DNA of 64,000 nucleotides from Amphiura filiformis (taxonomy: Eukaryota; Echinodermata; Ophiuroidea; Amphilepidida; Amphiuridae), in the NCBI RefSeq assembly GCF_039555335.1, contig NC_092628.1, positions 78,432,713 to 78,496,712 on the forward strand, in the 5' to 3' direction. The notes under the pieces were generated by a model that saw only the letters and a program-made list of their open reading frames with translations, did not search any database and was not told where the DNA came from. The position numbers and the translations under genes were made by a program. Each line of letters starts with the position of its first letter. Within the stretch, counting starts at the first letter, position 1. Shown here piece after piece: positions 1-64,000 of the stretch.

Positions 1-1404
1 AGATATTATTTCCCTTTATTACCTGTTTATTTTTTTTCGTTTGATATTTTTAGTGGTAATGGGGTGCTGCATATGGTGCACATCTTCTGCTCCTCAAACT
101 TCTATTAACCCGATAACTATATATATCATGCATAATTAACATTTTAATTGCGCATGTACTTTAACATGTTACCTCTGTTTATATAATTGTATTTGAATAA
201 ATGTTTTTCCTCTGAAAGATATTATTTTCCATGATCAGATGATGATAATATGAGCCGAAGTGGTTATAACATCATTTACATTTCTTTGGAGATGAATCAA
301 TCTTTACAAAGACATATCATTTTTAATTTGACTCACTTTGAATTGCGATTGCCATTCCAAATCATCTACACCATACCAATGACATATTATCAAATATTAA
401 ACAAGATAATAAAAGTGAATGTGACGTCCTGAAGCATATAAAGGGGCAAAGGGTTATAGGCGCGCATTTGTTCCCCGGTGGAGCCGGGCATTGACTCCAC
501 AATTTTCAAAACATTTGAATTTCACATTTTTATCATTAGCCTGCGTATTTTCCGAATTCTAATAAATTAAAAGTGCAAGAAGATGAGTTCAGCATGTCTG
601 TTTAAAAAATATGTTATTATATTAACCGTAGATATTTTCAAACTGATTTGAAAGACCGGGATTATACGATGAAATCATGATGAAGCCAATCACCAATCAT
701 GCCAATGGTATATCACATTGGATTAAACACGGCAAATGAGGCAGGTATCGAGGAGGCGGGCGGGATGAAGAGCGGCGTATACGTATGTATGTAACAGTAG
801 TCGCCTTGGGTTTGTTGGCCCGTCAACCAACTAACAGGCTGTTGACGAGGGCATCAGGACGTGATGGAAGTCAGCGATGGTTTATGCGCACCAGGCTAGC
901 CCTTAGCCATGTAGGGATATAGGATGCGCCTGCATGAGATACGGCTCATAAATGAGCATTGAGTACTTTTTCATGGACGAGGCACTTTTAGGGGTATATA
1001 GTTTGTCTTGATTGAATGTTACGTCCATGATTATCCAATAGTGGTAAAATGTGGATACTATAATGGCATCTGATGGATGCAATTATTTGAATTGGTTTGT
1101 AGAAAATACTGATTCATATGTGACTTTGGAGATGAAAAGTGGTACATTAACGTCTAAGGTTACGACAGTGACATGATTTCATATATATTGGTATTGTATT
1201 TTGGTTTCTGGAACAGTTGAAAAAAAAAAGAGTAAAATAATTTCACTTGTCGACATGCTTAAAACTGCATTTGAATATGTACGGTTAAGAGGTTCAATTC
1301 CCTTGTAAGTAGTTTCAAAAGTCTGTTCTACGATCTCCAAATTATTAATTAACCCGTTAATTGTTTTAGTCAACATGCACTGAAGATGTGGTTCACTAAT
1401 TTGT
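1..1404. other. AT-rich intergenic DNA, nothing recognised
   Basis: Only short open frames with no family resemblance are present. I see no splice-flanked coding exon, RNA gene or clear repeat. The satellite block begins directly after it. Confidence 0.6.
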
Positions 1405-2518
1405 GGACGTGGACGTAGTTTATCAATGACTACACCAGGGGTAGATAGCTTGTACGTAGTTTATCAATTATTACATCAGGAGTAGATAGTATGGACGTAG
1501 TTTATCAATGACTTGGCTTGTACGTAGATTATCAATGACTACACCAGGGTAGATAGCTTGTACGTAGATTATCAATGACTACACCAGGGTAGATAGCTTG
1601 TACGTAGATTATCAATGACTACACCAGGGTAGATAGCTTGTACGTAGATTATCAATGACTACACCAGGGTAGATAGCTTGTACGTAGTTTATCAATGACT
1701 ACATCAGGGGTAGATAGCGTGGACGTAGTTTATCAATAACTACACCAGTGGTAAATAGCTTGCACGTAATTTATCAATGATTACATCAGGGGTAGATAGT
1801 TTGTATAGTTTATCAATAGTTATACCAGAGGTAGATAGCTTGTACGTAGTTTATCAATTACTACATCAGGAGTAGATAGTATGGACGTAGTTTATCAATG
1901 ACTACATCAGGGGTAGATAGCTTGTACGTAGTTTATCAACAGCTACATCAGAGGTAGATAGCTTGCATATAGTTTATCATTAACTACACCAGTGGTAGAT
2001 AGCTTGCACGTAGTTTATCAATGACTATTATCAGGAATAGATAGATTGTACGTATAGTTCATCAATGACTGCATCAGAGGTAGATACCTTGTACGTAGTT
2101 TGTCAATAACTGCATCAGAGGTAGATACCTTGCACGTAAATTTATCAATCACTACATCGGGGTAAGAAAGCTGGCACATAGTTTATCAATGACTGCATCA
2201 GGGGTGGATAGCGTGCACGTAGTTTATCAATTACTGCATTTGGGGGTAAATATATACACGTATTTTATCAGTGACTGCATCAAGGGGAGACAGTTAGCTT
2301 GTACGCAGTATACCAATGGCTATATGAGAGGTAGATATCTTGCACGTAGTTTATCAATGACTGAATCAGGGGTAGATAACCTGCATGTAGTTTACCAATA
2401 GCTAAATCAGGTATTGATACCTTTTACGTAGTTTATCAATAGCTACATCAGGGGTAGATAGTGTAGATATCTTCAAAAGCTATACGTAGTTTATCAATGA
2501 CTATATCAGGGTTAGATG
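1405..2518. repeat. ~41-bp satellite A, block 1
   Basis: About 27 tandem copies of a 40-41 bp unit containing the words gtagtttatcaatgactac and gtagatagcttg. Most units are diverged (tac/tat, acatc/acacc, cttgcacg/cttgtacg). Four units at 1517-1676 are identical to each other with an exact 40-bp period, which suggests recent local amplification. The unit is not a multiple of three and no frame is kept open, so this is non-coding satellite DNA. The same family reappears at 5.5-7.8 kb. Confidence 0.93.
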
Positions 2519-5482
2519 GGTTTGTATGCGTATTTAAAAGTGTAAAAACAAACTTCGTGTTTTTTGTGCATAAGTGAAAGACAACGTGCATGAATGAGTG
2601 CTGTCCGAAGGCTAGAATCCAGAGCACAAGATACCCAACTTTAAAACTGAAATCAAGGTGTTGATTGCAATTTTCTATTCATCGGACTTGGTGTCAAAAG
2701 TGCATACGATTTTTACTATTATGTGTCATGTTTTAATTTAGAATAATGCTATTTGGTTGGGCCATCAAAGATCACAGCTTATACCATAGTCCGTAGTATG
2801 TAGACTACTTCACGTTCAGCTGCTTTTACCGTATCCAAACTCCTTGTTTCGTTCGTAAGCCGAGCAAGTTATGAACTACAACACGCTAGTTATTCTTTTC
2901 AGTAATCAAATATTTTTAAGGTCAACACCACCCTACCATAAATACAGTCACGGTTTTTGTAACTGTGCGCGATCTTTAAGCTGGAATGACTTAATATTCT
3001 AAAAAAAAGCAAAAGAAAAAGAAGATCAAGTTTTTGAAATAAATACAAAGTAGCAGTTTGGTCCTGTGGGCTTATTCTTTGATAAAATACAATACCGATA
3101 TATTTGATCGAGCAATATAGTTTACAATTGTTTCTGAATTGGTTTTGATGGAAACAAACCAAGCCGAACGAGTTGGAAGTCTGCGTATGAGCAGAGAGTC
3201 TCACGTTTTCTCCCAGAGGATATGAAGTCGAGTTGGATTGTGTACGATCGTTGAGCTACAGTTTTGGAAATATAACACTACCTCTTGAGCGAGTTCTCCA
3301 AACACAGTGCCTGTAGCGCACTGTCATACGCAGCCCTAATTATGCACTTGTAACGTGTATTGTATAAATAATTCTGTCAATACTTTCAATTTAGTGAAAT
3401 CTTATCTAGTCTGGTTTAGGAGAAGCCATTTTTGGTTAATCGTTGAAAGTGTATCTCATCACGTACGTAAAGACCAAATCGGTGTTGTTCTCGCCCTAAA
3501 TGCATTCATTTATGCGTCGATAGGACATAGAGACTCTTTGCTAGTCTTTGTGTATACATGACTGATGATGGCCCGTGCACCTAAATTATTTTCATAACAC
3601 ACTCAAGATGATATTAACTTACCAATTTGATAAAGAGGCAAAGGCAATGCAAATAAATTTTATACTTTTAAGTTGTATTCATTTTTATAAGCTATTTAAT
3701 ACAATTGCCGCTAAAGCATAACCCTTATGAACGTCAATCTATAGCTAAGTGCCCTTCATTGCAAATACAAATGAATGCAACCATTAGAATACGGTATAAT
3801 TTGTATTTTTAAAGGTTTTGCCTTATTTGCAATGGTAATCAATGCCGTTTATCAATACTAAAGTCGATAGATAGCACTAAATAGACAATAATTGCAAATG
3901 CGGTTTATGTCGTTAATGCTAATACTTGTTTATATAGTTGTCTTCACCGAACTTCACTGCATAAGTTTTTAATGTGATCAATGTTTAAAAGACTATTATC
4001 TCTGCTCTGTAAATGCAGAGAACTTGAGATCAAATTTATTCACAAGTATTATTTTCATAGCTAGCATAATTGTGTATACTACTAATATTGTTTATAATTT
4101 TATTTTCTAATTAACATTTTCTCGTCAAAAGCATGATATTCTAATTCCTACCTACTGAAACATAAATTGTTCTTTAACGGCGTAAAATGCTTTCAAAATT
4201 CACCTTCCTGCAAAAAAAGTATTGGATCATTAAACGCTCCTATGTCAGTATACTCTAAGCTGATCAAGCGACAAATTGTCGATGGCAAGAGGATGTATAA
4301 AATCGTCACTATTATCATGAATACAATGTACCTTTTTGCATGTACAAGAATTTATAATTACCACTACCAGTTTATCTCCTATGATGCTATCACAAAATGA
4401 TGCGATCACAAAATGTGTGAAAGTTTGATTTTTTTATAAAGCTATAAAATAAAAGTTAGATTCGGTTTAAGGAAATATTAAACACGTTATATACTTTAAA
4501 AGAAACCAATTATTTGATTAACTTCATACTATGTATATCAAAACGCCCACGTCTAATTCTTTACGATCAACATATTTTGGGTCGGGGTTGTATGTCGGTA
4601 GGGAATAGTTTTCTATAATGTATCTCTTAATCAAGCTTGATACTCGCATTTAGCATGATCAACAGATTTACGCCGTGGGCAAAAAACATTATATTAGTGC
4701 GTATTGTGTATCGGGTTTTACAATACGGTAACAAATAGGTTAATACAGCCGACAACACGCTTTGGGCGATGTAATATGGATTTTATATAAGTCTTCATCA
4801 AAGAATAAGCCTAGCCTTCTCGATGCTACACAGAATAAACACAAACTTGGGAGATTCTCATCCAAATCACAACTTCAACTTGAGGGGGAGGATTCAAATG
4901 TTCTTGCTCAAGCGTTAACAGCGATTTCACCATTTTTGTTTTATAACTCTGAAATTTGAGTTAATCGAGCAATATTGTAAAGAATATTAAAAGGCAGCAG
5001 ACTTTATTTTATATTAAACTTCGATGGTAAATTTATTACATGGTTTCAATATCAATATCATAACAAAAACACGCCAATTTAAGTTGCAATCTTGTCTTGT
5101 CTAGGGTAACATGTATATGTAAGAGATAATTATTGCCAGAAACTGCGGCATTATCTTTTATTAAACATTCCGGCTCTATTTGACTGAGATGTATATACTT
5201 GAGGTAGTAATAAAGAATATGATGACTATGATATACAGTAAAAAGTATTATTTCATGAGATGCATCCCGTGTGTCCATTGAAAGCCTGCATTTTGACTTT
5301 GTTATCCCATTTCAAGTGATATGCATAACATTGTGCGCTGCATGACACATTCGCCTATTGCAAAATTCACGACACGCATCGCTGGTATCGAGAACGTAAT
5401 TTTAAACCAAAGCTTCACAAACAAACCCGTATGATAACGGTGTTAGTAGGATCATTAATGTTTTAATAGAGCTTGTAATGGG
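2519..5482. other. Spacer between the two satellite A blocks, no gene seen
   Basis: AT-rich sequence with scattered short ORFs (the longest about 100 codons) that look random in composition. No domain, exon or RNA gene is recognised. Satellite A is absent from it, so the two blocks are separate arrays. Confidence 0.55.
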
Positions 5483-7785
5483 GTTCGTCAATGGCTAAAA
5501 CAGAGGTACATGGACTGGTTATTAGGTGATCAATGACAATTAGATAAATCGTGGGAAGATAGCTTGTACACTTACGCATTTGATCAAGTTGGGTTTATCA
5601 ATATACAGCAGGGCTAGATAGCTTGTATGCAGTTTATAAATGGGTACTTTCAGGGGTAGATAGCTTGTACGTATAGTATATCAAGGAATAACACATGTAG
5701 CGCTAGCGTAGACGTAGTTCATCAACTATCCATCAGGGGTAGATAGCTTGTACTTAATTTATTAATGATACATCAGGGTAGGTACCATGGACGTAGTTTA
5801 TCAATGACTACATCAGGTGTATATAGCTTGCACGTAGTTTATCAATGACTACATCAGGGTATGTATAGTGTGGACGTAGTTTATCAATGACTACATCAGA
5901 GGTAGATAGCTTGCACGTAATTTATTAATGATACATCAGGGTAGGTGTAGCGTGGACGTAGTTTATCAATGACTACGTCAGGGGTAGATACCGTAGCTTG
6001 TACTTAGTTTATAAATGAATACATCAATGTAGGTATAGCATGGACGTAGTTTATCAATAACTACATCAGGGGTAGATAGCTTACAGGGATATACAGCTTG
6101 CACATAGTTTATTAACGACACATCAGGGTAGGTACTATGGACGTAGTTTATCAATAACTACATCAGGGGTAGATAACTTGCACGTAGTTTATCAATGACT
6201 ACCTCAGGGGTAGATAGCTTGCACGTAGTTTATCAATGACTACATCAGGGGTAGATAGCTTGCACGTAGTTTATCAATGACTACATCATGGGGTAGATAG
6301 TTTGCACATAGATAGCTTACAGGGATATACAGCTTGCATAGTGTATCAATGACTACATCAGGGGTAGATAACTTGCATGTAGTTTATCAATGACTACATC
6401 AGGGGTAGATAACTTGCACGTAGTTTATCAATGACTACATCAGAGGTAGACATCTTGCACGTAGTTGATCAATTATTACATCAGAGGTAAATAGCTTGCA
6501 CGCAGTTTATATGGGTAGGTAGCTTGAGCGAATAATTTTATCAATTACTACATCAGGGGTAGATATCGTCCACGTAGTTTATCAATTACTATATCAGGGG
6601 TAGATAGCTTACACGTATGTTTTAATTATTACATCAGGGGTAGATAGCTTGCACATAATTTATCAATTACTGCATCAGAGGTAGATATCTTGCACGTAGT
6701 TTATCAATTACTATACCAGGGGTAGGTATCTTGCACGTAGTTTATCAATTACTACATCATGGGTAGATATATTGCACGTAGTGTATCAATTACTATATCA
6801 GGGGTAGGTATCTTGCACGTAGTTTATCAATACTACATCAGGGGTAGCTAGCTTGCACGTAGTTTATCAATGACTACATCAAAGGTAGATATTTTACACT
6901 TACTTTATCAATTACTAGATCAGGGGTAGATATCTTGCACGTAGTTTATCAATTACTATATCAGGGGTAGGTATCTTGCACGTAGTTTATCAATTACTAC
7001 ATCAGGGGTAGATATCTTGCACGTAGTTTAACAATTACTATATCAGGGGTAGGTATCTTGCACGTAGTTTATCAATGACTACATCATGGGTAGATAGCTT
7101 GCACGTAGTTTATCAATGACTACATCAGAGGTAGATATTTTACACTTTATCAATTACTAGATCAGGGGTATACAGCTTGCTCGTAGTTTATCAATTACTA
7201 AAGCAGGGGTAGATAGCTTGCACGTAGTTTATCAATGACTAAAGCAGGGGTAGATATTTTACATTTAGTTTATCAATTACTATATCAGGTGTTTATATCT
7301 TGCACGTAGTTTATCAATGACTACATCAGGGGTAGATATCTTGCACGTAGTTTATCAATGACTACATCAGGGGTAGATAGCTTGCACGTAGTTTATCAAT
7401 GACTACATCAGAGGTAGATATTTTACACTTTATCAATTACTACATCAGGGGTAGATAGCTTGCACGTAGTTTATCAATGACTACATCAGAGGTAGATATT
7501 TTACTAGATCAGGCGTAGATAGCTTGCTCGTAGTTTATCAATTACTACATCATGGGTAGATAGCTTGCACGCAGTTGATCAATTACTACATCAGAGGTAG
7601 ATAGATGTCTTGCACGTAATATACCAATGACTATACATCAAGGGTAGATATCTTGCACATGCACGTAGTTTATCATCATGGGTATCAAGGGTAGACAGGT
7701 TCTACGTAGTTTATCAATACGTACATCAGATCATGGGTAGGAAGTTGTTTATCAAAGGCTATATCGGGGCTACATAGCTCGGACG
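5483..7785. repeat. ~41-bp satellite A, block 2
   Basis: About 55 copies of the same 40-42 bp unit as block 1, in the same orientation, with the core cacgtagtttatcaatgac. Variant units recur in groups: a unit reading gatattttacact recurs near 6.89, 7.13, 7.25 and 7.42 kb. This indicates higher-order duplication of several units at a time. Some units are truncated or interrupted, as at 6068-6105 and 6300-6340. Non-coding. Confidence 0.93.
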
Positions 7786-9651
7786 TCACGATATCATGAT
7801 AATGTTACCCAACACTAAATAAAATCTTCAAATTGAATTTAATCTTAAACGATATTTCTGTAATTGAAAGAACAATTGTAGATATTTATGGCTAGAATTA
7901 GATTTCTCAGGTTTGTACACGTAATTAAATCAGTGAAATTCAACACAAATGTGCCTCCAGCTTATCCCGGATAGACAAAGATTATTGTTATTATCAAATG
8001 TCTTACATACGATTCCAAATTCAACAGTCACAACTGACAAGTACTTTTATCCATTCATGTCCCTTTAATTTGAAACCCTTATTTTTCAAGCAGAAGTATT
8101 ATTTACCAGACTGAAAAAGTCAGTCATTGCCTTTTTTTCTCATCATTATCATCTCCTTGTTGCCAGTCACTTGAAGGCGGGCGGGGAGCGGTAGGTAAAA
8201 CGCCTAAATAGCAGTATCTGCATCCGGGAATCTGTTGCTCAACAGGATAAGCGTGTTGCTCCTCACGGATGAAGCGAAATAAGTGCACAGTTAACATAGT
8301 CCCCGGAGCTTCTAAAACTTAGATCATCAGCGGAAAATTATCAGCACTGCCCTCGTGGAAAGCATAGTCATTTGGCGTACTTACTCTACTAGCTGCTCTA
8401 TTTACGAGCTATCAACCCCTGGAGACAGTGCTTGAGAGCGAGAATATATGCATAAAATCACTGAATATCGCAGATACGGGAAATCTCCATAAAGCGCCTC
8501 CAAACCGACGACTCATTGGGGTCTCATTTTCAGCAAGATTTGAAAACGACTGCTTATTAATCAGACATAGAAGCGAGCTGGTTGGTAATTTCATATGAGT
8601 TCTCCCCCATGTTAATGTCTCATTAAACTGACCGGGCTATGTCTTTAACATCTTTCCGCGATCGAGCTTACGCATCTTGGGATTGTTTTGTAAAAAGTGC
8701 TTGAGGCGTAATGCGTCTTAACTACAAGTCTTAACTGAACATAAACCTCGAAAAACTTCATGAAAACTCGTCTCACGGGAGAGACCGTAATGGGTTCAAT
8801 CAGCTATGGGCCTCTTCAGTTATGGTATTTCAATGGTTTCTATTACCAAAACCTATCAACTGCAGTCTATTACGTATGATTTTATTACACTATATGTACC
8901 GCACTTAATAGGGCAAAGGCGTCTATATGCCCATTTCATAATTGCTCAATATTTAATGGAATTGTTACCAAGGGTTAAACAGGTACAATTCGAGAAAAAT
9001 GAAAATTAATGGAAAATTCTTGTGTTAATTTGATGTCATCCTGATGAGCGATATCATGAGAGTGCTTTTGACGAGAATTTCCTGCGCACATGGGAGAAGA
9101 TTGTTCCACGGTAAATGAAATGCAATTTAACTTACGCACTTCTCAATTTACTCCTATAATAATGAGACCGCGATGATTTAAATAGCAACTTAGACATCGT
9201 AAAAAGCCAATAAATACCATAGTGTTAATATATCGATGACATTTGTGGAAGATAAAACTTTCTAATTATGGGGTTCTTTTTTGTATGAGGTAACATGTAA
9301 TTAAAGAATTGGATTACACACACACTGAGGTATTCACTATATATTGACGATAATTATGATCAACGGATTTATGATATATTTATTAATAGACCCATATACC
9401 ACCATTTACCATCTACAATACTTTTCAGTTTTAAGATCAATATTGAGTTTTGAAATGAATATAGCAAATTATATTCACAAACTAATTTCTATATATACGT
9501 GTCATCGATGTTGTTTTCATCAGTCGCGTAACAATGGTCGTTTCGAGATGGCAAAAGTCCGGTCTGTGATTGGAGAGAATAGGAATCCAAGAAGATCTGA
9601 CTTAACACTAATTAATAGTTATCTATTCCTCATTCCAATCATCCGAAAAAT
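7786..9651. other. Intergenic DNA, nothing recognised
   Basis: No supported exon, RNA gene or repeat. Short ORFs at 8412-8594 (-) and 8806-9009 (+) have no recognisable family. Confidence 0.5.
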
Positions 9652-9945
9652 ATATTCTCTTAATGCAAAAGAGTGAAAAACTCACTCTCCAAAAGAGTGA
9701 GAATATTAAAATTCACTCCAAAAGAGTGAAAATCACTCCTAAAAGAGTGAAAAGCACTCCTAAAGTGGAAAGCACTCTTTCAAGGTATGATATGAGTGAA
9801 ATTACTCGAAAAATGGAACGTCCCTTAATATTATTTAACCACCTTGACAGAGTGGTTTCCACTTTTGGAGTGATTTTCTCTTCCCACTCATTTGGAGAGT
9901 GAGTTTTTTTTCTTTTTTTAACTCTTGTACATTAAGAGAGTATGT
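9652..9945. mobile_element. MITE-like inverted-repeat element rich in GAGTG/CACTC words
   Basis: The ends are inverted copies: ctcttaatgcaaaagagtg near 9656 pairs with the strand around aactcttgtacattaagag near 9943. The inner aactcactctccaaa pairs with tttggagagtgagtt. Between them run many short gagtg/cactc motifs spaced about 20 bp apart, which could form nested hairpins. There is no transposase ORF. At about 290 bp it fits a non-autonomous DNA transposon; the superfamily is not determined. Confidence 0.75.
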
Positions 9946-11249
9946 CCGAGGAGACAGTATGGCACCTCCCCTTCTGCCACCCAAACTTTCGAAGTTTAAA
10001 CTTTTAAGTTTAAATATCAATTCCATGCGTAGCCTATAGTGAAAATATACATTCGGATTGGTATCGTGTTTCTTGTCCTATTTTCTGTCGACTTGGCCCT
10101 AATATTTATACGGATGTCTAAAATATTTCGACTTAGTTCCAGGAAGTCTCTATCGAGGAGACTCGTGTCTAGTTGTTTGTGTTTTTGGTTTATGAATGCT
10201 GACCGGCTTAATTGGTGATTCGCAACATAATATTTTCAAATGTCGTAATTTCAAATATGCTAAGATATGGATGTAAAACGATTTCGTTGACAGCTCTAAA
10301 AGCCGATATAATTACTATAACGTTTCTGTTCGTTAAATTGCTTGTCTATTGTTATTACTTTTTCTCTTTGTTGGTTGGTTGATTATTTTATTTATTTATT
10401 ACTAACTTGTTTGTATATTATAAGTGTATTTATTTGTTTGTTTATTCTGCTTCTGGAAGGTCACTTCAAGGTATAATATTATTATCCTATAGGCGCCATC
10501 ATAATTAAAACATATGTAAGTGAAAGGTGCATGGGACAGGTTTAAACGTGCCTGACTACTGGTTCAGTGGTTTCACATTTTCGATAAAAATGTTGAAAGC
10601 TTTTTATATATAATATAAACGACAGCCGACTGCAAAATAATGATTTAACAAAAAAAAACCCAAAAACAATAGTGATTTAACAAAAAAAACACGTTCTTTG
10701 TTTTAGCTCTTCGAATGCAAAACGTGACATCAAAACGATGCCGAAAATTATGACTGTAATCTGATTGGCATTGTTAATGGAGGTATACAATCAAAAGAAC
10801 ATGGCCTACACCCACTAAATCATCCTACATGCTATAGGTGTCATCATCAATTTATCCTTAATTCAATCTACAGAGATCACAACACAATGCATCATCCATG
10901 ATGAAAGTTTTGGTGAAAACAAAATAATTATGGGTTATATTTATGAAAACAATATCACGATGGCCATACCTTTGGGAATCAATTAGGCCTATAAGTCTAT
11001 GCAGCGTGTCACGGAACCCCGAACCAAAACGCAATGCAACTTATATCTCATTTTAGTTGCAGCCAATTAAGAGTTTATTGTTTTAAAATCGTGCTTAACA
11101 AACCGCAGCAATGGTATTGGTGAGTTAGCGGCAATTTATAGTGCACTTGTCACAAACTTGTACGTGAGCTCAGATCAATCGTACATTCTCACAATTCAAA
11201 TCAATCTTATATTTTCTCACAATAATTTATCGTGGTTGTGTATCAATCA
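9946..11249. other. Intergenic DNA, nothing recognised
   Basis: AT-rich, with homopolymer A tracts near 10.65 kb. No gene or structured repeat was seen. Confidence 0.5.
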
Positions 11250-11807
11250 CCCTCCATTCCAGAAAAATACAGCACTAATTTTGGGGGATTACAAAAATTA
11301 TTATCCTGTTTCACCAAATGAAACCTAGCTAAATCCCAATCCTTTAGCTAGTTCTAATTGGTAATAAAAGTCAAATTTGAATATTTTTGCAATTTGAGGA
11401 AAAAATTTACATCTTTTCTTACAATTGTAGTTACAAAATTGTAAGACTTGGCACAAGTCTAAGCATTCAAAATCTTGAGTAAGAGTTAGCTCATAATTTT
11501 AATATTATATGTTATTTTGGGTAATTGGTTATGAAAAAGATTGGAATGTTTTCCAAAAATTAGAATGCATAACTTGAAATTAGTCTTTGTTCAAGTCTTT
11601 GGGCTTGATTGTCGTAGAATACGAAAAAGGTAGAAAAGGCCCCTAAAATGCATGTTTTTGGCCCTTATTTCCAAAAATTGACCAATATATTAAATGTTGA
11701 CTTTCATTGCCAGTTAGAACTAACTGAAGGATTAGGATTTAGCTATGATTCACTTGGCAAAACAGGATATTTTTTAATTAAAAAAATGAGTATTCTGGAA
11801 TGGGGAG
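11250..11807. mobile_element. Fold-back (long inverted repeat) element
   Basis: The left arm (11250 to about 11403) is the inverted, diverged copy of the right arm (about 11655-11807). Shared blocks in order from the ends are cattccag, tatcctgtttcaccaa (gccaa on the other arm), tagctaaatccc(t)aatcct and tagttctaa. The loop is about 250 bp. No coding capacity is visible; the 60-codon ORF at 11648-11830 is inside the right arm. Probably a non-autonomous DNA transposon. Confidence 0.78.
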
Positions 11808-13889
11808 TATATCACATGCAGAGAGGTTAAAGAAACTCGCATGAAATCACAGTCAAAGAGCATCTAGCCATTATATAGTTGATAAAATACCTTTGTCTTC
11901 CAATCAAACTTTCAAACTTTTTAATTTAAGATTTTCACAGCAGATGAAGTTTGTTTGACATAACCGAACATGTCACGGTAGTAATTAGCCGTCGGTATAT
12001 TTGTATTTTTTTAAATGGCCCCTCGCCTCGGTCACGGAAAGTCGGCTTCATCACTTATCACACCAGGTTGTTTTACCAAAATAATGGTTTGTAGAATTGA
12101 TGGCACTGCTGAATTCACATCATTACTGAGATGCCTTATTTCGGACAAAAACGATGCATTATGTATGTGTTACCAAACCAACACCAATTAAAACGCACCA
12201 TGCATCAAATACCTTTATACTAAATCATCTGTGTTACTCAATTCGGTAAATAGCGACAACGAAACAATGAGGCTTATATCATTTGCTTTAAATAATCAGA
12301 AACAGTTGAAACACTTTCAGTTTCTTGAAAGTAAAATCTTGCATCTCGCATCTCAATTACAAGCTAAACTTAATTTGCCTCGGGTAAAACCTGATTTCCA
12401 TGAATATTTGAAAAAATCTTTCAACTGAAAAAAATGCGTTTAACACATCGTGCTTTTCGTGATTCAAAACTTCCATATTGGGATTACGCTTCAACAAAAG
12501 CGAAGCATAAGCGGCTATTAGGAAATTTGAACATGTTGCTGAACAAAGTCGTACCCGCCGATCACTCCATCTTAACTTTCTGCTTGCATTGACGGGTCGA
12601 GTGAAGAGAGATGACATATCAAACATTTTGTAAAGACAATGCACATAATATCATATATCTGAACATCTATGTTTGTCATGTTATATATCCAAATAAGTAC
12701 TAACATCCCTACACTCAAGGGGTTATATAATTTGATTATATTTCATCTTGCAGAGATTCTGAGAACACGCTACTAATATACCATGGCATACCGGCGTGAT
12801 TTATTTAACCACGGTCTCTTCAGATCCTTAATTCTTATACGTGGAGACGTGAAACTGTAATTGATGAGGGTAATTTCCCCCTTACAGAATTCACTCACTC
12901 GTGCGAGTGAGTGCGCTACAGACAAATCGTCTATTTGCAAAAATCTGCGGCATTTTGTGGGTGGCATGGCTAGTTTAGCGCCAAATTAAAGTAGTGAACT
13001 TGATGGATGACCCGGCGATTGTCCCACTGCGGGATCTTCTTATGCTATTCTAGAAACTAACACTAAGCCCTCATGTAGATAAGACAAAAATTTGAAATTC
13101 GTGGCGGCATCAAGACGCGATTCCTCACATCAAAGCTGATAGCATGAGCTTTTTCTCCTGCTAGTTATGATAATAAGTTAAATTTAACCTCCTTTTTCAA
13201 TATATTATGTCATGCATTAATGTTGATTTCGAATCGAAAATATAAAGTCTATAGTACGAAATGGTATTCAGCTGTTGCTTGGGAATGCCTTATACATAGG
13301 GGTTGCAAATCTTCATCGGAATAGCCCATTAGTCTCGCTACCATGACAAGCAAGTTGTTATTATCTGGTGCTAGCGACACTTGGCGATCATTAGAAAGCT
13401 GTGAAGTGTGAATTTGCCTTCGTCGTTACCCATCATCTTACATCACTAGTTGGCATGCAATAACAACGCTTAATTTGATCATTAATTTATAAGACCACTT
13501 GATGAGCGTCTTTTTTACAGGATATTACCGAGCTATTTCTATCCGTCAAGATTGTCAAAGATTCACTAATTTGTATCAAGTGTGTCTTCATAGCTTGTTT
13601 ATGACCATCCAACGAGAGGTAATTAAGATGCTTTAGCTGTAGTAACCATGTAGTGTTATCTAAAACAAAACAATCTCATATCAGTTTTCGTCAGCGGCAG
13701 GCAAACGAGCAGGGAGAGAAATGGAGGAAAGAGTAAAAGGTAGTGCACAGTATGACGCATTATTTTATTGAGATATTAAAATGGCCATTCAAAATTATTT
13801 CACATCAGACTTTAATACAAGAATAGAAAAACGTTACTCGCATTCCATATACATTTTTAAATGAGACTCGTATATTAATATGATATTAG
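11808..13889. other. Intergenic DNA, nothing recognised
   Basis: Only short ORFs (such as 12231-12428 + and 12357-12644 -) without family resemblance. A 20-bp palindrome around 12893-12912 (actcactcg/cgagtgagt) is the only small structure noted. Confidence 0.5.
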
Positions 13890-14022
13890 CATAAAAGCTA
13901 TCTTCAGTAGACAGCATTTGCGTATAAGTAGTATAAAAGCTATCATCAGTAGACAACATTTGCGTTTAAGTAGTATAAAAGCTATAAGTAGTATAAGTAG
14001 TATAAAAGCTATCTTCATTCAG
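13890..14022 (-). repeat. 42-bp satellite B, detached three-unit fragment
   Basis: About three units of the gctatcttcagtagacagc family, including a marked pair (catcag variant followed by gcgtttaag) that also occurs inside the main array at about 14470-14510. It ends in partial units near 14015, then about 130 bp of unrelated DNA before the main array. Confidence 0.85.
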
Positions 14023-14157
14023 TGTTGATAAAGATAACAGAGTGGTTATCGAAACGTACACAGTAAGTGCAATTTATTGGATCGGAAATAAGAACCTTTT
14101 GATTGACTTTATTCTACCGATCCTGATGAATTTGTTCAACCATATCTTCAGCAGCCA

Positions 14158-15350
14158 GCATTAAGTATAAAAGCTATCTTCAGTAGACAGCATTTGCGTA
14201 TAAGTAGTATAAAAGCTATCTTCAGTAGACAATATGTGCGTATAAGCAGTATAAAAGCTATCTTCAGTAGACAGCATTTGCATATAAGCAGTATAAAAGC
14301 TATCTTCAGTAGATAGCATTTGCATATAAGTAATATGAAAGCTATCTTCAATGGACAGCATTTGCGTATAAGCAGTACAAAGCTATCTTCAGTAGACAGC
14401 ATTTGCATATAAGTAATATAAAAGCTATCTTCAGTAGACAGCATTTGCGTATAAGTAGTGTAAAAGCTATCATCAGTAGACAGCATTTGCGTTTAAGTAG
14501 TATAAAAGCTATCTTCAGTAGACAACATGTGCGTATAAGCAGTATAAAAGCTATCTTCAGTAGACAGCATTTGCATATAAGCAGTATAAAAGCTATCTTC
14601 AGTAGATAGCATTTGCATATAAGTAATATAAAAGCTATCTTCAATGGACAGCATTTGCGTATAAGCAGTATAAAAGCTATCTTCAGTAGACAGCATTTGC
14701 ATACAAGTAATATAAAAGTATCTTCAGTAGACAGCATTTGCGTATATGTAGTATAAAAGCTATCTTCAGTAGATAGCATTTGCATATAAGTAATACAAAA
14801 GCTATCTTCAATGGACAGCATTTGCGTATAAGCACTATAAAAGCTATCTTCAGTAGACAGCATTTGCATATGAGTAATATAAAAGCTATCTTCAGTAGAC
14901 AGCATTTGTGTATATATAAGTAGTATAAAAGCTATCTTCAGTAGACATTATTTGCATCTAAGCATTATAAAAGCTATCTTCAGTAGATAGCATTTTCATA
15001 TAAGTAATATAAAAGCTATTTCCAATAGACAGCATTTGCGTTTTAGTATAAAAGCTATCTTCAGTAGACAGCATTTGCATATAAGTAATATAAAAGCTAT
15101 CTTCAGTAGACAGCATTTGCGTATAAGTAGTATAAATGCTATCTTCAGTAGACAGCATTTTATGTACAAATATAATATAGATATCTTCATTAAACATCAT
15201 TTTTATACATAATAAGTATAAACTATCTTCAGTTGTAAACATTTTGTGCATCAATATGCCTAGAATAATACAGCGACAAGTCATCTTAAACAATAAGCAT
15301 TTTGCGTATAGAATTTGAGTTATCTCCATTACAATATAGACAACATTTTA
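14158..15350 (-). repeat. 42-bp satellite B, main array
   Basis: About 25 tandem units. Read on the minus strand each unit encodes an open 14-residue repeat (MLSTEDSFYTAYTQ-like), because 42 is a multiple of three and the unit lacks stops in that frame. Marked variants reveal higher-order structure: units carrying caatggacagc lie at about 14351, 14644 and 14811, spaced 293 and 167 bp (seven and four units). Units decay toward 15.35 kb. One-base indels break the frame repeatedly, so the long ORFs here are a by-product of the repeat period. Confidence 0.93.
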
Positions 15351-16071
15351 AGTAAATATTATCCAAACTCAAGCTACATCTTCAGAAAACATCATCGTAG
15401 ACATATGAGATAAATTACGCGAATGGCTACCACAGACGTCAAATTAACATTCTTTTTAACCATTCGGAAACTACAACAAACATTAATATAATTAAATCAA
15501 ACATAACACCCAATATGGTTCAAATTTAATAATTCACTTTGTGTATCTTAGGGTCTCATACGACAGCAATATGAAAAAACATATTATACCCAATGAAATA
15601 GTTTCTATTACATTATGACTTGTTAAATCACCGATTGGAAACATAAAAGAGCTGTCGTAAAATCTATCAAACCAAATAAAATGGTTTCAAATGACTATAA
15701 ATGAAGTCAAAGCGACAGGAAAACGACTATTTACTGCCGAAAACAGCGATTAAGATTTAGCAGAGGGAAATTTAGATTTATATATTGCGTGTAGACATCC
15801 TATAAATGACATCAAATGTAACGTGTGGAAATCTTAATGTCTCTTAATGCATGTCGCATGCTGCTCTATGAACAGCAAATGTGAAAATTCAGAAATAGCC
15901 TTTTAGTAACATTTGTGAATCTTCTTTGTCTTAAATGCAGTTGCATGGCGACTCAAAACTTATAAAAAAAACAGGGACATTGGCGTAACTTGAAACTAGA
16001 AGTTGACAGTTTGTTAGTTGGTTTGTAGGTTAGTGTGCCGGTGGTTGGTTTGGATCAACTTGGGTTATTCC
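15351..16071. other. Spacer between satellite B arrays, nothing recognised
   Basis: AT-rich unique-looking DNA. The first bases may contain very decayed satellite units, such as the words acatcttcagaaaacatc near 15385. Confidence 0.5.
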
Positions 16072-16336
16072 TTCATGTATAAGCAGTATATAATCTTCAG
16101 TAGACAGCATTTGCGCATAATCAGTATAAAAGCTATCTTCAGTAGACAGCATGTGCATATAAGTAGTAATATAAGCAGTATAAAAGCTACCGTCAGTAAA
16201 CAGTATTTCCATATAAGCAGTATAAAAGCTATCTTCAGTAGACAGCATTTGCATATAAGCAATATAAAAGCTATCTTCAGTAGACAGCATTTGCATATGA
16301 GCAATATAAAAGCTATCTTCAGTAGACAGCATTAGC
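16072..16336 (-). repeat. 42-bp satellite B, second array
   Basis: About six units with the same orientation and consensus as the main array. One unit is expanded or mutated around 16160-16215 (accgtcagtaaacagtatt). The right edge at 16333 is abrupt. Confidence 0.9.
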
Positions 16337-19300
16337 TTACACGAAATAATTACATGAAAGATCGACCTAAACTTGGTCCATTGTTGCTGCTTTGTGTTGT
16401 TTTCTCTTTTCTTTATTCAATCTTAAGACTCAGAAATAATCATTATTTTGGATTATCGATCAGAAACTAATGTACTAAAGAATTGTTCAACACTTTTAAA
16501 CAAAGATGCGCAGATTTACACTTTGCAACTTTGTGAACACCTTTTTGTTTATGATTGATGTATTATGGCAACTTTTTTTTCAAACAAAGAAACATTGATA
16601 TTAATATTTGCTTCACGTGTAATCATAAATGATTAGGTGAACATCGATAAATCTGATAACAAAAAATGTTTTTACATCTACAAAGAAAAAATACATTTAT
16701 GCCTTTGTAAAGTTCAGAGCTGCCTTCGCTTATATGTTGTAAATGATGTATGCGAACAATTAACATTCGACATGCGGTCCGGAAAACGTTTCTCTTATCA
16801 ATTTACATCTCTATCATACCACCAATGTTATATTTTCATGTTTCATGTTGTTACTTGAATGCTGACATATTAGGAGCGATAAATTTTGATAAATTACACA
16901 AATCGATATTTTAATGATCGTGATAAGGATTGACATTAAAAGGATGTACACGATTGCGATGATGATTTTATTAAGTTAGCATGGCAAAAACAATACGTGA
17001 CCTTATCCATTTTACAAATTGACTGTTTTATTGTCATTATGGTTGGTTATGCTTATATGGATCAAAAGTATATTGTTGTGCAATTATGTAGTAATTTCAA
17101 TTATAACATGGTTTAATCTTCCTTCGATTAGTCATGTAAATATTAAGTGCACTTTTTTGTCTTTCTACAAATGTACAAATGATTATCTGATTATATACAC
17201 TTTTTATTTCATCTCCGTGATTCAGATTTCATTACTCACTCAATTCATTATGCAAAATTGCCTTGCAAGCATTTCCCTTCCCACGCGATCATAAACTCCT
17301 AGTGTACTCTTTAAGCAATATAAAACGTTTACTGCTTTCTTAAGAGGAAAGAAAGTTTGACATAATTTAGGAATATATTACACGAAGTATGACCCAGAAC
17401 TGGATAGAAAATTGTCTCTTAGAATAACAGGTTAGCTAATGTAGCAGGCATCCGTTGTTCATTTAGCTGATGACTTGTATTTCACCTATAGACATAGCAA
17501 ACTCTTGCGGGCCCATCATATCATAGCTTTTAAATCAACAATAAACGAGTAGGCTACGGTAAACACTTATATAAGCGCCTTAAGCTTAACATGCTTAACG
17601 CGACAATATATGGACAACAAGCCTATGTTGCAACTCCGCAAGCTATAAGTTCTTCATAGAATATGAATAGCAAACGCTTTATGGTAAGATATTAACAACG
17701 AATAGGTTGTAAAATCAATTTTGACGTAACTACATTTAGAGAAATGTAATTCACTTAGTGTTCGGGCCAATATTGTAGTCTGAGATGGCGGATAATGGTT
17801 GCGATATGACCGGGTAATCGTTCATCATTTGTCACTTATTATTTGCATCATACAAACCCGTTTATTGTATAACATAAACACGCCACACTAATGACAATAA
17901 TGTTCCTTAATTTTCATATCAGAACAAAATCAGTCTGCCTTTTACCGTCTTCAAGTCAAACTTATTTCAACGAATTTAGGTGATACGGGTAATTTGAGTA
18001 GTTTTTCGTTGCAAATGAATTCATGTCCCAATTATTTCAATTGCGGCAATCATGTCATAATGGTCTATACAGAATCATCATCTTCCTATCGTCGATCTTA
18101 TAATGATTTTCTGTTCAGATCATCGTTTAATAATGTACATATCATCTATACCGCGTTTGAAAATTTGAGTTATGGATAGGGGCACTTTCAATGGATCGAT
18201 CTTGAGGCGATTTTTGGGACTAAGATTTTGGAAAGATATGAGAGGGTATTTAATGTGTCCCATGATGATTCTCGCGAAGCCAGCACGGGTGTCCATATCA
18301 TCTATCTAAAATATTTGCATCATATTCGAGATCACATTGCATGCTATTCAAAAATGACCTGAAGTTGCCGCAATTATATTGAGCTGCCTACTAAGCACGA
18401 TTTTACGGGTTTGGAGTAGCGGACGCCGTCTTTTGAGAGGACGGGAGGAGTGATTTCTAATGCGGGATTTGCCGCGGGCTTGCAACGTTAAGTACGCGCT
18501 AGTTTCAGCGTCTTGTGAGGAGTAAAAATTGAATGAAAGCTTTTTGAACGTTCTAATTATGAATTGGGTCAGGTGAGGAGCAAGATTTAGGACGATTCCG
18601 TCAGGATGCTTTAAATTAAAACATCTTCTGATGAGCACTTTTTACGCTTATACCAATCCCGTTATAAAACAGCCTGTTTTAAGCATCTTTTTCAAATATC
18701 AGCACATAAGGGTTTAGAATGAAGAATCACCATCTCATGAATACACGAGTGATTGAGGGAAAGAAACGGCTTCAATCTCTTGCCTAACCCCCCACGGCAG
18801 TCGCCGTTATGCTAGGACCCGATACCAGCTCTCTAACACTCCAACATGCTGCAGTCCCTCCCACATGGACAACGAACACGCGACTAAATTACTGCTGATC
18901 ATCATAGAACAAAGACACTAAAAGTTGCAACACGCGAACAAGCCTTAAAGAACAAAAAGATATCGTTATACAAAATATGTACTTCAATTCCCGGTACACT
19001 TGTCCCAAGAATATCTACCATGATAATAATTGCGTACGGCATTTTTGTACTTAGGTCCCAAAGAAAAACGCCATCTTAGACTAGATCTATTACACATTGG
19101 TCCATTCTCAAGTATTTTGTATTAATTTGTACACGAGATGCACGCGTTAACCTCAGGGAATGTCCTTATTAATTTACTCGATGAAAACTGAGAACTTATT
19201 GTGCTGTGTTTGGGCCTTCTTTTAGATTATGAATTTAATTAAATGATTTCCTTCGAACTTTTAATGTCTTTTTATTGTGGGTAGAATTGTAGTTGATAGT

Positions 19301-19403
19301 TGTTAATGTTTCGTGATTTTTGTCCGTATTTCAAATTGCGATGCCACAGTCACCATCCATAAGCTTTCAAATGTTCGGCAGTTTAATATCACCACTATAT
19401 TTT
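16337..19403. other. Intergenic DNA between satellites B and C, no gene seen
   Basis: About 3 kb with no supported exon. The ORF at 18348-18638 (-), 96 codons, is the least AT-rich but resembles no family I can name and lacks convincing splice context. No RNA gene was found. Confidence 0.45.
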
Positions 19404-19602
19404 TTGCTGTCTTCAGAAGAAAATGCTTATTTTGTTATTGTCGATTGAAGAAAGCCCAATGTTATTATCTTCAGGAGATAGCGCTAACACTTTCATGTTA
19501 TCTTCAGAATATAACGAGAATGATAAAAGTTAGATACTTTCATGTTATCTTCAGAAGATAGCACTTATACTTTCATGTTATCTTCAGAAGATAGCATTTA
19601 CA
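19404..19602 (+). repeat. Decayed left flank of satellite C
   Basis: Irregularly spaced and mutated copies of the core (cttcagaagaaaatgc, cttcaggagatagcgc, cttcagaatataacg) grade into the regular 33-bp array. Gradual loss of identity toward an array edge is the pattern expected when unequal exchange homogenises the interior only. Confidence 0.8.
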
Positions 19603-21670
19603 CCTTTTATGTTATCTTCAGAAGATAGCATTTATACTTTCATGCTATCTTCAGAAGATAGCATTTATACTTTCATGTTACCTTCAGAAGATAGCATTTA
19701 TACTTTCATGTTATCTTCAGAAGATAACATTTATACTTTCATGTTATCTTCAGAAGATAGCATTTATACTTTCATGTTATCTTCAGAAGATAGCATTTAT
19801 ACTTTCATGTTATCTTCAGAAGATAGCATTTATATTTTCATGTTATCTTCAGAATACAGCGTTTATACTTTCATGTTATCTTCAGAAGATAGCATTTATA
19901 CTTTCATGTTATCTTCAGAAGATAGCATTTATACTTTCATGTTATCTTCAGAATACAGCATTTATACTTTCATGTTATCTTCAGAAGACAGCATTTATAC
20001 TTTCATGTTATCTTCAGAAGACAGCATTTATACTTTCATGTTATCTTCAGAAGACAGCATTTATACTTTCATGTTATCTTCAGAAGACAGCATTTATACT
20101 TTCATGTTATCTTCAGAAGACAGCGTTTATACTTTCATGTTATCTTCAGAAGACAGCATTTATACTTTCATGTTATCTTCAGAAGATAGCATTTATACTT
20201 TCATGTTATCTTCAGAAGATAGCATTTATACTTTCATGTTATCTTCAGAAGATAACATTTATACTTTCATGTTATCTTCAGAAGATAGCATTTATACTTT
20301 CATGTTATCTTCAGAAGATAGCATTTATACTTTCATGTTATCTTCAGAAGATAGCATTTATACTTTCATGTTATCTTCAGAAGATAACATTTATACTTTC
20401 ATGTTATCTTCAGAAGATAGCATTTATACTTTCATGTTATCTTCAGAAGATAGCATTTACACTTTCATGTTATCTTCAGAAGATAGCATTATACTTTCAT
20501 GTTATCTTCAGAAGATAACATTTATACTTTCATGTTATCTTCAGAAGATAACATTTATACTTTCATGTTATCTTCAGAAGATAACATTTATACTTTCATG
20601 TTATCTTCAGAAGATAGCATTTATACTTTCATGTTATCTTCAGAAGATAGCATTTAAACATGTTATCTTCAGAAGATAGCATTTATACTTTCATGTTATC
20701 TTTAGAAGACAGCATTTATACTTTCATGTTATCTTCAGAAGACAGCGTTTATACTTTCATGTTATCTTCAGAAGATAGCATTTATACTTTCATGTTATCT
20801 TCAGATGATAGCATTTACACTTTCATGTTATCTTCAGAAGATAGCATTTACACTTTCATGTTATCTTCAGAAGATAACATTATACTTTCATGTTATCTTC
20901 AGAAGATAACATTATACTTTCGTGTTATCTTCAGAAGATAGCATTTATACTTTCATGTTATCTTCAGAAGACAGCGTTTATACTTTCATGTTATCTTCAG
21001 AAGATAACATTATACTTTCATGTTATCTTCAGAAGATAACATTATACTTTCGTGTTATCTTCAGAAGATAACATTATACTTTCGTGTTATCTTCAGAAGA
21101 TAGCATTTATACTTTCATGTTATCTTCAGAAGACAGCATTTATACTTTCATGTTATCTTCAGAAGATAGCATTTATACTTTCATGTTATCTTCAGAAGAT
21201 AGCATTTATACGTTCATGTTATCTTCAGAAGATAGCATTTATACTTTCATGTTATCTTCAGATGATAGCATTTACACTTTCATGTTATCTTCAGAAGATA
21301 GCATTCAGTTTCATGTTATCTTCAGAAGATAACATTATACTTTCATGTTATCTTCAGAAGATAACATTATACTTTCGTGTTATCTTCAGAAGATAACATT
21401 ATACTTTCGTGTTATCTTCAGAAGATAGCATTTATACTTTCATGTTATCTTCAGAAGACAGCATTTATACTTTCATGTTATCTTCAGAAGATAGCATTTA
21501 TACTTTCATGTTATCTTCAGAAGATAGCATTTATACTTTCATGTTATCTTCAGAAGATAGCATTTATACTTTCATGTTATCTTCAGAAGATAGCATTTAT
21601 ACTTTCATGTTATCTTCAGAAGATAACATTTATACTTTCATGTTATCTTCAGAAGATAACGTTATAATTA
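19603..21670 (+). repeat. 33-bp satellite C, main array
   Basis: More than 60 head-to-tail units of 33 bp (some 32 bp) containing atgttatcttcagaag and atttatactttc. Each unit holds a palindrome: gttatcttc, one base, then gaagataac or gaagatagc. Read on the plus strand the unit is an open 11-residue repeat (MLSSEDSIYTF), which gives a 356-codon ORF at 19609-20679. That frame is broken by 32-bp units from 20491 onward and differences between units are mostly amino-acid changing, so it is treated as non-coding. A block with two 32-bp units and a cgtg variant recurs near 20.88, 21.01 and 21.33 kb, showing segmental duplication within the array. Confidence 0.95.
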
Positions 21671-22310
21671 TCTGGCTTTAGACGACGACTTATTTTCCTG
21701 CTGTCTTTAGAAGATAACACCTTCCCTTGTTATATTCCAAAAAAAACACCACTATTTGTGGAGATCATTTTCTTGTTACCTAAAGAAGGTAACACTTATT
21801 TTCTTGCTGTCTTCTGAAGATAGTAATGTATTTCTTGTAATTTTCGGGAAATATCACTTTAGTCTTGCCGTCAGTAGATGATACTCTCTATTTTTTGGGA
21901 GACAGTCCTTTTTGGTTTTGGTCTAGAAACTTCCTCGTTGTCTTCAGAATGGCAAATCAACACTTTCATGGTATCTTCAGAAGATAGCATTAATTTCAGT
22001 GTCAGCTTATCTTAAGGAGACACTCTCTTGTTATCTTCAGAAGATCCCATACTTTTCTGCCGCCTTCAGAAGATAGCAGCTATTTTCTTCTTGTATACCG
22101 GTAGTGAAGATAGTTTCTAGTTATATTCTAAAAAATAGTACTTATTTTTGTCGACTTCAGAAGATAGCACTTACTTTTCTTGTTCCTTCCGTTATTAACG
22201 CGTATTTTCTCAATAGTTCGGAATACGGTACGCCTTTTAAAATTTCTATAAGTATCTCAGAAGATGGTACTCATTTTGTCTTCGATGGAAATCACTTTTC
22301 TATATAGTTT
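21671..22310 (+). repeat. Decayed right flank of satellite C
   Basis: Scattered mutated cores (tctttagaagataacac, cttctgaagatag, atcttcagaagatagc near 21972, tatcttcagaagatccc near 22032, ccttcagaagatagcagc near 22064) at irregular spacing of 40-90 bp. Satellite identity falls with distance from the array. Confidence 0.75.
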
Positions 22311-22683
22311 TCTTTAACGGTTATAGGTTTATCATGTGCATGGCACTTGTGGTAATCGTAAGTGCGCTGACAACTCCAGACAAACACCTTTTCTTTTGCT
22401 AAGAGTGCCATATTTTAGCCATGGATTAAATCATATCTGGTGTTGGTTTGATAACATTCCATCAGCATGTACAAAATAGCACGTTTCTTAAGCACTGCAA
22501 TATTTGGAACAGGGCACTATAGCTTTGGTATATAGCAAGAACACGTTCTGCCGAATTTCGTCAGATAGCGCTACAATATTCTACTTCATGCAACAGACAT
22601 GGCATTATTACTCCATGCTATCTTATAGCACTGTATGTATGTTGCTTTCATACGAATGATGACACTGTTTTCTTATTGTCTCC

Positions 22684-23040
22684 TGTAGAAAGCATTCATT
22701 TTCATGCTGTTTTATGTACTTTATGTAGAGAGATTATGTTGCTATCTTCAGAAGATAGTAAAGACAGATAGCATTCACTTTCATGCTGATTTATGTAGAG
22801 AGATCATTTTGCTATCTTCAGAAGATAGTAAAGACAGATAGCATTCATTTTCATGCTGCTTTATGTAAAGAGATTATTTTGCTATCTTCAGAAGATAGTA
22901 CAGAAAGATAGCATTCATTTTCATCCTGCTTTATGTAGAGAGACTGTTTTTGCTATCTTCAGAAGATAGTACAGAAAGATAGCATTCATTTTCATGCTGC
23001 TTTATGTAGAGAGATTATTTTGCTATCTTCAGAAGATACA
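22684..23040 (+). repeat. 70-bp tandem repeat carrying the satellite C core
   Basis: Four full units of 70-71 bp (gctatcttcagaagatag starts at 22741, 22811, 22881, 22952, and a fifth truncated unit at 23022). Each consists of the palindromic core followed by gatagcattcattttcatg and tttatgtagagagat. A partial unit precedes them. This looks like an independent amplification of one diverged copy of the satellite C core with a new spacer. Confidence 0.9.
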
Positions 23041-25336
23041 GAAATTGTCTCCATGAATATAATAGACTAGGCTCTATTCACGAAATTTCCGATCTGTTTT
23101 ATATAGATAGATATGCATTGAATGAATTGGAATGGATAATAAATCTAACATAACTGTATCAAAATTATAAAACCTAGTAACAAAAATATATCTTTATTCA
23201 ACTCATGTAGCTAGCTATATAATAGCTGTCCAAACCAATTCGTGCTCTATTCACATAGTCGATTATTAGAGTGACCACGTGTCCCGACCGGCGATACGAT
23301 TAAGTTAGCGTATCAAAACCTCTTACTTTACGGTCATGACCAGACCAACGTCCCGCGGACTATGCATCGATGGCCGGCGATAGTTTACATTTCAAGTGCA
23401 ATATGTAAAAGTTCTATTTTTACGAATGCTTTATTCAAGTGCGGTCACTCATATACTGTTGAATATGATGATTGGCTATATTTTCTACATACACGCATGC
23501 AGGATGCATACATAAAGATAGAATATCCTTATCAGGTTTAGATACAAGTTTTGTTAGGAATCAGCGGTCACTTTGGGTGTATCATATTCCAAAACTTAAG
23601 ACGGTACCTTTTTATGAAATTCGTCTTTTCAACTCAGATTTTGCTAACATCAGTTACTTTCAATTGGTTAATTAGTTACAAGGGTAACCTTTTAATCCTT
23701 GTTTTTAATCTCTTATTTGTACGTATAAAGGTTACCCATAATTATGCCCGCAAATGATTACATGTACTAGTGATCTTTGATTCCAGACTGATCCCTATAC
23801 TGAAGAGGTTTGTGTGCGGAATCTTTCACAAAACACATGAACATGGTCAATATGTCATGTAGGAAGGTAGAAATTTTAGATTAAGGTGGTTCACACTTCA
23901 TGGTACCTAAACCATGTACCTCTAAGCCCTTGGGCATGTTGGGGTGGCGACCAAAATCTTTGGAGGGCAGCTCCCACGAATATGACCATACTGTACTCTG
24001 GTCAAGCACATGTATAGAAAACAATGCATGAGACATGACTTTTCAACATGCTCCCACAAAGATTATCTCAAAACTCGGTGAATTCAAACACTAAGGGAAA
24101 ATGGGTTTTATGTTATTAAAAAAGTGAAGGGAAATGGACAACGAAAAATAGTTCCTTCCATAAGCATAAGCATTTCTATCTTCATCGTGCATGAATGATC
24201 AAGCGTCTTAGATTGCACAAAAAATGTTTTAGAGTACGAAAATAAAGCACTCTACGTTTGGACCAAGAATTATACTGGTGTTCTTGCTATATCCTCGAAT
24301 ACGTATAGTTGTAATCGAGTAAACAAAAATAATATTCAAGAGCATCGATATTACAGACGGAATATGCTATAATTGATAGAAAACGTAATGCTCAAGCGAC
24401 AAAGCATAGTCGCTCCAAAAATAAAATACTTTCATCTACCTTCTATTATTTGAATATCTTCCTTGTCAAAATTCCCTCTCCATGGAGCCCCATCTAAGAA
24501 TGATTTGGAGTTTTTGAAATCCTAATATTGATTGAACCGAATTGAATCTGACCATTTGTACAAGATTTCCATAACCCAAAGCTATTCGTGGTATAGTTTG
24601 CTGTAATGACTCCTACTATGAGACCATCACAGATTATTGAACTTAATTGGCTGTGGTCATTTATTAGTATATCATAACATGTATTGTATGTGACATATGT
24701 TTTGAGAGCAGGGAAATAATATTGTTCTCTTCTTCAATTACGTATGTCACCCTCGAGTAAAATGCTTTAGCCAGGTAAACGACTGACTAAATTTATACTT
24801 TAGATTCGTGAGGTGCTCTGAAGTTTAAGAACCCAAAAGAACCGCTGATCATGCTACAAGTTTGTTGTATGCCATGTTGACCATGCAGCATACATGGCAT
24901 AAAAAATACCTTTTAATGCACTGACCGGTGTTGGCGTTTGTAAAATGCACCATTTTCAAGGCTTAAGAAGGAAATTCCTTTCTGTTCTTATCGTATTTAA
25001 TATGTATTGTCTTCCACCCTCTTCATCATTTATATCAATTAACTTACATAGGCTATAATCAGGACTGCATGAAGCACGTTCCTTGATTATTATTAGCTAT
25101 TATTTGATTCACGAAATTTGACTAGATTCTTGTGCTCATACACTGAATACGCCCTGACAGATTCTGATTTATATATTGCTGATTCGTATACGTGTGATGT
25201 CGAATATTCGTTCAACAAGCATTCGTTATGCAATCTGTTCCCATTTACTTTTATCTTAATATAAACGTTGACGAAAAATCCTGACCAGGATCTGTGATTT
25301 GACGTCGAATTCGATTTTCCGTCAACACACATTCGT
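23041..25336. other. Intergenic DNA, no gene seen
   Basis: AT-rich. Short inverted words (gggtaacctttt / aaaggttaccc around 23681-23739) are the only structure. From about 25150 the sequence contains decayed relatives of the element annotated next (attcgttcaacaagcattcg, and tttccgtcaacacac at about 25317). Confidence 0.45.
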
Positions 25337-25706
25337 TAAGGGCCATATACAGACTCAAAATATTCGTTCATCAAGCATTCGTTATTCAATTCATGGCCTA
25401 TTTCAATTTATGTTTATATTCTAACGAATGTGTGTTGACGGAAAATGAATAATATGTCCTGTCGAATGTCTGGTGGAAATGTATTATTGATTTTACGTCA
25501 TCAAACATTTGTCAGAAGCTAAACATTACTGCAATAGAATGGGAATAGATTAGTAACGAAAACATGTTACATCGAATATTCTACATTCACTAAAAGGTCT
25601 GTAGCGACCCTTAGAAAATAGTTAACATGATTGGGAATAGATTGAATAACAAATACGTGTTGCATCAAATATTCGACGTTTAATAAAATGTATGAACCGG
25701 GCCTTA
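25337..25706. mobile_element. MITE-like element with taagggcc ends
   Basis: The left end taagggccatatacag and the right end (reverse complement taaggcccggttcatac) are imperfect inverted repeats. They are followed on both sides by attcg-rich sequence reading cgttattcaat on both arms. A second inverted pair, tttccgtcaacacacattcg at 25316 and cgaatgtgtgttgacggaaa at 25426, suggests a nested or overlapping copy. There is no transposase. Boundaries are approximate. Confidence 0.6.
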
Positions 25707-27812
25707 TGTTGAGTTCACCAGTAATTTCTTTTGTGTATTTTGAATATGAATCGTTCATGTCTTTTTTTTTGGGGGGGGGGCTTTAGAAGTGGGGTTGAAT
25801 ATTTCCTTTTATCGAGAGGTCAATGACACAAAGACGTAACTGTATATTTTTATTTTTTTGCGAAAATGAGATTTTGATATCAAAATTTTCAGAAACAAAG
25901 ACTACATAAGTTTTTGAGGACCATTATCAAACTAATTTTTCTCTGAATGGCCAAAATGGAGTTATGTGTACCAATAAATAATACAGGTCTAAAAAAAGGC
26001 TGAAATTTGACAAAATTTTTCAAATTGCAATATCAGAAGTGGCTTGTTCTTTGTTCTCAACTTTAAAAAAAAATCTTCCTCGGTCATCATATCTTTAACC
26101 GATATATATGCTTCAAAAGCATTTACAAGAGACTACAGCTATATAGCTACTAATCGCTCGATGGCTAGAGTACATGCATGTAACTCATATTTTTGTAAAC
26201 AGAACTTTAATTCAAACAAACAAACAAACAAACAAACAAACAAACAAATGCACATGAAAACAAACATATACAAACACCATTAAGATGCTAATCTTGTTTA
26301 TGTTCATGATGATGGTTAACTGATAGATAACCATCATCAATTAAACACGCATTGGCGCGAGTGTGGTACCAACGCATAGGTTGTAGACGCTATGACCGAA
26401 AAACTTGCAGATTTAGTTACATCTAAAAATGTGTAAGACATCAATGGTAACAAGGAGTGTCGACGGATGGAAGCATTGCTGCATGACAAAATGCTTGAGG
26501 GATGATAGGTATAGCTATAGAGAAGTCTGTCTACAGTTAGCAGTGGCAACACAAATAAACATAGTAGTAGCAACGAGGAGGTAATGAGTCCAATCACTCA
26601 ACGTAAAGACACAAATGCTCTATGATCGCTCACCTCCCAGTAAAGTTGATGTCTTGATCATCAGTTGACCATAGTTCCAGGAAACTTGATGGATATCCCT
26701 AGCCTTATACCTACCACACACCACTGACCATCTACAACATATAACAGAAGACCCTTCGGCTTACTTGTAAGATGCTCTAATTAAACTTCTGAAACAGCAG
26801 AGCACATCTAGTCAAACAAAATTCACTAAAGCATGTACAAATGATTGATTATGGGCTCTTTTGTTTTCTAGTGTGATTCACTACCAAACAGAAGAACAGT
26901 TTGGAGTTCTTTAGGAAGTACTTAAATTCATGAGTTATTCAAAAGTAAACCAAGTTTTTTTTTCTTCATATTTTGACACCTCTGTTAAATGTCACTTTCA
27001 AGACTTCTAACATCTTTAGACATTACTTACATGAAGCCTAATGACCAATAAACTATCCCATACATCAACTAAAAGTTATGCCATTAATTCTACAAGTTAT
27101 AGCAAAATGATCTTGTTGAAGATAATCAGAAACGATAATTGGAGTTAATAGTGGTAATAATATGTCACTAACTGCTTGTTTTGGTCGTGACTACTCCACT
27201 AATTGGAGCGGGAAAATCGTTGAGTGGGTGGCGCGAAAACATCGGACCACTCCGATGGGTTAAATGTTTACTACAAGTTCAACTTACTAACCCTTTTAAC
27301 TCCGAATATTTGGGTACAATTTGATCACAAAGTTCCTGTAAATTTCGCTTTTAATTCAAGTTTAAGTAATTGAAATCAGTTGAACAAATTCAATACAGTA
27401 AGGCGTTTAGTCAAATAAAAGCGCTTCCCGTATGGCAGCGTTTCAGATCATTCTTAGAAAAAGAGCCAACCAGTTTTTATAGTGTGCTATAAACATGAAT
27501 TGAAAAGTAGTACGAAGAGGATTAAAATGTTTATTATAGAGGACCTACAAGTTCAAGTTTAAGGTGGTAAATACATGGTATGATCGCTCTCATGACCACA
27601 TAAGAAGGGAGATTGACACATTTGCGTGCAAAGGATTTTAGAGTAGTAACCGTAGCTCGGCCTACGAATGTGTATACCGGTACTTATCAAAAGAAATCAA
27701 AGAAGATCCTTTCCTATATAAGAATAAGATATTCAGTTCAAAATATTGCTGCCATTCTCCTGGGTGCCCAAACTTACGACGCAACCATTACTAGCCAACA
27801 GTTCCGCTAATT
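25707..27812. other. Intergenic DNA with small simple repeats
   Basis: Contains a G run at 25769-25780, the CAAA microsatellite, and a perfect 11-bp-arm hairpin (gatgatggtta / taaccatcatc) at 26309-26339. No exon was recognised; ORFs at 26044-26283, 26337-26597 and 27613-27810 have no family resemblance. Confidence 0.45.
26213..26248. repeat. (CAAA)9 microsatellite
   Basis: Nine exact tandem CAAA units. Confidence 0.97.
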
Positions 27813-27813
27813 A

Positions 27814-27836
27814 CAGGGTGTCCCAAAAGTACCGTA
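27814..27836. mobile_element. Possible mariner-type TIR remnant
   Basis: The motif cagggtgtcccaaaagta resembles the terminus typical of some Tc1/mariner elements. I found no inverted partner nearby, so it is at best one end of a broken element. Confidence 0.35.
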
Positions 27837-28877
27837 CCAATTCAAAATATTGGTTTTTTGGTCAATGATAGATGCAAAATATAAAGAAACATTCCATCGC
27901 ATAAGTAAGAAAATCATACATGAAACAAAATTACAGCATGACACATGAAACTTTTTAGTGGTTTACTTAAAACATCGCGGATACTTTAATAGCCTTCTCT
28001 TTCTTGCAATAAAAACACGAGTTCTTATGGTGGTGATCACAAAACGATGAATAAAATTTTGGTGATATTGCAATTTGTTATGTTTGTGTTTAATGTTATA
28101 TCTTAAGAAAGGATCTTAATTCGGCATCTTTTAAATTTAAGTATACACGTACGTTACTCTACGGAAAATTATTTTCTCCTGTACCAGAAACTAATTTTTG
28201 GTATAATAATAAATATTTATTACATTTTGACTGTATGCGAAATATGATTTATTTATAAAAGGGTCAGTCTGCAAAACAACTTGGATCTGGATAACGTTTG
28301 AAATTGTAGTTTGCAAACACCAACATTTTGGTAAAACAAAGACATTGTAATTATACTTCTGATAAGTGCACCATGCACACTTTCAAAACAAAACTGAAAC
28401 TATAAATTGACACTTTTTATTTCCACAACAAATCATTAAGGCTATTTAGTTTGAAGAACAGTCATAAAATATCTGCACCATCAAGTTCAAATCAAGTTTA
28501 CTGAAAAACTGAAATAACTGATCAGAAACAAAATGACAACATATTTTGAAGACAAAATCGCACTTTTGTTTTGTAGCTCTGGAATAACATCATTAGCAAA
28601 TGGTATACCAAGTTGTTTGTGCTCATACTAGAGATACCATAATATTTGCTGTATTTGTGTAAAATAATCCTGGTAAATTATACCACTTACAAGATATGAA
28701 GTGAATTACTGATGGACCATGGTTTTCTGTCACACTTTTAGAGCCGGTTTCTGGAAGCATGGCTAGTGGTCAGGCTTCCTAAGCCATCAGGCTTTAAGCC
28801 CAATTAGTACGGTATATACCGATGCTTACAATATCTCACATCACCTAGATAAATCAATATGGATCCACATTGGTAGG
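27837..28877. other. Intergenic DNA, nothing recognised
   Basis: AT-rich, with no exon, RNA gene or clear repeat. Confidence 0.5.
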
Positions 28878-29049
28878 GCTATTCAGTATCGAAGTTACGT
28901 AATGTTACTATGTCAACGGGATCACGCGCTAGAGTAATGAACCACGATCGAAATGATCACCACATAAAGTATATGGCACTCGAAGGCATACCAAAGTAGC
29001 GTGATCCGGTAACCAAGAGAATTACGTAACCACTTCGATGCTGAATAGC
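28878..29049. mobile_element. MITE-like inverted repeat, 172 bp
   Basis: The left arm gctattcagtatcgaag, continuing with ttacgtaat and ggatcacgc, is mirrored by the right arm gcgtgatcc, attacgtaa and cttcgatgctgaatagc. Arms are about 50 bp with a central spacer of about 70 bp. It is too short to code. Confidence 0.82.
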
Positions 29050-29561
29050 TTATTAAATGCTGTAATGTTGTGGAAATGCGTACATAATCTTTATAGTAAC
29101 GTTTAATGTGATGTTAATCATCTTAAACTTTGTCATTGGAAAACAGAGAATAAAACAAAACAAAATAGCAACATCAGCAAAATGATCAAAAAAAAAAAAA
29201 AAAAAAAAGAGAGAGAGAGAGAGAGAGACAATTATATGAAAAGGAAAAAAGTGTAAAAGAAGTCAGCATCACATTAAAGGCATCTTTCGTCTACAGAATA
29301 AATAATAAGCAAGAACATTTTGAACTTTGATGTTACTTTAGTCAGCAATCATGTACATGTCCGTATTTCCTTTACTAAAGGTAAAGATTAGCCAAACAAT
29401 TAAAGCAAGCCTCTGGGCATATAAATTCCCAAATATTTTATTACTGACATATTAAGTACATACTTATGAGCCTCAAAACATCACATCTAACTTTTACAAA
29501 TGTCACTTTCTTAGTGTTGTCCCCTAGGGGTAAAAGGCCCACCACAGAGTTGCCACTCAAC
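29050..29561. other. Intergenic DNA around the A/GA tract
   Basis: Apart from the simple repeat, nothing is recognised. Confidence 0.5.
29188..29228. repeat. A21 tract followed by (GA)10
   Basis: Homopolymer A run directly joined to a GA dinucleotide repeat. It may mark the 3' end of an old retroposed element, but no body is recognisable upstream. Confidence 0.95.
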
Positions 29562-29706
29562 CCTAACCTATCCTGCCAATTTGTTCCATCTATGAACACA
29601 GCACTCTGCATATGGGGATACTTAGAATAATCTCTTGCACAGTCTGGATCTTGGGGTTACCTTACTAAGGTATGAACATAGATGGTACATGGGTAAAAGG
29701 TTAGGA
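29562..29706. repeat. Small imperfect inverted repeat
   Basis: ccctaacct and ttccatctatgaac on the left pair with gaacatagatgg and aggttagg on the right, about 60 bp apart. Possibly a short MITE; ends are uncertain. Confidence 0.5.
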
Positions 29707-29904
29707 TGATTTTGATTGACACTGATAGTCTAGATCATTATCCCATTCTAAATAACATGATAATGACCAGAATGATATCCTTAATGACATTTTCATGCAA
29801 TACGTTCCCATGATGCAACATGCCAAGGTGCCATTGTCAACATATCGTTGGCATATCCAGTGCAGAGGGTGCTTTTGTCATCCCCTTTTACTTTACGGCA
29901 GAGA

Positions 29905-30446
29905 GTGGCATAGCCAGGGGAAGCCGGGGGTGGGGGGAAAACTGCCCCCACAGAAAATTGTCAGGGATAAAATGGGGACAGGAATGAGTAAAATGGCCTT
30001 AAAATCACTAAAAATGAGACAAAACATGCGCATATTTTTTGGGGGCTTTGGGGCACCAGCCCCGAGGTAAAAGCAGAGGCGGCCAAAGCGAAGGCTGACA
30101 ACCGAAGGGCAGCGGAAGAAGAAGGCGGCAAAAAGAATTAGTAAAGAAAATGATAAGTCTAAAAAATTGTGAAAAAATTGTACTATACATCAAAATGTGT
30201 TGCTTTTAGGGCGCTAGCGCTTATAATCCTTTTTTTTTTTTTTTTTTTTTTGGCTCTTCACTTTTTCAAACGAAAAAAAAAAAATTGGGTCAACCTTTTC
30301 GGGCTGTTGAGGAAATGGTGGCAAAATTGAATTTCCTTCAGCCCCCCCCCGGGGTAGGAGCGGCCACGGTACGGCACTGCAAAAGTTGACAAATAAGGAC
30401 AAAAATTTGGCTTTGCCCCCTCACACTAATATCCTGGCTATGCTAC
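29905..30446. mobile_element. Non-autonomous DNA transposon with gtggcatagccagg ends
   Basis: The left end gtggcatagccagg is matched by the inverted right end cctggctatgctac. The interior is compositionally odd: G-rich and C-rich runs, an 18-nt T tract at 30231-30250, and A tracts. The interior ORFs read through these runs and are not credible genes. Length is about 540 bp. Confidence 0.72.
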
Positions 30447-32984
30447 AGGAGGGGGGCAGAAATAAATAAATATTTTTGTATTGAGATATTAAAATAAAAG
30501 AGTTGAAATCTTTCTACATGTATATAAAGTGTGTATTAGATTTGTTTTTATAAAAACAAAATATTTCTTTGCAGTGCATTGTGGGGCTGCATCCGTTTAT
30601 CATTGAATCCTTAATAGTACACCTTTAGTGCAAGTCAACTCATAAAATATATGAGATAAGAGTAATATTATACACCAGACAACATCAATTTGACACAGAA
30701 ACAACAACTCAATGAGACATTTAACAAGATTTATAAATTGCCTCAATTCACAATGCTTTCTCATGTATCAAAATACAGGTAAATTTAAAGTTCAATGCTT
30801 AAATTGAACTTTTTAAGACAGACCTGTATAAATACTAGTAGCTATTATTTAACAGGTACCATCAATTAATAGGTTATCTATGCATATGATGAATAAACAA
30901 AAACAAAGTGTGACCAATCTAAAGTCTGTTTGGCTTATAATTATGAATAGGCGAAGATTATTTGGCTTTTGTTACTGTGAGCGTCTAAAAGTCCAAACTC
31001 ACATTCTCGTAAGTTCACTTAAGCTTGCGCCAGTGAATGCATTACACACTGCACAACTAGCGTATGTGCTGTGCCCACAGAGGATAGTCCTTCAAGAATG
31101 ACTATCGGCTTAGGTTAAAATCTATTAATAGCGCCTTGGCCTCGCTTCTCGACCTTTGGCCTCTTTCGCCTTCGGCCTCGTTGTTCGGCCCACGAGCCCC
31201 CCCATAGCCGAGGTCATTCTCGAAGGACTAGCATGCCATTCTTATCTATATCAATACACACTGTTATGTGTCTGATTTTTTTTACCTATTACAAGCCAAA
31301 AAACTGTAAAATCAATGTGTAGTTTAATAATTCTTTATTGAAATCACCAATTGATGGGCTTGGTTAAGGTGGAGGGGGACAGGCCACCCACCCTTATCAA
31401 CTTCCTCCAAGCCACCCTCCACCTCCAAATGCTCAAACTATCAACAACAAGGCCAAAATAAGTCAGCTATTACATGAAATACACAATTTCCATTCATTTG
31501 GGACAATTGCTAGCCAATTTATAAAGCCTATCGCCCAAAAAACCCTGACATCAAGTACAAACTAATTTGACTGAACCTTTTGACTATGATTCTGATTGAT
31601 AATGCAACATGAATCGATGCACACTAACAAATTGTCAATTATTACATTAGGACTACATTTTCAATTCTTTGATTATTTGTCAAAATAAATCCAATCAAAA
31701 TCTCAAATGGAGGGGTCAATTGGTTGGAAGAGGAATAGCTTTTATCAGTGTAAATCAACTCAATAATAGTTTCAAATCTCAAATGCAGCCATTTTTAAAT
31801 TGTACTTTTCAACTTCACCATATGCATCATCTTCAAGTCAGGTATATCAAGCCTAATATTAAGCTCTATCTTCCACAAAATATCCCCTGGCTGTCAAACT
31901 GTATGTATAGGTACAACTTCAACATCCTCCAATTTTCAAACTTGATCAGTTATTTTCACAATAGATTCCTTGCATGTTATGATTGAATGTAACATTTTAG
32001 TAGTGTGTACAATGTATACACACGACAAAGAGACATACAAGCCCATGGTATTATTCCCATAATTTCATTTCAGAGTAAAAACATCATAGCCATAAGAGAG
32101 AAAACCTTTCAAAAGTCATTTGCGAATCACAATGGCTCGGAGAAGTTGGGCATGAAATTCGATACCCAAATAACGAGTTGAGCATCTTGGGTATACTGAC
32201 AGGTAGGATACGGTTGAATTTATACATGCTTTGCTTATGTTATATCACGCTTAATTAGCCGATACCTTGTCGAGATGTTGTGATAACGATAGGCTAGCTC
32301 GCATAGGTAAAAGCAGACAAGTAGCAGCTCCTTAATGCATGCATGCATGATCAAAATTGTTTCACAATTGTGATCTTTACAAAAATACAATTTATTTAAA
32401 ACTTAAGTGACTGTGCAAGCTGAAGAGTTTTTTTTACAAGCTAATTGTATATTATGCCAAATGAATAAATAGTCCATAATGTTTTAGCAATTTGCAATAT
32501 GCTAGATACTTATTATGGCTAGAAGCAAGGTATGCAGTGATACAAATTTCAGATAGTAGAAAATTGATAGAAAGTGCTTTTAAATCAGTAATGTTGTCAA
32601 TCATGCTATGTTTATTTGCATTTACAAGAGGTCACCTCTCTCTTTCTTAAAATTAAAAGACAGAATAAAAAACAATAAAATAAAAAAACACTCTAATTGG
32701 GAGAAGTGGATATAGATGGGGATAGATAATGGAATGTAAGATACGAAATAATACCTTTTAATTTTAAATTGATTAAATCAGCGAAGTAAGTGATCGCTTG
32801 ATGGAGGAAGAAAGGAGCCACATGCGGTTTATGCCAGCCAATTCCTTCACTCATCAATTCATTAAACTGTAGTAAGTACAATTCCTAAATTTGAAACACA
32901 TACAAATAAATAACAAAATTTATTCATTATTATATTTTGATGAATCCAAGTGTGAGGACATATTGGATCCAAAACATAATAATA
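30447..32984. other. Intergenic DNA, no gene seen
   Basis: Contains one short inverted-repeat element at 31086-31230. ORFs at 30880-31101 and 31669-31986 show no family resemblance. AT-rich throughout. Confidence 0.45.
31086..31230. mobile_element. Possible short MITE
   Basis: agtccttcaagaatgac with tatcggct at 31086-31111 is mirrored by agccgaggtcattctcgaaggact at about 31206-31229. The interior is CT/GC-rich with repeated cggcctc words. Confidence 0.55.
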
Positions 32985-33110
32985 AAATTGGATGCTTTAC
33001 GCCCAATATTTATTGGTCTCGCTATGAGTTTAAAAATATATTACATCCCGTCCAATATTTTAAAGCTCATAGCGAGACCAATAAATATGGGCTCAATCGA
33101 TCCAATTTTA
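32985..33110. repeat. Hairpin-forming inverted repeat
   Basis: The arm gcccaatatttattggtctc plus gctatgag at 33001-33028 is the exact or near-exact inverse of 33066-33092. The outer words attggat and atccaat continue the pairing to the boundaries. The loop is about 37 bp. Confidence 0.85.
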
Positions 33111-33164
33111 TATCAATGTTAAACTATCTTTTGAACAAAGTGCTCAATCCCAAAAACGGAGAGC

Positions 33165-33383
33165 GTATAAAAATTCAAAGTTTAGACCTTCCAGAATAGG
33201 AGTCGTTACTCTGAGTTTCACGCCTAAAGGCGATAGTTGCCTTTAGGCATGAAACTGATAGTAACGATACTCTGATTTTCACACCTAAAGGTGATAGCGA
33301 TACTTGTCTGACTATCGCCTTTAGGTGTGAACCTCAAAGTAACAACTCCTATTTTGGAAGGTCTAAACTTTGAATTTTTAATA
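33165..33383. mobile_element. Fold-back MITE, ~215 bp
   Basis: The ends aaaattcaaagtttagacc and ggtctaaactttgaatttt are inverted repeats that continue inward through ccttcca, atagga and cgcctaaaggcgatag, giving arms of about 68 bp. The centre repeats the gcctttaggc/cacctaaaggtg motif several times, so it can form nested hairpins. No coding capacity. Confidence 0.85.
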
Positions 33384-34196
33384 AACAAATGAATAAATAA
33401 AATAACAAAAGTAATGGATTTTCCTGGAGAGAATTGTCCCCATATGTTACAGAGTATTTTCATATCTACCCACTCATCTGTGATTAACATGTAGATTTCC
33501 TTTAAAGAAGAGGACAATATTCAAATCTTACACAGATTCGGTACAGGAGAGTGCTAATGAAGGGAAACACTTTTAATTGGATAATGAATATTCAGTGGTA
33601 GATCCAGGCAGGGTGTGATGGGGTGCCTGCCCTAGCAGATCTGCAAAAATCATGCAAATTACAAAAAATAGCCAAATTTAGCCTCTCATACTTGGTTCAG
33701 CTTATATAATTGGCCAAGACTTATAACATCATGGATTGATATAGAATTATTAGAATGGCATGCACGCAGTTGCACTTTGCATCATCCGTGACTGATGAGT
33801 GCTTTTGCGAGTTTACAAAAGCGTAAGTTGGACCTTTATTTTACATGTGCAGTAACAAAAACCAAGTAATATTTATTAATTATTATAAGCTTAACAAAGT
33901 AGTGTCAATGGCAAATTTTATCATTTTTCAGCTGCAGTAATTAGGATCACCTTAAACACTCAATGCCAAGCTCAACATTGTGACAACATACTCTTTAAAT
34001 AATTCAACATTTTTCAAAGTCGCTTGAAAAATTCATAATTATTTATAATATAATGGCATTATAATTCCATTCTTACACATAATTTTCAATAATATAGGTT
34101 TGTTTTTTTTCCTTTTGAACCAGCAAAACATATGGTTTTTTTAGCACAAGAAATGCTATATATTCTGGACTTTATCCTACATTTTGTAGAGTAGTT
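33384..34196. other. Intergenic DNA, nothing recognised
   Basis: AT-rich with no supported feature. Confidence 0.5.
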
Positions 34197-34675
34197 GTCA
34201 GAGAGGGCGCACCACAAAATCACTCCACGATTTATGTACCAGTGAAATTCGGTTAAAATAGTACACCGCTTATTTGAGCTTGTTGTGGCTTTATTTTCAA
34301 ACCGTATTGTCAAAATTTGTCCATTTTCAGCTCATTTGCTTCCGACAAGTGTCTACATGACAAAATATGAGAAAAAGTCCCAATGTTTTATTTCAGAGAT
34401 GGAGTTTTGGCGCGAATTTGGACAATGTCCGGTTTCGAAAATTGAGTGATTTTTTAAGGTTAAATTTGCACACTTTTTCTTTTTTTTTTTATAGCAAACA
34501 AAGTCGACGGTTAGCAATATATTCCGTTGAATAATATTCTATACATGATTAGCTTTAATTTGATACCAAACTTGATAGATGAAATACGTTTTTGAATTGC
34601 TGAGCGCCATCCAAAAGTGCGTCTTTCCCTGTGTATTTCAATCTTGCATTTAATGGTGGTGCGCTCTCTCAGACA
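34197..34675. mobile_element. Non-autonomous TIR element, ~479 bp
   Basis: The left terminus tgtcagagagggcgcaccac is mirrored by the right terminus gtggtgcgctctctcagaca with two mismatches. The interior is AT-rich without a transposase ORF. The TSD is not clear. Confidence 0.8.
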
Positions 34676-34991
34676 CCCACATCTGCCTTGACATCATCAG
34701 CCCAAAGATCTGCAAACAACTGTATCAGTGGATTTATAAAGAAAGCTGGGGCTTTGATAATTAAGGAGGTGGCAGCAATGTAGCATAGACATAATGTGGT
34801 GCTGCAATTTGAATTTGCCGGGCTTCAAATACTGCCTCCTTTTGGGTGCACCATACATCAAAAAGACTATTTAGCAATATTAAGTACAGCTGGTATTGCA
34901 CTAGTTCTGCAATATTTTGGAAACTTTAGAAGTTGTGAGCATGGTTGACTGTGTATCACTTGCATTTCCTATAATGCTATAGCTTGCTTAA

Positions 34992-35187
34992 AGGAGCATG
35001 ACCCGATCGACAGCTTCATGCTCCATTTTTCTTCATAAAAACTGAGATTTTGGTATCAGAAGAAAGCTCATATTAGTCTCACTGCCCCAGTAAAATTTAA
35101 TGACCAAGATACATTTTGTTAAGATGGTGTGAAAAAAATGTAGTGAATTGTGGAAAAAAATGTAGAAAAATATTGGACCATGCCCCT
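34992..35187. mobile_element. TTAA-flanked MITE, 196 bp
   Basis: The termini aggagcatgaccc (left) and ggaccatgcccct (right) are imperfect inverted repeats. Both are flanked by TTAA (34988-34991 and 35188-35191), the target duplication typical of piggyBac-like elements. Related left halves occur at about 59558 and 62112. It sits about 80 bp beyond the UBOX5 stop codon, so probably in that gene's 3' UTR. Confidence 0.82.
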
Positions 35188-35267
35188 TTAAATTATCTCT
35201 TATAAACTTCAGCCAGCATGTTTACTTTTTACGACTTTCATATCTATTCAAAGTCAATTTTCCTTAC

Positions 35268-38200
35268 TCACAAATGTACACGAACAACATCTTCTTTCCT
35301 ATAGCTACGACTACAACTTGCACAAAATCTAGTGTCCTGCTGATTGAGGGCAGCAGACTTATCTGTTGGTGTCACAAGGCAATCTCTACAGATGAGATGT
35401 GAGCATGGAAGACGATACAGAGATACAGCTGGCCGAGTCTCAACATTGAGGGCAGTAGACTTCATCTCCACATGACAGGCAGCACAGGACGGTGGTGGAG
35501 TACTTGAGGTTGAGGATGTGTGATTTAAACCTGTTGATTGAAAATTAAATAAAAGACCAAAGAAACTTTGGTTTAATGTTTTCTGATAAATTATTTCATA
35601 TAGCATTACCACAATGTGGTAAATTGAGACATGATAAAACAAACAAAACACATAATATTTCAAATAAACGAACATTTGAGAGTGGAGGCTTAGAGAGTTA
35701 ATATTTCATTTGTTGTGTCTTTTTTCTACTTGGTAATGGTATTTTGTTGTTGTGGTTGTTGTAATCTTGACTAGTCTTTTTAACAATGAACTAAATCTTT
35801 CTTCATTTTTGCACTTAATTGTTTATATCCAGTGCATATCTTATTTGCAGTGCAAAACTCTTAATGAAATATGGAGAAAAGCTTCAGCAAACTGTGGTCC
35901 AAGGATATTATGTAATTAAGGCCCCTTATGTTACTTAAATGCTCAAAACCTTGTGTTTATGCTTCCCTGAGGCGGTGAAGTTAATGTCTTGTCCAAAACC
36001 ACTATTAAACTGGACCACTCTACCAATTTGGTTGGACTATGTGCAACAGTGTGCTTCATTTAACAGTGTAATACACAGTCATACATACTGAGTGTCAAGC
36101 AAGTTTTGTTAACAACTTACAAGGTACTGCCTAGTACTGTTTCTGCATATGAAATCAAAGTGTATACTCACAGAGATGATGAGAATCTATTCTCATCTTC
36201 TCTGATACTCACCACTGGCATTACTAGCTACTGACAGAGCGTTTTTTACATGACTTCACTTCTGTCACTGATCGGCAGAGGGATTACCACTATCTAATCG
36301 ATGTCACTATCAGTTAGCATCCTGGACAACCGATTCTTTTGTTTGGCAAGGCTCACTCAGTCATTTAATGAGGCAATACAAACGATCGAATTTGGTGTTG
36401 AAATGAGCTAAATTTTTAGTTACACCTTTTCGATGTAAAATTAATTTTCTCGGCCAAATGAAAAGCAATCATTTTCATTTTTTCAGTAAATGTCAGGAAA
36501 AATTGTAGTGCTTGACACTGTATTTTTTTTTCAAATTCTAGTGTTAAACTTAGGCGTGAAATTTAGTCATTTAGTGTAAGATATTCGATTTTGATAGGCT
36601 TAAACTCTGCCCGCGAGCCTTTTTTTGATCAACCTTTTAGCTTTTAAAAGTAAGATAGTTCGCTAATGAAGGATTTTTCCCAACTTTCTAACGCACATCA
36701 CCGTGAGCGATATATCATAGTTTTGTCAGAATTTGCGTTTTCATTTCACCATTTTTACTGCCGGCTGACCATTTTTCAAAATCAACGAGTGAAATCTAAG
36801 GCTAATACTAGCATTGTGGATCGATATCCCTGGGTTTAATAGGAATACCGGCATGGCTACAGTGTTGCTAGAACTTCAATATAGCAAAAGAAATTCCCAG
36901 GCCTATAGCGCTCCTACTGATCATGTTTAACCAGAACACTCAATTGGGGATTTGGGCTACCAAATCGCTGGTCGGGCAATTTGCTTTCAATGGAAAATTG
37001 ACCTGGATAAACAACAAAGGAAATATCGACTATTTCTGCTGGTTGCTCTTGAGATAAAAGTACTGAGTTAGACATTTTCGGAATAAAAAAAAAAAAAGGG
37101 TAAAATAAAAACGGAAATTCTAACAAAACTATAATATATAGACCCACACGATGTGCTTTACAGAGGTGGGAAATATCTTTCTTTAGCAAACTATATTAGT
37201 TTGAGACAAAAAAAAATGAATTCCGTAAAAAGCTCATGGGCTTAACTGAAGGCCTATAAAAATCAAAAATATCACACTAAAAGACACAATTTGATGCTTA
37301 ATTTTAACACCAGGATTTTAAAAAAATTGTATATCCAATCATCAAGTTTTTAACTGACATTACTGAAGAAAAAAAATATTGCTTTATATTTGACCGAGAA
37401 AATTAATTTCATAGCAAAAGGTGTATCTCTGAATTGTGCTGATTTTAACATGTATCGATCGACTTTCAGCGCGACTAAGCATTTCTAAAGAATCGGTTGT
37501 CCAGGTTGCTAACTGCTATCATGTCCCAGCGTCAAGTCGCAAGCCATTTCTAAAGGTAACTTCTATGCTCTGATGCTTGCAGCAATTGCACCCTTTTTTG
37601 ATCACTAGCAATTTTTGAATTACACGCCCAGCTGTGCCTGCTAGAATGATATGCTCTTAAGAAGCAGAGGAGTAATCTGATTTGTAACTTACCATGCAGC
37701 TAGGTGATGATAATGCCTTGGTGTACTAAAATCAATCTGATTTGGGACTTACCTTTACTACCTATTGACAAAGAATGGCAAACCCATTTTTAACTTACCA
37801 TTTGTAGCTAATGATGGAGACTGGCTTGGTGTACTGCTGTAAGATGGTAGACTTCCCAAGGCTTGATATAAAGCACTATCCAAACTGTCTGTTACAGAAT
37901 CCTCATGGGATTTGGTTATGCCTAAAATAAGGACAAGTGAGAACAAAGTGCAAGAAATCCTTCAATCTGCCACAAAATGCTAGCTTATATTTGATTGTTA
38001 CTTTCAATTTAAAATCTAATGTTACCACAGCATTATCTTTGCCCATCATTCAAACCACATTGCATGTATCATTCTACCTGAGTGCAGTGTTTTCGATTTT
38101 TCCTACATGCATAAATAGCAATATTGTGGACTTGATTTTAGTTAATTAAATTTCATTGAAATAAAATAAAAGAGACACTCGCAAGTGCAATAAATTTTCA

Positions 38201-40041
38201 CCACCAGCCAAATGAGGTATTTTTACCATTTTACAATTTTTCATTGCATTGAGAATGACAATTCTGTTTTCAATAATATTATTACACAGCAAACACAAAC
38301 ATGCTTTTAAAACCTTATAAATGTGTTATAAACACATCTTGGTTTTGGTCAAAACGTTGTAATAACGGGATTATATGAAGGTCATGAAAACATGCCTAAA
38401 ATGTTTTACATGAAAAAACACTGTGCACCACATTTTTAAAATGTTTTCAAAATGTTATTGCCAAATAGTTACAAAATATTTTGGCAAAACTTGGTAACAC
38501 ATCATGATAAAATATTTTGCATCAAGTTTTCAAAAATGTTTCCTGAATGTTATTAAAACATTTGATACCCACATCCCAACATTTAAATGTTTTCTGTAAA
38601 ATATTTTGTGTTTGCTGCACCAGGTACCTCATTAGTGGAATCATTTACCTGTTTTTGAAGTCTTGTCAGATGATGACATCATTCTCTGAAGACTCCCAGC
38701 ATCGGATAGTTTGGTTTTCTTTGTCAATGAAACTGCACCACCAGCATCACTCATTCTCTTCTGCCTGTTTGGAAGACTTGTTTTCACCAGTTCACTTGAT
38801 CTTGATGTGGAATGAGTTGTATTCATAGTCCTCTTTGATTTAGATGATGTACTAGCACTGACCATAGGTAAATTATGCCTTGACTTCAACTTGACACCTG
38901 TCTCTTTGATTGGAGTTGGAGTTCTCATTTGAGTTGTGTTTGGCATCACTAATGTTGATGCAGATGGTCCTGATGGAGTACTTCCATCAGATGCTCTACC
39001 GACATCCCTAGCAACCAATTTATGCTTATCACTACAGGTCAACAAGTACTGGTCTATCCGTGTTTTTAACTTGACATTTGGAATTGGTTGCGATTTACTT
39101 GTGAATGAAACACCTGTAAAGGGGTCGTTTGGAGGGCGCCCCCATATAGCCTCAGTTTTATTATGTTTATCAAGTGTTGACCTGTCTACAGTGTGTCCGG
39201 ATGGTAAGAGAACTGGGAGCATCATCATTTGATAAGTGATTGGGTCTAAGAAATCTTCTGGACATTCATTTACATCCTTATCAGCAATATGATTTGATGA
39301 TGCCAACAATTTTTCAGAGTTTTGATTACTCTTAATCGAATTACTAGAACTTCCTCCGTTGTCTGTTCTAGACACATCTTTCTTCACAAATAAGCTCTGT
39401 ATAATTTCAAGAGCCCATAGTTGCGAATGTCTTGGAATCCTCATCGATGGTTCTCCCCAAACTTCCAATCTTCGTAAGACTAATATGGACCCTCCATAAG
39501 TATGGGTTATTCTAATAGTCAAATGATTCAGATTGTGCACAGCTCCTGGGGAAGCAAGACGTAAAAACCTCTCAACATCTCCTGAACCCTTCACATCCTG
39601 CTGTTGCGGAGATAACCGAGAAATATCTGGAAAACTTGATCTGTACGAGGTATTGATAAATCGCACTACACAGGGATTTTGTCCAATAGAAGCCCATGGT
39701 ACAAAGGCATTTGCAATTCTTGTAAAAATCTGCGCTGGTTTCTTCTTCGCATCATCACTACATTGCTGCTTGGCTGGTATTGTAGCCGAGTAGACTTCAA
39801 ATCCGCTTGATTTTTGACTCCCAACCATTGGGTCAAGTACAATTTTTTCAATGCATATATTGATTGGAAACTCAATTGTGATATCTACCGGAGGTTTGAT
39901 AAAACTTTCTGCCATAAATCCCTTCCAACCTCCTCTGAAAGGATTGTAGGTGAGAAGGTTGTTGACACCGTAGCCATCAGAGCAGACTGTTGAGGTAGAG
40001 ATTTTGGGTTGAAGCTCAGGACGGCAGAAATTCACCGACAT
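35268..40041 (-). CDS. UBOX5: U-box domain-containing protein 5 (RING finger protein 37), E3 ubiquitin ligase
   Basis: Three coding exons join in frame on the minus strand: 40041-38649, 37921-37799 and 35530-35268, all with GT/AG borders and phase 1 junctions, giving 592 residues (human RNF37 is 541). The start MSVNFCRPELQPKI aligns with the vertebrate start MVINLCLPQFRPRI; an in-frame ATG at 40101 would add 20 residues. The N-terminal part (FIKPPVDITIEFPINI, then RRLEVWG) matches the conserved RNF37 region. A U-box follows (PEDFLDPIT, LLPSGHTVDRSTL, DPFTGV, at roughly residues 260-330). The last exon holds a C-terminal Cys-rich RING-like domain (SCAAC, LPCSHLICRDC, CASC) ending RVHL, like the human RVHF. 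The family is a nuclear E3 that works with UBE2 enzymes; this role comes from family knowledge. Non-coding 5' exons are likely upstream, because a 3' splice site lies just before the start (about 40112). Introns carry mobile elements. Confidence 0.95.
36310..37515. mobile_element. Long fold-back element in UBOX5 intron 2
   Basis: The two halves are near inverse copies over about 420-450 bp each (about 36310-36760 and 37092-37515). Paired blocks in order from the ends are gttagc..cctggacaacc, attaattttctcgg, aaagcaat, gtgttaaa, tttagtgt..atat and atagttttgt.agaattt. The unpaired centre is about 330 bp and holds a 53-codon ORF (see separate entry). In the UBOX5 pre-mRNA this would fold into a long double-stranded stem. 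No transposase is visible. Confidence 0.85.
36914..37075 (-). other. Unrecognised 53-codon ORF in the loop of the fold-back
   Basis: It starts MSNSVLLSQEQPAEIVDISF and ends SVLVKHDQ with a stop. It lies in the unpaired loop of the inverted repeat, on the UBOX5 coding strand. Its composition (acidic and Gln/Pro/Ser rich, balanced codons) looks more protein-like than neighbouring AT-rich ORFs. I do not recognise a family. It could be a captured exon, a remnant of a host gene, or chance. No clear splice acceptor is seen directly upstream; a polypurine run at 37083-37096 precedes it. Confidence 0.3.
37689..37753 (-). pseudogene. Decayed partial duplicate of the 3' end of UBOX5 exon 2
   Basis: The plus-strand text acttaccatgcagctaggtg, followed by atgataatgccttggtgtac (37688-37728), parallels acttaccatttgtagctaat and the following ggcttggtgtactgc at 37794-37837. 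It retains a donor-like GTAAGT on the minus strand. It is about 105 bp downstream of the true donor. The reading frame is not preserved. Confidence 0.5.
38287..38617. mobile_element. MITE in UBOX5 intron 1 with AAAATGTTTT-type interior
   Basis: The ends cagcaaacacaaa and tttgtgtttgctg are inverted repeats. The interior is made of repeated aaaatgttttc, aaatattttg and acattttaaa words, giving many weak overlapping hairpins. About 330 bp, with no coding capacity. It stops about 30 bp from the exon 1 donor. Confidence 0.72.
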
Positions 40042-40082
40042 AATAATAACTTCATTCACCTCCTTGCTCTTGTTGTGACCTA

Positions 40083-40640
40083 TTTCTGGCAATTCAAACA
40101 TCCATGTCTACTGAAATTGAGAAAACAAGGAATAACAATTAAATACGGTATAGCATATAGGCTTATATCATACATTAAATTTGAATTTTGGATCCAAGCA
40201 CAAGAAATTTGCGCCTGCATACTTCTTGCACTTGTTGTATAATGACTTTTGGCAATTCAGAATCCATGTCTACTGAAATTGAGAAAACAAGTAAATAAGA
40301 ATTAAATTAAATATATTTTATCATATATATATCAAATTTGAATTTTGGATCCATCCATGCAAGTAATTTGTGCCTACTTCTGAACTTTTAGATGAAAAAA
40401 AGGCACTTGAGCTGTCAATTTTTTTTTTTTCCTAAGGGTAAGTGCAAGCAATTCTACAGGTAACATGGCAAGTTGGTTTGTGTTTAGACCTCTAAAGTTT
40501 AAACTAATCACTGTGATGCTGATATCATATAAATTTAAATTTAGGATCAAAACTCTAGAAATTTATTCCACTTCCGAACTTTTAGAAGACAAAGGAGGAA
40601 CTTGTGTTGTCAAAAAAAAAAAAGGGTATGAGCAAGCTGT
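40083..40640 (-). repeat. Tandem triplication covering the 3' splice site of the first UBOX5 coding exon
   Basis: Copy 1 (40083-40230) and copy 2 (40252-40400) share ggcaattca, catccatgtctactgaaatt, gagaaaacaag and aatttgaattttggatcca. Copy 3 (about 40528-40640) is more decayed. On the minus strand, copies 1 and 2 both contain the acceptor TTTCAG and the first bases of the exon (TAGACATGG); copy 2 is followed by an altered exon start. The second acceptor could be used as an alternative 5' UTR site. Confidence 0.75.
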
Positions 40641-40644
40641 TTTG

Positions 40645-40978
40645 TGTTTAGATTCAAAGTGATACTGATATAGTGGAGACACCAGCCCGGTAAAAAATGT
40701 TGCCATGTTACATGTAACTAAATTTAAAATCATGTCTGTAGATTTACAGAGTGATTTAATAGGAAAATAGTCAAAGATAATTAAAAACCAATCGATCAGT
40801 GAACTCTGAATAAAACTGGAGATCTCCAGATTTAATACAAACTTAAATTTTACTGTAATTTTAAAAGCATCTCAGGCTTAGTCTAGTTTCATGTGGTGTT
40901 TTAGTACACCACTGGGCATTAAAATCATGCAAAAAGTAGAAATTCAAGAAAAATTGAGAGCGTCACTGTGGAGCAAAT
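40645..40978. other. Sequence between UBOX5 and the DIRS element
   Basis: No exon or promoter motif can be called with confidence. It should contain part of the 5' region of UBOX5 unless non-coding exons lie beyond the retrotransposon. Confidence 0.4.
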
Positions 40979-40992
40979 TAGTCCCAAACAAA

Positions 40993-41177
40993 AATGTTTG
41001 GTAGACTCATAACCGGTGCGATCTTACCTTTCCGATGTTGATTAAGATACTTCTTGCATCGATCCCGAGATGCGGAAAAACCAATAGTCATTTTGTCCCA
41101 CATAAATGAATAAATAACAAAAACCCCGATCCCCGGTGGACTCACCCAAAAGGTGACGTCACACCATATGATCGCCC
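40993..41177 (-). repeat. DIRS 3' inverted terminal repeat
   Basis: Its reverse complement matches 47909-48090 at roughly 90% or better: ggcgatcatatggtgtg, cgtcaccttttgggtgagtc, caccggggatcgggg, ttatttattcatttatgtgg and gatcgatgcaagaagtatc occur in both. Confidence 0.92.
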
Positions 41178-41233
41178 TTATCCGACTTGGGATCCCCTAC
41201 CGGACCAAACTTGTAGGGGGTGGCGGGTCGGGA

Positions 41234-41343
41234 TAATCAACATCGGAAAGGTAAGATCGCACCGGTTATGAGTCTACCAAACATTTTTGTTTGGGACTAT
41301 TTTGGGGGTCCATCGCGATGTTGATTAAGATACTTCTTGCATC
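41234..41343. repeat. Internal complementary region of the DIRS element
   Basis: 41234-41299 is a perfect 66-bp inverse copy of 40979-41044, the extreme left terminus. After a short gap, 41317-41343 (27 bp) is the exact inverse of 48025-48051 in the right terminus. Complementarity to both ends side by side is the hallmark of the DIRS1 internal complementary region, thought to template restoration of the ends on a circular intermediate. Confidence 0.88.
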
Positions 41344-41514
41344 AACATCTGAAAGATCGATCTAGCAAGTAACCGACGGATGGAGGTACAAGATTGGTCA
41401 GCATCTGATCAGGGATCGGGGCGGTAATAACGATGGTTTCGCGAGGTCAGAAATATTTTCCCCAGCGGTCGGAAAACAAAAAGACCACGCGATCACAGAC
41501 ATAAACCTCCTTAC

Positions 41515-42790
41515 TTAATAAGTTTGGTGGTTAAGAATAGCGACACTGGTTCTTACCATGCTGAGTATTCTGTATAGTCTGAAAACCTGGTACCCGTACA
41601 CCACCGTATTATGATCGCCCGAACAATGTCCCGGTAAACCTCCCGCCCGTCTCTGATTACTAACGTAACGGAAGTATCGTAGAGAAGAAGCGAAGGTGGC
41701 TTCGGGACACCGCCTACTAGATCTCCTCAAGGGACAACCGAGCGGTATACCCAAGATGATGAGATAGCTCGTGTCGAGTGGGTGCGTGGGACGCTTGAAA
41801 CCTTCGCGATCCCGGACCCCACCAACACCTGGACCAGCCATTGCGACAGCGGCTGGACCGAAAACTCTGTAAGGGTGATGAATGCGGTCGTGAGTCCCTC
41901 GCAAGGCTTGTGTTCGGAAGAAATAGTGCTGCAGCGCCTTATCGGACACCCCAGCCTATCTTTGGCTTCAGCCAACCTTGCCCAACCCTGGGGATTGGAG
42001 AGGGGCGAATGTCGGTATGCACCGCGCCCGTTCAGTAGTCACGAGAACAGAGCGCCCGAAACAGTGTCGCTCCAGTGTTTGTGAACACGGAAGCTAACCT
42101 CGAGACCGTGTGCAACTCAGCACCGCCGTCCCGAAGCCAACGCCAAACCGGAAAGCCATCTTGAGAGTTACGTGGTTTAAGCGTCGCTTTTGGCGGAAGG
42201 TCAAAAGGTGACCCTTAAAGTAATCTAAGACTGTGTTGGGTTCCGTTAGGAGGATCACTTTGCTTTTTGGTAGACACTCGTTGAACATACCGTCGAGGCG
42301 TAGACTAATAAGGTAACCATCGGTTATGATAGTCGACCCGTCTCGAAACCTCGGTGAATGGAGAGGACAGCTGACTTATAGCTGGCCCCAGTGGCCCGCT
42401 GAAGTCTTGCTTGGAACTTTTTTGTCAGAAACTCCGGAACTAGCAGCACAGAGGCTCTAGCGGGAGAGCTATTTGTCTCATTGCACCAAGCGTAGTATGG
42501 AGCCAGACTCTGGCTATACGTACGGAGGGTAGACTTCCGTCTAGCCCGGCGATGAGAGAAAAACAGCTTCTGATGAAAAGTATCCCTCGCTGCTGCGTTC
42601 CTGGTAAGGGCCATGCAGCTAACTGCAGGTGCTCTAGTGATAGACTGGGTACCTCCGCTCCGGGCATCCGGAGTAGATCTGGTACCTCGGGGAGTGCCAG
42701 CGGCCTTGCCGCTAGCAGAATGACAATGCAGTCTTCCCACCCGATCTTGGTCACCACCCTCATGAGTAGTGAGATCGGAGGGACTGCATA
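41515..42790 (-). pseudogene. DIRS tyrosine recombinase, frameshifted
   Basis: The N-terminal SAM-like core-binding part is recognisable at about 42324-42560 (KSTLRTYSQSLAPYYAWC, then VPEFLTKKFQ and YKSAVLSIHRG). The catalytic part shows the box HSTRA at 41766-41780 (PRTHSTRAISSSW), which supplies the His-x-x-Arg pair, then TFASSLRYFRY at about 41650-41690 with the candidate nucleophile tyrosine. HSTRA and the tyrosine lie in different frames. The first catalytic arginine was not identified. Catalyses integration of the circular cDNA in intact relatives; inactive here. Confidence 0.8.
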
Positions 42791-42795
42791 AGCTG

Positions 42796-43200
42796 TCATC
42801 CTCCCCAGTCTATGGACAGAGCGTCCACGGTGAATGCTTGGGGTCCGCGACCCTTGAGCAGTACACCGCAGTGGATGATTGCGATGAGATGCGAACAGAT
42901 CTTTCGAGGGTGGTACATCCCTTGAAGATCGTCTGAGCGACCTGCGAACAAGGGACCATTCTGCTGGTCCCGACACCCTTCCTCGTGACAGATTGTGCGC
43001 GAGGATGCTGGTGACGCCCAGCGATGTGTATCGCTCTCATCGTAATCTGCCTGAACTTGCACCACCCTATCAGGTGTCGTGCATGCAGGCTCAATCGTGG
43101 TGGCCCGGAGTCCCCTTGTCTGTTGGGGTAGGCTACCACGGTTGTGTTATCCGTCAGGACAACGGTATGTGATTCCACGATCACCTCCTCGTGAGCGAGG
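42796..43200 (-). pseudogene. DIRS RNase H domain, frameshifted
   Basis: The ORF at 42810-43184 contains VLTDNTTVVAYPNRQG, then LIGWCKFRQITMRAIHIAGR. This is the DIRS/Ty3-type RNase H pattern, with an aspartate before NTT and the following His-Ile-x-Gly motif. The next segment slides into another frame (EWSL, FASHRNH, then DALSIDWGG at about 42796-42830). It lies directly downstream of the reverse transcriptase. Confidence 0.82.
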
Positions 43201-43439
43201 GAGGTTGATGTGAAACTCTGTCTCTATGGCCCCCATAGGCCGAGGCGGAGTCTCCGTGGATGTGGACCCCCAGTCCCGTTTTGACGCTATGGTCGTCCAC
43301 TACGTGACATACCGGGGTGCAGGAAACCTGACACCCTGGGTCAAATTGGGCTGATGGGTCCACCACCAGAGTTCCTCTCGCGCGATCTCCGACAACGGAA
43401 CCGCGAGGGATATTGGGTGACGACTGGGCCTGCAAGCAG

Positions 43440-44350
43440 GCTAGAAGGTGTAGTTGGGTAAGCCTAACGTAGAAACGGCAGTACAGTACGAGGTCTACCA
43501 TACTGGCCATTAGGCCTACCACCTTCATCCATGCCACAGCGGGTTTTGCCCGAGACTCGGCCAAGAGTCAGGCACACCGCACCATGCTCGTCACCCGCTC
43601 GGGTGAGAGCACCGCGAACCCCTCCGCGAGGGTGAGCTGGGCCCCTACAAATAGTGGGGTCTGCGTCGGGACCACGCTGGACTTTTTTGAGCTGATCAAA
43701 AATCCAGGGTCCCGCACCCTCACGGACTATCAACCCCATGAGACCCGTAGTCTTCAGTGGAGTGCGTCCGTATATGAGCCAAACGTCCAGGTAGCAACTG
43801 ATGTTGACCCCCTGTGCTTCAGGTGCGCTGCCACCGCTCTGACCAAGAGTGTTAAACACCATGGGAGAGATGGACAGGCGGATGGCGGTATCAAAACTGG
43901 TAATTTTGATCCTGTACCTAGAAGCGCCAGATGCCTCCGATCTTGAGAGGCGATTGGCATATGCAGATAGGCGTCCGAGAGATCTAGCGATGCTGTTCCC
44001 ATGCCCCTGATGGGGCAGGCTAGCACCGGGCGAGAGTCCCCATTCTGAACCTCTTGGGCCTGAAGAACGTGTTCAACAGCCTGCGGTTCCGGATGGGGCT
44101 CCCGTCGCCGGTCTTCCTTGGAGCCAATGGCTCCAAGATCACCCGTAGAACGGGGGGTAGACCGGGACAATCGCCCGCTTCGTGAGAAGCTGTGTGATCC
44201 CTGTCAGTAGTGCCCGACGCTGGGGGCCGTCTGGCGGCACTACAGTGGACCTCTGAAATGTGCAGACGAATGTGGGGAGACTGGGTTGCCAGTCTGTAAC
44301 CCCACTCACCACTGACCATACCCAGGCACTCAAAGAGATGGTTTCCCACC
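43440..44350 (-). pseudogene. DIRS reverse transcriptase, frameshifted, catalytic motif altered
   Basis: Recognisable pieces in order: LLTKRAIVPV (about 44160-44200), LLNTFFRPKRF (about 44060), MGTASLDLSDAYLHMPI (about 43960-44010), VAAHLKHRG (about 43810) and CYLDVWLIYG (about 43775-43800). The last corresponds to the YLDD box in active relatives; the second catalytic aspartate is valine here. Pieces fall in at least three frames. Confidence 0.85.
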
Positions 44351-45639
44351 TCTGGGTGAAAGCCATAAGCGGTCGCCCACTGGGAGATCCCCTGTGGAAA
44401 AACCGCTGAGCCCCCAGGAATGCTCTGCCTAGCTTCCCTTGGAAGAGCGCTTGCTCTTCGGGGCTTGCCAGCTGTTCCTGTGCTACCCTTGCGCCCCAGA
44501 AATGGGTGCTACAGAGGTAGTGGGCTCGGGTACTGTTGGTGGTGCACGGCCTGCTGAAGTCGGAGCTCCTACCCATGGTAAGGGCAGTTTCCGACTTCTT
44601 CAGAGTGCTCCTGTTGGTAGCTTCTTTGCACGGTCCTCCACCGTAGCGCAGAAGCATCCAAAGAGAAAAAGGACCCTGCCTTTCCATCGCGTTGAGCGAT
44701 TGGAGTGGCAGGCCCCTCCCCCGGCGCTGAGTGGACCCCCTATGGGCTAGGCCCATGGAGCTCTCGTTGAGGCTAGCTGTTAGCACCGCTAATAGGCTCA
44801 CCTCGCGGAAGAGCTCAGATGTTGTCTGAGCGTGATACGCTTGACGACATCTGGGTCCCTCTCGGATCCCCTCAGGTAGGTCCCGTGGTCCTCCCGCGTT
44901 ACACGCAGAGGAAGCGTGCAAGCCCGCGGCGTCATAGCTCTACTGAGCTCGACAGCCCGTCGATATCTACCCGTGAGGTTTGCCGGGAATGAGAGTGCAG
45001 GCGTCCCCTGTGAGGAAGCAGCAGCTGAGCATCCTACTGAAAGGATCCCTGGTCCTCCTCCATGGACTCCCCTTAGGGGTGTCCGGAGGAAGATCAGTGC
45101 TGTTGCTCCCCTCGCGGGGCAGCGGGGAAGGAGATTGTAGTGATGTCACTACCGGACTCAGCTTCCGACTCCTTTCCCTCGCCCACAGTATCCGTATCAT
45201 GCTCCGATGATGACGGTAACTGAGGACGGGCATCTGAAAGCGGGTAAGAAGGCATAACCACTGTGTGGCTCGCCGACTACCTGCCAGCAGAAGAGGGAGT
45301 ACTCCCGCAAGACCCTGAGGTATCCGCCATGGCACCACTGGGTCCGCATGCTCTCGCAGCCGTCGTCCTAGCGCTCGAAGCACGGGGCCTACCCTGATCA
45401 AGATCTGGGTTAGCCCCATGCCGGCTGGCCTGGTCAACAGCTGATGTTGGTACTGCGTGGCCATCGCTAGGCGACACTTGCCACGGTGCTGGGCCGTGGA
45501 AGAAACACCCTGCGGCGGGTACCACGGGCATACCCAGCCGGCAGCTGACCCTGAAAGGATCCGCCACCAGGGTAACCCCATGGTACTGCAGTACCAGCAC
45601 CGCCTCCCCTTGTTGCCACAGAGACTGTGGCGACTAAAG

Positions 45640-45960
45640 CGGTGCTGCGGTACCGGTCGCGGTATCAGCGTGGGTACCCTTGAGGGTTCCCAACTGTGGA
45701 CCGCTGTACCCTCGCCACACTGCGTTCCCTGTTTGGGGGATCAAGCTGTGTGCTGGCGTGGTACCGGCGCGGTACTAGCATGGGTACCCGTGAGGGTTCC
45801 CGGCTGTGTACCGCTGTATGCGTGGTTCCAGCGTAGGTGCCCGTGAGGGCTCCCGGCTGTGTCCCACTGTACCCATGCCTCACTGCGTTCCCCGCAAGGG
45901 ATCAAGCCGTGTGTATGGGTACCCGCTATACCGGCTGTCCCTTGGCTAGAGGGAGCTTGC
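45640..45960 (-). repeat. Degenerate tandem repeat in the gag region
   Basis: About three or four imperfect units of 60-120 bp containing gtgagggttcccggctgtgt, ccgctgta, tgggtaccc and aaggatcaagc/gggatcaagc. Encodes Thr/Gly/Pro/Ser-rich peptide repeats on the minus strand. Confidence 0.7.
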
Positions 45961-46655
45961 CTAGTACCACGGGTAGCTGAGCGTGCAGATACCCCGATCA
46001 ATCACCTCGCCACCTGAATAGGCAGCGTCAATCAATGGAGCTATGCCCTGTTGATTTGACAGTGATCGATCAAGAGAGGGTAATTGACCCATTGACGGTA
46101 ATGGATCACCCATGCTCCGCTGGCTCTCGAGGACATAAGTGGGTTGTTGATCAGCTAGGCTGTTCATGCTACTTACTGTACCCTCTAGAGCTTCGCCCAA
46201 GGTCGCTGTGTGTGGCGGACCACTCACGGCAGCTATGGGCGGGTGCATAGCGGCTACCACTGAAGTCAAGCCGTAGCTCGCCTTTGTAGCTGCCACCGAA
46301 TGCACCTGGGTCGCTGTCCCGTGAGAGACTGCGAGCCCAACCCCTGAATAATCGCCAGCCAGTCCCTGTGGACAGCCAGCAGCTATTCTAGGGCCCAGGG
46401 TATCACTCGGCGGTCCCGCCATGGAACGCTGCCGTGTGACAACCCCAGTTGGTTCTGCTAAGACTACACCCACAGCGTTAGCCGCGGTATCGTCTCTGCT
46501 GAACCCATGCATGCTAGGGTTCAACCCAGGCAAGCCCGGGGGACCCTTGCATGCTGCCCGTCGCTGGCTACTACTGTGGCTGTTTGAGCCCGTAGATATG
46601 CCTGCAACAGACGGGTGTCCTCCTGCTAAAAACCCGTGAGGATTTTTGGCTAGAG

Positions 46656-47104
46656 GACTGGTATCCTCCTGCTACAAAACCCGCTAGGGTTTTCGCTGGT
46701 GGTTACCGCTCTGCTGCCTGCTACTTTGCTCCGACGTATAGTCAGTGCTTTCGCTGGCTGCTGAGCCTTTGGACGCGCTAGCAGTCCCGAAGGAACCGCC
46801 TGCTTGTCCGGGACCGGAGCCCCTTAAGCAGACCTGCCATGACCCATAGGGGCTGTCACAGCAGAATCTACCGTGATCGACTGGTATCCTCCTGCTGCAA
46901 AACCCGCTAGGGTTTTCGCTGGTGGTTACCGCTCTGCTGCCTGCTACTTTGCTCCGACGTATAGTCAGTGCTTTCGCTGGCTGCTGAGCCTTTGGACGCG
47001 CTTAGCAGTCCCGAAGGAACCGCCTGCTTGTCCGGGGACCGGAGCCCCTTAAGCAGACCTGCCATGACCCATAGGGGCTGTCACAGCAGAATCCACCGTA
47101 TCGA
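46656..47104 (-). repeat. 223-bp tandem duplication in the gag region
   Basis: 46656-46878 and 46879-47104 are almost identical, differing by a few single-base changes and 1-bp indels (cgctagcag versus cgcttagcag, gtccgggacc versus gtccggggacc). High identity implies a duplication much younger than the decay of the rest of the element, or gene conversion. The indels show the copies do not keep the same frame. Confidence 0.93.
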
Positions 47105-47908
47105 CCTTACCAGTGCCCTTGGTAGATTTCTTCTTCGTCTTATGGCGATGATGGAGTCTATCCCAATCGTCAAGCTGGAACTCGGAGAGTCCTAAGCAAA
47201 AGAAAGACATCTAGAAGATCGTGAGCACTCCCTGTGGGTGTGAAACAGAGCGGGTGTGGGTCCCGCTCCGTCACCAGGGAAGGGCAAGCCCGACAGGGCC
47301 GAGGCGAAGCGAGGAGAACAAGGGAGGGGGGCACTACCCACCCCCCAACACGCGACTCAAGCCCAGTACGCAAACCTGAGCACGGAGGCTGGTCGCTAAC
47401 GTTAGTGGTAAAGTAAGGACTGGCTAACTTTATTACTAAAATGTCAGACGGGTCCCTACCAATCCCCACCGTATGAATATCTGATTAACTTTCGTCTTAT
47501 CGGACGGTAATGAAGACATAACGATAGAGTAATCACCCTAACATAGCAACAATAACCTACCGTACATGAAAAACAATGTGTATGTACAAACATCTATTGT
47601 AACTTACAGGCTGCAATGGTTGTTTTACGTGGGAAACAAAATGAATGGCGTCAACGAGCGGCCATTTTGAATTGCTCGTGTGTCCCGTATACAAACGGAG
47701 GCACGATATGTAGCTAAGTTTTGGATCGTTTTTTGTCACTTTTTCGCCAGAAAATGCCGTCAAAACTATCCTCAGCCGAACAATACCGGTTTGGTTTTAC
47801 CTAAGGTGTGAAACTACAACCGTATATCTCGCCTTAATCGAAATTGATACACAGTGCTATGAACAATCGATAGGCACGTCTGTGTCAGTCGGAGACCAAG
47901 GAGGATAA

Positions 47909-48090
47909 AGGCGATCATATGGTGTGGCGTCACCTTTTGGGTGAGTCCACCGGGGATCGGGGGTTTTGTTATTTATTCATTTATGTGGGACAAAATGACT
48001 ATTGGTTTTCCGCATCTCGGGATCGATGCAAGAAGTATCTTAATCAACATCGAAACGGTAAGATCGACCGGTGTACTGAGTCCACACATT
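47909..48090 (-). repeat. DIRS 5' inverted terminal repeat
   Basis: Inverse copy of 40993-41177 with a few substitutions and small indels. The outermost bases (ccggtgtactgagtccacac) diverge from the left terminus more than the inner part does. Confidence 0.9.
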
Positions 48091-48135
48091 ATGGCTTAAA
48101 TGAGGACCAATGGTTACAACTTTAAACGTTCGTTA

Positions 48136-48550
48136 TTGAGAAGTCTAGCCACAAATTTGCTCACCGAACGTTTCACATTTGAGGCTAGAGTCCATTGCTA
48201 TAGGAATCTAGTAGAAATGATGAAGCATGATACCGTGTAAAGCAATGGAAGTTTGGAAGTAAACACAGCTGATCAGGATGGACGATTGCATCGAAAATAT
48301 TGTTAAAATTGCATTTTTAAAGCTCAATTTTAGAATATTCAAAATATCTAACCTTTGCTTTGCTCGAGAAGTCTAGCCATGAATGAGCTTTACATTAGCT
48401 CGCATTCGAGGCTAGAGACCATTGCATTTGAAATCTAGTCTGATTTGCTGAGGCATGATATGTCTGTGTAAATGTAATGCAATGGAAGTTCATAAGTAAA
48501 CACAGCCGATCATGATGGTCGATCGCATCAAAAATGTTGCTAAAACTTCA
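48136..48550. repeat. Two diverged direct repeats of ~190-200 bp
   Basis: Copy 1 (48136-48330) and copy 2 (48363-48550) share gagaagtctagcca, gaggctagag, ccattgc, aatctagt, gcatgata, gcaatggaagtt and agtaaacacagc, then gatca-gatgg-cgat. Period about 227 bp. No coding potential was noted. Confidence 0.78.
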
Positions 48551-48599
48551 ACAAAATGTTGGACTGTTATTTCATTACTCAAAAGATATGCAGTTGTCT

Positions 48600-49152
48600 C
48601 ATCAAAATAACTTTTATCCAAATTTCAATATTAACAGAATAAATAACATCTGTTGCAAAAATGTCAATGTTACCAATGTACTCTAGCATCGAATGCGTAT
48701 TAAAATATTGTGTACAAATTCGAAGCTAGAGTTCTTGAGTAGGCTTAAACCTTTGCTCTCAAATGTACAGCAGTGAAGGCTCATATATGTTCCGGTAGTT
48801 GAATAAACAAAAGTAGTTTTGAAACTTTCTACCGAAACTAATATAATGGAAAATTTTCATTAATATCTTGCAAATATTTTCAGTAACGATTTGAGATCTT
48901 CCAAAGATTTACAAAAGTCTTCTTCTAGAAACACCTAAACCATCCAGGTGTAAAGAAGACAATCAGCCAGTCACAACTGCCTGAGCTGAGGATGGTAACA
49001 GATTGTCACCGAAAATATTTGCAAGGTTATTTCCGTTGAAAGTTTCAAAACTACTTTTGTCTGAAATATACAGAAAAGCTCATCAAAATAACTATCATCC
49101 AAATTTGAACATCAACAGAATATTAGCATGTGATGCGTGCGTTGCAAAAAAT
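48600..49152. mobile_element. Composite inverted/direct repeat region
   Basis: caaaagtagttttgaaactt at 48808 and its inverse aagtttcaaaactacttttg near 49045 bracket about 230 bp. The inner words tcttgcaaatattttc and gaaaatatttgcaag also pair. Outside this, tcatcaaaataact with atccaaattt is a direct repeat at 48600 and 49080. Probably a fold-back element with a duplicated flank; exact ends are unclear. Confidence 0.62.
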
Positions 49153-49241
49153 TACAACGCTGATCTACCGAAAAATGATAGCTTCGGACATAGGCTACAA
49201 AGCATGGGGACTTTGGCTGGTGGTAGGGGACCGTTCACAAA

Positions 49242-49480
49242 CACTTGTTAGGGCGGCCTGATGCAAAAAAATTTCATCGCAAACATTTTTCGGGGCCCCC
49301 CTTTTGAGATCTCAAAAATTTCAGGTCCCCCCTTTTTGACATGAAAATTATCGGTCAAAAAATAGAAAAGCATATAAACTCAATTTTCCCAGGAAAATTT
49401 GAGGTCATTTTTCCGCCCCCCCTAGAAGTGTCAAAATTTTTAAGGTCGCCCCTTTTTGCATCAGGCCCCCTAACAAAGTG
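49242..49480. mobile_element. MITE, ~239 bp, with C/G-run interior
   Basis: The left end cacttgttagggcggcctga, continuing tgcaaaaa, is mirrored by the right end tttttgcatcaggccccct, continuing aacaaagtg. The interior has repeated cccccctttttgag-like tracts. No transposase. Confidence 0.82.
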
Positions 49481-51315
49481 TTGGTGCCAAATTCGGCATA
49501 CAATACATGTTACAAACAGGAAATCAAGTCGTCACGACTGCAGACTGTTCTACGTGGGTTTCTTTAAACGCATGAGAATAAATTATGACAACGTGTTTTT
49601 ATTCGACTTACAAAATCATAAATTGACTTTAGAAACACGTACTTACAATTTATTTTGAATTTATTTATCAGTGTACCAAATTCCGGTCACTGTTGTTTTC
49701 ATTCATGAAGCGCAGTAATGTCAGAGTATGTCAGCCCTGAGTGAGATGGAGTAAAATGTAGTCTTTATCTCAGACTCGATATGGAAGAGTCTCAAAATCA
49801 CGTTATTGGGAAAACAATGAAAGTCTTCAGAGAAGACTAAGTTGTTGTGTGTTTCTATGCGACGAAAGACTTGCTGGGGGTTTTGCTACTAAAATATGCT
49901 CAAAATTTGAGTTGTTTTAGGTAAGTTTGAGATTTGAAACAATATTGTTTGGTGTGTTTTTATGTTTATGAAGAAACAGTGCTGGATTCTTGACTATCAC
50001 TAAATATTAAATGACGGAAAATTGCGTTGAAATCAGGGCTAAAAATTTAATAATTGTAATTCATGAATTGGTGACGAATTCGGAAGATAGAATACTTGTA
50101 CCGGTACTTCCTTTCTTCCATATACGCCAGACGTGGTCTAATTCTGCATAAAACCGGGCAGCCTTATTTCTATAGATCTGCTGCGCATTCAAATTGCATT
50201 GTATTGCATCGTAATTTCATTTGTGTCTATGCTAATTATGTTTACACAACATGAACTCACGTGTTTTCAATCAAATTCGCCGATAATAGGTGATCAAAAG
50301 CGATCGGAATGTTACAAAACTTCAAAAGTACAGATCGCATTCAGCTTACTTCATATGAGATGATCTTTGGAAAAATACGGCACAATTTGTCTTGGTGTTT
50401 GCGGAATGCCTTGCAGTAAAATATTAAAACGTTGCGGCAATTCATGATTGCATGATTGACAACTAACAATCGGCGTGTCCTTCGTATCCTCCGCTGTCAA
50501 TTTCTTATCCACTCACTAATCCTCACAAAAGCTTTGTGTTGATTACGTAATATATGGAGGCAAATTGCAATAAGTACAATGAAATAATGAGTAGGGCGGG
50601 CTCCGACGCGGGTTTCTTCTCCATCTTATGTAACAGTATTGTTCTCCAAAAAAACCCGGAAGCTTGTCGTCTGGCGCTCTAGCTGAAATACAGCAAGATA
50701 ATGTAAGATAGTAAATGTAAACCTGTATTTTAGCTAGAGTATCTCGAGCTAATATACGCGCTTACCTCAAATGGTTGAGTATCAACGCACAGGCTTTACG
50801 TGCACAGTTTAATACCTATGCACGATCCTGGAACCTAGGATTGATTTACATACATCGAATGTATGGAGCCGGTATATAAACCATCTAAGGATTGTGAAAA
50901 GCCGTAACTCACACATACGATGGGTGTAGGATTGATTGCAGATATCAGAACCGGGAACTAACTTAAAGGAGTATTTCGTGATCCTAGCATCCTCTTTTTA
51001 TGACATTTTTCGACATAATTTTGTTCTGGTGCACCAGAAGTCAGAACGAAATTCAAATTTCGCAATATCTTTGCTAAACGAATTAATCTGCAAGAAATAT
51101 TTTGTACATAAACATTATGTAGCCAGAGTATTCCAGTGATATAAAAATCTCAACTTTTTTGAGAAAAGTGGGGGATGAGCCTGTGGATCACGAAATGCCC
51201 TTTTAATTGAACTTGAAGGATTCCTGACCATATACGTCGTTTACGTTTACGTCGATACTCATTACTCACAGGATCCTTTCCGGACGTCATACCATAAAAA
51301 TCATATATTTGGGTC
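49481..51315. other. Intergenic DNA upstream of CFAP206, nothing recognised
   Basis: No supported exon. A short ORF at 50936-51139 has no family resemblance. A promoter or non-coding first exon for CFAP206 could lie in or after this stretch, but I cannot point to it. Confidence 0.45.
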
Positions 51316-51323
51316 AAGTGAAG

Positions 51324-52063
51324 GGCGATCCTGACTTTTAGACCACCCTCGCTATATAGGGCTCAAATATAACTATTTCATCAAGGTTTATTATTCTAAC
51401 AAGTTTAAACTAAAAGTTTCATCTAAGGAGTCAAGCTTTAAACTATTAAGCAACAATATCCAACAAGCTAAAAACAATTTTTTTACCCATTTTTTAACAA
51501 GCTAAAACCAATTTTTGAAAAGAAGCTTTAACATCAATTTTTTCATTGTAAAAACCATTAAACCATCTAAACAATCTTTAAAAATACAGTGACCTACCTA
51601 ATATTACTAATCTATGTTTCCGATGATATCCAAGAAGCTAAAATATTGTGAAAGAGGGCAGGGCTTTGAGTAATGAGGGAATATACGGGGTAAAATACAT
51701 CACGTTTTTCGAGAAATTCGCCATCTTGAATAAATGCAGAATTGCGTCATGCAGTAAAACTATGTCAAACGCGCTTGAAAATGCATGATACGCTAGCGTA
51801 AATTACCGTCAAAATGAGCGTACATCAAGCGCTTGTGCTACGCGAAAACTTCGGAGCTGGCATCTCCGGTTTTGTAACCAGCTCTTTTACATCAAAAATA
51901 GCTATAAAAACGTGAATTTTGAAACAAAATAAAGCTTGTTTGATGGAATAAAAGGTATGTTTGTACAGTTGAAAACATGTTTAACCTTGTTGCAAAAGTT
52001 TAATATGATAAATTTGCAATTTGTACCTTATATAGCTCGGGTGGTCTAAAAGTCAGGATCGCC
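51324..52063. mobile_element. 740-bp non-autonomous DNA transposon with 8-bp target duplication
   Basis: Terminal inverted repeats start ggcgatcctgacttttagac and continue through caccc and gctatata (about 45 bp, few mismatches). The element is flanked on both sides by aagtgaag (51316-51323 and 52064-52071), a perfect 8-bp target site duplication. That length fits hAT, P or Merlin families. The interior is AT-rich with repeated aacaagctaaa words and has no transposase. Confidence 0.9.
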
Positions 52064-52371
52064 AAGTGAAGTATAGACAACATATTTATGTAGGTTTCCT
52101 TGACCAGGCTGTCCAATCTATTCTTTTAAATTTCTATGTAAATATGTAGGCCTATTGTGTTTGGGCCCCGGTCTAGGCGAATTTGGCTGACTAGCAAATG
52201 TGTTAACTAAGGTTTGCCTCTCATACCTATATAAAGAAAGTTGAAATAAATCAATAAATAATAAAGCATTTTAATGCTTGATCAATTTCAATGCTTAATC
52301 CATCAGTATTAGAATATGACTTGGGCAAGACATATTCTAAATCTACTATTTCTCTTCTTTTTTGTTCACAG

Positions 52372-52384
52372 TGACTCCACCATC
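52372..52384 (+). other. 5' UTR end of the first coding exon of CFAP206
   Basis: Follows a polypyrimidine tract and acceptor (tttttgttcacag). The short leader tgactccaccatc gives the start codon an A at -3. Confidence 0.7.
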
Positions 52385-55300
52385 ATGTCACGAGCTCAAG
52401 CTGAGAGCGTAATTAAGAATATCATTCGTGAGATAGCTCAGGAATGTGCTAGCAAAGGACAAGCAGTTTCTGAGACCCTGGTAGCATTCATGGTCAAAGC
52501 TGTTGTATTAGATCCAGCGAATGAGTTCAATGTGGACAGGACACTAACAAAAGATGATGTGCAAAAACTTATTAAGGTAAGTAATGTGTGCATGTGGGAA
52601 ATTTGGCCAATGGATAGGTCAAATTGGTTCCAGTTCCTCAAGGGGGTGCGCACGAACATGCATAGTAGCAAAGCAACCTGCGAGCGTGCTTGGGCGAAAG
52701 AAGAACTTTGGGATTTAGTAATGTCAGAGAGGGCATGTCACAGTCCCCTCAACAACACTGAACAAGTGCTAGGCGAAATTCAAATCCAAGTTGACTCAAG
52801 GTCAAGGATATTTATATGAGAACCAGTAATTGTGACAAGTTTCACTCTTGCTCCCATATGAGGAAGACCAATGTATTTTATAAAGAGTTTCTGTTCGTGC
52901 ATTTTATGTGATACTTTCTGTCATACATAATATTCTGTATTAAACCCTAATCCAAACCTCATTTACTAACCATGATTTTGAATCTAAAACATCTGTATTT
53001 TGTCTTAATTTCTTTTCAGATTTGTGTGGACAGACTGTTGGATTCAAGGTCATCAGCCTTGGATACAGTCAAGATGCAGGTTTACTTTGACATGAATTAT
53101 ACCACAAGAGGTGAGCAGTTGAGTACAGAATGGTAGTTAATATGTTGAGTAGGCTTTGTACAAATCATCTCACAACTTTTGTCACCATGAGTGGGCATCA
53201 CAGTTGAACACACACCGATACTAATGTGCATTGACACACACACAGTTTTAGGTGTTTTGTACTGAACAACATGAGAAGAAAAATTAGAAAACGTTCAAAT
53301 CATAATTTTTCATGTGCTTCCTTGAAAAGTGTTCAGACCTCCGCTATATTCATGATTTATTATCTGAATCGGATAGATAGATCATCATTCATAGTACCAC
53401 TGTACCACATATAGCCACCTTGACTTGAAGAGTTAGCCAGTGTTTGTTCTCCGAATTTGAAACCAACCAAATCAAAACGATGCACACCATATTATTTGAA
53501 TTTGTTCAGTTTTCCCATGCACAGATTCCCCACATATATGGTGTGCTTTGTAGGAACCTGTATGATATACCAGCTCATGGTGCTCTTTTTGTTTGTTTTT
53601 ATAGCTGATTTCTTGGATGAACATCGACGTGTATTAGATCAGCGTCTTCAGCCTGTGATCCGTGAGATTACAGACAGCCGTGCTCGCACAAGGGAGGAGC
53701 TAGAGAGTCTGTATAGGAAGATAGTATCTGCGGTACTATTGAGATCTGGTCTCGGATCACCTACTGATATTGCGGTGGTTAGGGAAGCTACTGGTAAATA
53801 TATATATTATCATAATAGAAATCAAATTTACATTTACTTTGATATAACATTTTGTGTGTCTAGAGTATCCACTTTATGCCGTGTCTAATTAAATCCCACC
53901 CATCCTTCCTTGTTGATATATGAAGCAAAACGCTAACAACCATTTTCAATATAATGCTATTCAACAACAATCAATGTTCATGGGGCACGTTGGCACAGGC
54001 TCTGCCTTGTAATTGGTGGATTAATGCTGCGAGTTTGAGCCCCAGCGGTGTCATCGTGTTGTGCACTTCGGCAAGGCGCTTTACCTCACTTGTCTCTCTA
54101 CCCAAGGGTGAAATGGGGAACTGTTATGAATATTGTCCATTAATCGCCTAAAGGTATGAGCATGACTTGGACATTGTATGGCAGCTGACATGTTCTAACG
54201 ACAGCGGAATAAATGTAAAGCGCTTTGGTACATGTGCACATGTGAAAGGCACTGTATAAATGCCAAAATTTTATTATTTTAACATTTAATGTTCAAGATA
54301 GGAGATAAACAACTTGTATCTGTTAGAAGTAGATTTCACATATTTCATAAGAAAACATTCTGTTCCTTTCAGCTGCACTTCAGAGTGTCTTTCCCCAGAC
54401 TGAGCTAGGTACTTTTATGTCTCTGATCAAGAGAGACAAGGAACGACAACTAGTGGAACTGACCCAGATTGTCACTGGCATCCGTCTGTTTAACAAGGAG
54501 TGTGGTAAAGGTGGTGAGGGTATAGATGACTTGCCAGCTATATTAAATGAAGCTGTACCAGCTACCACACAGAATGTTGATGCAGCTATACAGAGAGCTT
54601 GTGGGATTGCATTCAGGTATACAGGTAAGCATTTGAACTACAATGAACTATTGCAACCAGTCATCAAATGACATCAAATTACTATGTTAAAGTTAGAACA
54701 GAATAAAAACAAACAGTGACTTGCATCATTTGAATTAGTAATTTATTATCAACTGGGACCTCGGAGCATTTCAGTTATACCCAAAGATATTAGATCCAAA
54801 GAGTATCAACTGAAAATTACCCTTGTGAAAGGCTATGGTGAACCTGCCATATTGGTTTATCCTTGGAATGATGGTATCTTTTCAAAAATCGGTGATTAGT
54901 TGTTTGGTTATCAAAAACTTTCTTCACCCAATGGAATTTGGGGAGCTGCACAGAAAATTGGTGGATGTTACAATCTAGTGCGGATAGGTTTGTGCTGCAA
55001 CCGGCTGCGGCCTAGTTGATGCGATCTGATTGTGATGACTCACCATGGCAGCAAAATTTAAGTCAATCAATTTGAGTCCTCAAAGATCTGGAAAAAGGCA
55101 CTATAAATCCAAAATTTATTTATTATTTATTATCTTTAAGCTTGAGCATTACAACGTTTTGCAAATGTAGTGCTTAGCATAGTAGATTGCTTCAACTAGT
55201 ATATGTCTATACGACTCTCTGTTCCCATTTAAAGAAATCCTGATTCACCTTGATGAAAGGGTTTGGATTCTTTCTGTATAAACATCATAAAATCATGTTG

Positions 55301-58300
55301 TTGTTTAAAATTGTTCGTAACCTGCAGCTCTAATTGAGAGGATGATGTCAGGAGAAGTAGCAGGAGGACCATCAATGCATGCCCTCAAAGAAGCACTCAT
55401 TAATGTGAGACAACATGAGGCCTTCCTTAGGATTATATTGGTAAGTCTTTATTTCTAGGAATGATTATTAATCAGTTTTTACAAGACGATTACTAACTGA
55501 GCAGTTATACAATATATAAACAAACTGAAAATGTTCCAGGGAATCATTGTAAATTTCAACAAATCCACTTTATTTCGAAAAAGAGGAATGTCATTGAGAT
55601 AAGACTTAATTACAAGAGAGAAAATGTATTTTCTTACGGAGCTATCAGCTGATTGAACAAAAGTTGTTCAGCGATTGTATAACAATATCGCATTGATCGA
55701 TTGGTTATTCAGGCGTTTCATTGAAGAATTTACGGGAGGAACTGCTGCGACAAGGCGTCATATCCCATGTGAATGTTGTTTTTGTGTGTATTTATTATGT
55801 TTAGGGAAACAGCGGCAGCGGCAGTATGAAAATGTTTTATTCAAGCGTTTAAGCGTAGCGCATTTAGCGAATAATATTGTAATCATTCCAATTTGTTATG
55901 TTTCTTGACAGAATGATGTCATCAGCTGTGCCCAGCAGGTGGAGATGTTAGAATCTCAGTTAGCTTCAAGACTGGAACAATTACAGGCTACAGTGCAATC
56001 CAAAACAGCCGTCCCTACAGCTCAAGTCTATGTGAGTAACACTATGGTTACCATTAATCATACCAACTATATGCATTGCTGAAGAATTTGAGGAATAAAA
56101 TAAAATTCTTATCTCCTCCGAAATATTAAAAATGTAAAAAGTTTAAAACTTCTGAACCAAACACAAAAATGATTCCTACCTCAGAATGTTCAGATGGTTC
56201 TCAATCTTTCATCAGCGAGACTGAGACAGTTATGTGTATCATCAGGATGTGACCTTTTTTACCTAGACTTTTTCACAGTCTTGTAGACTCCTGAAAGTTT
56301 GAATCGGCCCCATCTTTGTTGAGAGATGGCTGGTTAACTTTGATGTGCACTGACTCATTGACATCTCGTTCAAACGACCTGTGGTCTCTGTTTAAGATCT
56401 TAACCTGGTCTAAGTTCACATTTCTTGTGTTTTGATCAAAAACTTCCAATCATTCATAAACTAACACAGATGAACTTTCATGAATGCAAATAGGTGTTCC
56501 TATGTTATAAGATACAGATTCAAATTTAATATAGTTATTTAAATAAACACTGAATGGTCGATGGAAGTAGGGCACTATTGAAGCGGTTTAATATAGTAAA
56601 CATTCTTTATTTGTTGTCATTGTGTCTCCTACAGCCTCAATTCATCAACCTTTCTCACATCTGGAGTGGTTTTCAAGATGAGATGGTTCTACTCAGTGTG
56701 CTTAGTAACATCTTGGCAAGTTTGGAACCGTTCACAAAGGTAATGTTTGGTCATGTTCAGAAATACAAAACTATCATGTCTCAATAGTTCCTATCAAATA
56801 CACTTCTCTGTAACAAAACAAAATCAAATTTTTACCACAGAAAATCCAGAAATAGTAAGATTTCAGTGGGATTTTCTTTATCACTGTTTGGATGCTGGTA
56901 TCACACATATAAATTTGCAATTTATTATCTTTTGAAAGAACAATTTTATTATCGTATACTTGAGCTCCTTCAAGGTTACTCTGTGTTGTGGTCACTGATT
57001 GTCAGTGTCTATTCATATCTCTTGTCATCTTCATCAATGTTTCTTCTCTTTCAATTACTAAATCTTTACACATCAAGGAAGGAGATATCACCTATGCTGG
57101 TCATTTTTGTGTGAGTAAAGTTATACAGCTTTGATCATCATGTTAGGCAGCTTGTAAGCATTTATGTGCTGTACAGAATTGCAATAAAATATTGGTTTGA
57201 TTGATCTTGTGCAGTAGGAAATCCAGTATGAATATATGTACTGCGTAATTCCTTGATTTTCATGATATTATTTTTCTGTGTGTAGTCCAGTGTTTATAAT
57301 GGTTCAGAGTTGTAATCACTAACGATCCCACCCTTTTAATGTTTCAAAATCAATATCCCTGTGTTTGTAAGTAAAGTTATACCGGCAAGGCCAATATTAG
57401 AATAGCAATTGTTATACATGTTGTGAAAACTGTTGTGACCCTTTTCAACTAAGATTCTAACATTTTATGATTGAAATAGGTCCCGGCAAGTGAAGAATCA
57501 CATTTCTTCCTGGGATAGCAAAAACACTGACATATTTAATCTGGAAAAATCAGCCTCATTTTTCATCTTTTTTGTTTTGGTTGTTGTTGGTTTTTCGATT
57601 CATGTGAAAGTTGTAGCAGCATGTTTATCCCAATATCAAGCACATTTTGTTTCTCTGTGTGTAATAGTACAACCCAATCATTTTATTTCTGGGTTTTTTT
57701 TTGCTAAATAAATATGTGAATTTATCATCCCCCATCAAAACCTTTTCCCCATCATTATTCCTTGCAAAGTTTTCAATGTTTCTTGTTATTAATATCCTTA
57801 TTTTATCCCTAGCCAGATAAATGCATGAGTTACAGGATACAAGTTTTCATTTACATTTAGTTGATAATTCAACTTGATAAAATTTCTTTTCTTCAGACCC
57901 ACCTAGAAGTTTTTACTGATGAACTGATTATGCCATTCTTGGAAGGTTTCCATGTGAAGACTGACGAGGAACGTATTAGAGAGGTAATTACACTAAGACT
58001 TACCAAAGCATATTGGAAATTCTAACTATTCATTGAATTATAAATGGAAAAAGATTTAAGTTTTGATTGGAGGGATAAAAACAAGTGTTCTCATAATTTA
58101 ATTTGCCATTTGAAGCATATAATCATGTTATATTTTGTTTGTTGTAAATTGCAGACAACAGGAGAGGAACACAAAGTAAACCCTGATGATTTCAAGAAGC
58201 TGCCTGTAGATTGGTTGTTTCCTGAGACTACCAAGAACTTTGAAAGATTGCCTCTGCAATATAGGGTAAGAATTATTAGCCAACACTATCTCTTCCATAT

Positions 58301-61278
58301 TTTGTACATTTTGTTCCTTACTCTTCAACTCTCTCCCCACACAGGTTTGACTGCAGACAACAAGTTTTCAATTTTTTCAAAAATTTCAGAATTGTAAATT
58401 TTCATGACCATATTTAGAATCAGCATGAAAAATGCATTAAAATGAGTACAAACAAGCCTAGTATTGGTTCAGTGGTTCTTAAGATTGATCTCAAAACTTG
58501 GACCTTTTTATGTTGAAGCCTATGGCTAGCATGCAGAGCATTAAAGCAGAAGCCATTGATTATGAAAAATGTATAGGCAACATATTAGTTATAAAATGAT
58601 GACATATTGTAATAAATTATTTGGGTCTTTTTCCTTTTGCCTTGTGTAGGGTTACTGTGGCTGGGCATTAGCCAGGTTTGATAGGATACTGCTCCCTGGT
58701 AACCCAGAGATAGGCGTATTGAGATATCAAGACAGATATTATGTGTTCTCATCTAAACAGGCAGCTTATGAGTTTGCAAGTGATCCAACAAGGTAAGAAA
58801 TTCTTACAAAATACCTAAATAAGCTTCTCATTGAATAATTACTCTGAACTTTTCTTTGTAACAAGGAAATACTTAGAACTACAGAATAGCAGTACATAGT
58901 ATGTTGGTTCCATTCACTGATATACCATGTCTTTGACTTACTACTTTGTACCAAATGGACAGTCGGTACTTTTGAAGGTACAATTTGAAATTAATTGGTA
59001 CTGTAGGTAGCATGAGTAGGATTTATCCTTTCCTTAAAGAAGTTCTTTTCAGAGGGCTGAGCTTTCGGATCTCTAGCGAGTGCCATCATCAGAGCGAAAG
59101 AAGATGGCACTCGCTGTAGTTCTGAAAGCTCAGCCCTCTGAAAAGAACTTCTATACAGAAAGATTAAATCCTACTCACAAATAGTAATTTTGACTGGCAA
59201 AAACATTCTTTGCTACTTGCTAAAACTCAAAAATGGATAAAAAATTTATGGACAGAAGATACATATCTTATGATGTGAATTCAGATTGATATGACAATTC
59301 ACATTTGTTTCTTTGTGTGTTTCTTGATGATCAGTTATATCATAGGTGTGGCAGAAGGTGCTAAGTATTCCCCTGAGTTAATTCAACTATTGGAACTCCA
59401 TGCTCAGTTTGCTACTATCACACCATATACACAGGTAAGTTGCAATGCAGAAGAACAAAACATGATTTATGAGAATGCCTGCATAAAGTAGCTATTCAGC
59501 AATGTTGCTTGTGGTAATGTGTAAAATCAGAAGAGGTCTTGTGCAACAACTTAAATTAAAGGTCCGTAAGCCGATTTTTCTCATTGTTGAGGAGTTTTTG
59601 GTATCATATAATAAGGTTGGAGCATCTGCGAAGTATGCATACTTTGACACAAATGCCAGCTCATGTAAACCTGTATCTGATAATGAAATATAGGAATTGT
59701 TCCAAATGGTGAATTTAGAAGTAAAATAATAAGTCATTGAATTGTGAAATGATGAACATAATGAAGAGATTGAGGAAATCAAAATAACTTACGATATTTT
59801 ACTTGATTTTACTCCTCATTGCAGGGCAAAGACCAAGGCAAGATGATTGAAAAGCCTATAACCAAATGTGATATGGGAGTACAAACTGAAGTACATCCAA
59901 TTGAATCCAACATAGTCAAATCTTATGAATGGAATGAATGGGAATTGAGACGCAAAGCCATCAAGCTGGTAAGTCAGTAATTGTATTGTGTGATATGAGA
60001 GAACAAACGGATGCACACCCAATTGACTTCATTGTTGTTAAATCTAATGAAAGGAATGCATAGAGTTCAGGAAAAAAAACCTAAGTTCATGATTCAAAGA
60101 CTGTAGCAAATTTAACAACATGCAAATAAGGCAGAAAATTTGTGAAAATACTGATATCCACAAAGGTCCCCTTCGTCAGAAATCACAAAAATATCCTTGA
60201 AACATATATTCATGCATATACAAAAACAAAAAAAATGGCTGTTAAACATTACCAAGTCTATATTCAATGGTCAAATCAATGATTGAATTGATGAACCAAA
60301 CCCCTGTAAAGTTCATAACTCCCGGTGTTATACATTTTTATTTTTTTCAGGCTAACCTTAGAGACAAAGTGACACACTCAGCTCAGACTAACCTAAGCAA
60401 TATGAGGCGAGACAATGTGACACAAGTCTACCTACCAAAGTAAGTATCTTTCTGTATGTAGGGGTGGGTGTATGCTCTTGTAAACACCGCCAATTGGGAC
60501 ACACACAAGAAATTGCTGTGGACACACCGGGAACATTGTTGCCCCACATGTGCTGGACAGTGTTGATAGACAACACATAACATAGAAACAGATTATAAAC
60601 TATCCACAGTTCATGTATGGGGTCAGTCTCTGCTTAGATACAGCATGGCAAAGTGTGTATTTCTGTCTGTATTTGTCAGCGTTTACATGTATACCCACAT
60701 CGTATATATAACTGGTCAGACAATGAATGTGTGATCCTCTGCTGCTGATTTTTTTTTTAAACGCAGTAATTTATAGTACGTTACGCACAGGCACAATACA
60801 TAGATGTTGATCCACAAGCCTCGCTGTTTTCTCGCTGACCACAATGGCCCCAAATCATTACATAAACCATTTAACAACATATCAGGGACTTTGCAACTTA
60901 GGAGCGCACACCGTAGATATTCCACAATTGACCTTTGCAACCAAGATCAGGTCCCCCCGAGTTTCAAGAAAATTTGCAGGAAATTCCTTGTCCAAGAGAA
61001 TTTTCAATTTTTCCAAAAGAGCGTACTTAACCTGCACCATAGTCGAACGCCTTATGGATTACGCTAACTTGACTGCATGATTACACACCGAGCAGCCATG
61101 ATTTTGAGCTAACACTATTTGCCCTGTCACCCATTATACCTTAGCCACCTTGTGTATTAATACTATGATGTTTATTTTATTCTTTATTTTCAGGGATGTT
61201 GGTGCTCAGACCAAGCGTGATGGTACAAGCAACGTGCCTAAACCTCAGACATTCCTGGCTGGTCTCACGTGGTGGTAG
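52385..61278 (+). CDS. CFAP206: Cilia- and flagella-associated protein 206 (radial spoke docking protein)
   Basis: Fourteen coding exons join in frame to 606 residues (human 622): 52385-52576, 53020-53110, 53605-53793, 54373-54624, 55328-55440, 55912-56031, 56635-56739, 57897-57983, 58155-58265, 58650-58792, 59335-59434, 59825-59968, 60351-60439, 61194-61278. All have GT donors and AG acceptors. The start MSRAQAESVIKNIIREI and ETLVAFMVKAVVLDP match the vertebrate N-terminus. Further family signatures are ELESLYRKI, LLRSGLGSPTDI, ALQSVFPQ, DKERQL, GKGGEGIDDLPA, LLPGNPEIG, ELIQLLELH, SYEWNEWELRRKAIKL and FLAGL near the C-terminus. The human protein extends about 25 residues further. It docks radial spoke 2 and an inner dynein to the axoneme in ciliate studies (family knowledge). 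The start codon sits 13 nt after a 3' splice site at 52371, so a non-coding first exon lies upstream. The residue-by-residue match is from recognition, not alignment. Confidence 0.96.
53981..54281 (+). mobile_element. tRNA-derived SINE in CFAP206 intron 3
   Basis: The head has a decayed tRNA-like segment (ggcacaggctctgcc, B-box-like gcgagtttgagcccc). The body contains cttcggcaaggcgctttacc and gtaaagcgctttgg. The tail aaaggcactgtataaatgcc leads into an aattttattatttt end. This layout is typical of animal tRNA-SINEs with a short 3' repeat tail. It is on the same strand as the gene. Confidence 0.8.
54950..55134 (+). mobile_element. Probable second SINE fragment in CFAP206 intron 4
   Basis: It ends with aaaaggcactataaatcc, then a TTTA/TTAT-rich tail, matching the tail of the SINE at 54.0-54.3 kb. 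The upstream part (gtgctgcaaccggctgcggc) is not aligned to the first copy. The left boundary is a guess. Confidence 0.45.
59014..59177. mobile_element. Hairpin MITE in CFAP206 intron 10
   Basis: Arms of about 74 bp (59014-59087 and 59104-59177) are inverted copies: gagtaggattta, agaagttcttttcagagggc and tgagcttt on the left, their inverse on the right, meeting at a loop of about 16 bp. A single foldback that would make a strong stem in the pre-mRNA. Confidence 0.88.
59557..59640. mobile_element. Fragment of the ttaaaggtccgtaa repeat family
   Basis: ttaaaggtccgtaagccg followed by ttttggtatcatataata matches the element at 62112 in order. The right end is missing. It lies in CFAP206 intron 11. 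Confidence 0.65.
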
Positions 61279-62111
61279 GACCAAGACCACAGTCATGACC
61301 AAAATGGACTTAACATTGGATGTAGATCAGACATAAGATAGCAATACTGTAATCAAGATGGTAGTACATGTACACTCAAAGAGTGTTTAGCATGCCTTTA
61401 GGCATTTGGCTTATCACTTACCCATGCCTACCTATAGACATAGGGTATTGTTTGCAACCATGCTACACAAAGACAACTGCCAACTAGCTAAACTTTCTTT
61501 TTGAGGATGCAGATACAAATGTAGAATTTGTGTAATAAAAGTTGTGGAATTGTAAGGACACAACAAGGTGTAAATAATGTATCTAATAATATAGCTGTAT
61601 AAAGTAAGAAATGTATAGTGTAGTGTCTGTAAATATAACATGATCTTATGGCTTCCTTCAAAGTTGTAAATTTCTTAGAATCCTCATGTTTTGGAAGCAT
61701 TGCAACAGATTTCACACAATAAATTGAAACTACAGGGTAACATGTTTACATTTAAATCATATTATTTTCAAACACAGGGATGGTGTGCCTTTGAAGCATT
61801 CTGTTTTTGTCTTATACAAGATGGAATCTCATTGCAGCTGGGAATCAGTGACCAAAACACACTTGACTTCATTCTCATCCTCTTCATCTCATATGGTTCT
61901 GAGGATTAAAATGAACTTGGTGTGTTTTAGTAACCCATCCAAGCAATTTTTCAAATTGACTAGAAAATTGCTTTTTATCCCCTGTGCAGCTATAGTGTTC
62001 AGGTTAAGATTTACAAAAATATCTTAAATATAGTCAGAAAAAATTGCCAATGTGAAATCTCACTTAAAGTCGATTTGAAATAAATACAATTATTTGTTGT
62101 GTGGCATTTCT
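61279..62111 (+). other. CFAP206 3' UTR region
   Basis: AATAAA signals at 61534-61539, 61718-61723 and 62079-62084 are candidate polyadenylation sites. Which is used cannot be decided. No other coding exon was seen. Confidence 0.6.
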
Positions 62112-62330
62112 TTAAAGGTCCGTAACCCGATCGACAGCATCATCCCCCCGATATTTTTCATTGTTGATGAGGTTTTGGTATCACATAATAGATACTATTT
62201 TTCTCATTACTATCCTGAAATTTGGCGCCTAAGTCGATGTATTTCGGAGAAATCATGAAAAACATCGGCCTTTACAGGCTACCAATTTGTAAATACTAAA
62301 AGTACTTCAGATTTCTGGGTAGGGAATTAT
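62112..62330. mobile_element. Member of the ttaaaggtccgtaa repeat family
   Basis: ttaaaggtccgtaacccgat and cgacagcatc open the copy, then ttttggtatcacataata. The cccgatcgacagc part matches the TTAA MITE at 34992. The right terminus was not found, so the end is approximate. Confidence 0.6.
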
Positions 62331-62342
62331 GAATGAATAATC

Positions 62343-62432
62343 AGTCTCCTCAACAGCTACTTTTGTTTCGCGTCATTCTGTGAAAAGAGCGAATCACACT
62401 AACTGCTGAGGAGACTCCTCGGGAGACTCCAG
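62343..62432. repeat. Short inverted repeat
   Basis: agtctcctcaacag at about 62343 pairs with ctgctgaggagact at about 62414. Possibly part of the preceding element. Confidence 0.5.
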
Positions 62433-62487
62433 CTTTACCATGTTTACGGCGGTAGTATAATAGCTCCAAAAATTCCGTCATGGACGA

Positions 62488-62562
62488 AGCGGGTTAAATA
62501 GCTCAATTGGTTAGCGCGTTATGTTTTACCCATGAGGTACCCGGTAACAGTTCTCTTTTTCC
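62488..62562 (+). pseudogene. tRNA-like relic
   Basis: gcgggttaaatagctcaattggttagcgcgtt looks like the 5' half of a tRNA with its A box (tagctcaattgg). The expected 3' half is not foldable and the B box is poor. Likely a SINE head or a tRNA pseudogene. Confidence 0.4.
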
Positions 62563-63130
62563 TCTCCATTTTTAACCCAAAGTTTTTTTACATTCATTTG
62601 AAATGTACATATTGCAAGAGGAAATATATTTTGTTTCCTTTTTTTCTGAAATGGTACGAAAAAGAGTTAAAAACAAAAAAATCTGTTCAATACGTGCGCG
62701 TGCATTTGCAGCATTGTCGTCAGGTCTGTTTTGATTTCGTCGATAATGGCATGACTATTGCCATCATTTATACACAAAAATATATCATGAACGATATAAA
62801 GACGAAACTGGTTGTGGTAGGCCTATTATAATTATTAAAACTAGTGTCACAACTTAGCATTTGCTTAGTATCGGAACGTGACTAGTGGAGCTTGATTGTC
62901 ATGTCAGTGCACCACGCACGCACGGCACCTGACGAAGGGAATTACGGCACATGTTGTTGTTGCTAGCCTGCCCAGAATGCAATTCACGCATACCAAGGTA
63001 TTGGATTGCGAATTTTGCTATTTATTCACATTTACGCTGAAAATGCTCTCGTTTTTTCATGAAGCAGCATAAAGGGGACGATATTTGATATTATTATGTA
63101 GTTTTAAAGACAATCCATATCCAAAATCCT
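62563..63130. other. Intergenic DNA, nothing recognised
   Basis: The ORF at 62532-62831 (+) begins in the tRNA-like relic and shows no family resemblance. Confidence 0.45.
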
Positions 63131-63608
63131 TTAAGGGTACATGCCACAAAATAGCTTTCCATAGACTTTACATGCAAAATAGGGGTCACGTTTTAGGCTA
63201 TAAGTCGAGTTCGTCTTACTTTGAAATATATATTTGATATCATCTTAATCAGAACAAAATTCTGCATAACATATCTGAAAATGACACCATATTTTAGGTC
63301 TACTTTTTGAGAAAAATAGCGCTATATAAAAAGGCCCGATTTTCCCGTGTTTACGTCCGACTGCTAACCGCGTTTTGACCTCGTGTGTTCATGCGCTCAT
63401 CATCGTAAACATCACTCAAATTTTCGCGTTTTCTGTTCAAATTAGTAGAGATCACATTCACAAGTTCTAGCAAAACACGATTTGCAACACTAAAATTGTT
63501 AATATTGTACCGATTTTGCACATTTTTTATGCAAAGTTGGGACTATAGTCGTGATAAACTTTTACCGGAAACCGCTTCACAGGCGGATTTAGTGGCATGC
63601 ACCCTTGA
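63131..63608. mobile_element. TTAA-type MITE, ~478 bp
   Basis: The left terminus ttaagggtacatgccac is mirrored by the right terminus gtggcatgcacccttgaa. The left flank is TTAA; the right is TTGA, a TTAA with one change. No transposase. A structural relative, not a sequence copy, of the MITE at 34992. Confidence 0.75.
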
Positions 63609-64000
63609 AGAGGCTAAAACATCGTTTTTAGGCCTTGAAAATGATTTTGTTATCTTTTTCACTACATTTTGAATTAATTGTAAGAAATTTTGGGTTATTT
63701 TCTTTCATACTTTAGACAGGATGTCGATTTCAAGCACAAGCATGATAGCCGACAATTGCCATTTTCGTCATTTTGATGCACATGAATGCACAATGGTTGC
63801 TGATTTGCTATTTTCATGAAGATATTAATTGATGTTAAGAGTAAACGTTCTTTGAACATCTTTTACAAGTGCATAACTTCAAAATTAAAACATTCTCAGT
63901 ACCTGCAGAATATTTAAAAGACAAGAAATGTCAATCAAGTAGGCCTACCCCCCTCCAGCGTCACTTTTAACCCGTTTTGTCCAAAAAGCAAATGTAATGA
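63609..64000. other. Intergenic DNA to the window end
   Basis: Nothing recognised. Confidence 0.5.

Follow-up and report, generated by a model that had tools for sequence, protein, structure and literature searches.

Repeat arrays at the locus

Within a 64,000-nt stretch of Amphiura filiformis DNA (hereafter the window), tandem repeats were located by TRF, and arrays of 42-bp, 33-bp and 70-bp units were recovered together with decayed copies (Table 1). The first-pass annotation had placed a 42-bp array at 13.9–16.3 kb and a 33-bp array at 19.4–21.7 kb; both families are present, but the 42-bp family is split rather than forming a single array, being interrupted by ~180 bp and ~850 bp of other sequence, and a gap of ~3.1 kb (16,334 to ~19,405) separates it from the 33-bp family. 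As in minisatellites, the 42-, 33- and 70-bp arrays consist of head-to-tail units in the ~10–100 bp range, and the locus displays homogenised interiors, decayed edges, and block duplications. Higher-order organisation takes the form of a 293-bp period in the 42-bp array; in the 33-bp array, variant units recur in blocks.

Table 1. Repeat features of the window, with strand and the basis of each assignment
Feature	Position	Strand	Basis and remarks
42-bp array, first block	13887..13985	-	TRF and sequence; strand probable, from best alignment to the 33-bp unit
9-bp slippage run (TAAGTAGTA) within the spacer of the 42-bp unit	13967..14005	.	TRF
32-bp unit of the 42 family, without the extra spacer block	14143..14174	-	Unit list
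Main 42-bp array	14164..15245	-	TRF and autocorrelation; 293-bp (~seven-unit) higher-order period; final copies decayed
42-bp array, third block	16093..16333	-	TRF
Left edge, decayed 33-type copies	19406..19533	+	Core scan and nhmmer; copy at 19,437 no better than chance (five mismatches)
33-bp array, 64.8 copies, near-palindromic core	19534..21658	+	TRF and core scan
Right edge, scattered decayed 33-type copies	21700..22174	+	Core scan, blastn, nhmmer
70-bp array, apparently a diverged 33-type dimer, oriented as the 33-bp array	22719..23038	+	TRF, nhmmer, alignment

Long open frames span both the 33-bp and the 42-bp arrays (381 aa at 19,534–20,679 and 199 aa at 14,348–14,947, respectively), which is in line with reading them as coding repeats of 11-aa and 14-aa peptides; yet more than one frame is open across the same 33-bp array, and stop-free repeat units would produce long frames by chance. 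Unit lengths that break the frame occur in 12/64 units of the 33-bp array and 4/26 units of the main 42-bp array, and on these grounds the coding reading was excluded as having virtually no prospect of being correct; both arrays look non-coding from their sequence. Rfam returned no matches at gathering score, and no tRNA genes were found. Two DNA patterns searched in the viral_contigs and genome_contigs collections gave no hits, although these collections are viral and prokaryotic and hence have little bearing on animals, and five unit sequences searched as strings in the full text of papers gave no match.

A shared unit with a near-palindromic core

The first-pass annotation had proposed that the two families share a ~30-bp core, and comparison of unit consensuses with shuffled units bears this out. 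Inverted, the 33-bp and 42-bp consensuses align over 30 bp with 25 identities (score 35), which was reached by 0/300 dinucleotide-preserving shuffles (null maximum 23); in direct orientation they align with 19/21 bp identical (score 32), likewise reached by 0/300 dinucleotide shuffles. Once the extra 9 bp are taken out of the 42-bp unit, it agrees without gaps with the 33-bp unit at 24 of 33 positions inverted and at 22 of 33 direct, where 5000 shuffles averaged 15.4 and never exceeded 22. When the 42-bp array was aligned to the 33-bp unit in wraparound mode, the score was higher than that of any of 10 shuffled units in each of the 6 schemes; the control covered 420 bp, and scores were compared per kb. 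The spacer taken by itself matched less consistently, with inverted P values of 0.03–0.45 across 42-bp spacer variants and methods; the second common variant gave 0.27 (global) and 0.45 (local). Collectively, descent of the 42-bp and 33-bp units from a shared ancestral unit is well supported.

The common core, G(T/C)TATCTTC-A-GAAGATAGC, is a near-palindrome, and the 33-bp unit aligns with its own reverse complement over 23 bp, an extent equalled in 1/300 shuffles. With at most two mismatches on both strands, the core matches the 64-kb window 178 times, and all but one of these matches fall within 13.9–23.04 kb; the sole outlier is at 2,468, with two mismatches, and 0.34 matches are expected by chance. 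The repeat family is confined to ~9 kb of the 64-kb window. A scan allowing up to five mismatches recovered 123 core sites. Since random sequence yields 2 to 4 five-mismatch sites per 30 kb, the lone five-mismatch sites at 19,437, 21,729 and 22,675 are at chance level.

One might suppose that selection acts on the core as a site of protein binding or as a hairpin, and that it was kept or acquired in repeats otherwise separate, in the manner of a CENP-B-box-like motif. The core is the most similar part of the units, and single DNA strands of the 33-bp unit fold well (z -3.67, and -6.84 for the dimer), both in keeping with this idea. However, some likeness extends to the spacers too, and the dyad is mostly lost in the 42-bp unit (56% of arm pairs; fold z -0.66). 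Changes in the arms are not compensatory either: arm-swap tests gave P = 0.21 (decayed copies), 0.88 (main 33-bp array) and 0.91 (42-bp family). Selection for a hairpin was dropped on account of these arms, and we regard a selected core as very improbable.

Length variants and the wider family

Although the 42-bp unit does carry 9 bp more than the 33-bp unit, as originally annotated, the surplus lies not at the end of the unit but inside the spacer, as GTATAAGTA/GTATAAAAG. It looks like a tandem duplication there, the signal being modest (period 9, P = 0.027).

The second half of the 70-bp unit matches the 33-bp unit with a score of 30 (0/500 shuffles), and nhmmer detects the 70-bp array at 26.1 bits on the plus strand. 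Together with the decayed copies at 19.40–19.53 and 21.70–22.17 kb, this array is, on sequence similarity, part of the same family, and the edge relics and the 70-bp array generally align better to the 33-bp unit on the strand of the 33-bp array. These additional relics and the 70-bp array show that there is more at the locus than a single array in two halves. For the 41-bp arrays also present in the window, no significant relation to the 33-bp unit was seen, as shuffles equalled the match in 103 and 217 of 300 cases. Their resemblance to the 42-bp unit is marginal at best (51 and 11 of 300 shuffles equal), and kinship is not claimed.

Orientation of the arrays

Because the core is near-palindromic, similarity within it is of little use for judging orientation, and the direct arrangement scores nearly as well as the inverted one. 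The arrays had been annotated as lying in opposite orientation. Whole-array wraparound alignment (14,164–15,160 and the first 660 bp of the 33-bp array) supports this in 6/6 scoring schemes and in both reciprocal directions, and trees prefer the inverted arrangement in 5/6 settings, core-only included. The trees, computed as a single run per setting without bootstrap, comprised 11 of 12 decayed sites (21,729 omitted), 4/5 cores of the 70-bp array, main-array units of exact 33-bp spacing, and 20/35 sites of the 42 family, these being hand-picked regular units (14,341 is 41 bp), for 27 + 18 distinct rows. Decayed 33-type copies were compared at 12 of 13 sites (19,437 omitted): the fourth core position is G, as in the inverted 42-bp unit, in 6/12 copies (5/10 without the two chance-level ones), whereas none of the 12 has a C in the right arm, the corresponding state for direct orientation.

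These results were weighed against an alternative in which the two arrays, though of one family, point the same way and no inversion took place; the palindromic core, together with a TTTATACT present in the spacer by chance, would then have produced the inverted match. Apart from the direct consensus alignment given above, several observations point this way. The commonest 42-bp core (19 bp) differs from the 33-bp core by 2 mismatches direct and 3 inverted, and the right arm of the 42-bp unit, GACAGC, is present on the same strand in 13/64 units of the 33-bp array. In nhmmer searches with profile dimers, built without units of unusual length, plus-strand scores exceed minus-strand scores in both profile directions: the 33-bp profile on the 42-bp blocks gave a median of 20.8 bits (29 plus hits) vs 15.1 (33 minus hits), and the 42-bp profile on the 33-bp array gave 19.5 bits (59 plus hits) vs 10.6 (54 minus hits). 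The remaining tree setting prefers the direct arrangement by 9.5 log units, and wraparound scores tend on average towards the inverted arrangement even when the spacer is random. When the 14-bp spacer was shuffled with the core kept (200 trials in each of three schemes; 588 bp of the 42-bp array), an equally good best match arose in 3.5–5.5% of trials (P 0.035–0.055) and the orientations differed by as much in 8–13.5% (P 0.08–0.135). The orientation margin depends on this weak 14-bp spacer match. Opposite orientation is favoured rather than established: judged by sequence, the 42-bp block is probably oriented opposite to the 33-bp array, and the same-orientation alternative is rather unlikely.

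The first-pass annotation had further proposed that an ancestral array was inverted, after which each half amplified its own variant. The shared ancestral unit stands, but neither breakpoint repeats nor inverted flanks were found beside the 42-, 33- and 70-bp arrays in self-matches, the flank comparison, or the longest 25 of 638 pairs. An old inversion may leave neither trace, and a local inversion of an ancestral array is possible.

Random insertion would also account for opposite orientation without any local inversion, if the repeats were tandem arrays carried inside non-autonomous transposons, of Helitron/Helentron or MITE-like type, that had inserted in either orientation; comparable internal arrays are published for oyster (PMC8268682) and C. 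elegans (PMC4595182). Against this, a hairpin followed by CTRRT, resembling a Helitron 3' end, occurs 0 times in 12–24 kb, a weak test because the chance mean is only 0.43, and decayed or other termini are possible. In the array-masked window, none of the 28 self-matches at E <= 0.001 lies within 12–24 kb, and the flanks compared for the 42-, 33- and 70-bp arrays have no common terminal or flanking repeats, bar one 31-bp match. This match is direct (E 0.009) and links the left flank of the 33-bp array with the right flank of the 70-bp array. Overall, we consider a transposon origin improbable.

A proposed origin of the family

The best reading is that the arrays resemble ordinary tandem-repeat evolution of the local minisatellite kind. 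We think it likely that they form a non-coding minisatellite family in animal DNA, which evolved locally into three length variants of one ~33-bp unit. The ancestral unit would have comprised a near-palindromic core of 19–23 bp and an AT-rich spacer, and would have given rise to the 33-bp variant, to a 42-bp variant through tandem duplication of 9 bp in the spacer, and to a 70-bp variant as a diverged dimer. Each variant may then have expanded by slippage and multi-unit block duplication, with decayed copies persisting along the array margins and the 42-bp block probably, though not certainly, opposite to the other arrays. Relatedness of the units, the dyad, the decayed edges and the higher-order blocks are demonstrated here; we infer unequal exchange and slippage as the motor, the direction in which unit length changed, and an inversion, if there was one. 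The arrays are explicable without any function.

Hairpins formed by the core could promote instability. A bolder proposal, which we consider a long shot, is that the core acts as a seed, with hairpins or strand-switch templating restarting arrays in either orientation and with new spacers, thereby generating neighbouring satellites of other length and opposite polarity. If true, strand-switching at the core would offer a simple explanation for changes of satellite polarity. The locus provides a small, tidy case of one repeat unit giving rise to several 'satellite families' of differing length at one place, and a caution that a palindromic common core can make arrays appear mutually inverted without inversion.

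Comparison with known satellite systems

As in the oyster Crassostrea gigas, where they are scattered, short satellite arrays occur here in an invertebrate genome; many oyster arrays, however, lie inside Helitrons and the listed monomers are at least 66 bp (PMC8268682), whereas the A. filiformis arrays have no Helitron-like end in 12–24 kb. Meloidogyne chitwoodi and M. fallax likewise possess several divergent satellites with a common short conserved box, and higher-order repeats. Their Box 1 is a 17-bp, CENP-B-box-like element, and certain monomer switches coincide precisely with it (PMC3694981), while the A. filiformis core is a near-palindrome.

In C. elegans, the family of Cele_Fam_1_35 and Cele_Fam_9_43 occupies terminal regions of autosomes, whereas the A. 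filiformis family is known from one 9-kb stretch; the portion of PMC4595182 available to us makes no mention of inverted orientation for the C. elegans satellites. These satellites usually expand via duplication of 100–300-base pieces (PMC4595182). Two of them, Cele_Fam_1_35 and Cele_Fam_9_43 (MINISAT1), are related, have units of 35 and 43 bp, and are described in combination, and the 35-bp unit contains two palindromic regions (PMC4595182). Likened by description rather than letter by letter, this pair of related short-unit satellites is a close parallel to the A. filiformis arrays (PMC4595182).

A repeat family in three or more unit lengths

The 42-bp unit, present in three blocks, and the 33-bp unit of the neighboring array are related. 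Their best cyclic local alignment covers 25 of 30 bp in inverted orientation (score 35) and 19 of 21 bp in direct orientation (score 32), against a maximum of 23 in either orientation among 300 dinucleotide-preserving shuffles; the first-pass annotation had aligned the two units correctly over a common core, and the comparison of consensuses with shuffled units that it proposed bears the alignment out. Without the 9 bp GTATAAGTA, the 42-bp unit is shortened to 33 bp, which match the 33-bp unit without gaps at 24 of 33 positions inverted and 22 of 33 direct (null mean 15.4, maximum 22; 5000 shuffles). With the same alignment procedure, neither unit showed a clear relation to the 41-bp unit of two further arrays (11 to 217 of 300 shuffles equal the observed match), so the relatedness of the 33-bp and 42-bp units is not something that AT-rich repeats display generally.

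Coordinates of repeat arrays and of the Pfam-supported gene
Feature	Position	Strand	Details	Source
41-bp-unit array, first	1,410-2,517		same orientation as second, about 3 kb apart; Tandem Repeats Finder places the two at 1.4-2.5 and 5.6-7.7 kb	
41-bp-unit array, second	5,485-7,786			
42-bp family, block 1	13,887-13,985			Tandem Repeats Finder
42-bp family, block 2	14,164-15,245			Tandem Repeats Finder
42-bp family, block 3	16,093-16,333			Tandem Repeats Finder
Decayed 33-type copies, one side of 33-bp array	19,406-19,515			
33-bp array	19,534-21,658		64.8 copies, 95% matches	Tandem Repeats Finder
Decayed 33-type copies, other side of 33-bp array	21,700-22,174			
70-bp array	22,719-23,038			Tandem Repeats Finder
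U-box protein with DUF5918 domain	38,641-40,107	minus		Pfam

The 70-bp unit carries the complete core once and, in its other half, AAGATAGCATTCAT--TTTCATG, which corresponds with a score of 30 to the right arm and AT-rich spacer of the 33-bp unit, both read in the same orientation; none of 500 shuffles reached this score (null maximum 28). In addition, nhmmer with the 33-bp profile detected the 70-bp array on the plus strand (26.1 bits). Because the 70-bp unit combines the core with a 33-type right arm and spacer, the locus is a single family in three or more unit lengths, and the earlier picture of two halves of a single array, each amplifying its own variant, does not accommodate it. Within these 64 kb, to which our statements on copy distribution refer, TATCTTCAGAAGATA with up to two mismatches yielded 178 matches on both strands (chance mean 0.34), confined to 13.9-23.04 kb save one at 2,468 with two mismatches. 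Since random sequence yields 2 to 4 sites per 30 kb with up to five mismatches to the core, the weakest three of the 13 decayed sites (19,437, 21,729, and 22,675) could individually be explained by chance.

Relative orientation of the 42-bp and 33-bp units

The core common to both units is a near-palindrome, and a 23-bp stretch of the 33-bp unit aligns with the reverse complement of that unit (equalled by 1 of 300 shuffles). Whole-array wraparound alignment favored the inverted orientation under all six scoring schemes and in both reciprocal comparisons. Tree likelihoods did so in five of six spacer treatments, with a margin of 2.6 log units when restricted to the core and of 6.9 to 37.4 in the four others, while the remaining treatment favored direct orientation by 9.5; the best treatments of each reached -331.3 (inverted) and -340.2 (direct). 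Core position 4 also points to the inverted orientation: 6 of the 12 decayed copies have G there (5 of 10 once 21,729 and 22,675 are set aside), and none of the 12 has its direct-orientation counterpart.

Direct orientation is instead favored by core mismatches (two versus three inverted), by the occurrence of GACAGC as right arm in 13 of the 64 units that make up the 33-bp array, and by nhmmer, whose doubled profiles hold two cores for each spacer and so weight the comparison toward the core: the 33-bp profile scored a median of 20.8 bits on the same strand of the 42-bp blocks versus 15.1 on the opposite strand, and the 42-bp profile 19.5 versus 10.6 bits on the 33-bp array. With the core held fixed, the 14-bp spacer was shuffled in 200 trials under each of three schemes; 3.5-5.5% of shuffles matched the observed best alignment and 8-13.5% reached the observed orientation difference, shuffled spacers on average already tilting toward inverted. 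With the second common spacer variant of the 42-bp unit, comparing the spacers alone gave no significant match (P 0.27 and 0.45). Given indicators in both directions, these shuffles, and the non-significant second-variant match, we judge from the sequence that the two arrays probably lie in opposite orientation, as first annotated. The accompanying proposal that an ancestral array was inverted is plausible rather than established, because the palindromic core obscures polarity.

The 9-bp difference and array evolution

The spacer of the 42-bp unit contains GTATAAGTA followed by GTATAAAAG, and its strongest internal period is 9 (P=0.027 against shuffles). Together with a 9-bp slippage run at 13,967-14,005 (Tandem Repeats Finder), a 12-bp spacer expansion in one 42-family unit, and a 32-bp unit beginning at 14,143 that lacks the extra block, this period makes a small tandem duplication inside the spacer the best reading of the block. 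The 9-bp length difference noted initially thus stands, but its placement as an insertion at the unit's end does not. The ancestral unit may have been 33 or 42 bp long.

Block duplication or unequal exchange within arrays typically leaves higher-order periods, recurring variant blocks, and decayed edges. A period of 293 bp, roughly seven units, runs through the 42-bp array (3.4 copies with 91% matches; Tandem Repeats Finder), with autocorrelation of 0.665 at lags 293 and 335; variant units of the 33-bp array recur in blocks (for example, QRRDJD twice), and the array edges are decayed. Block duplication or unequal exchange may accordingly be how these arrays change.

Tests of function and transposon origin

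Coding repeats were rejected, as unit length breaks the frame in 12 of the 64 units in the 33-bp array and 4 of 26 in the 42-bp array. As single-stranded DNA, the 33-bp unit forms a good fold (z -3.67), unlike the 42-bp unit (z -0.66). In a test for a hairpin under selection, arm pairs were not significantly more complementary than arms swapped among distinct copies (P 0.21 for decayed copies, 0.88 for the main 33-bp array, 0.91 for the 42-bp family). Regarding transposon cargo, 12-24 kb contained no Helitron-like 3' end and none of the 28 self-matches of the array-masked window, and the tested flanks of the 42-, 33-, and 70-bp arrays had nothing in common except one 31-bp match (E 0.009). Inverted repeats of at least 20 bp in this interval number 638 pairs, the longest 25 all lying within the 33-bp array. 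The arrays are real, related, and ordinary.

Other features of the window

The genes of the window mark it as animal DNA. The U-box/DUF5918 protein resembles UBOX5/RNF37. Downstream of its gene lies a RING/U-box-like frame (35,268-35,705, below the curated cut-off), and between the two is an inverted repeat pair (36,396-36,756 and 37,093-37,450; 73% identical over 364 columns). Plus-strand frames near 52.3-53.9 kb, without a Pfam hit, look like CFAP206 exons. Around the first 41-bp array, a 24-bp inverted match (1,179-1,202 and 3,084-3,107; 92%, E 1.9e-4 among tested flanks) may be a remnant of element ends. Another inverted pair, of MITE-like size, spans 11,302-11,405 and 11,665-11,769 (copies of about 105 bp, 81% identical and separated by some 260 bp), and a perfect (CAAA)9 microsatellite occupies 26,213-26,248 (Tandem Repeats Finder). 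An island of up to 62% GC (40,974-48,085; surrounding DNA about 35%) has inverted repeats at its edges (41,001-41,190 and 47,896-48,085, 94%), a tandem pair (46,656-47,105, 98%), and a phage-integrase SAM-like match that is weak (E 0.0073) and falls short of the curated cut-off; it resembles a decayed DIRS/Ngaro-type tyrosine-recombinase retroelement.

Comparison with known satellites

Strings from the repeat units had no match in paper full text, a search space that excludes supplementary files and most subscription journals. PMC4595182 deals with two related C. elegans satellites, with units of 35 and 43 bp, that have been described together, the 35-bp unit having palindromic regions, and states that satellites there usually expand via duplications of 100-300 bases. 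Divergent nematode satellites with a common conserved box and higher-order repeats are reported in PMC3694981, and short scattered oyster arrays, many within Helitrons, in PMC8268682. The repeats of this locus are new in sequence and of a kind already known.
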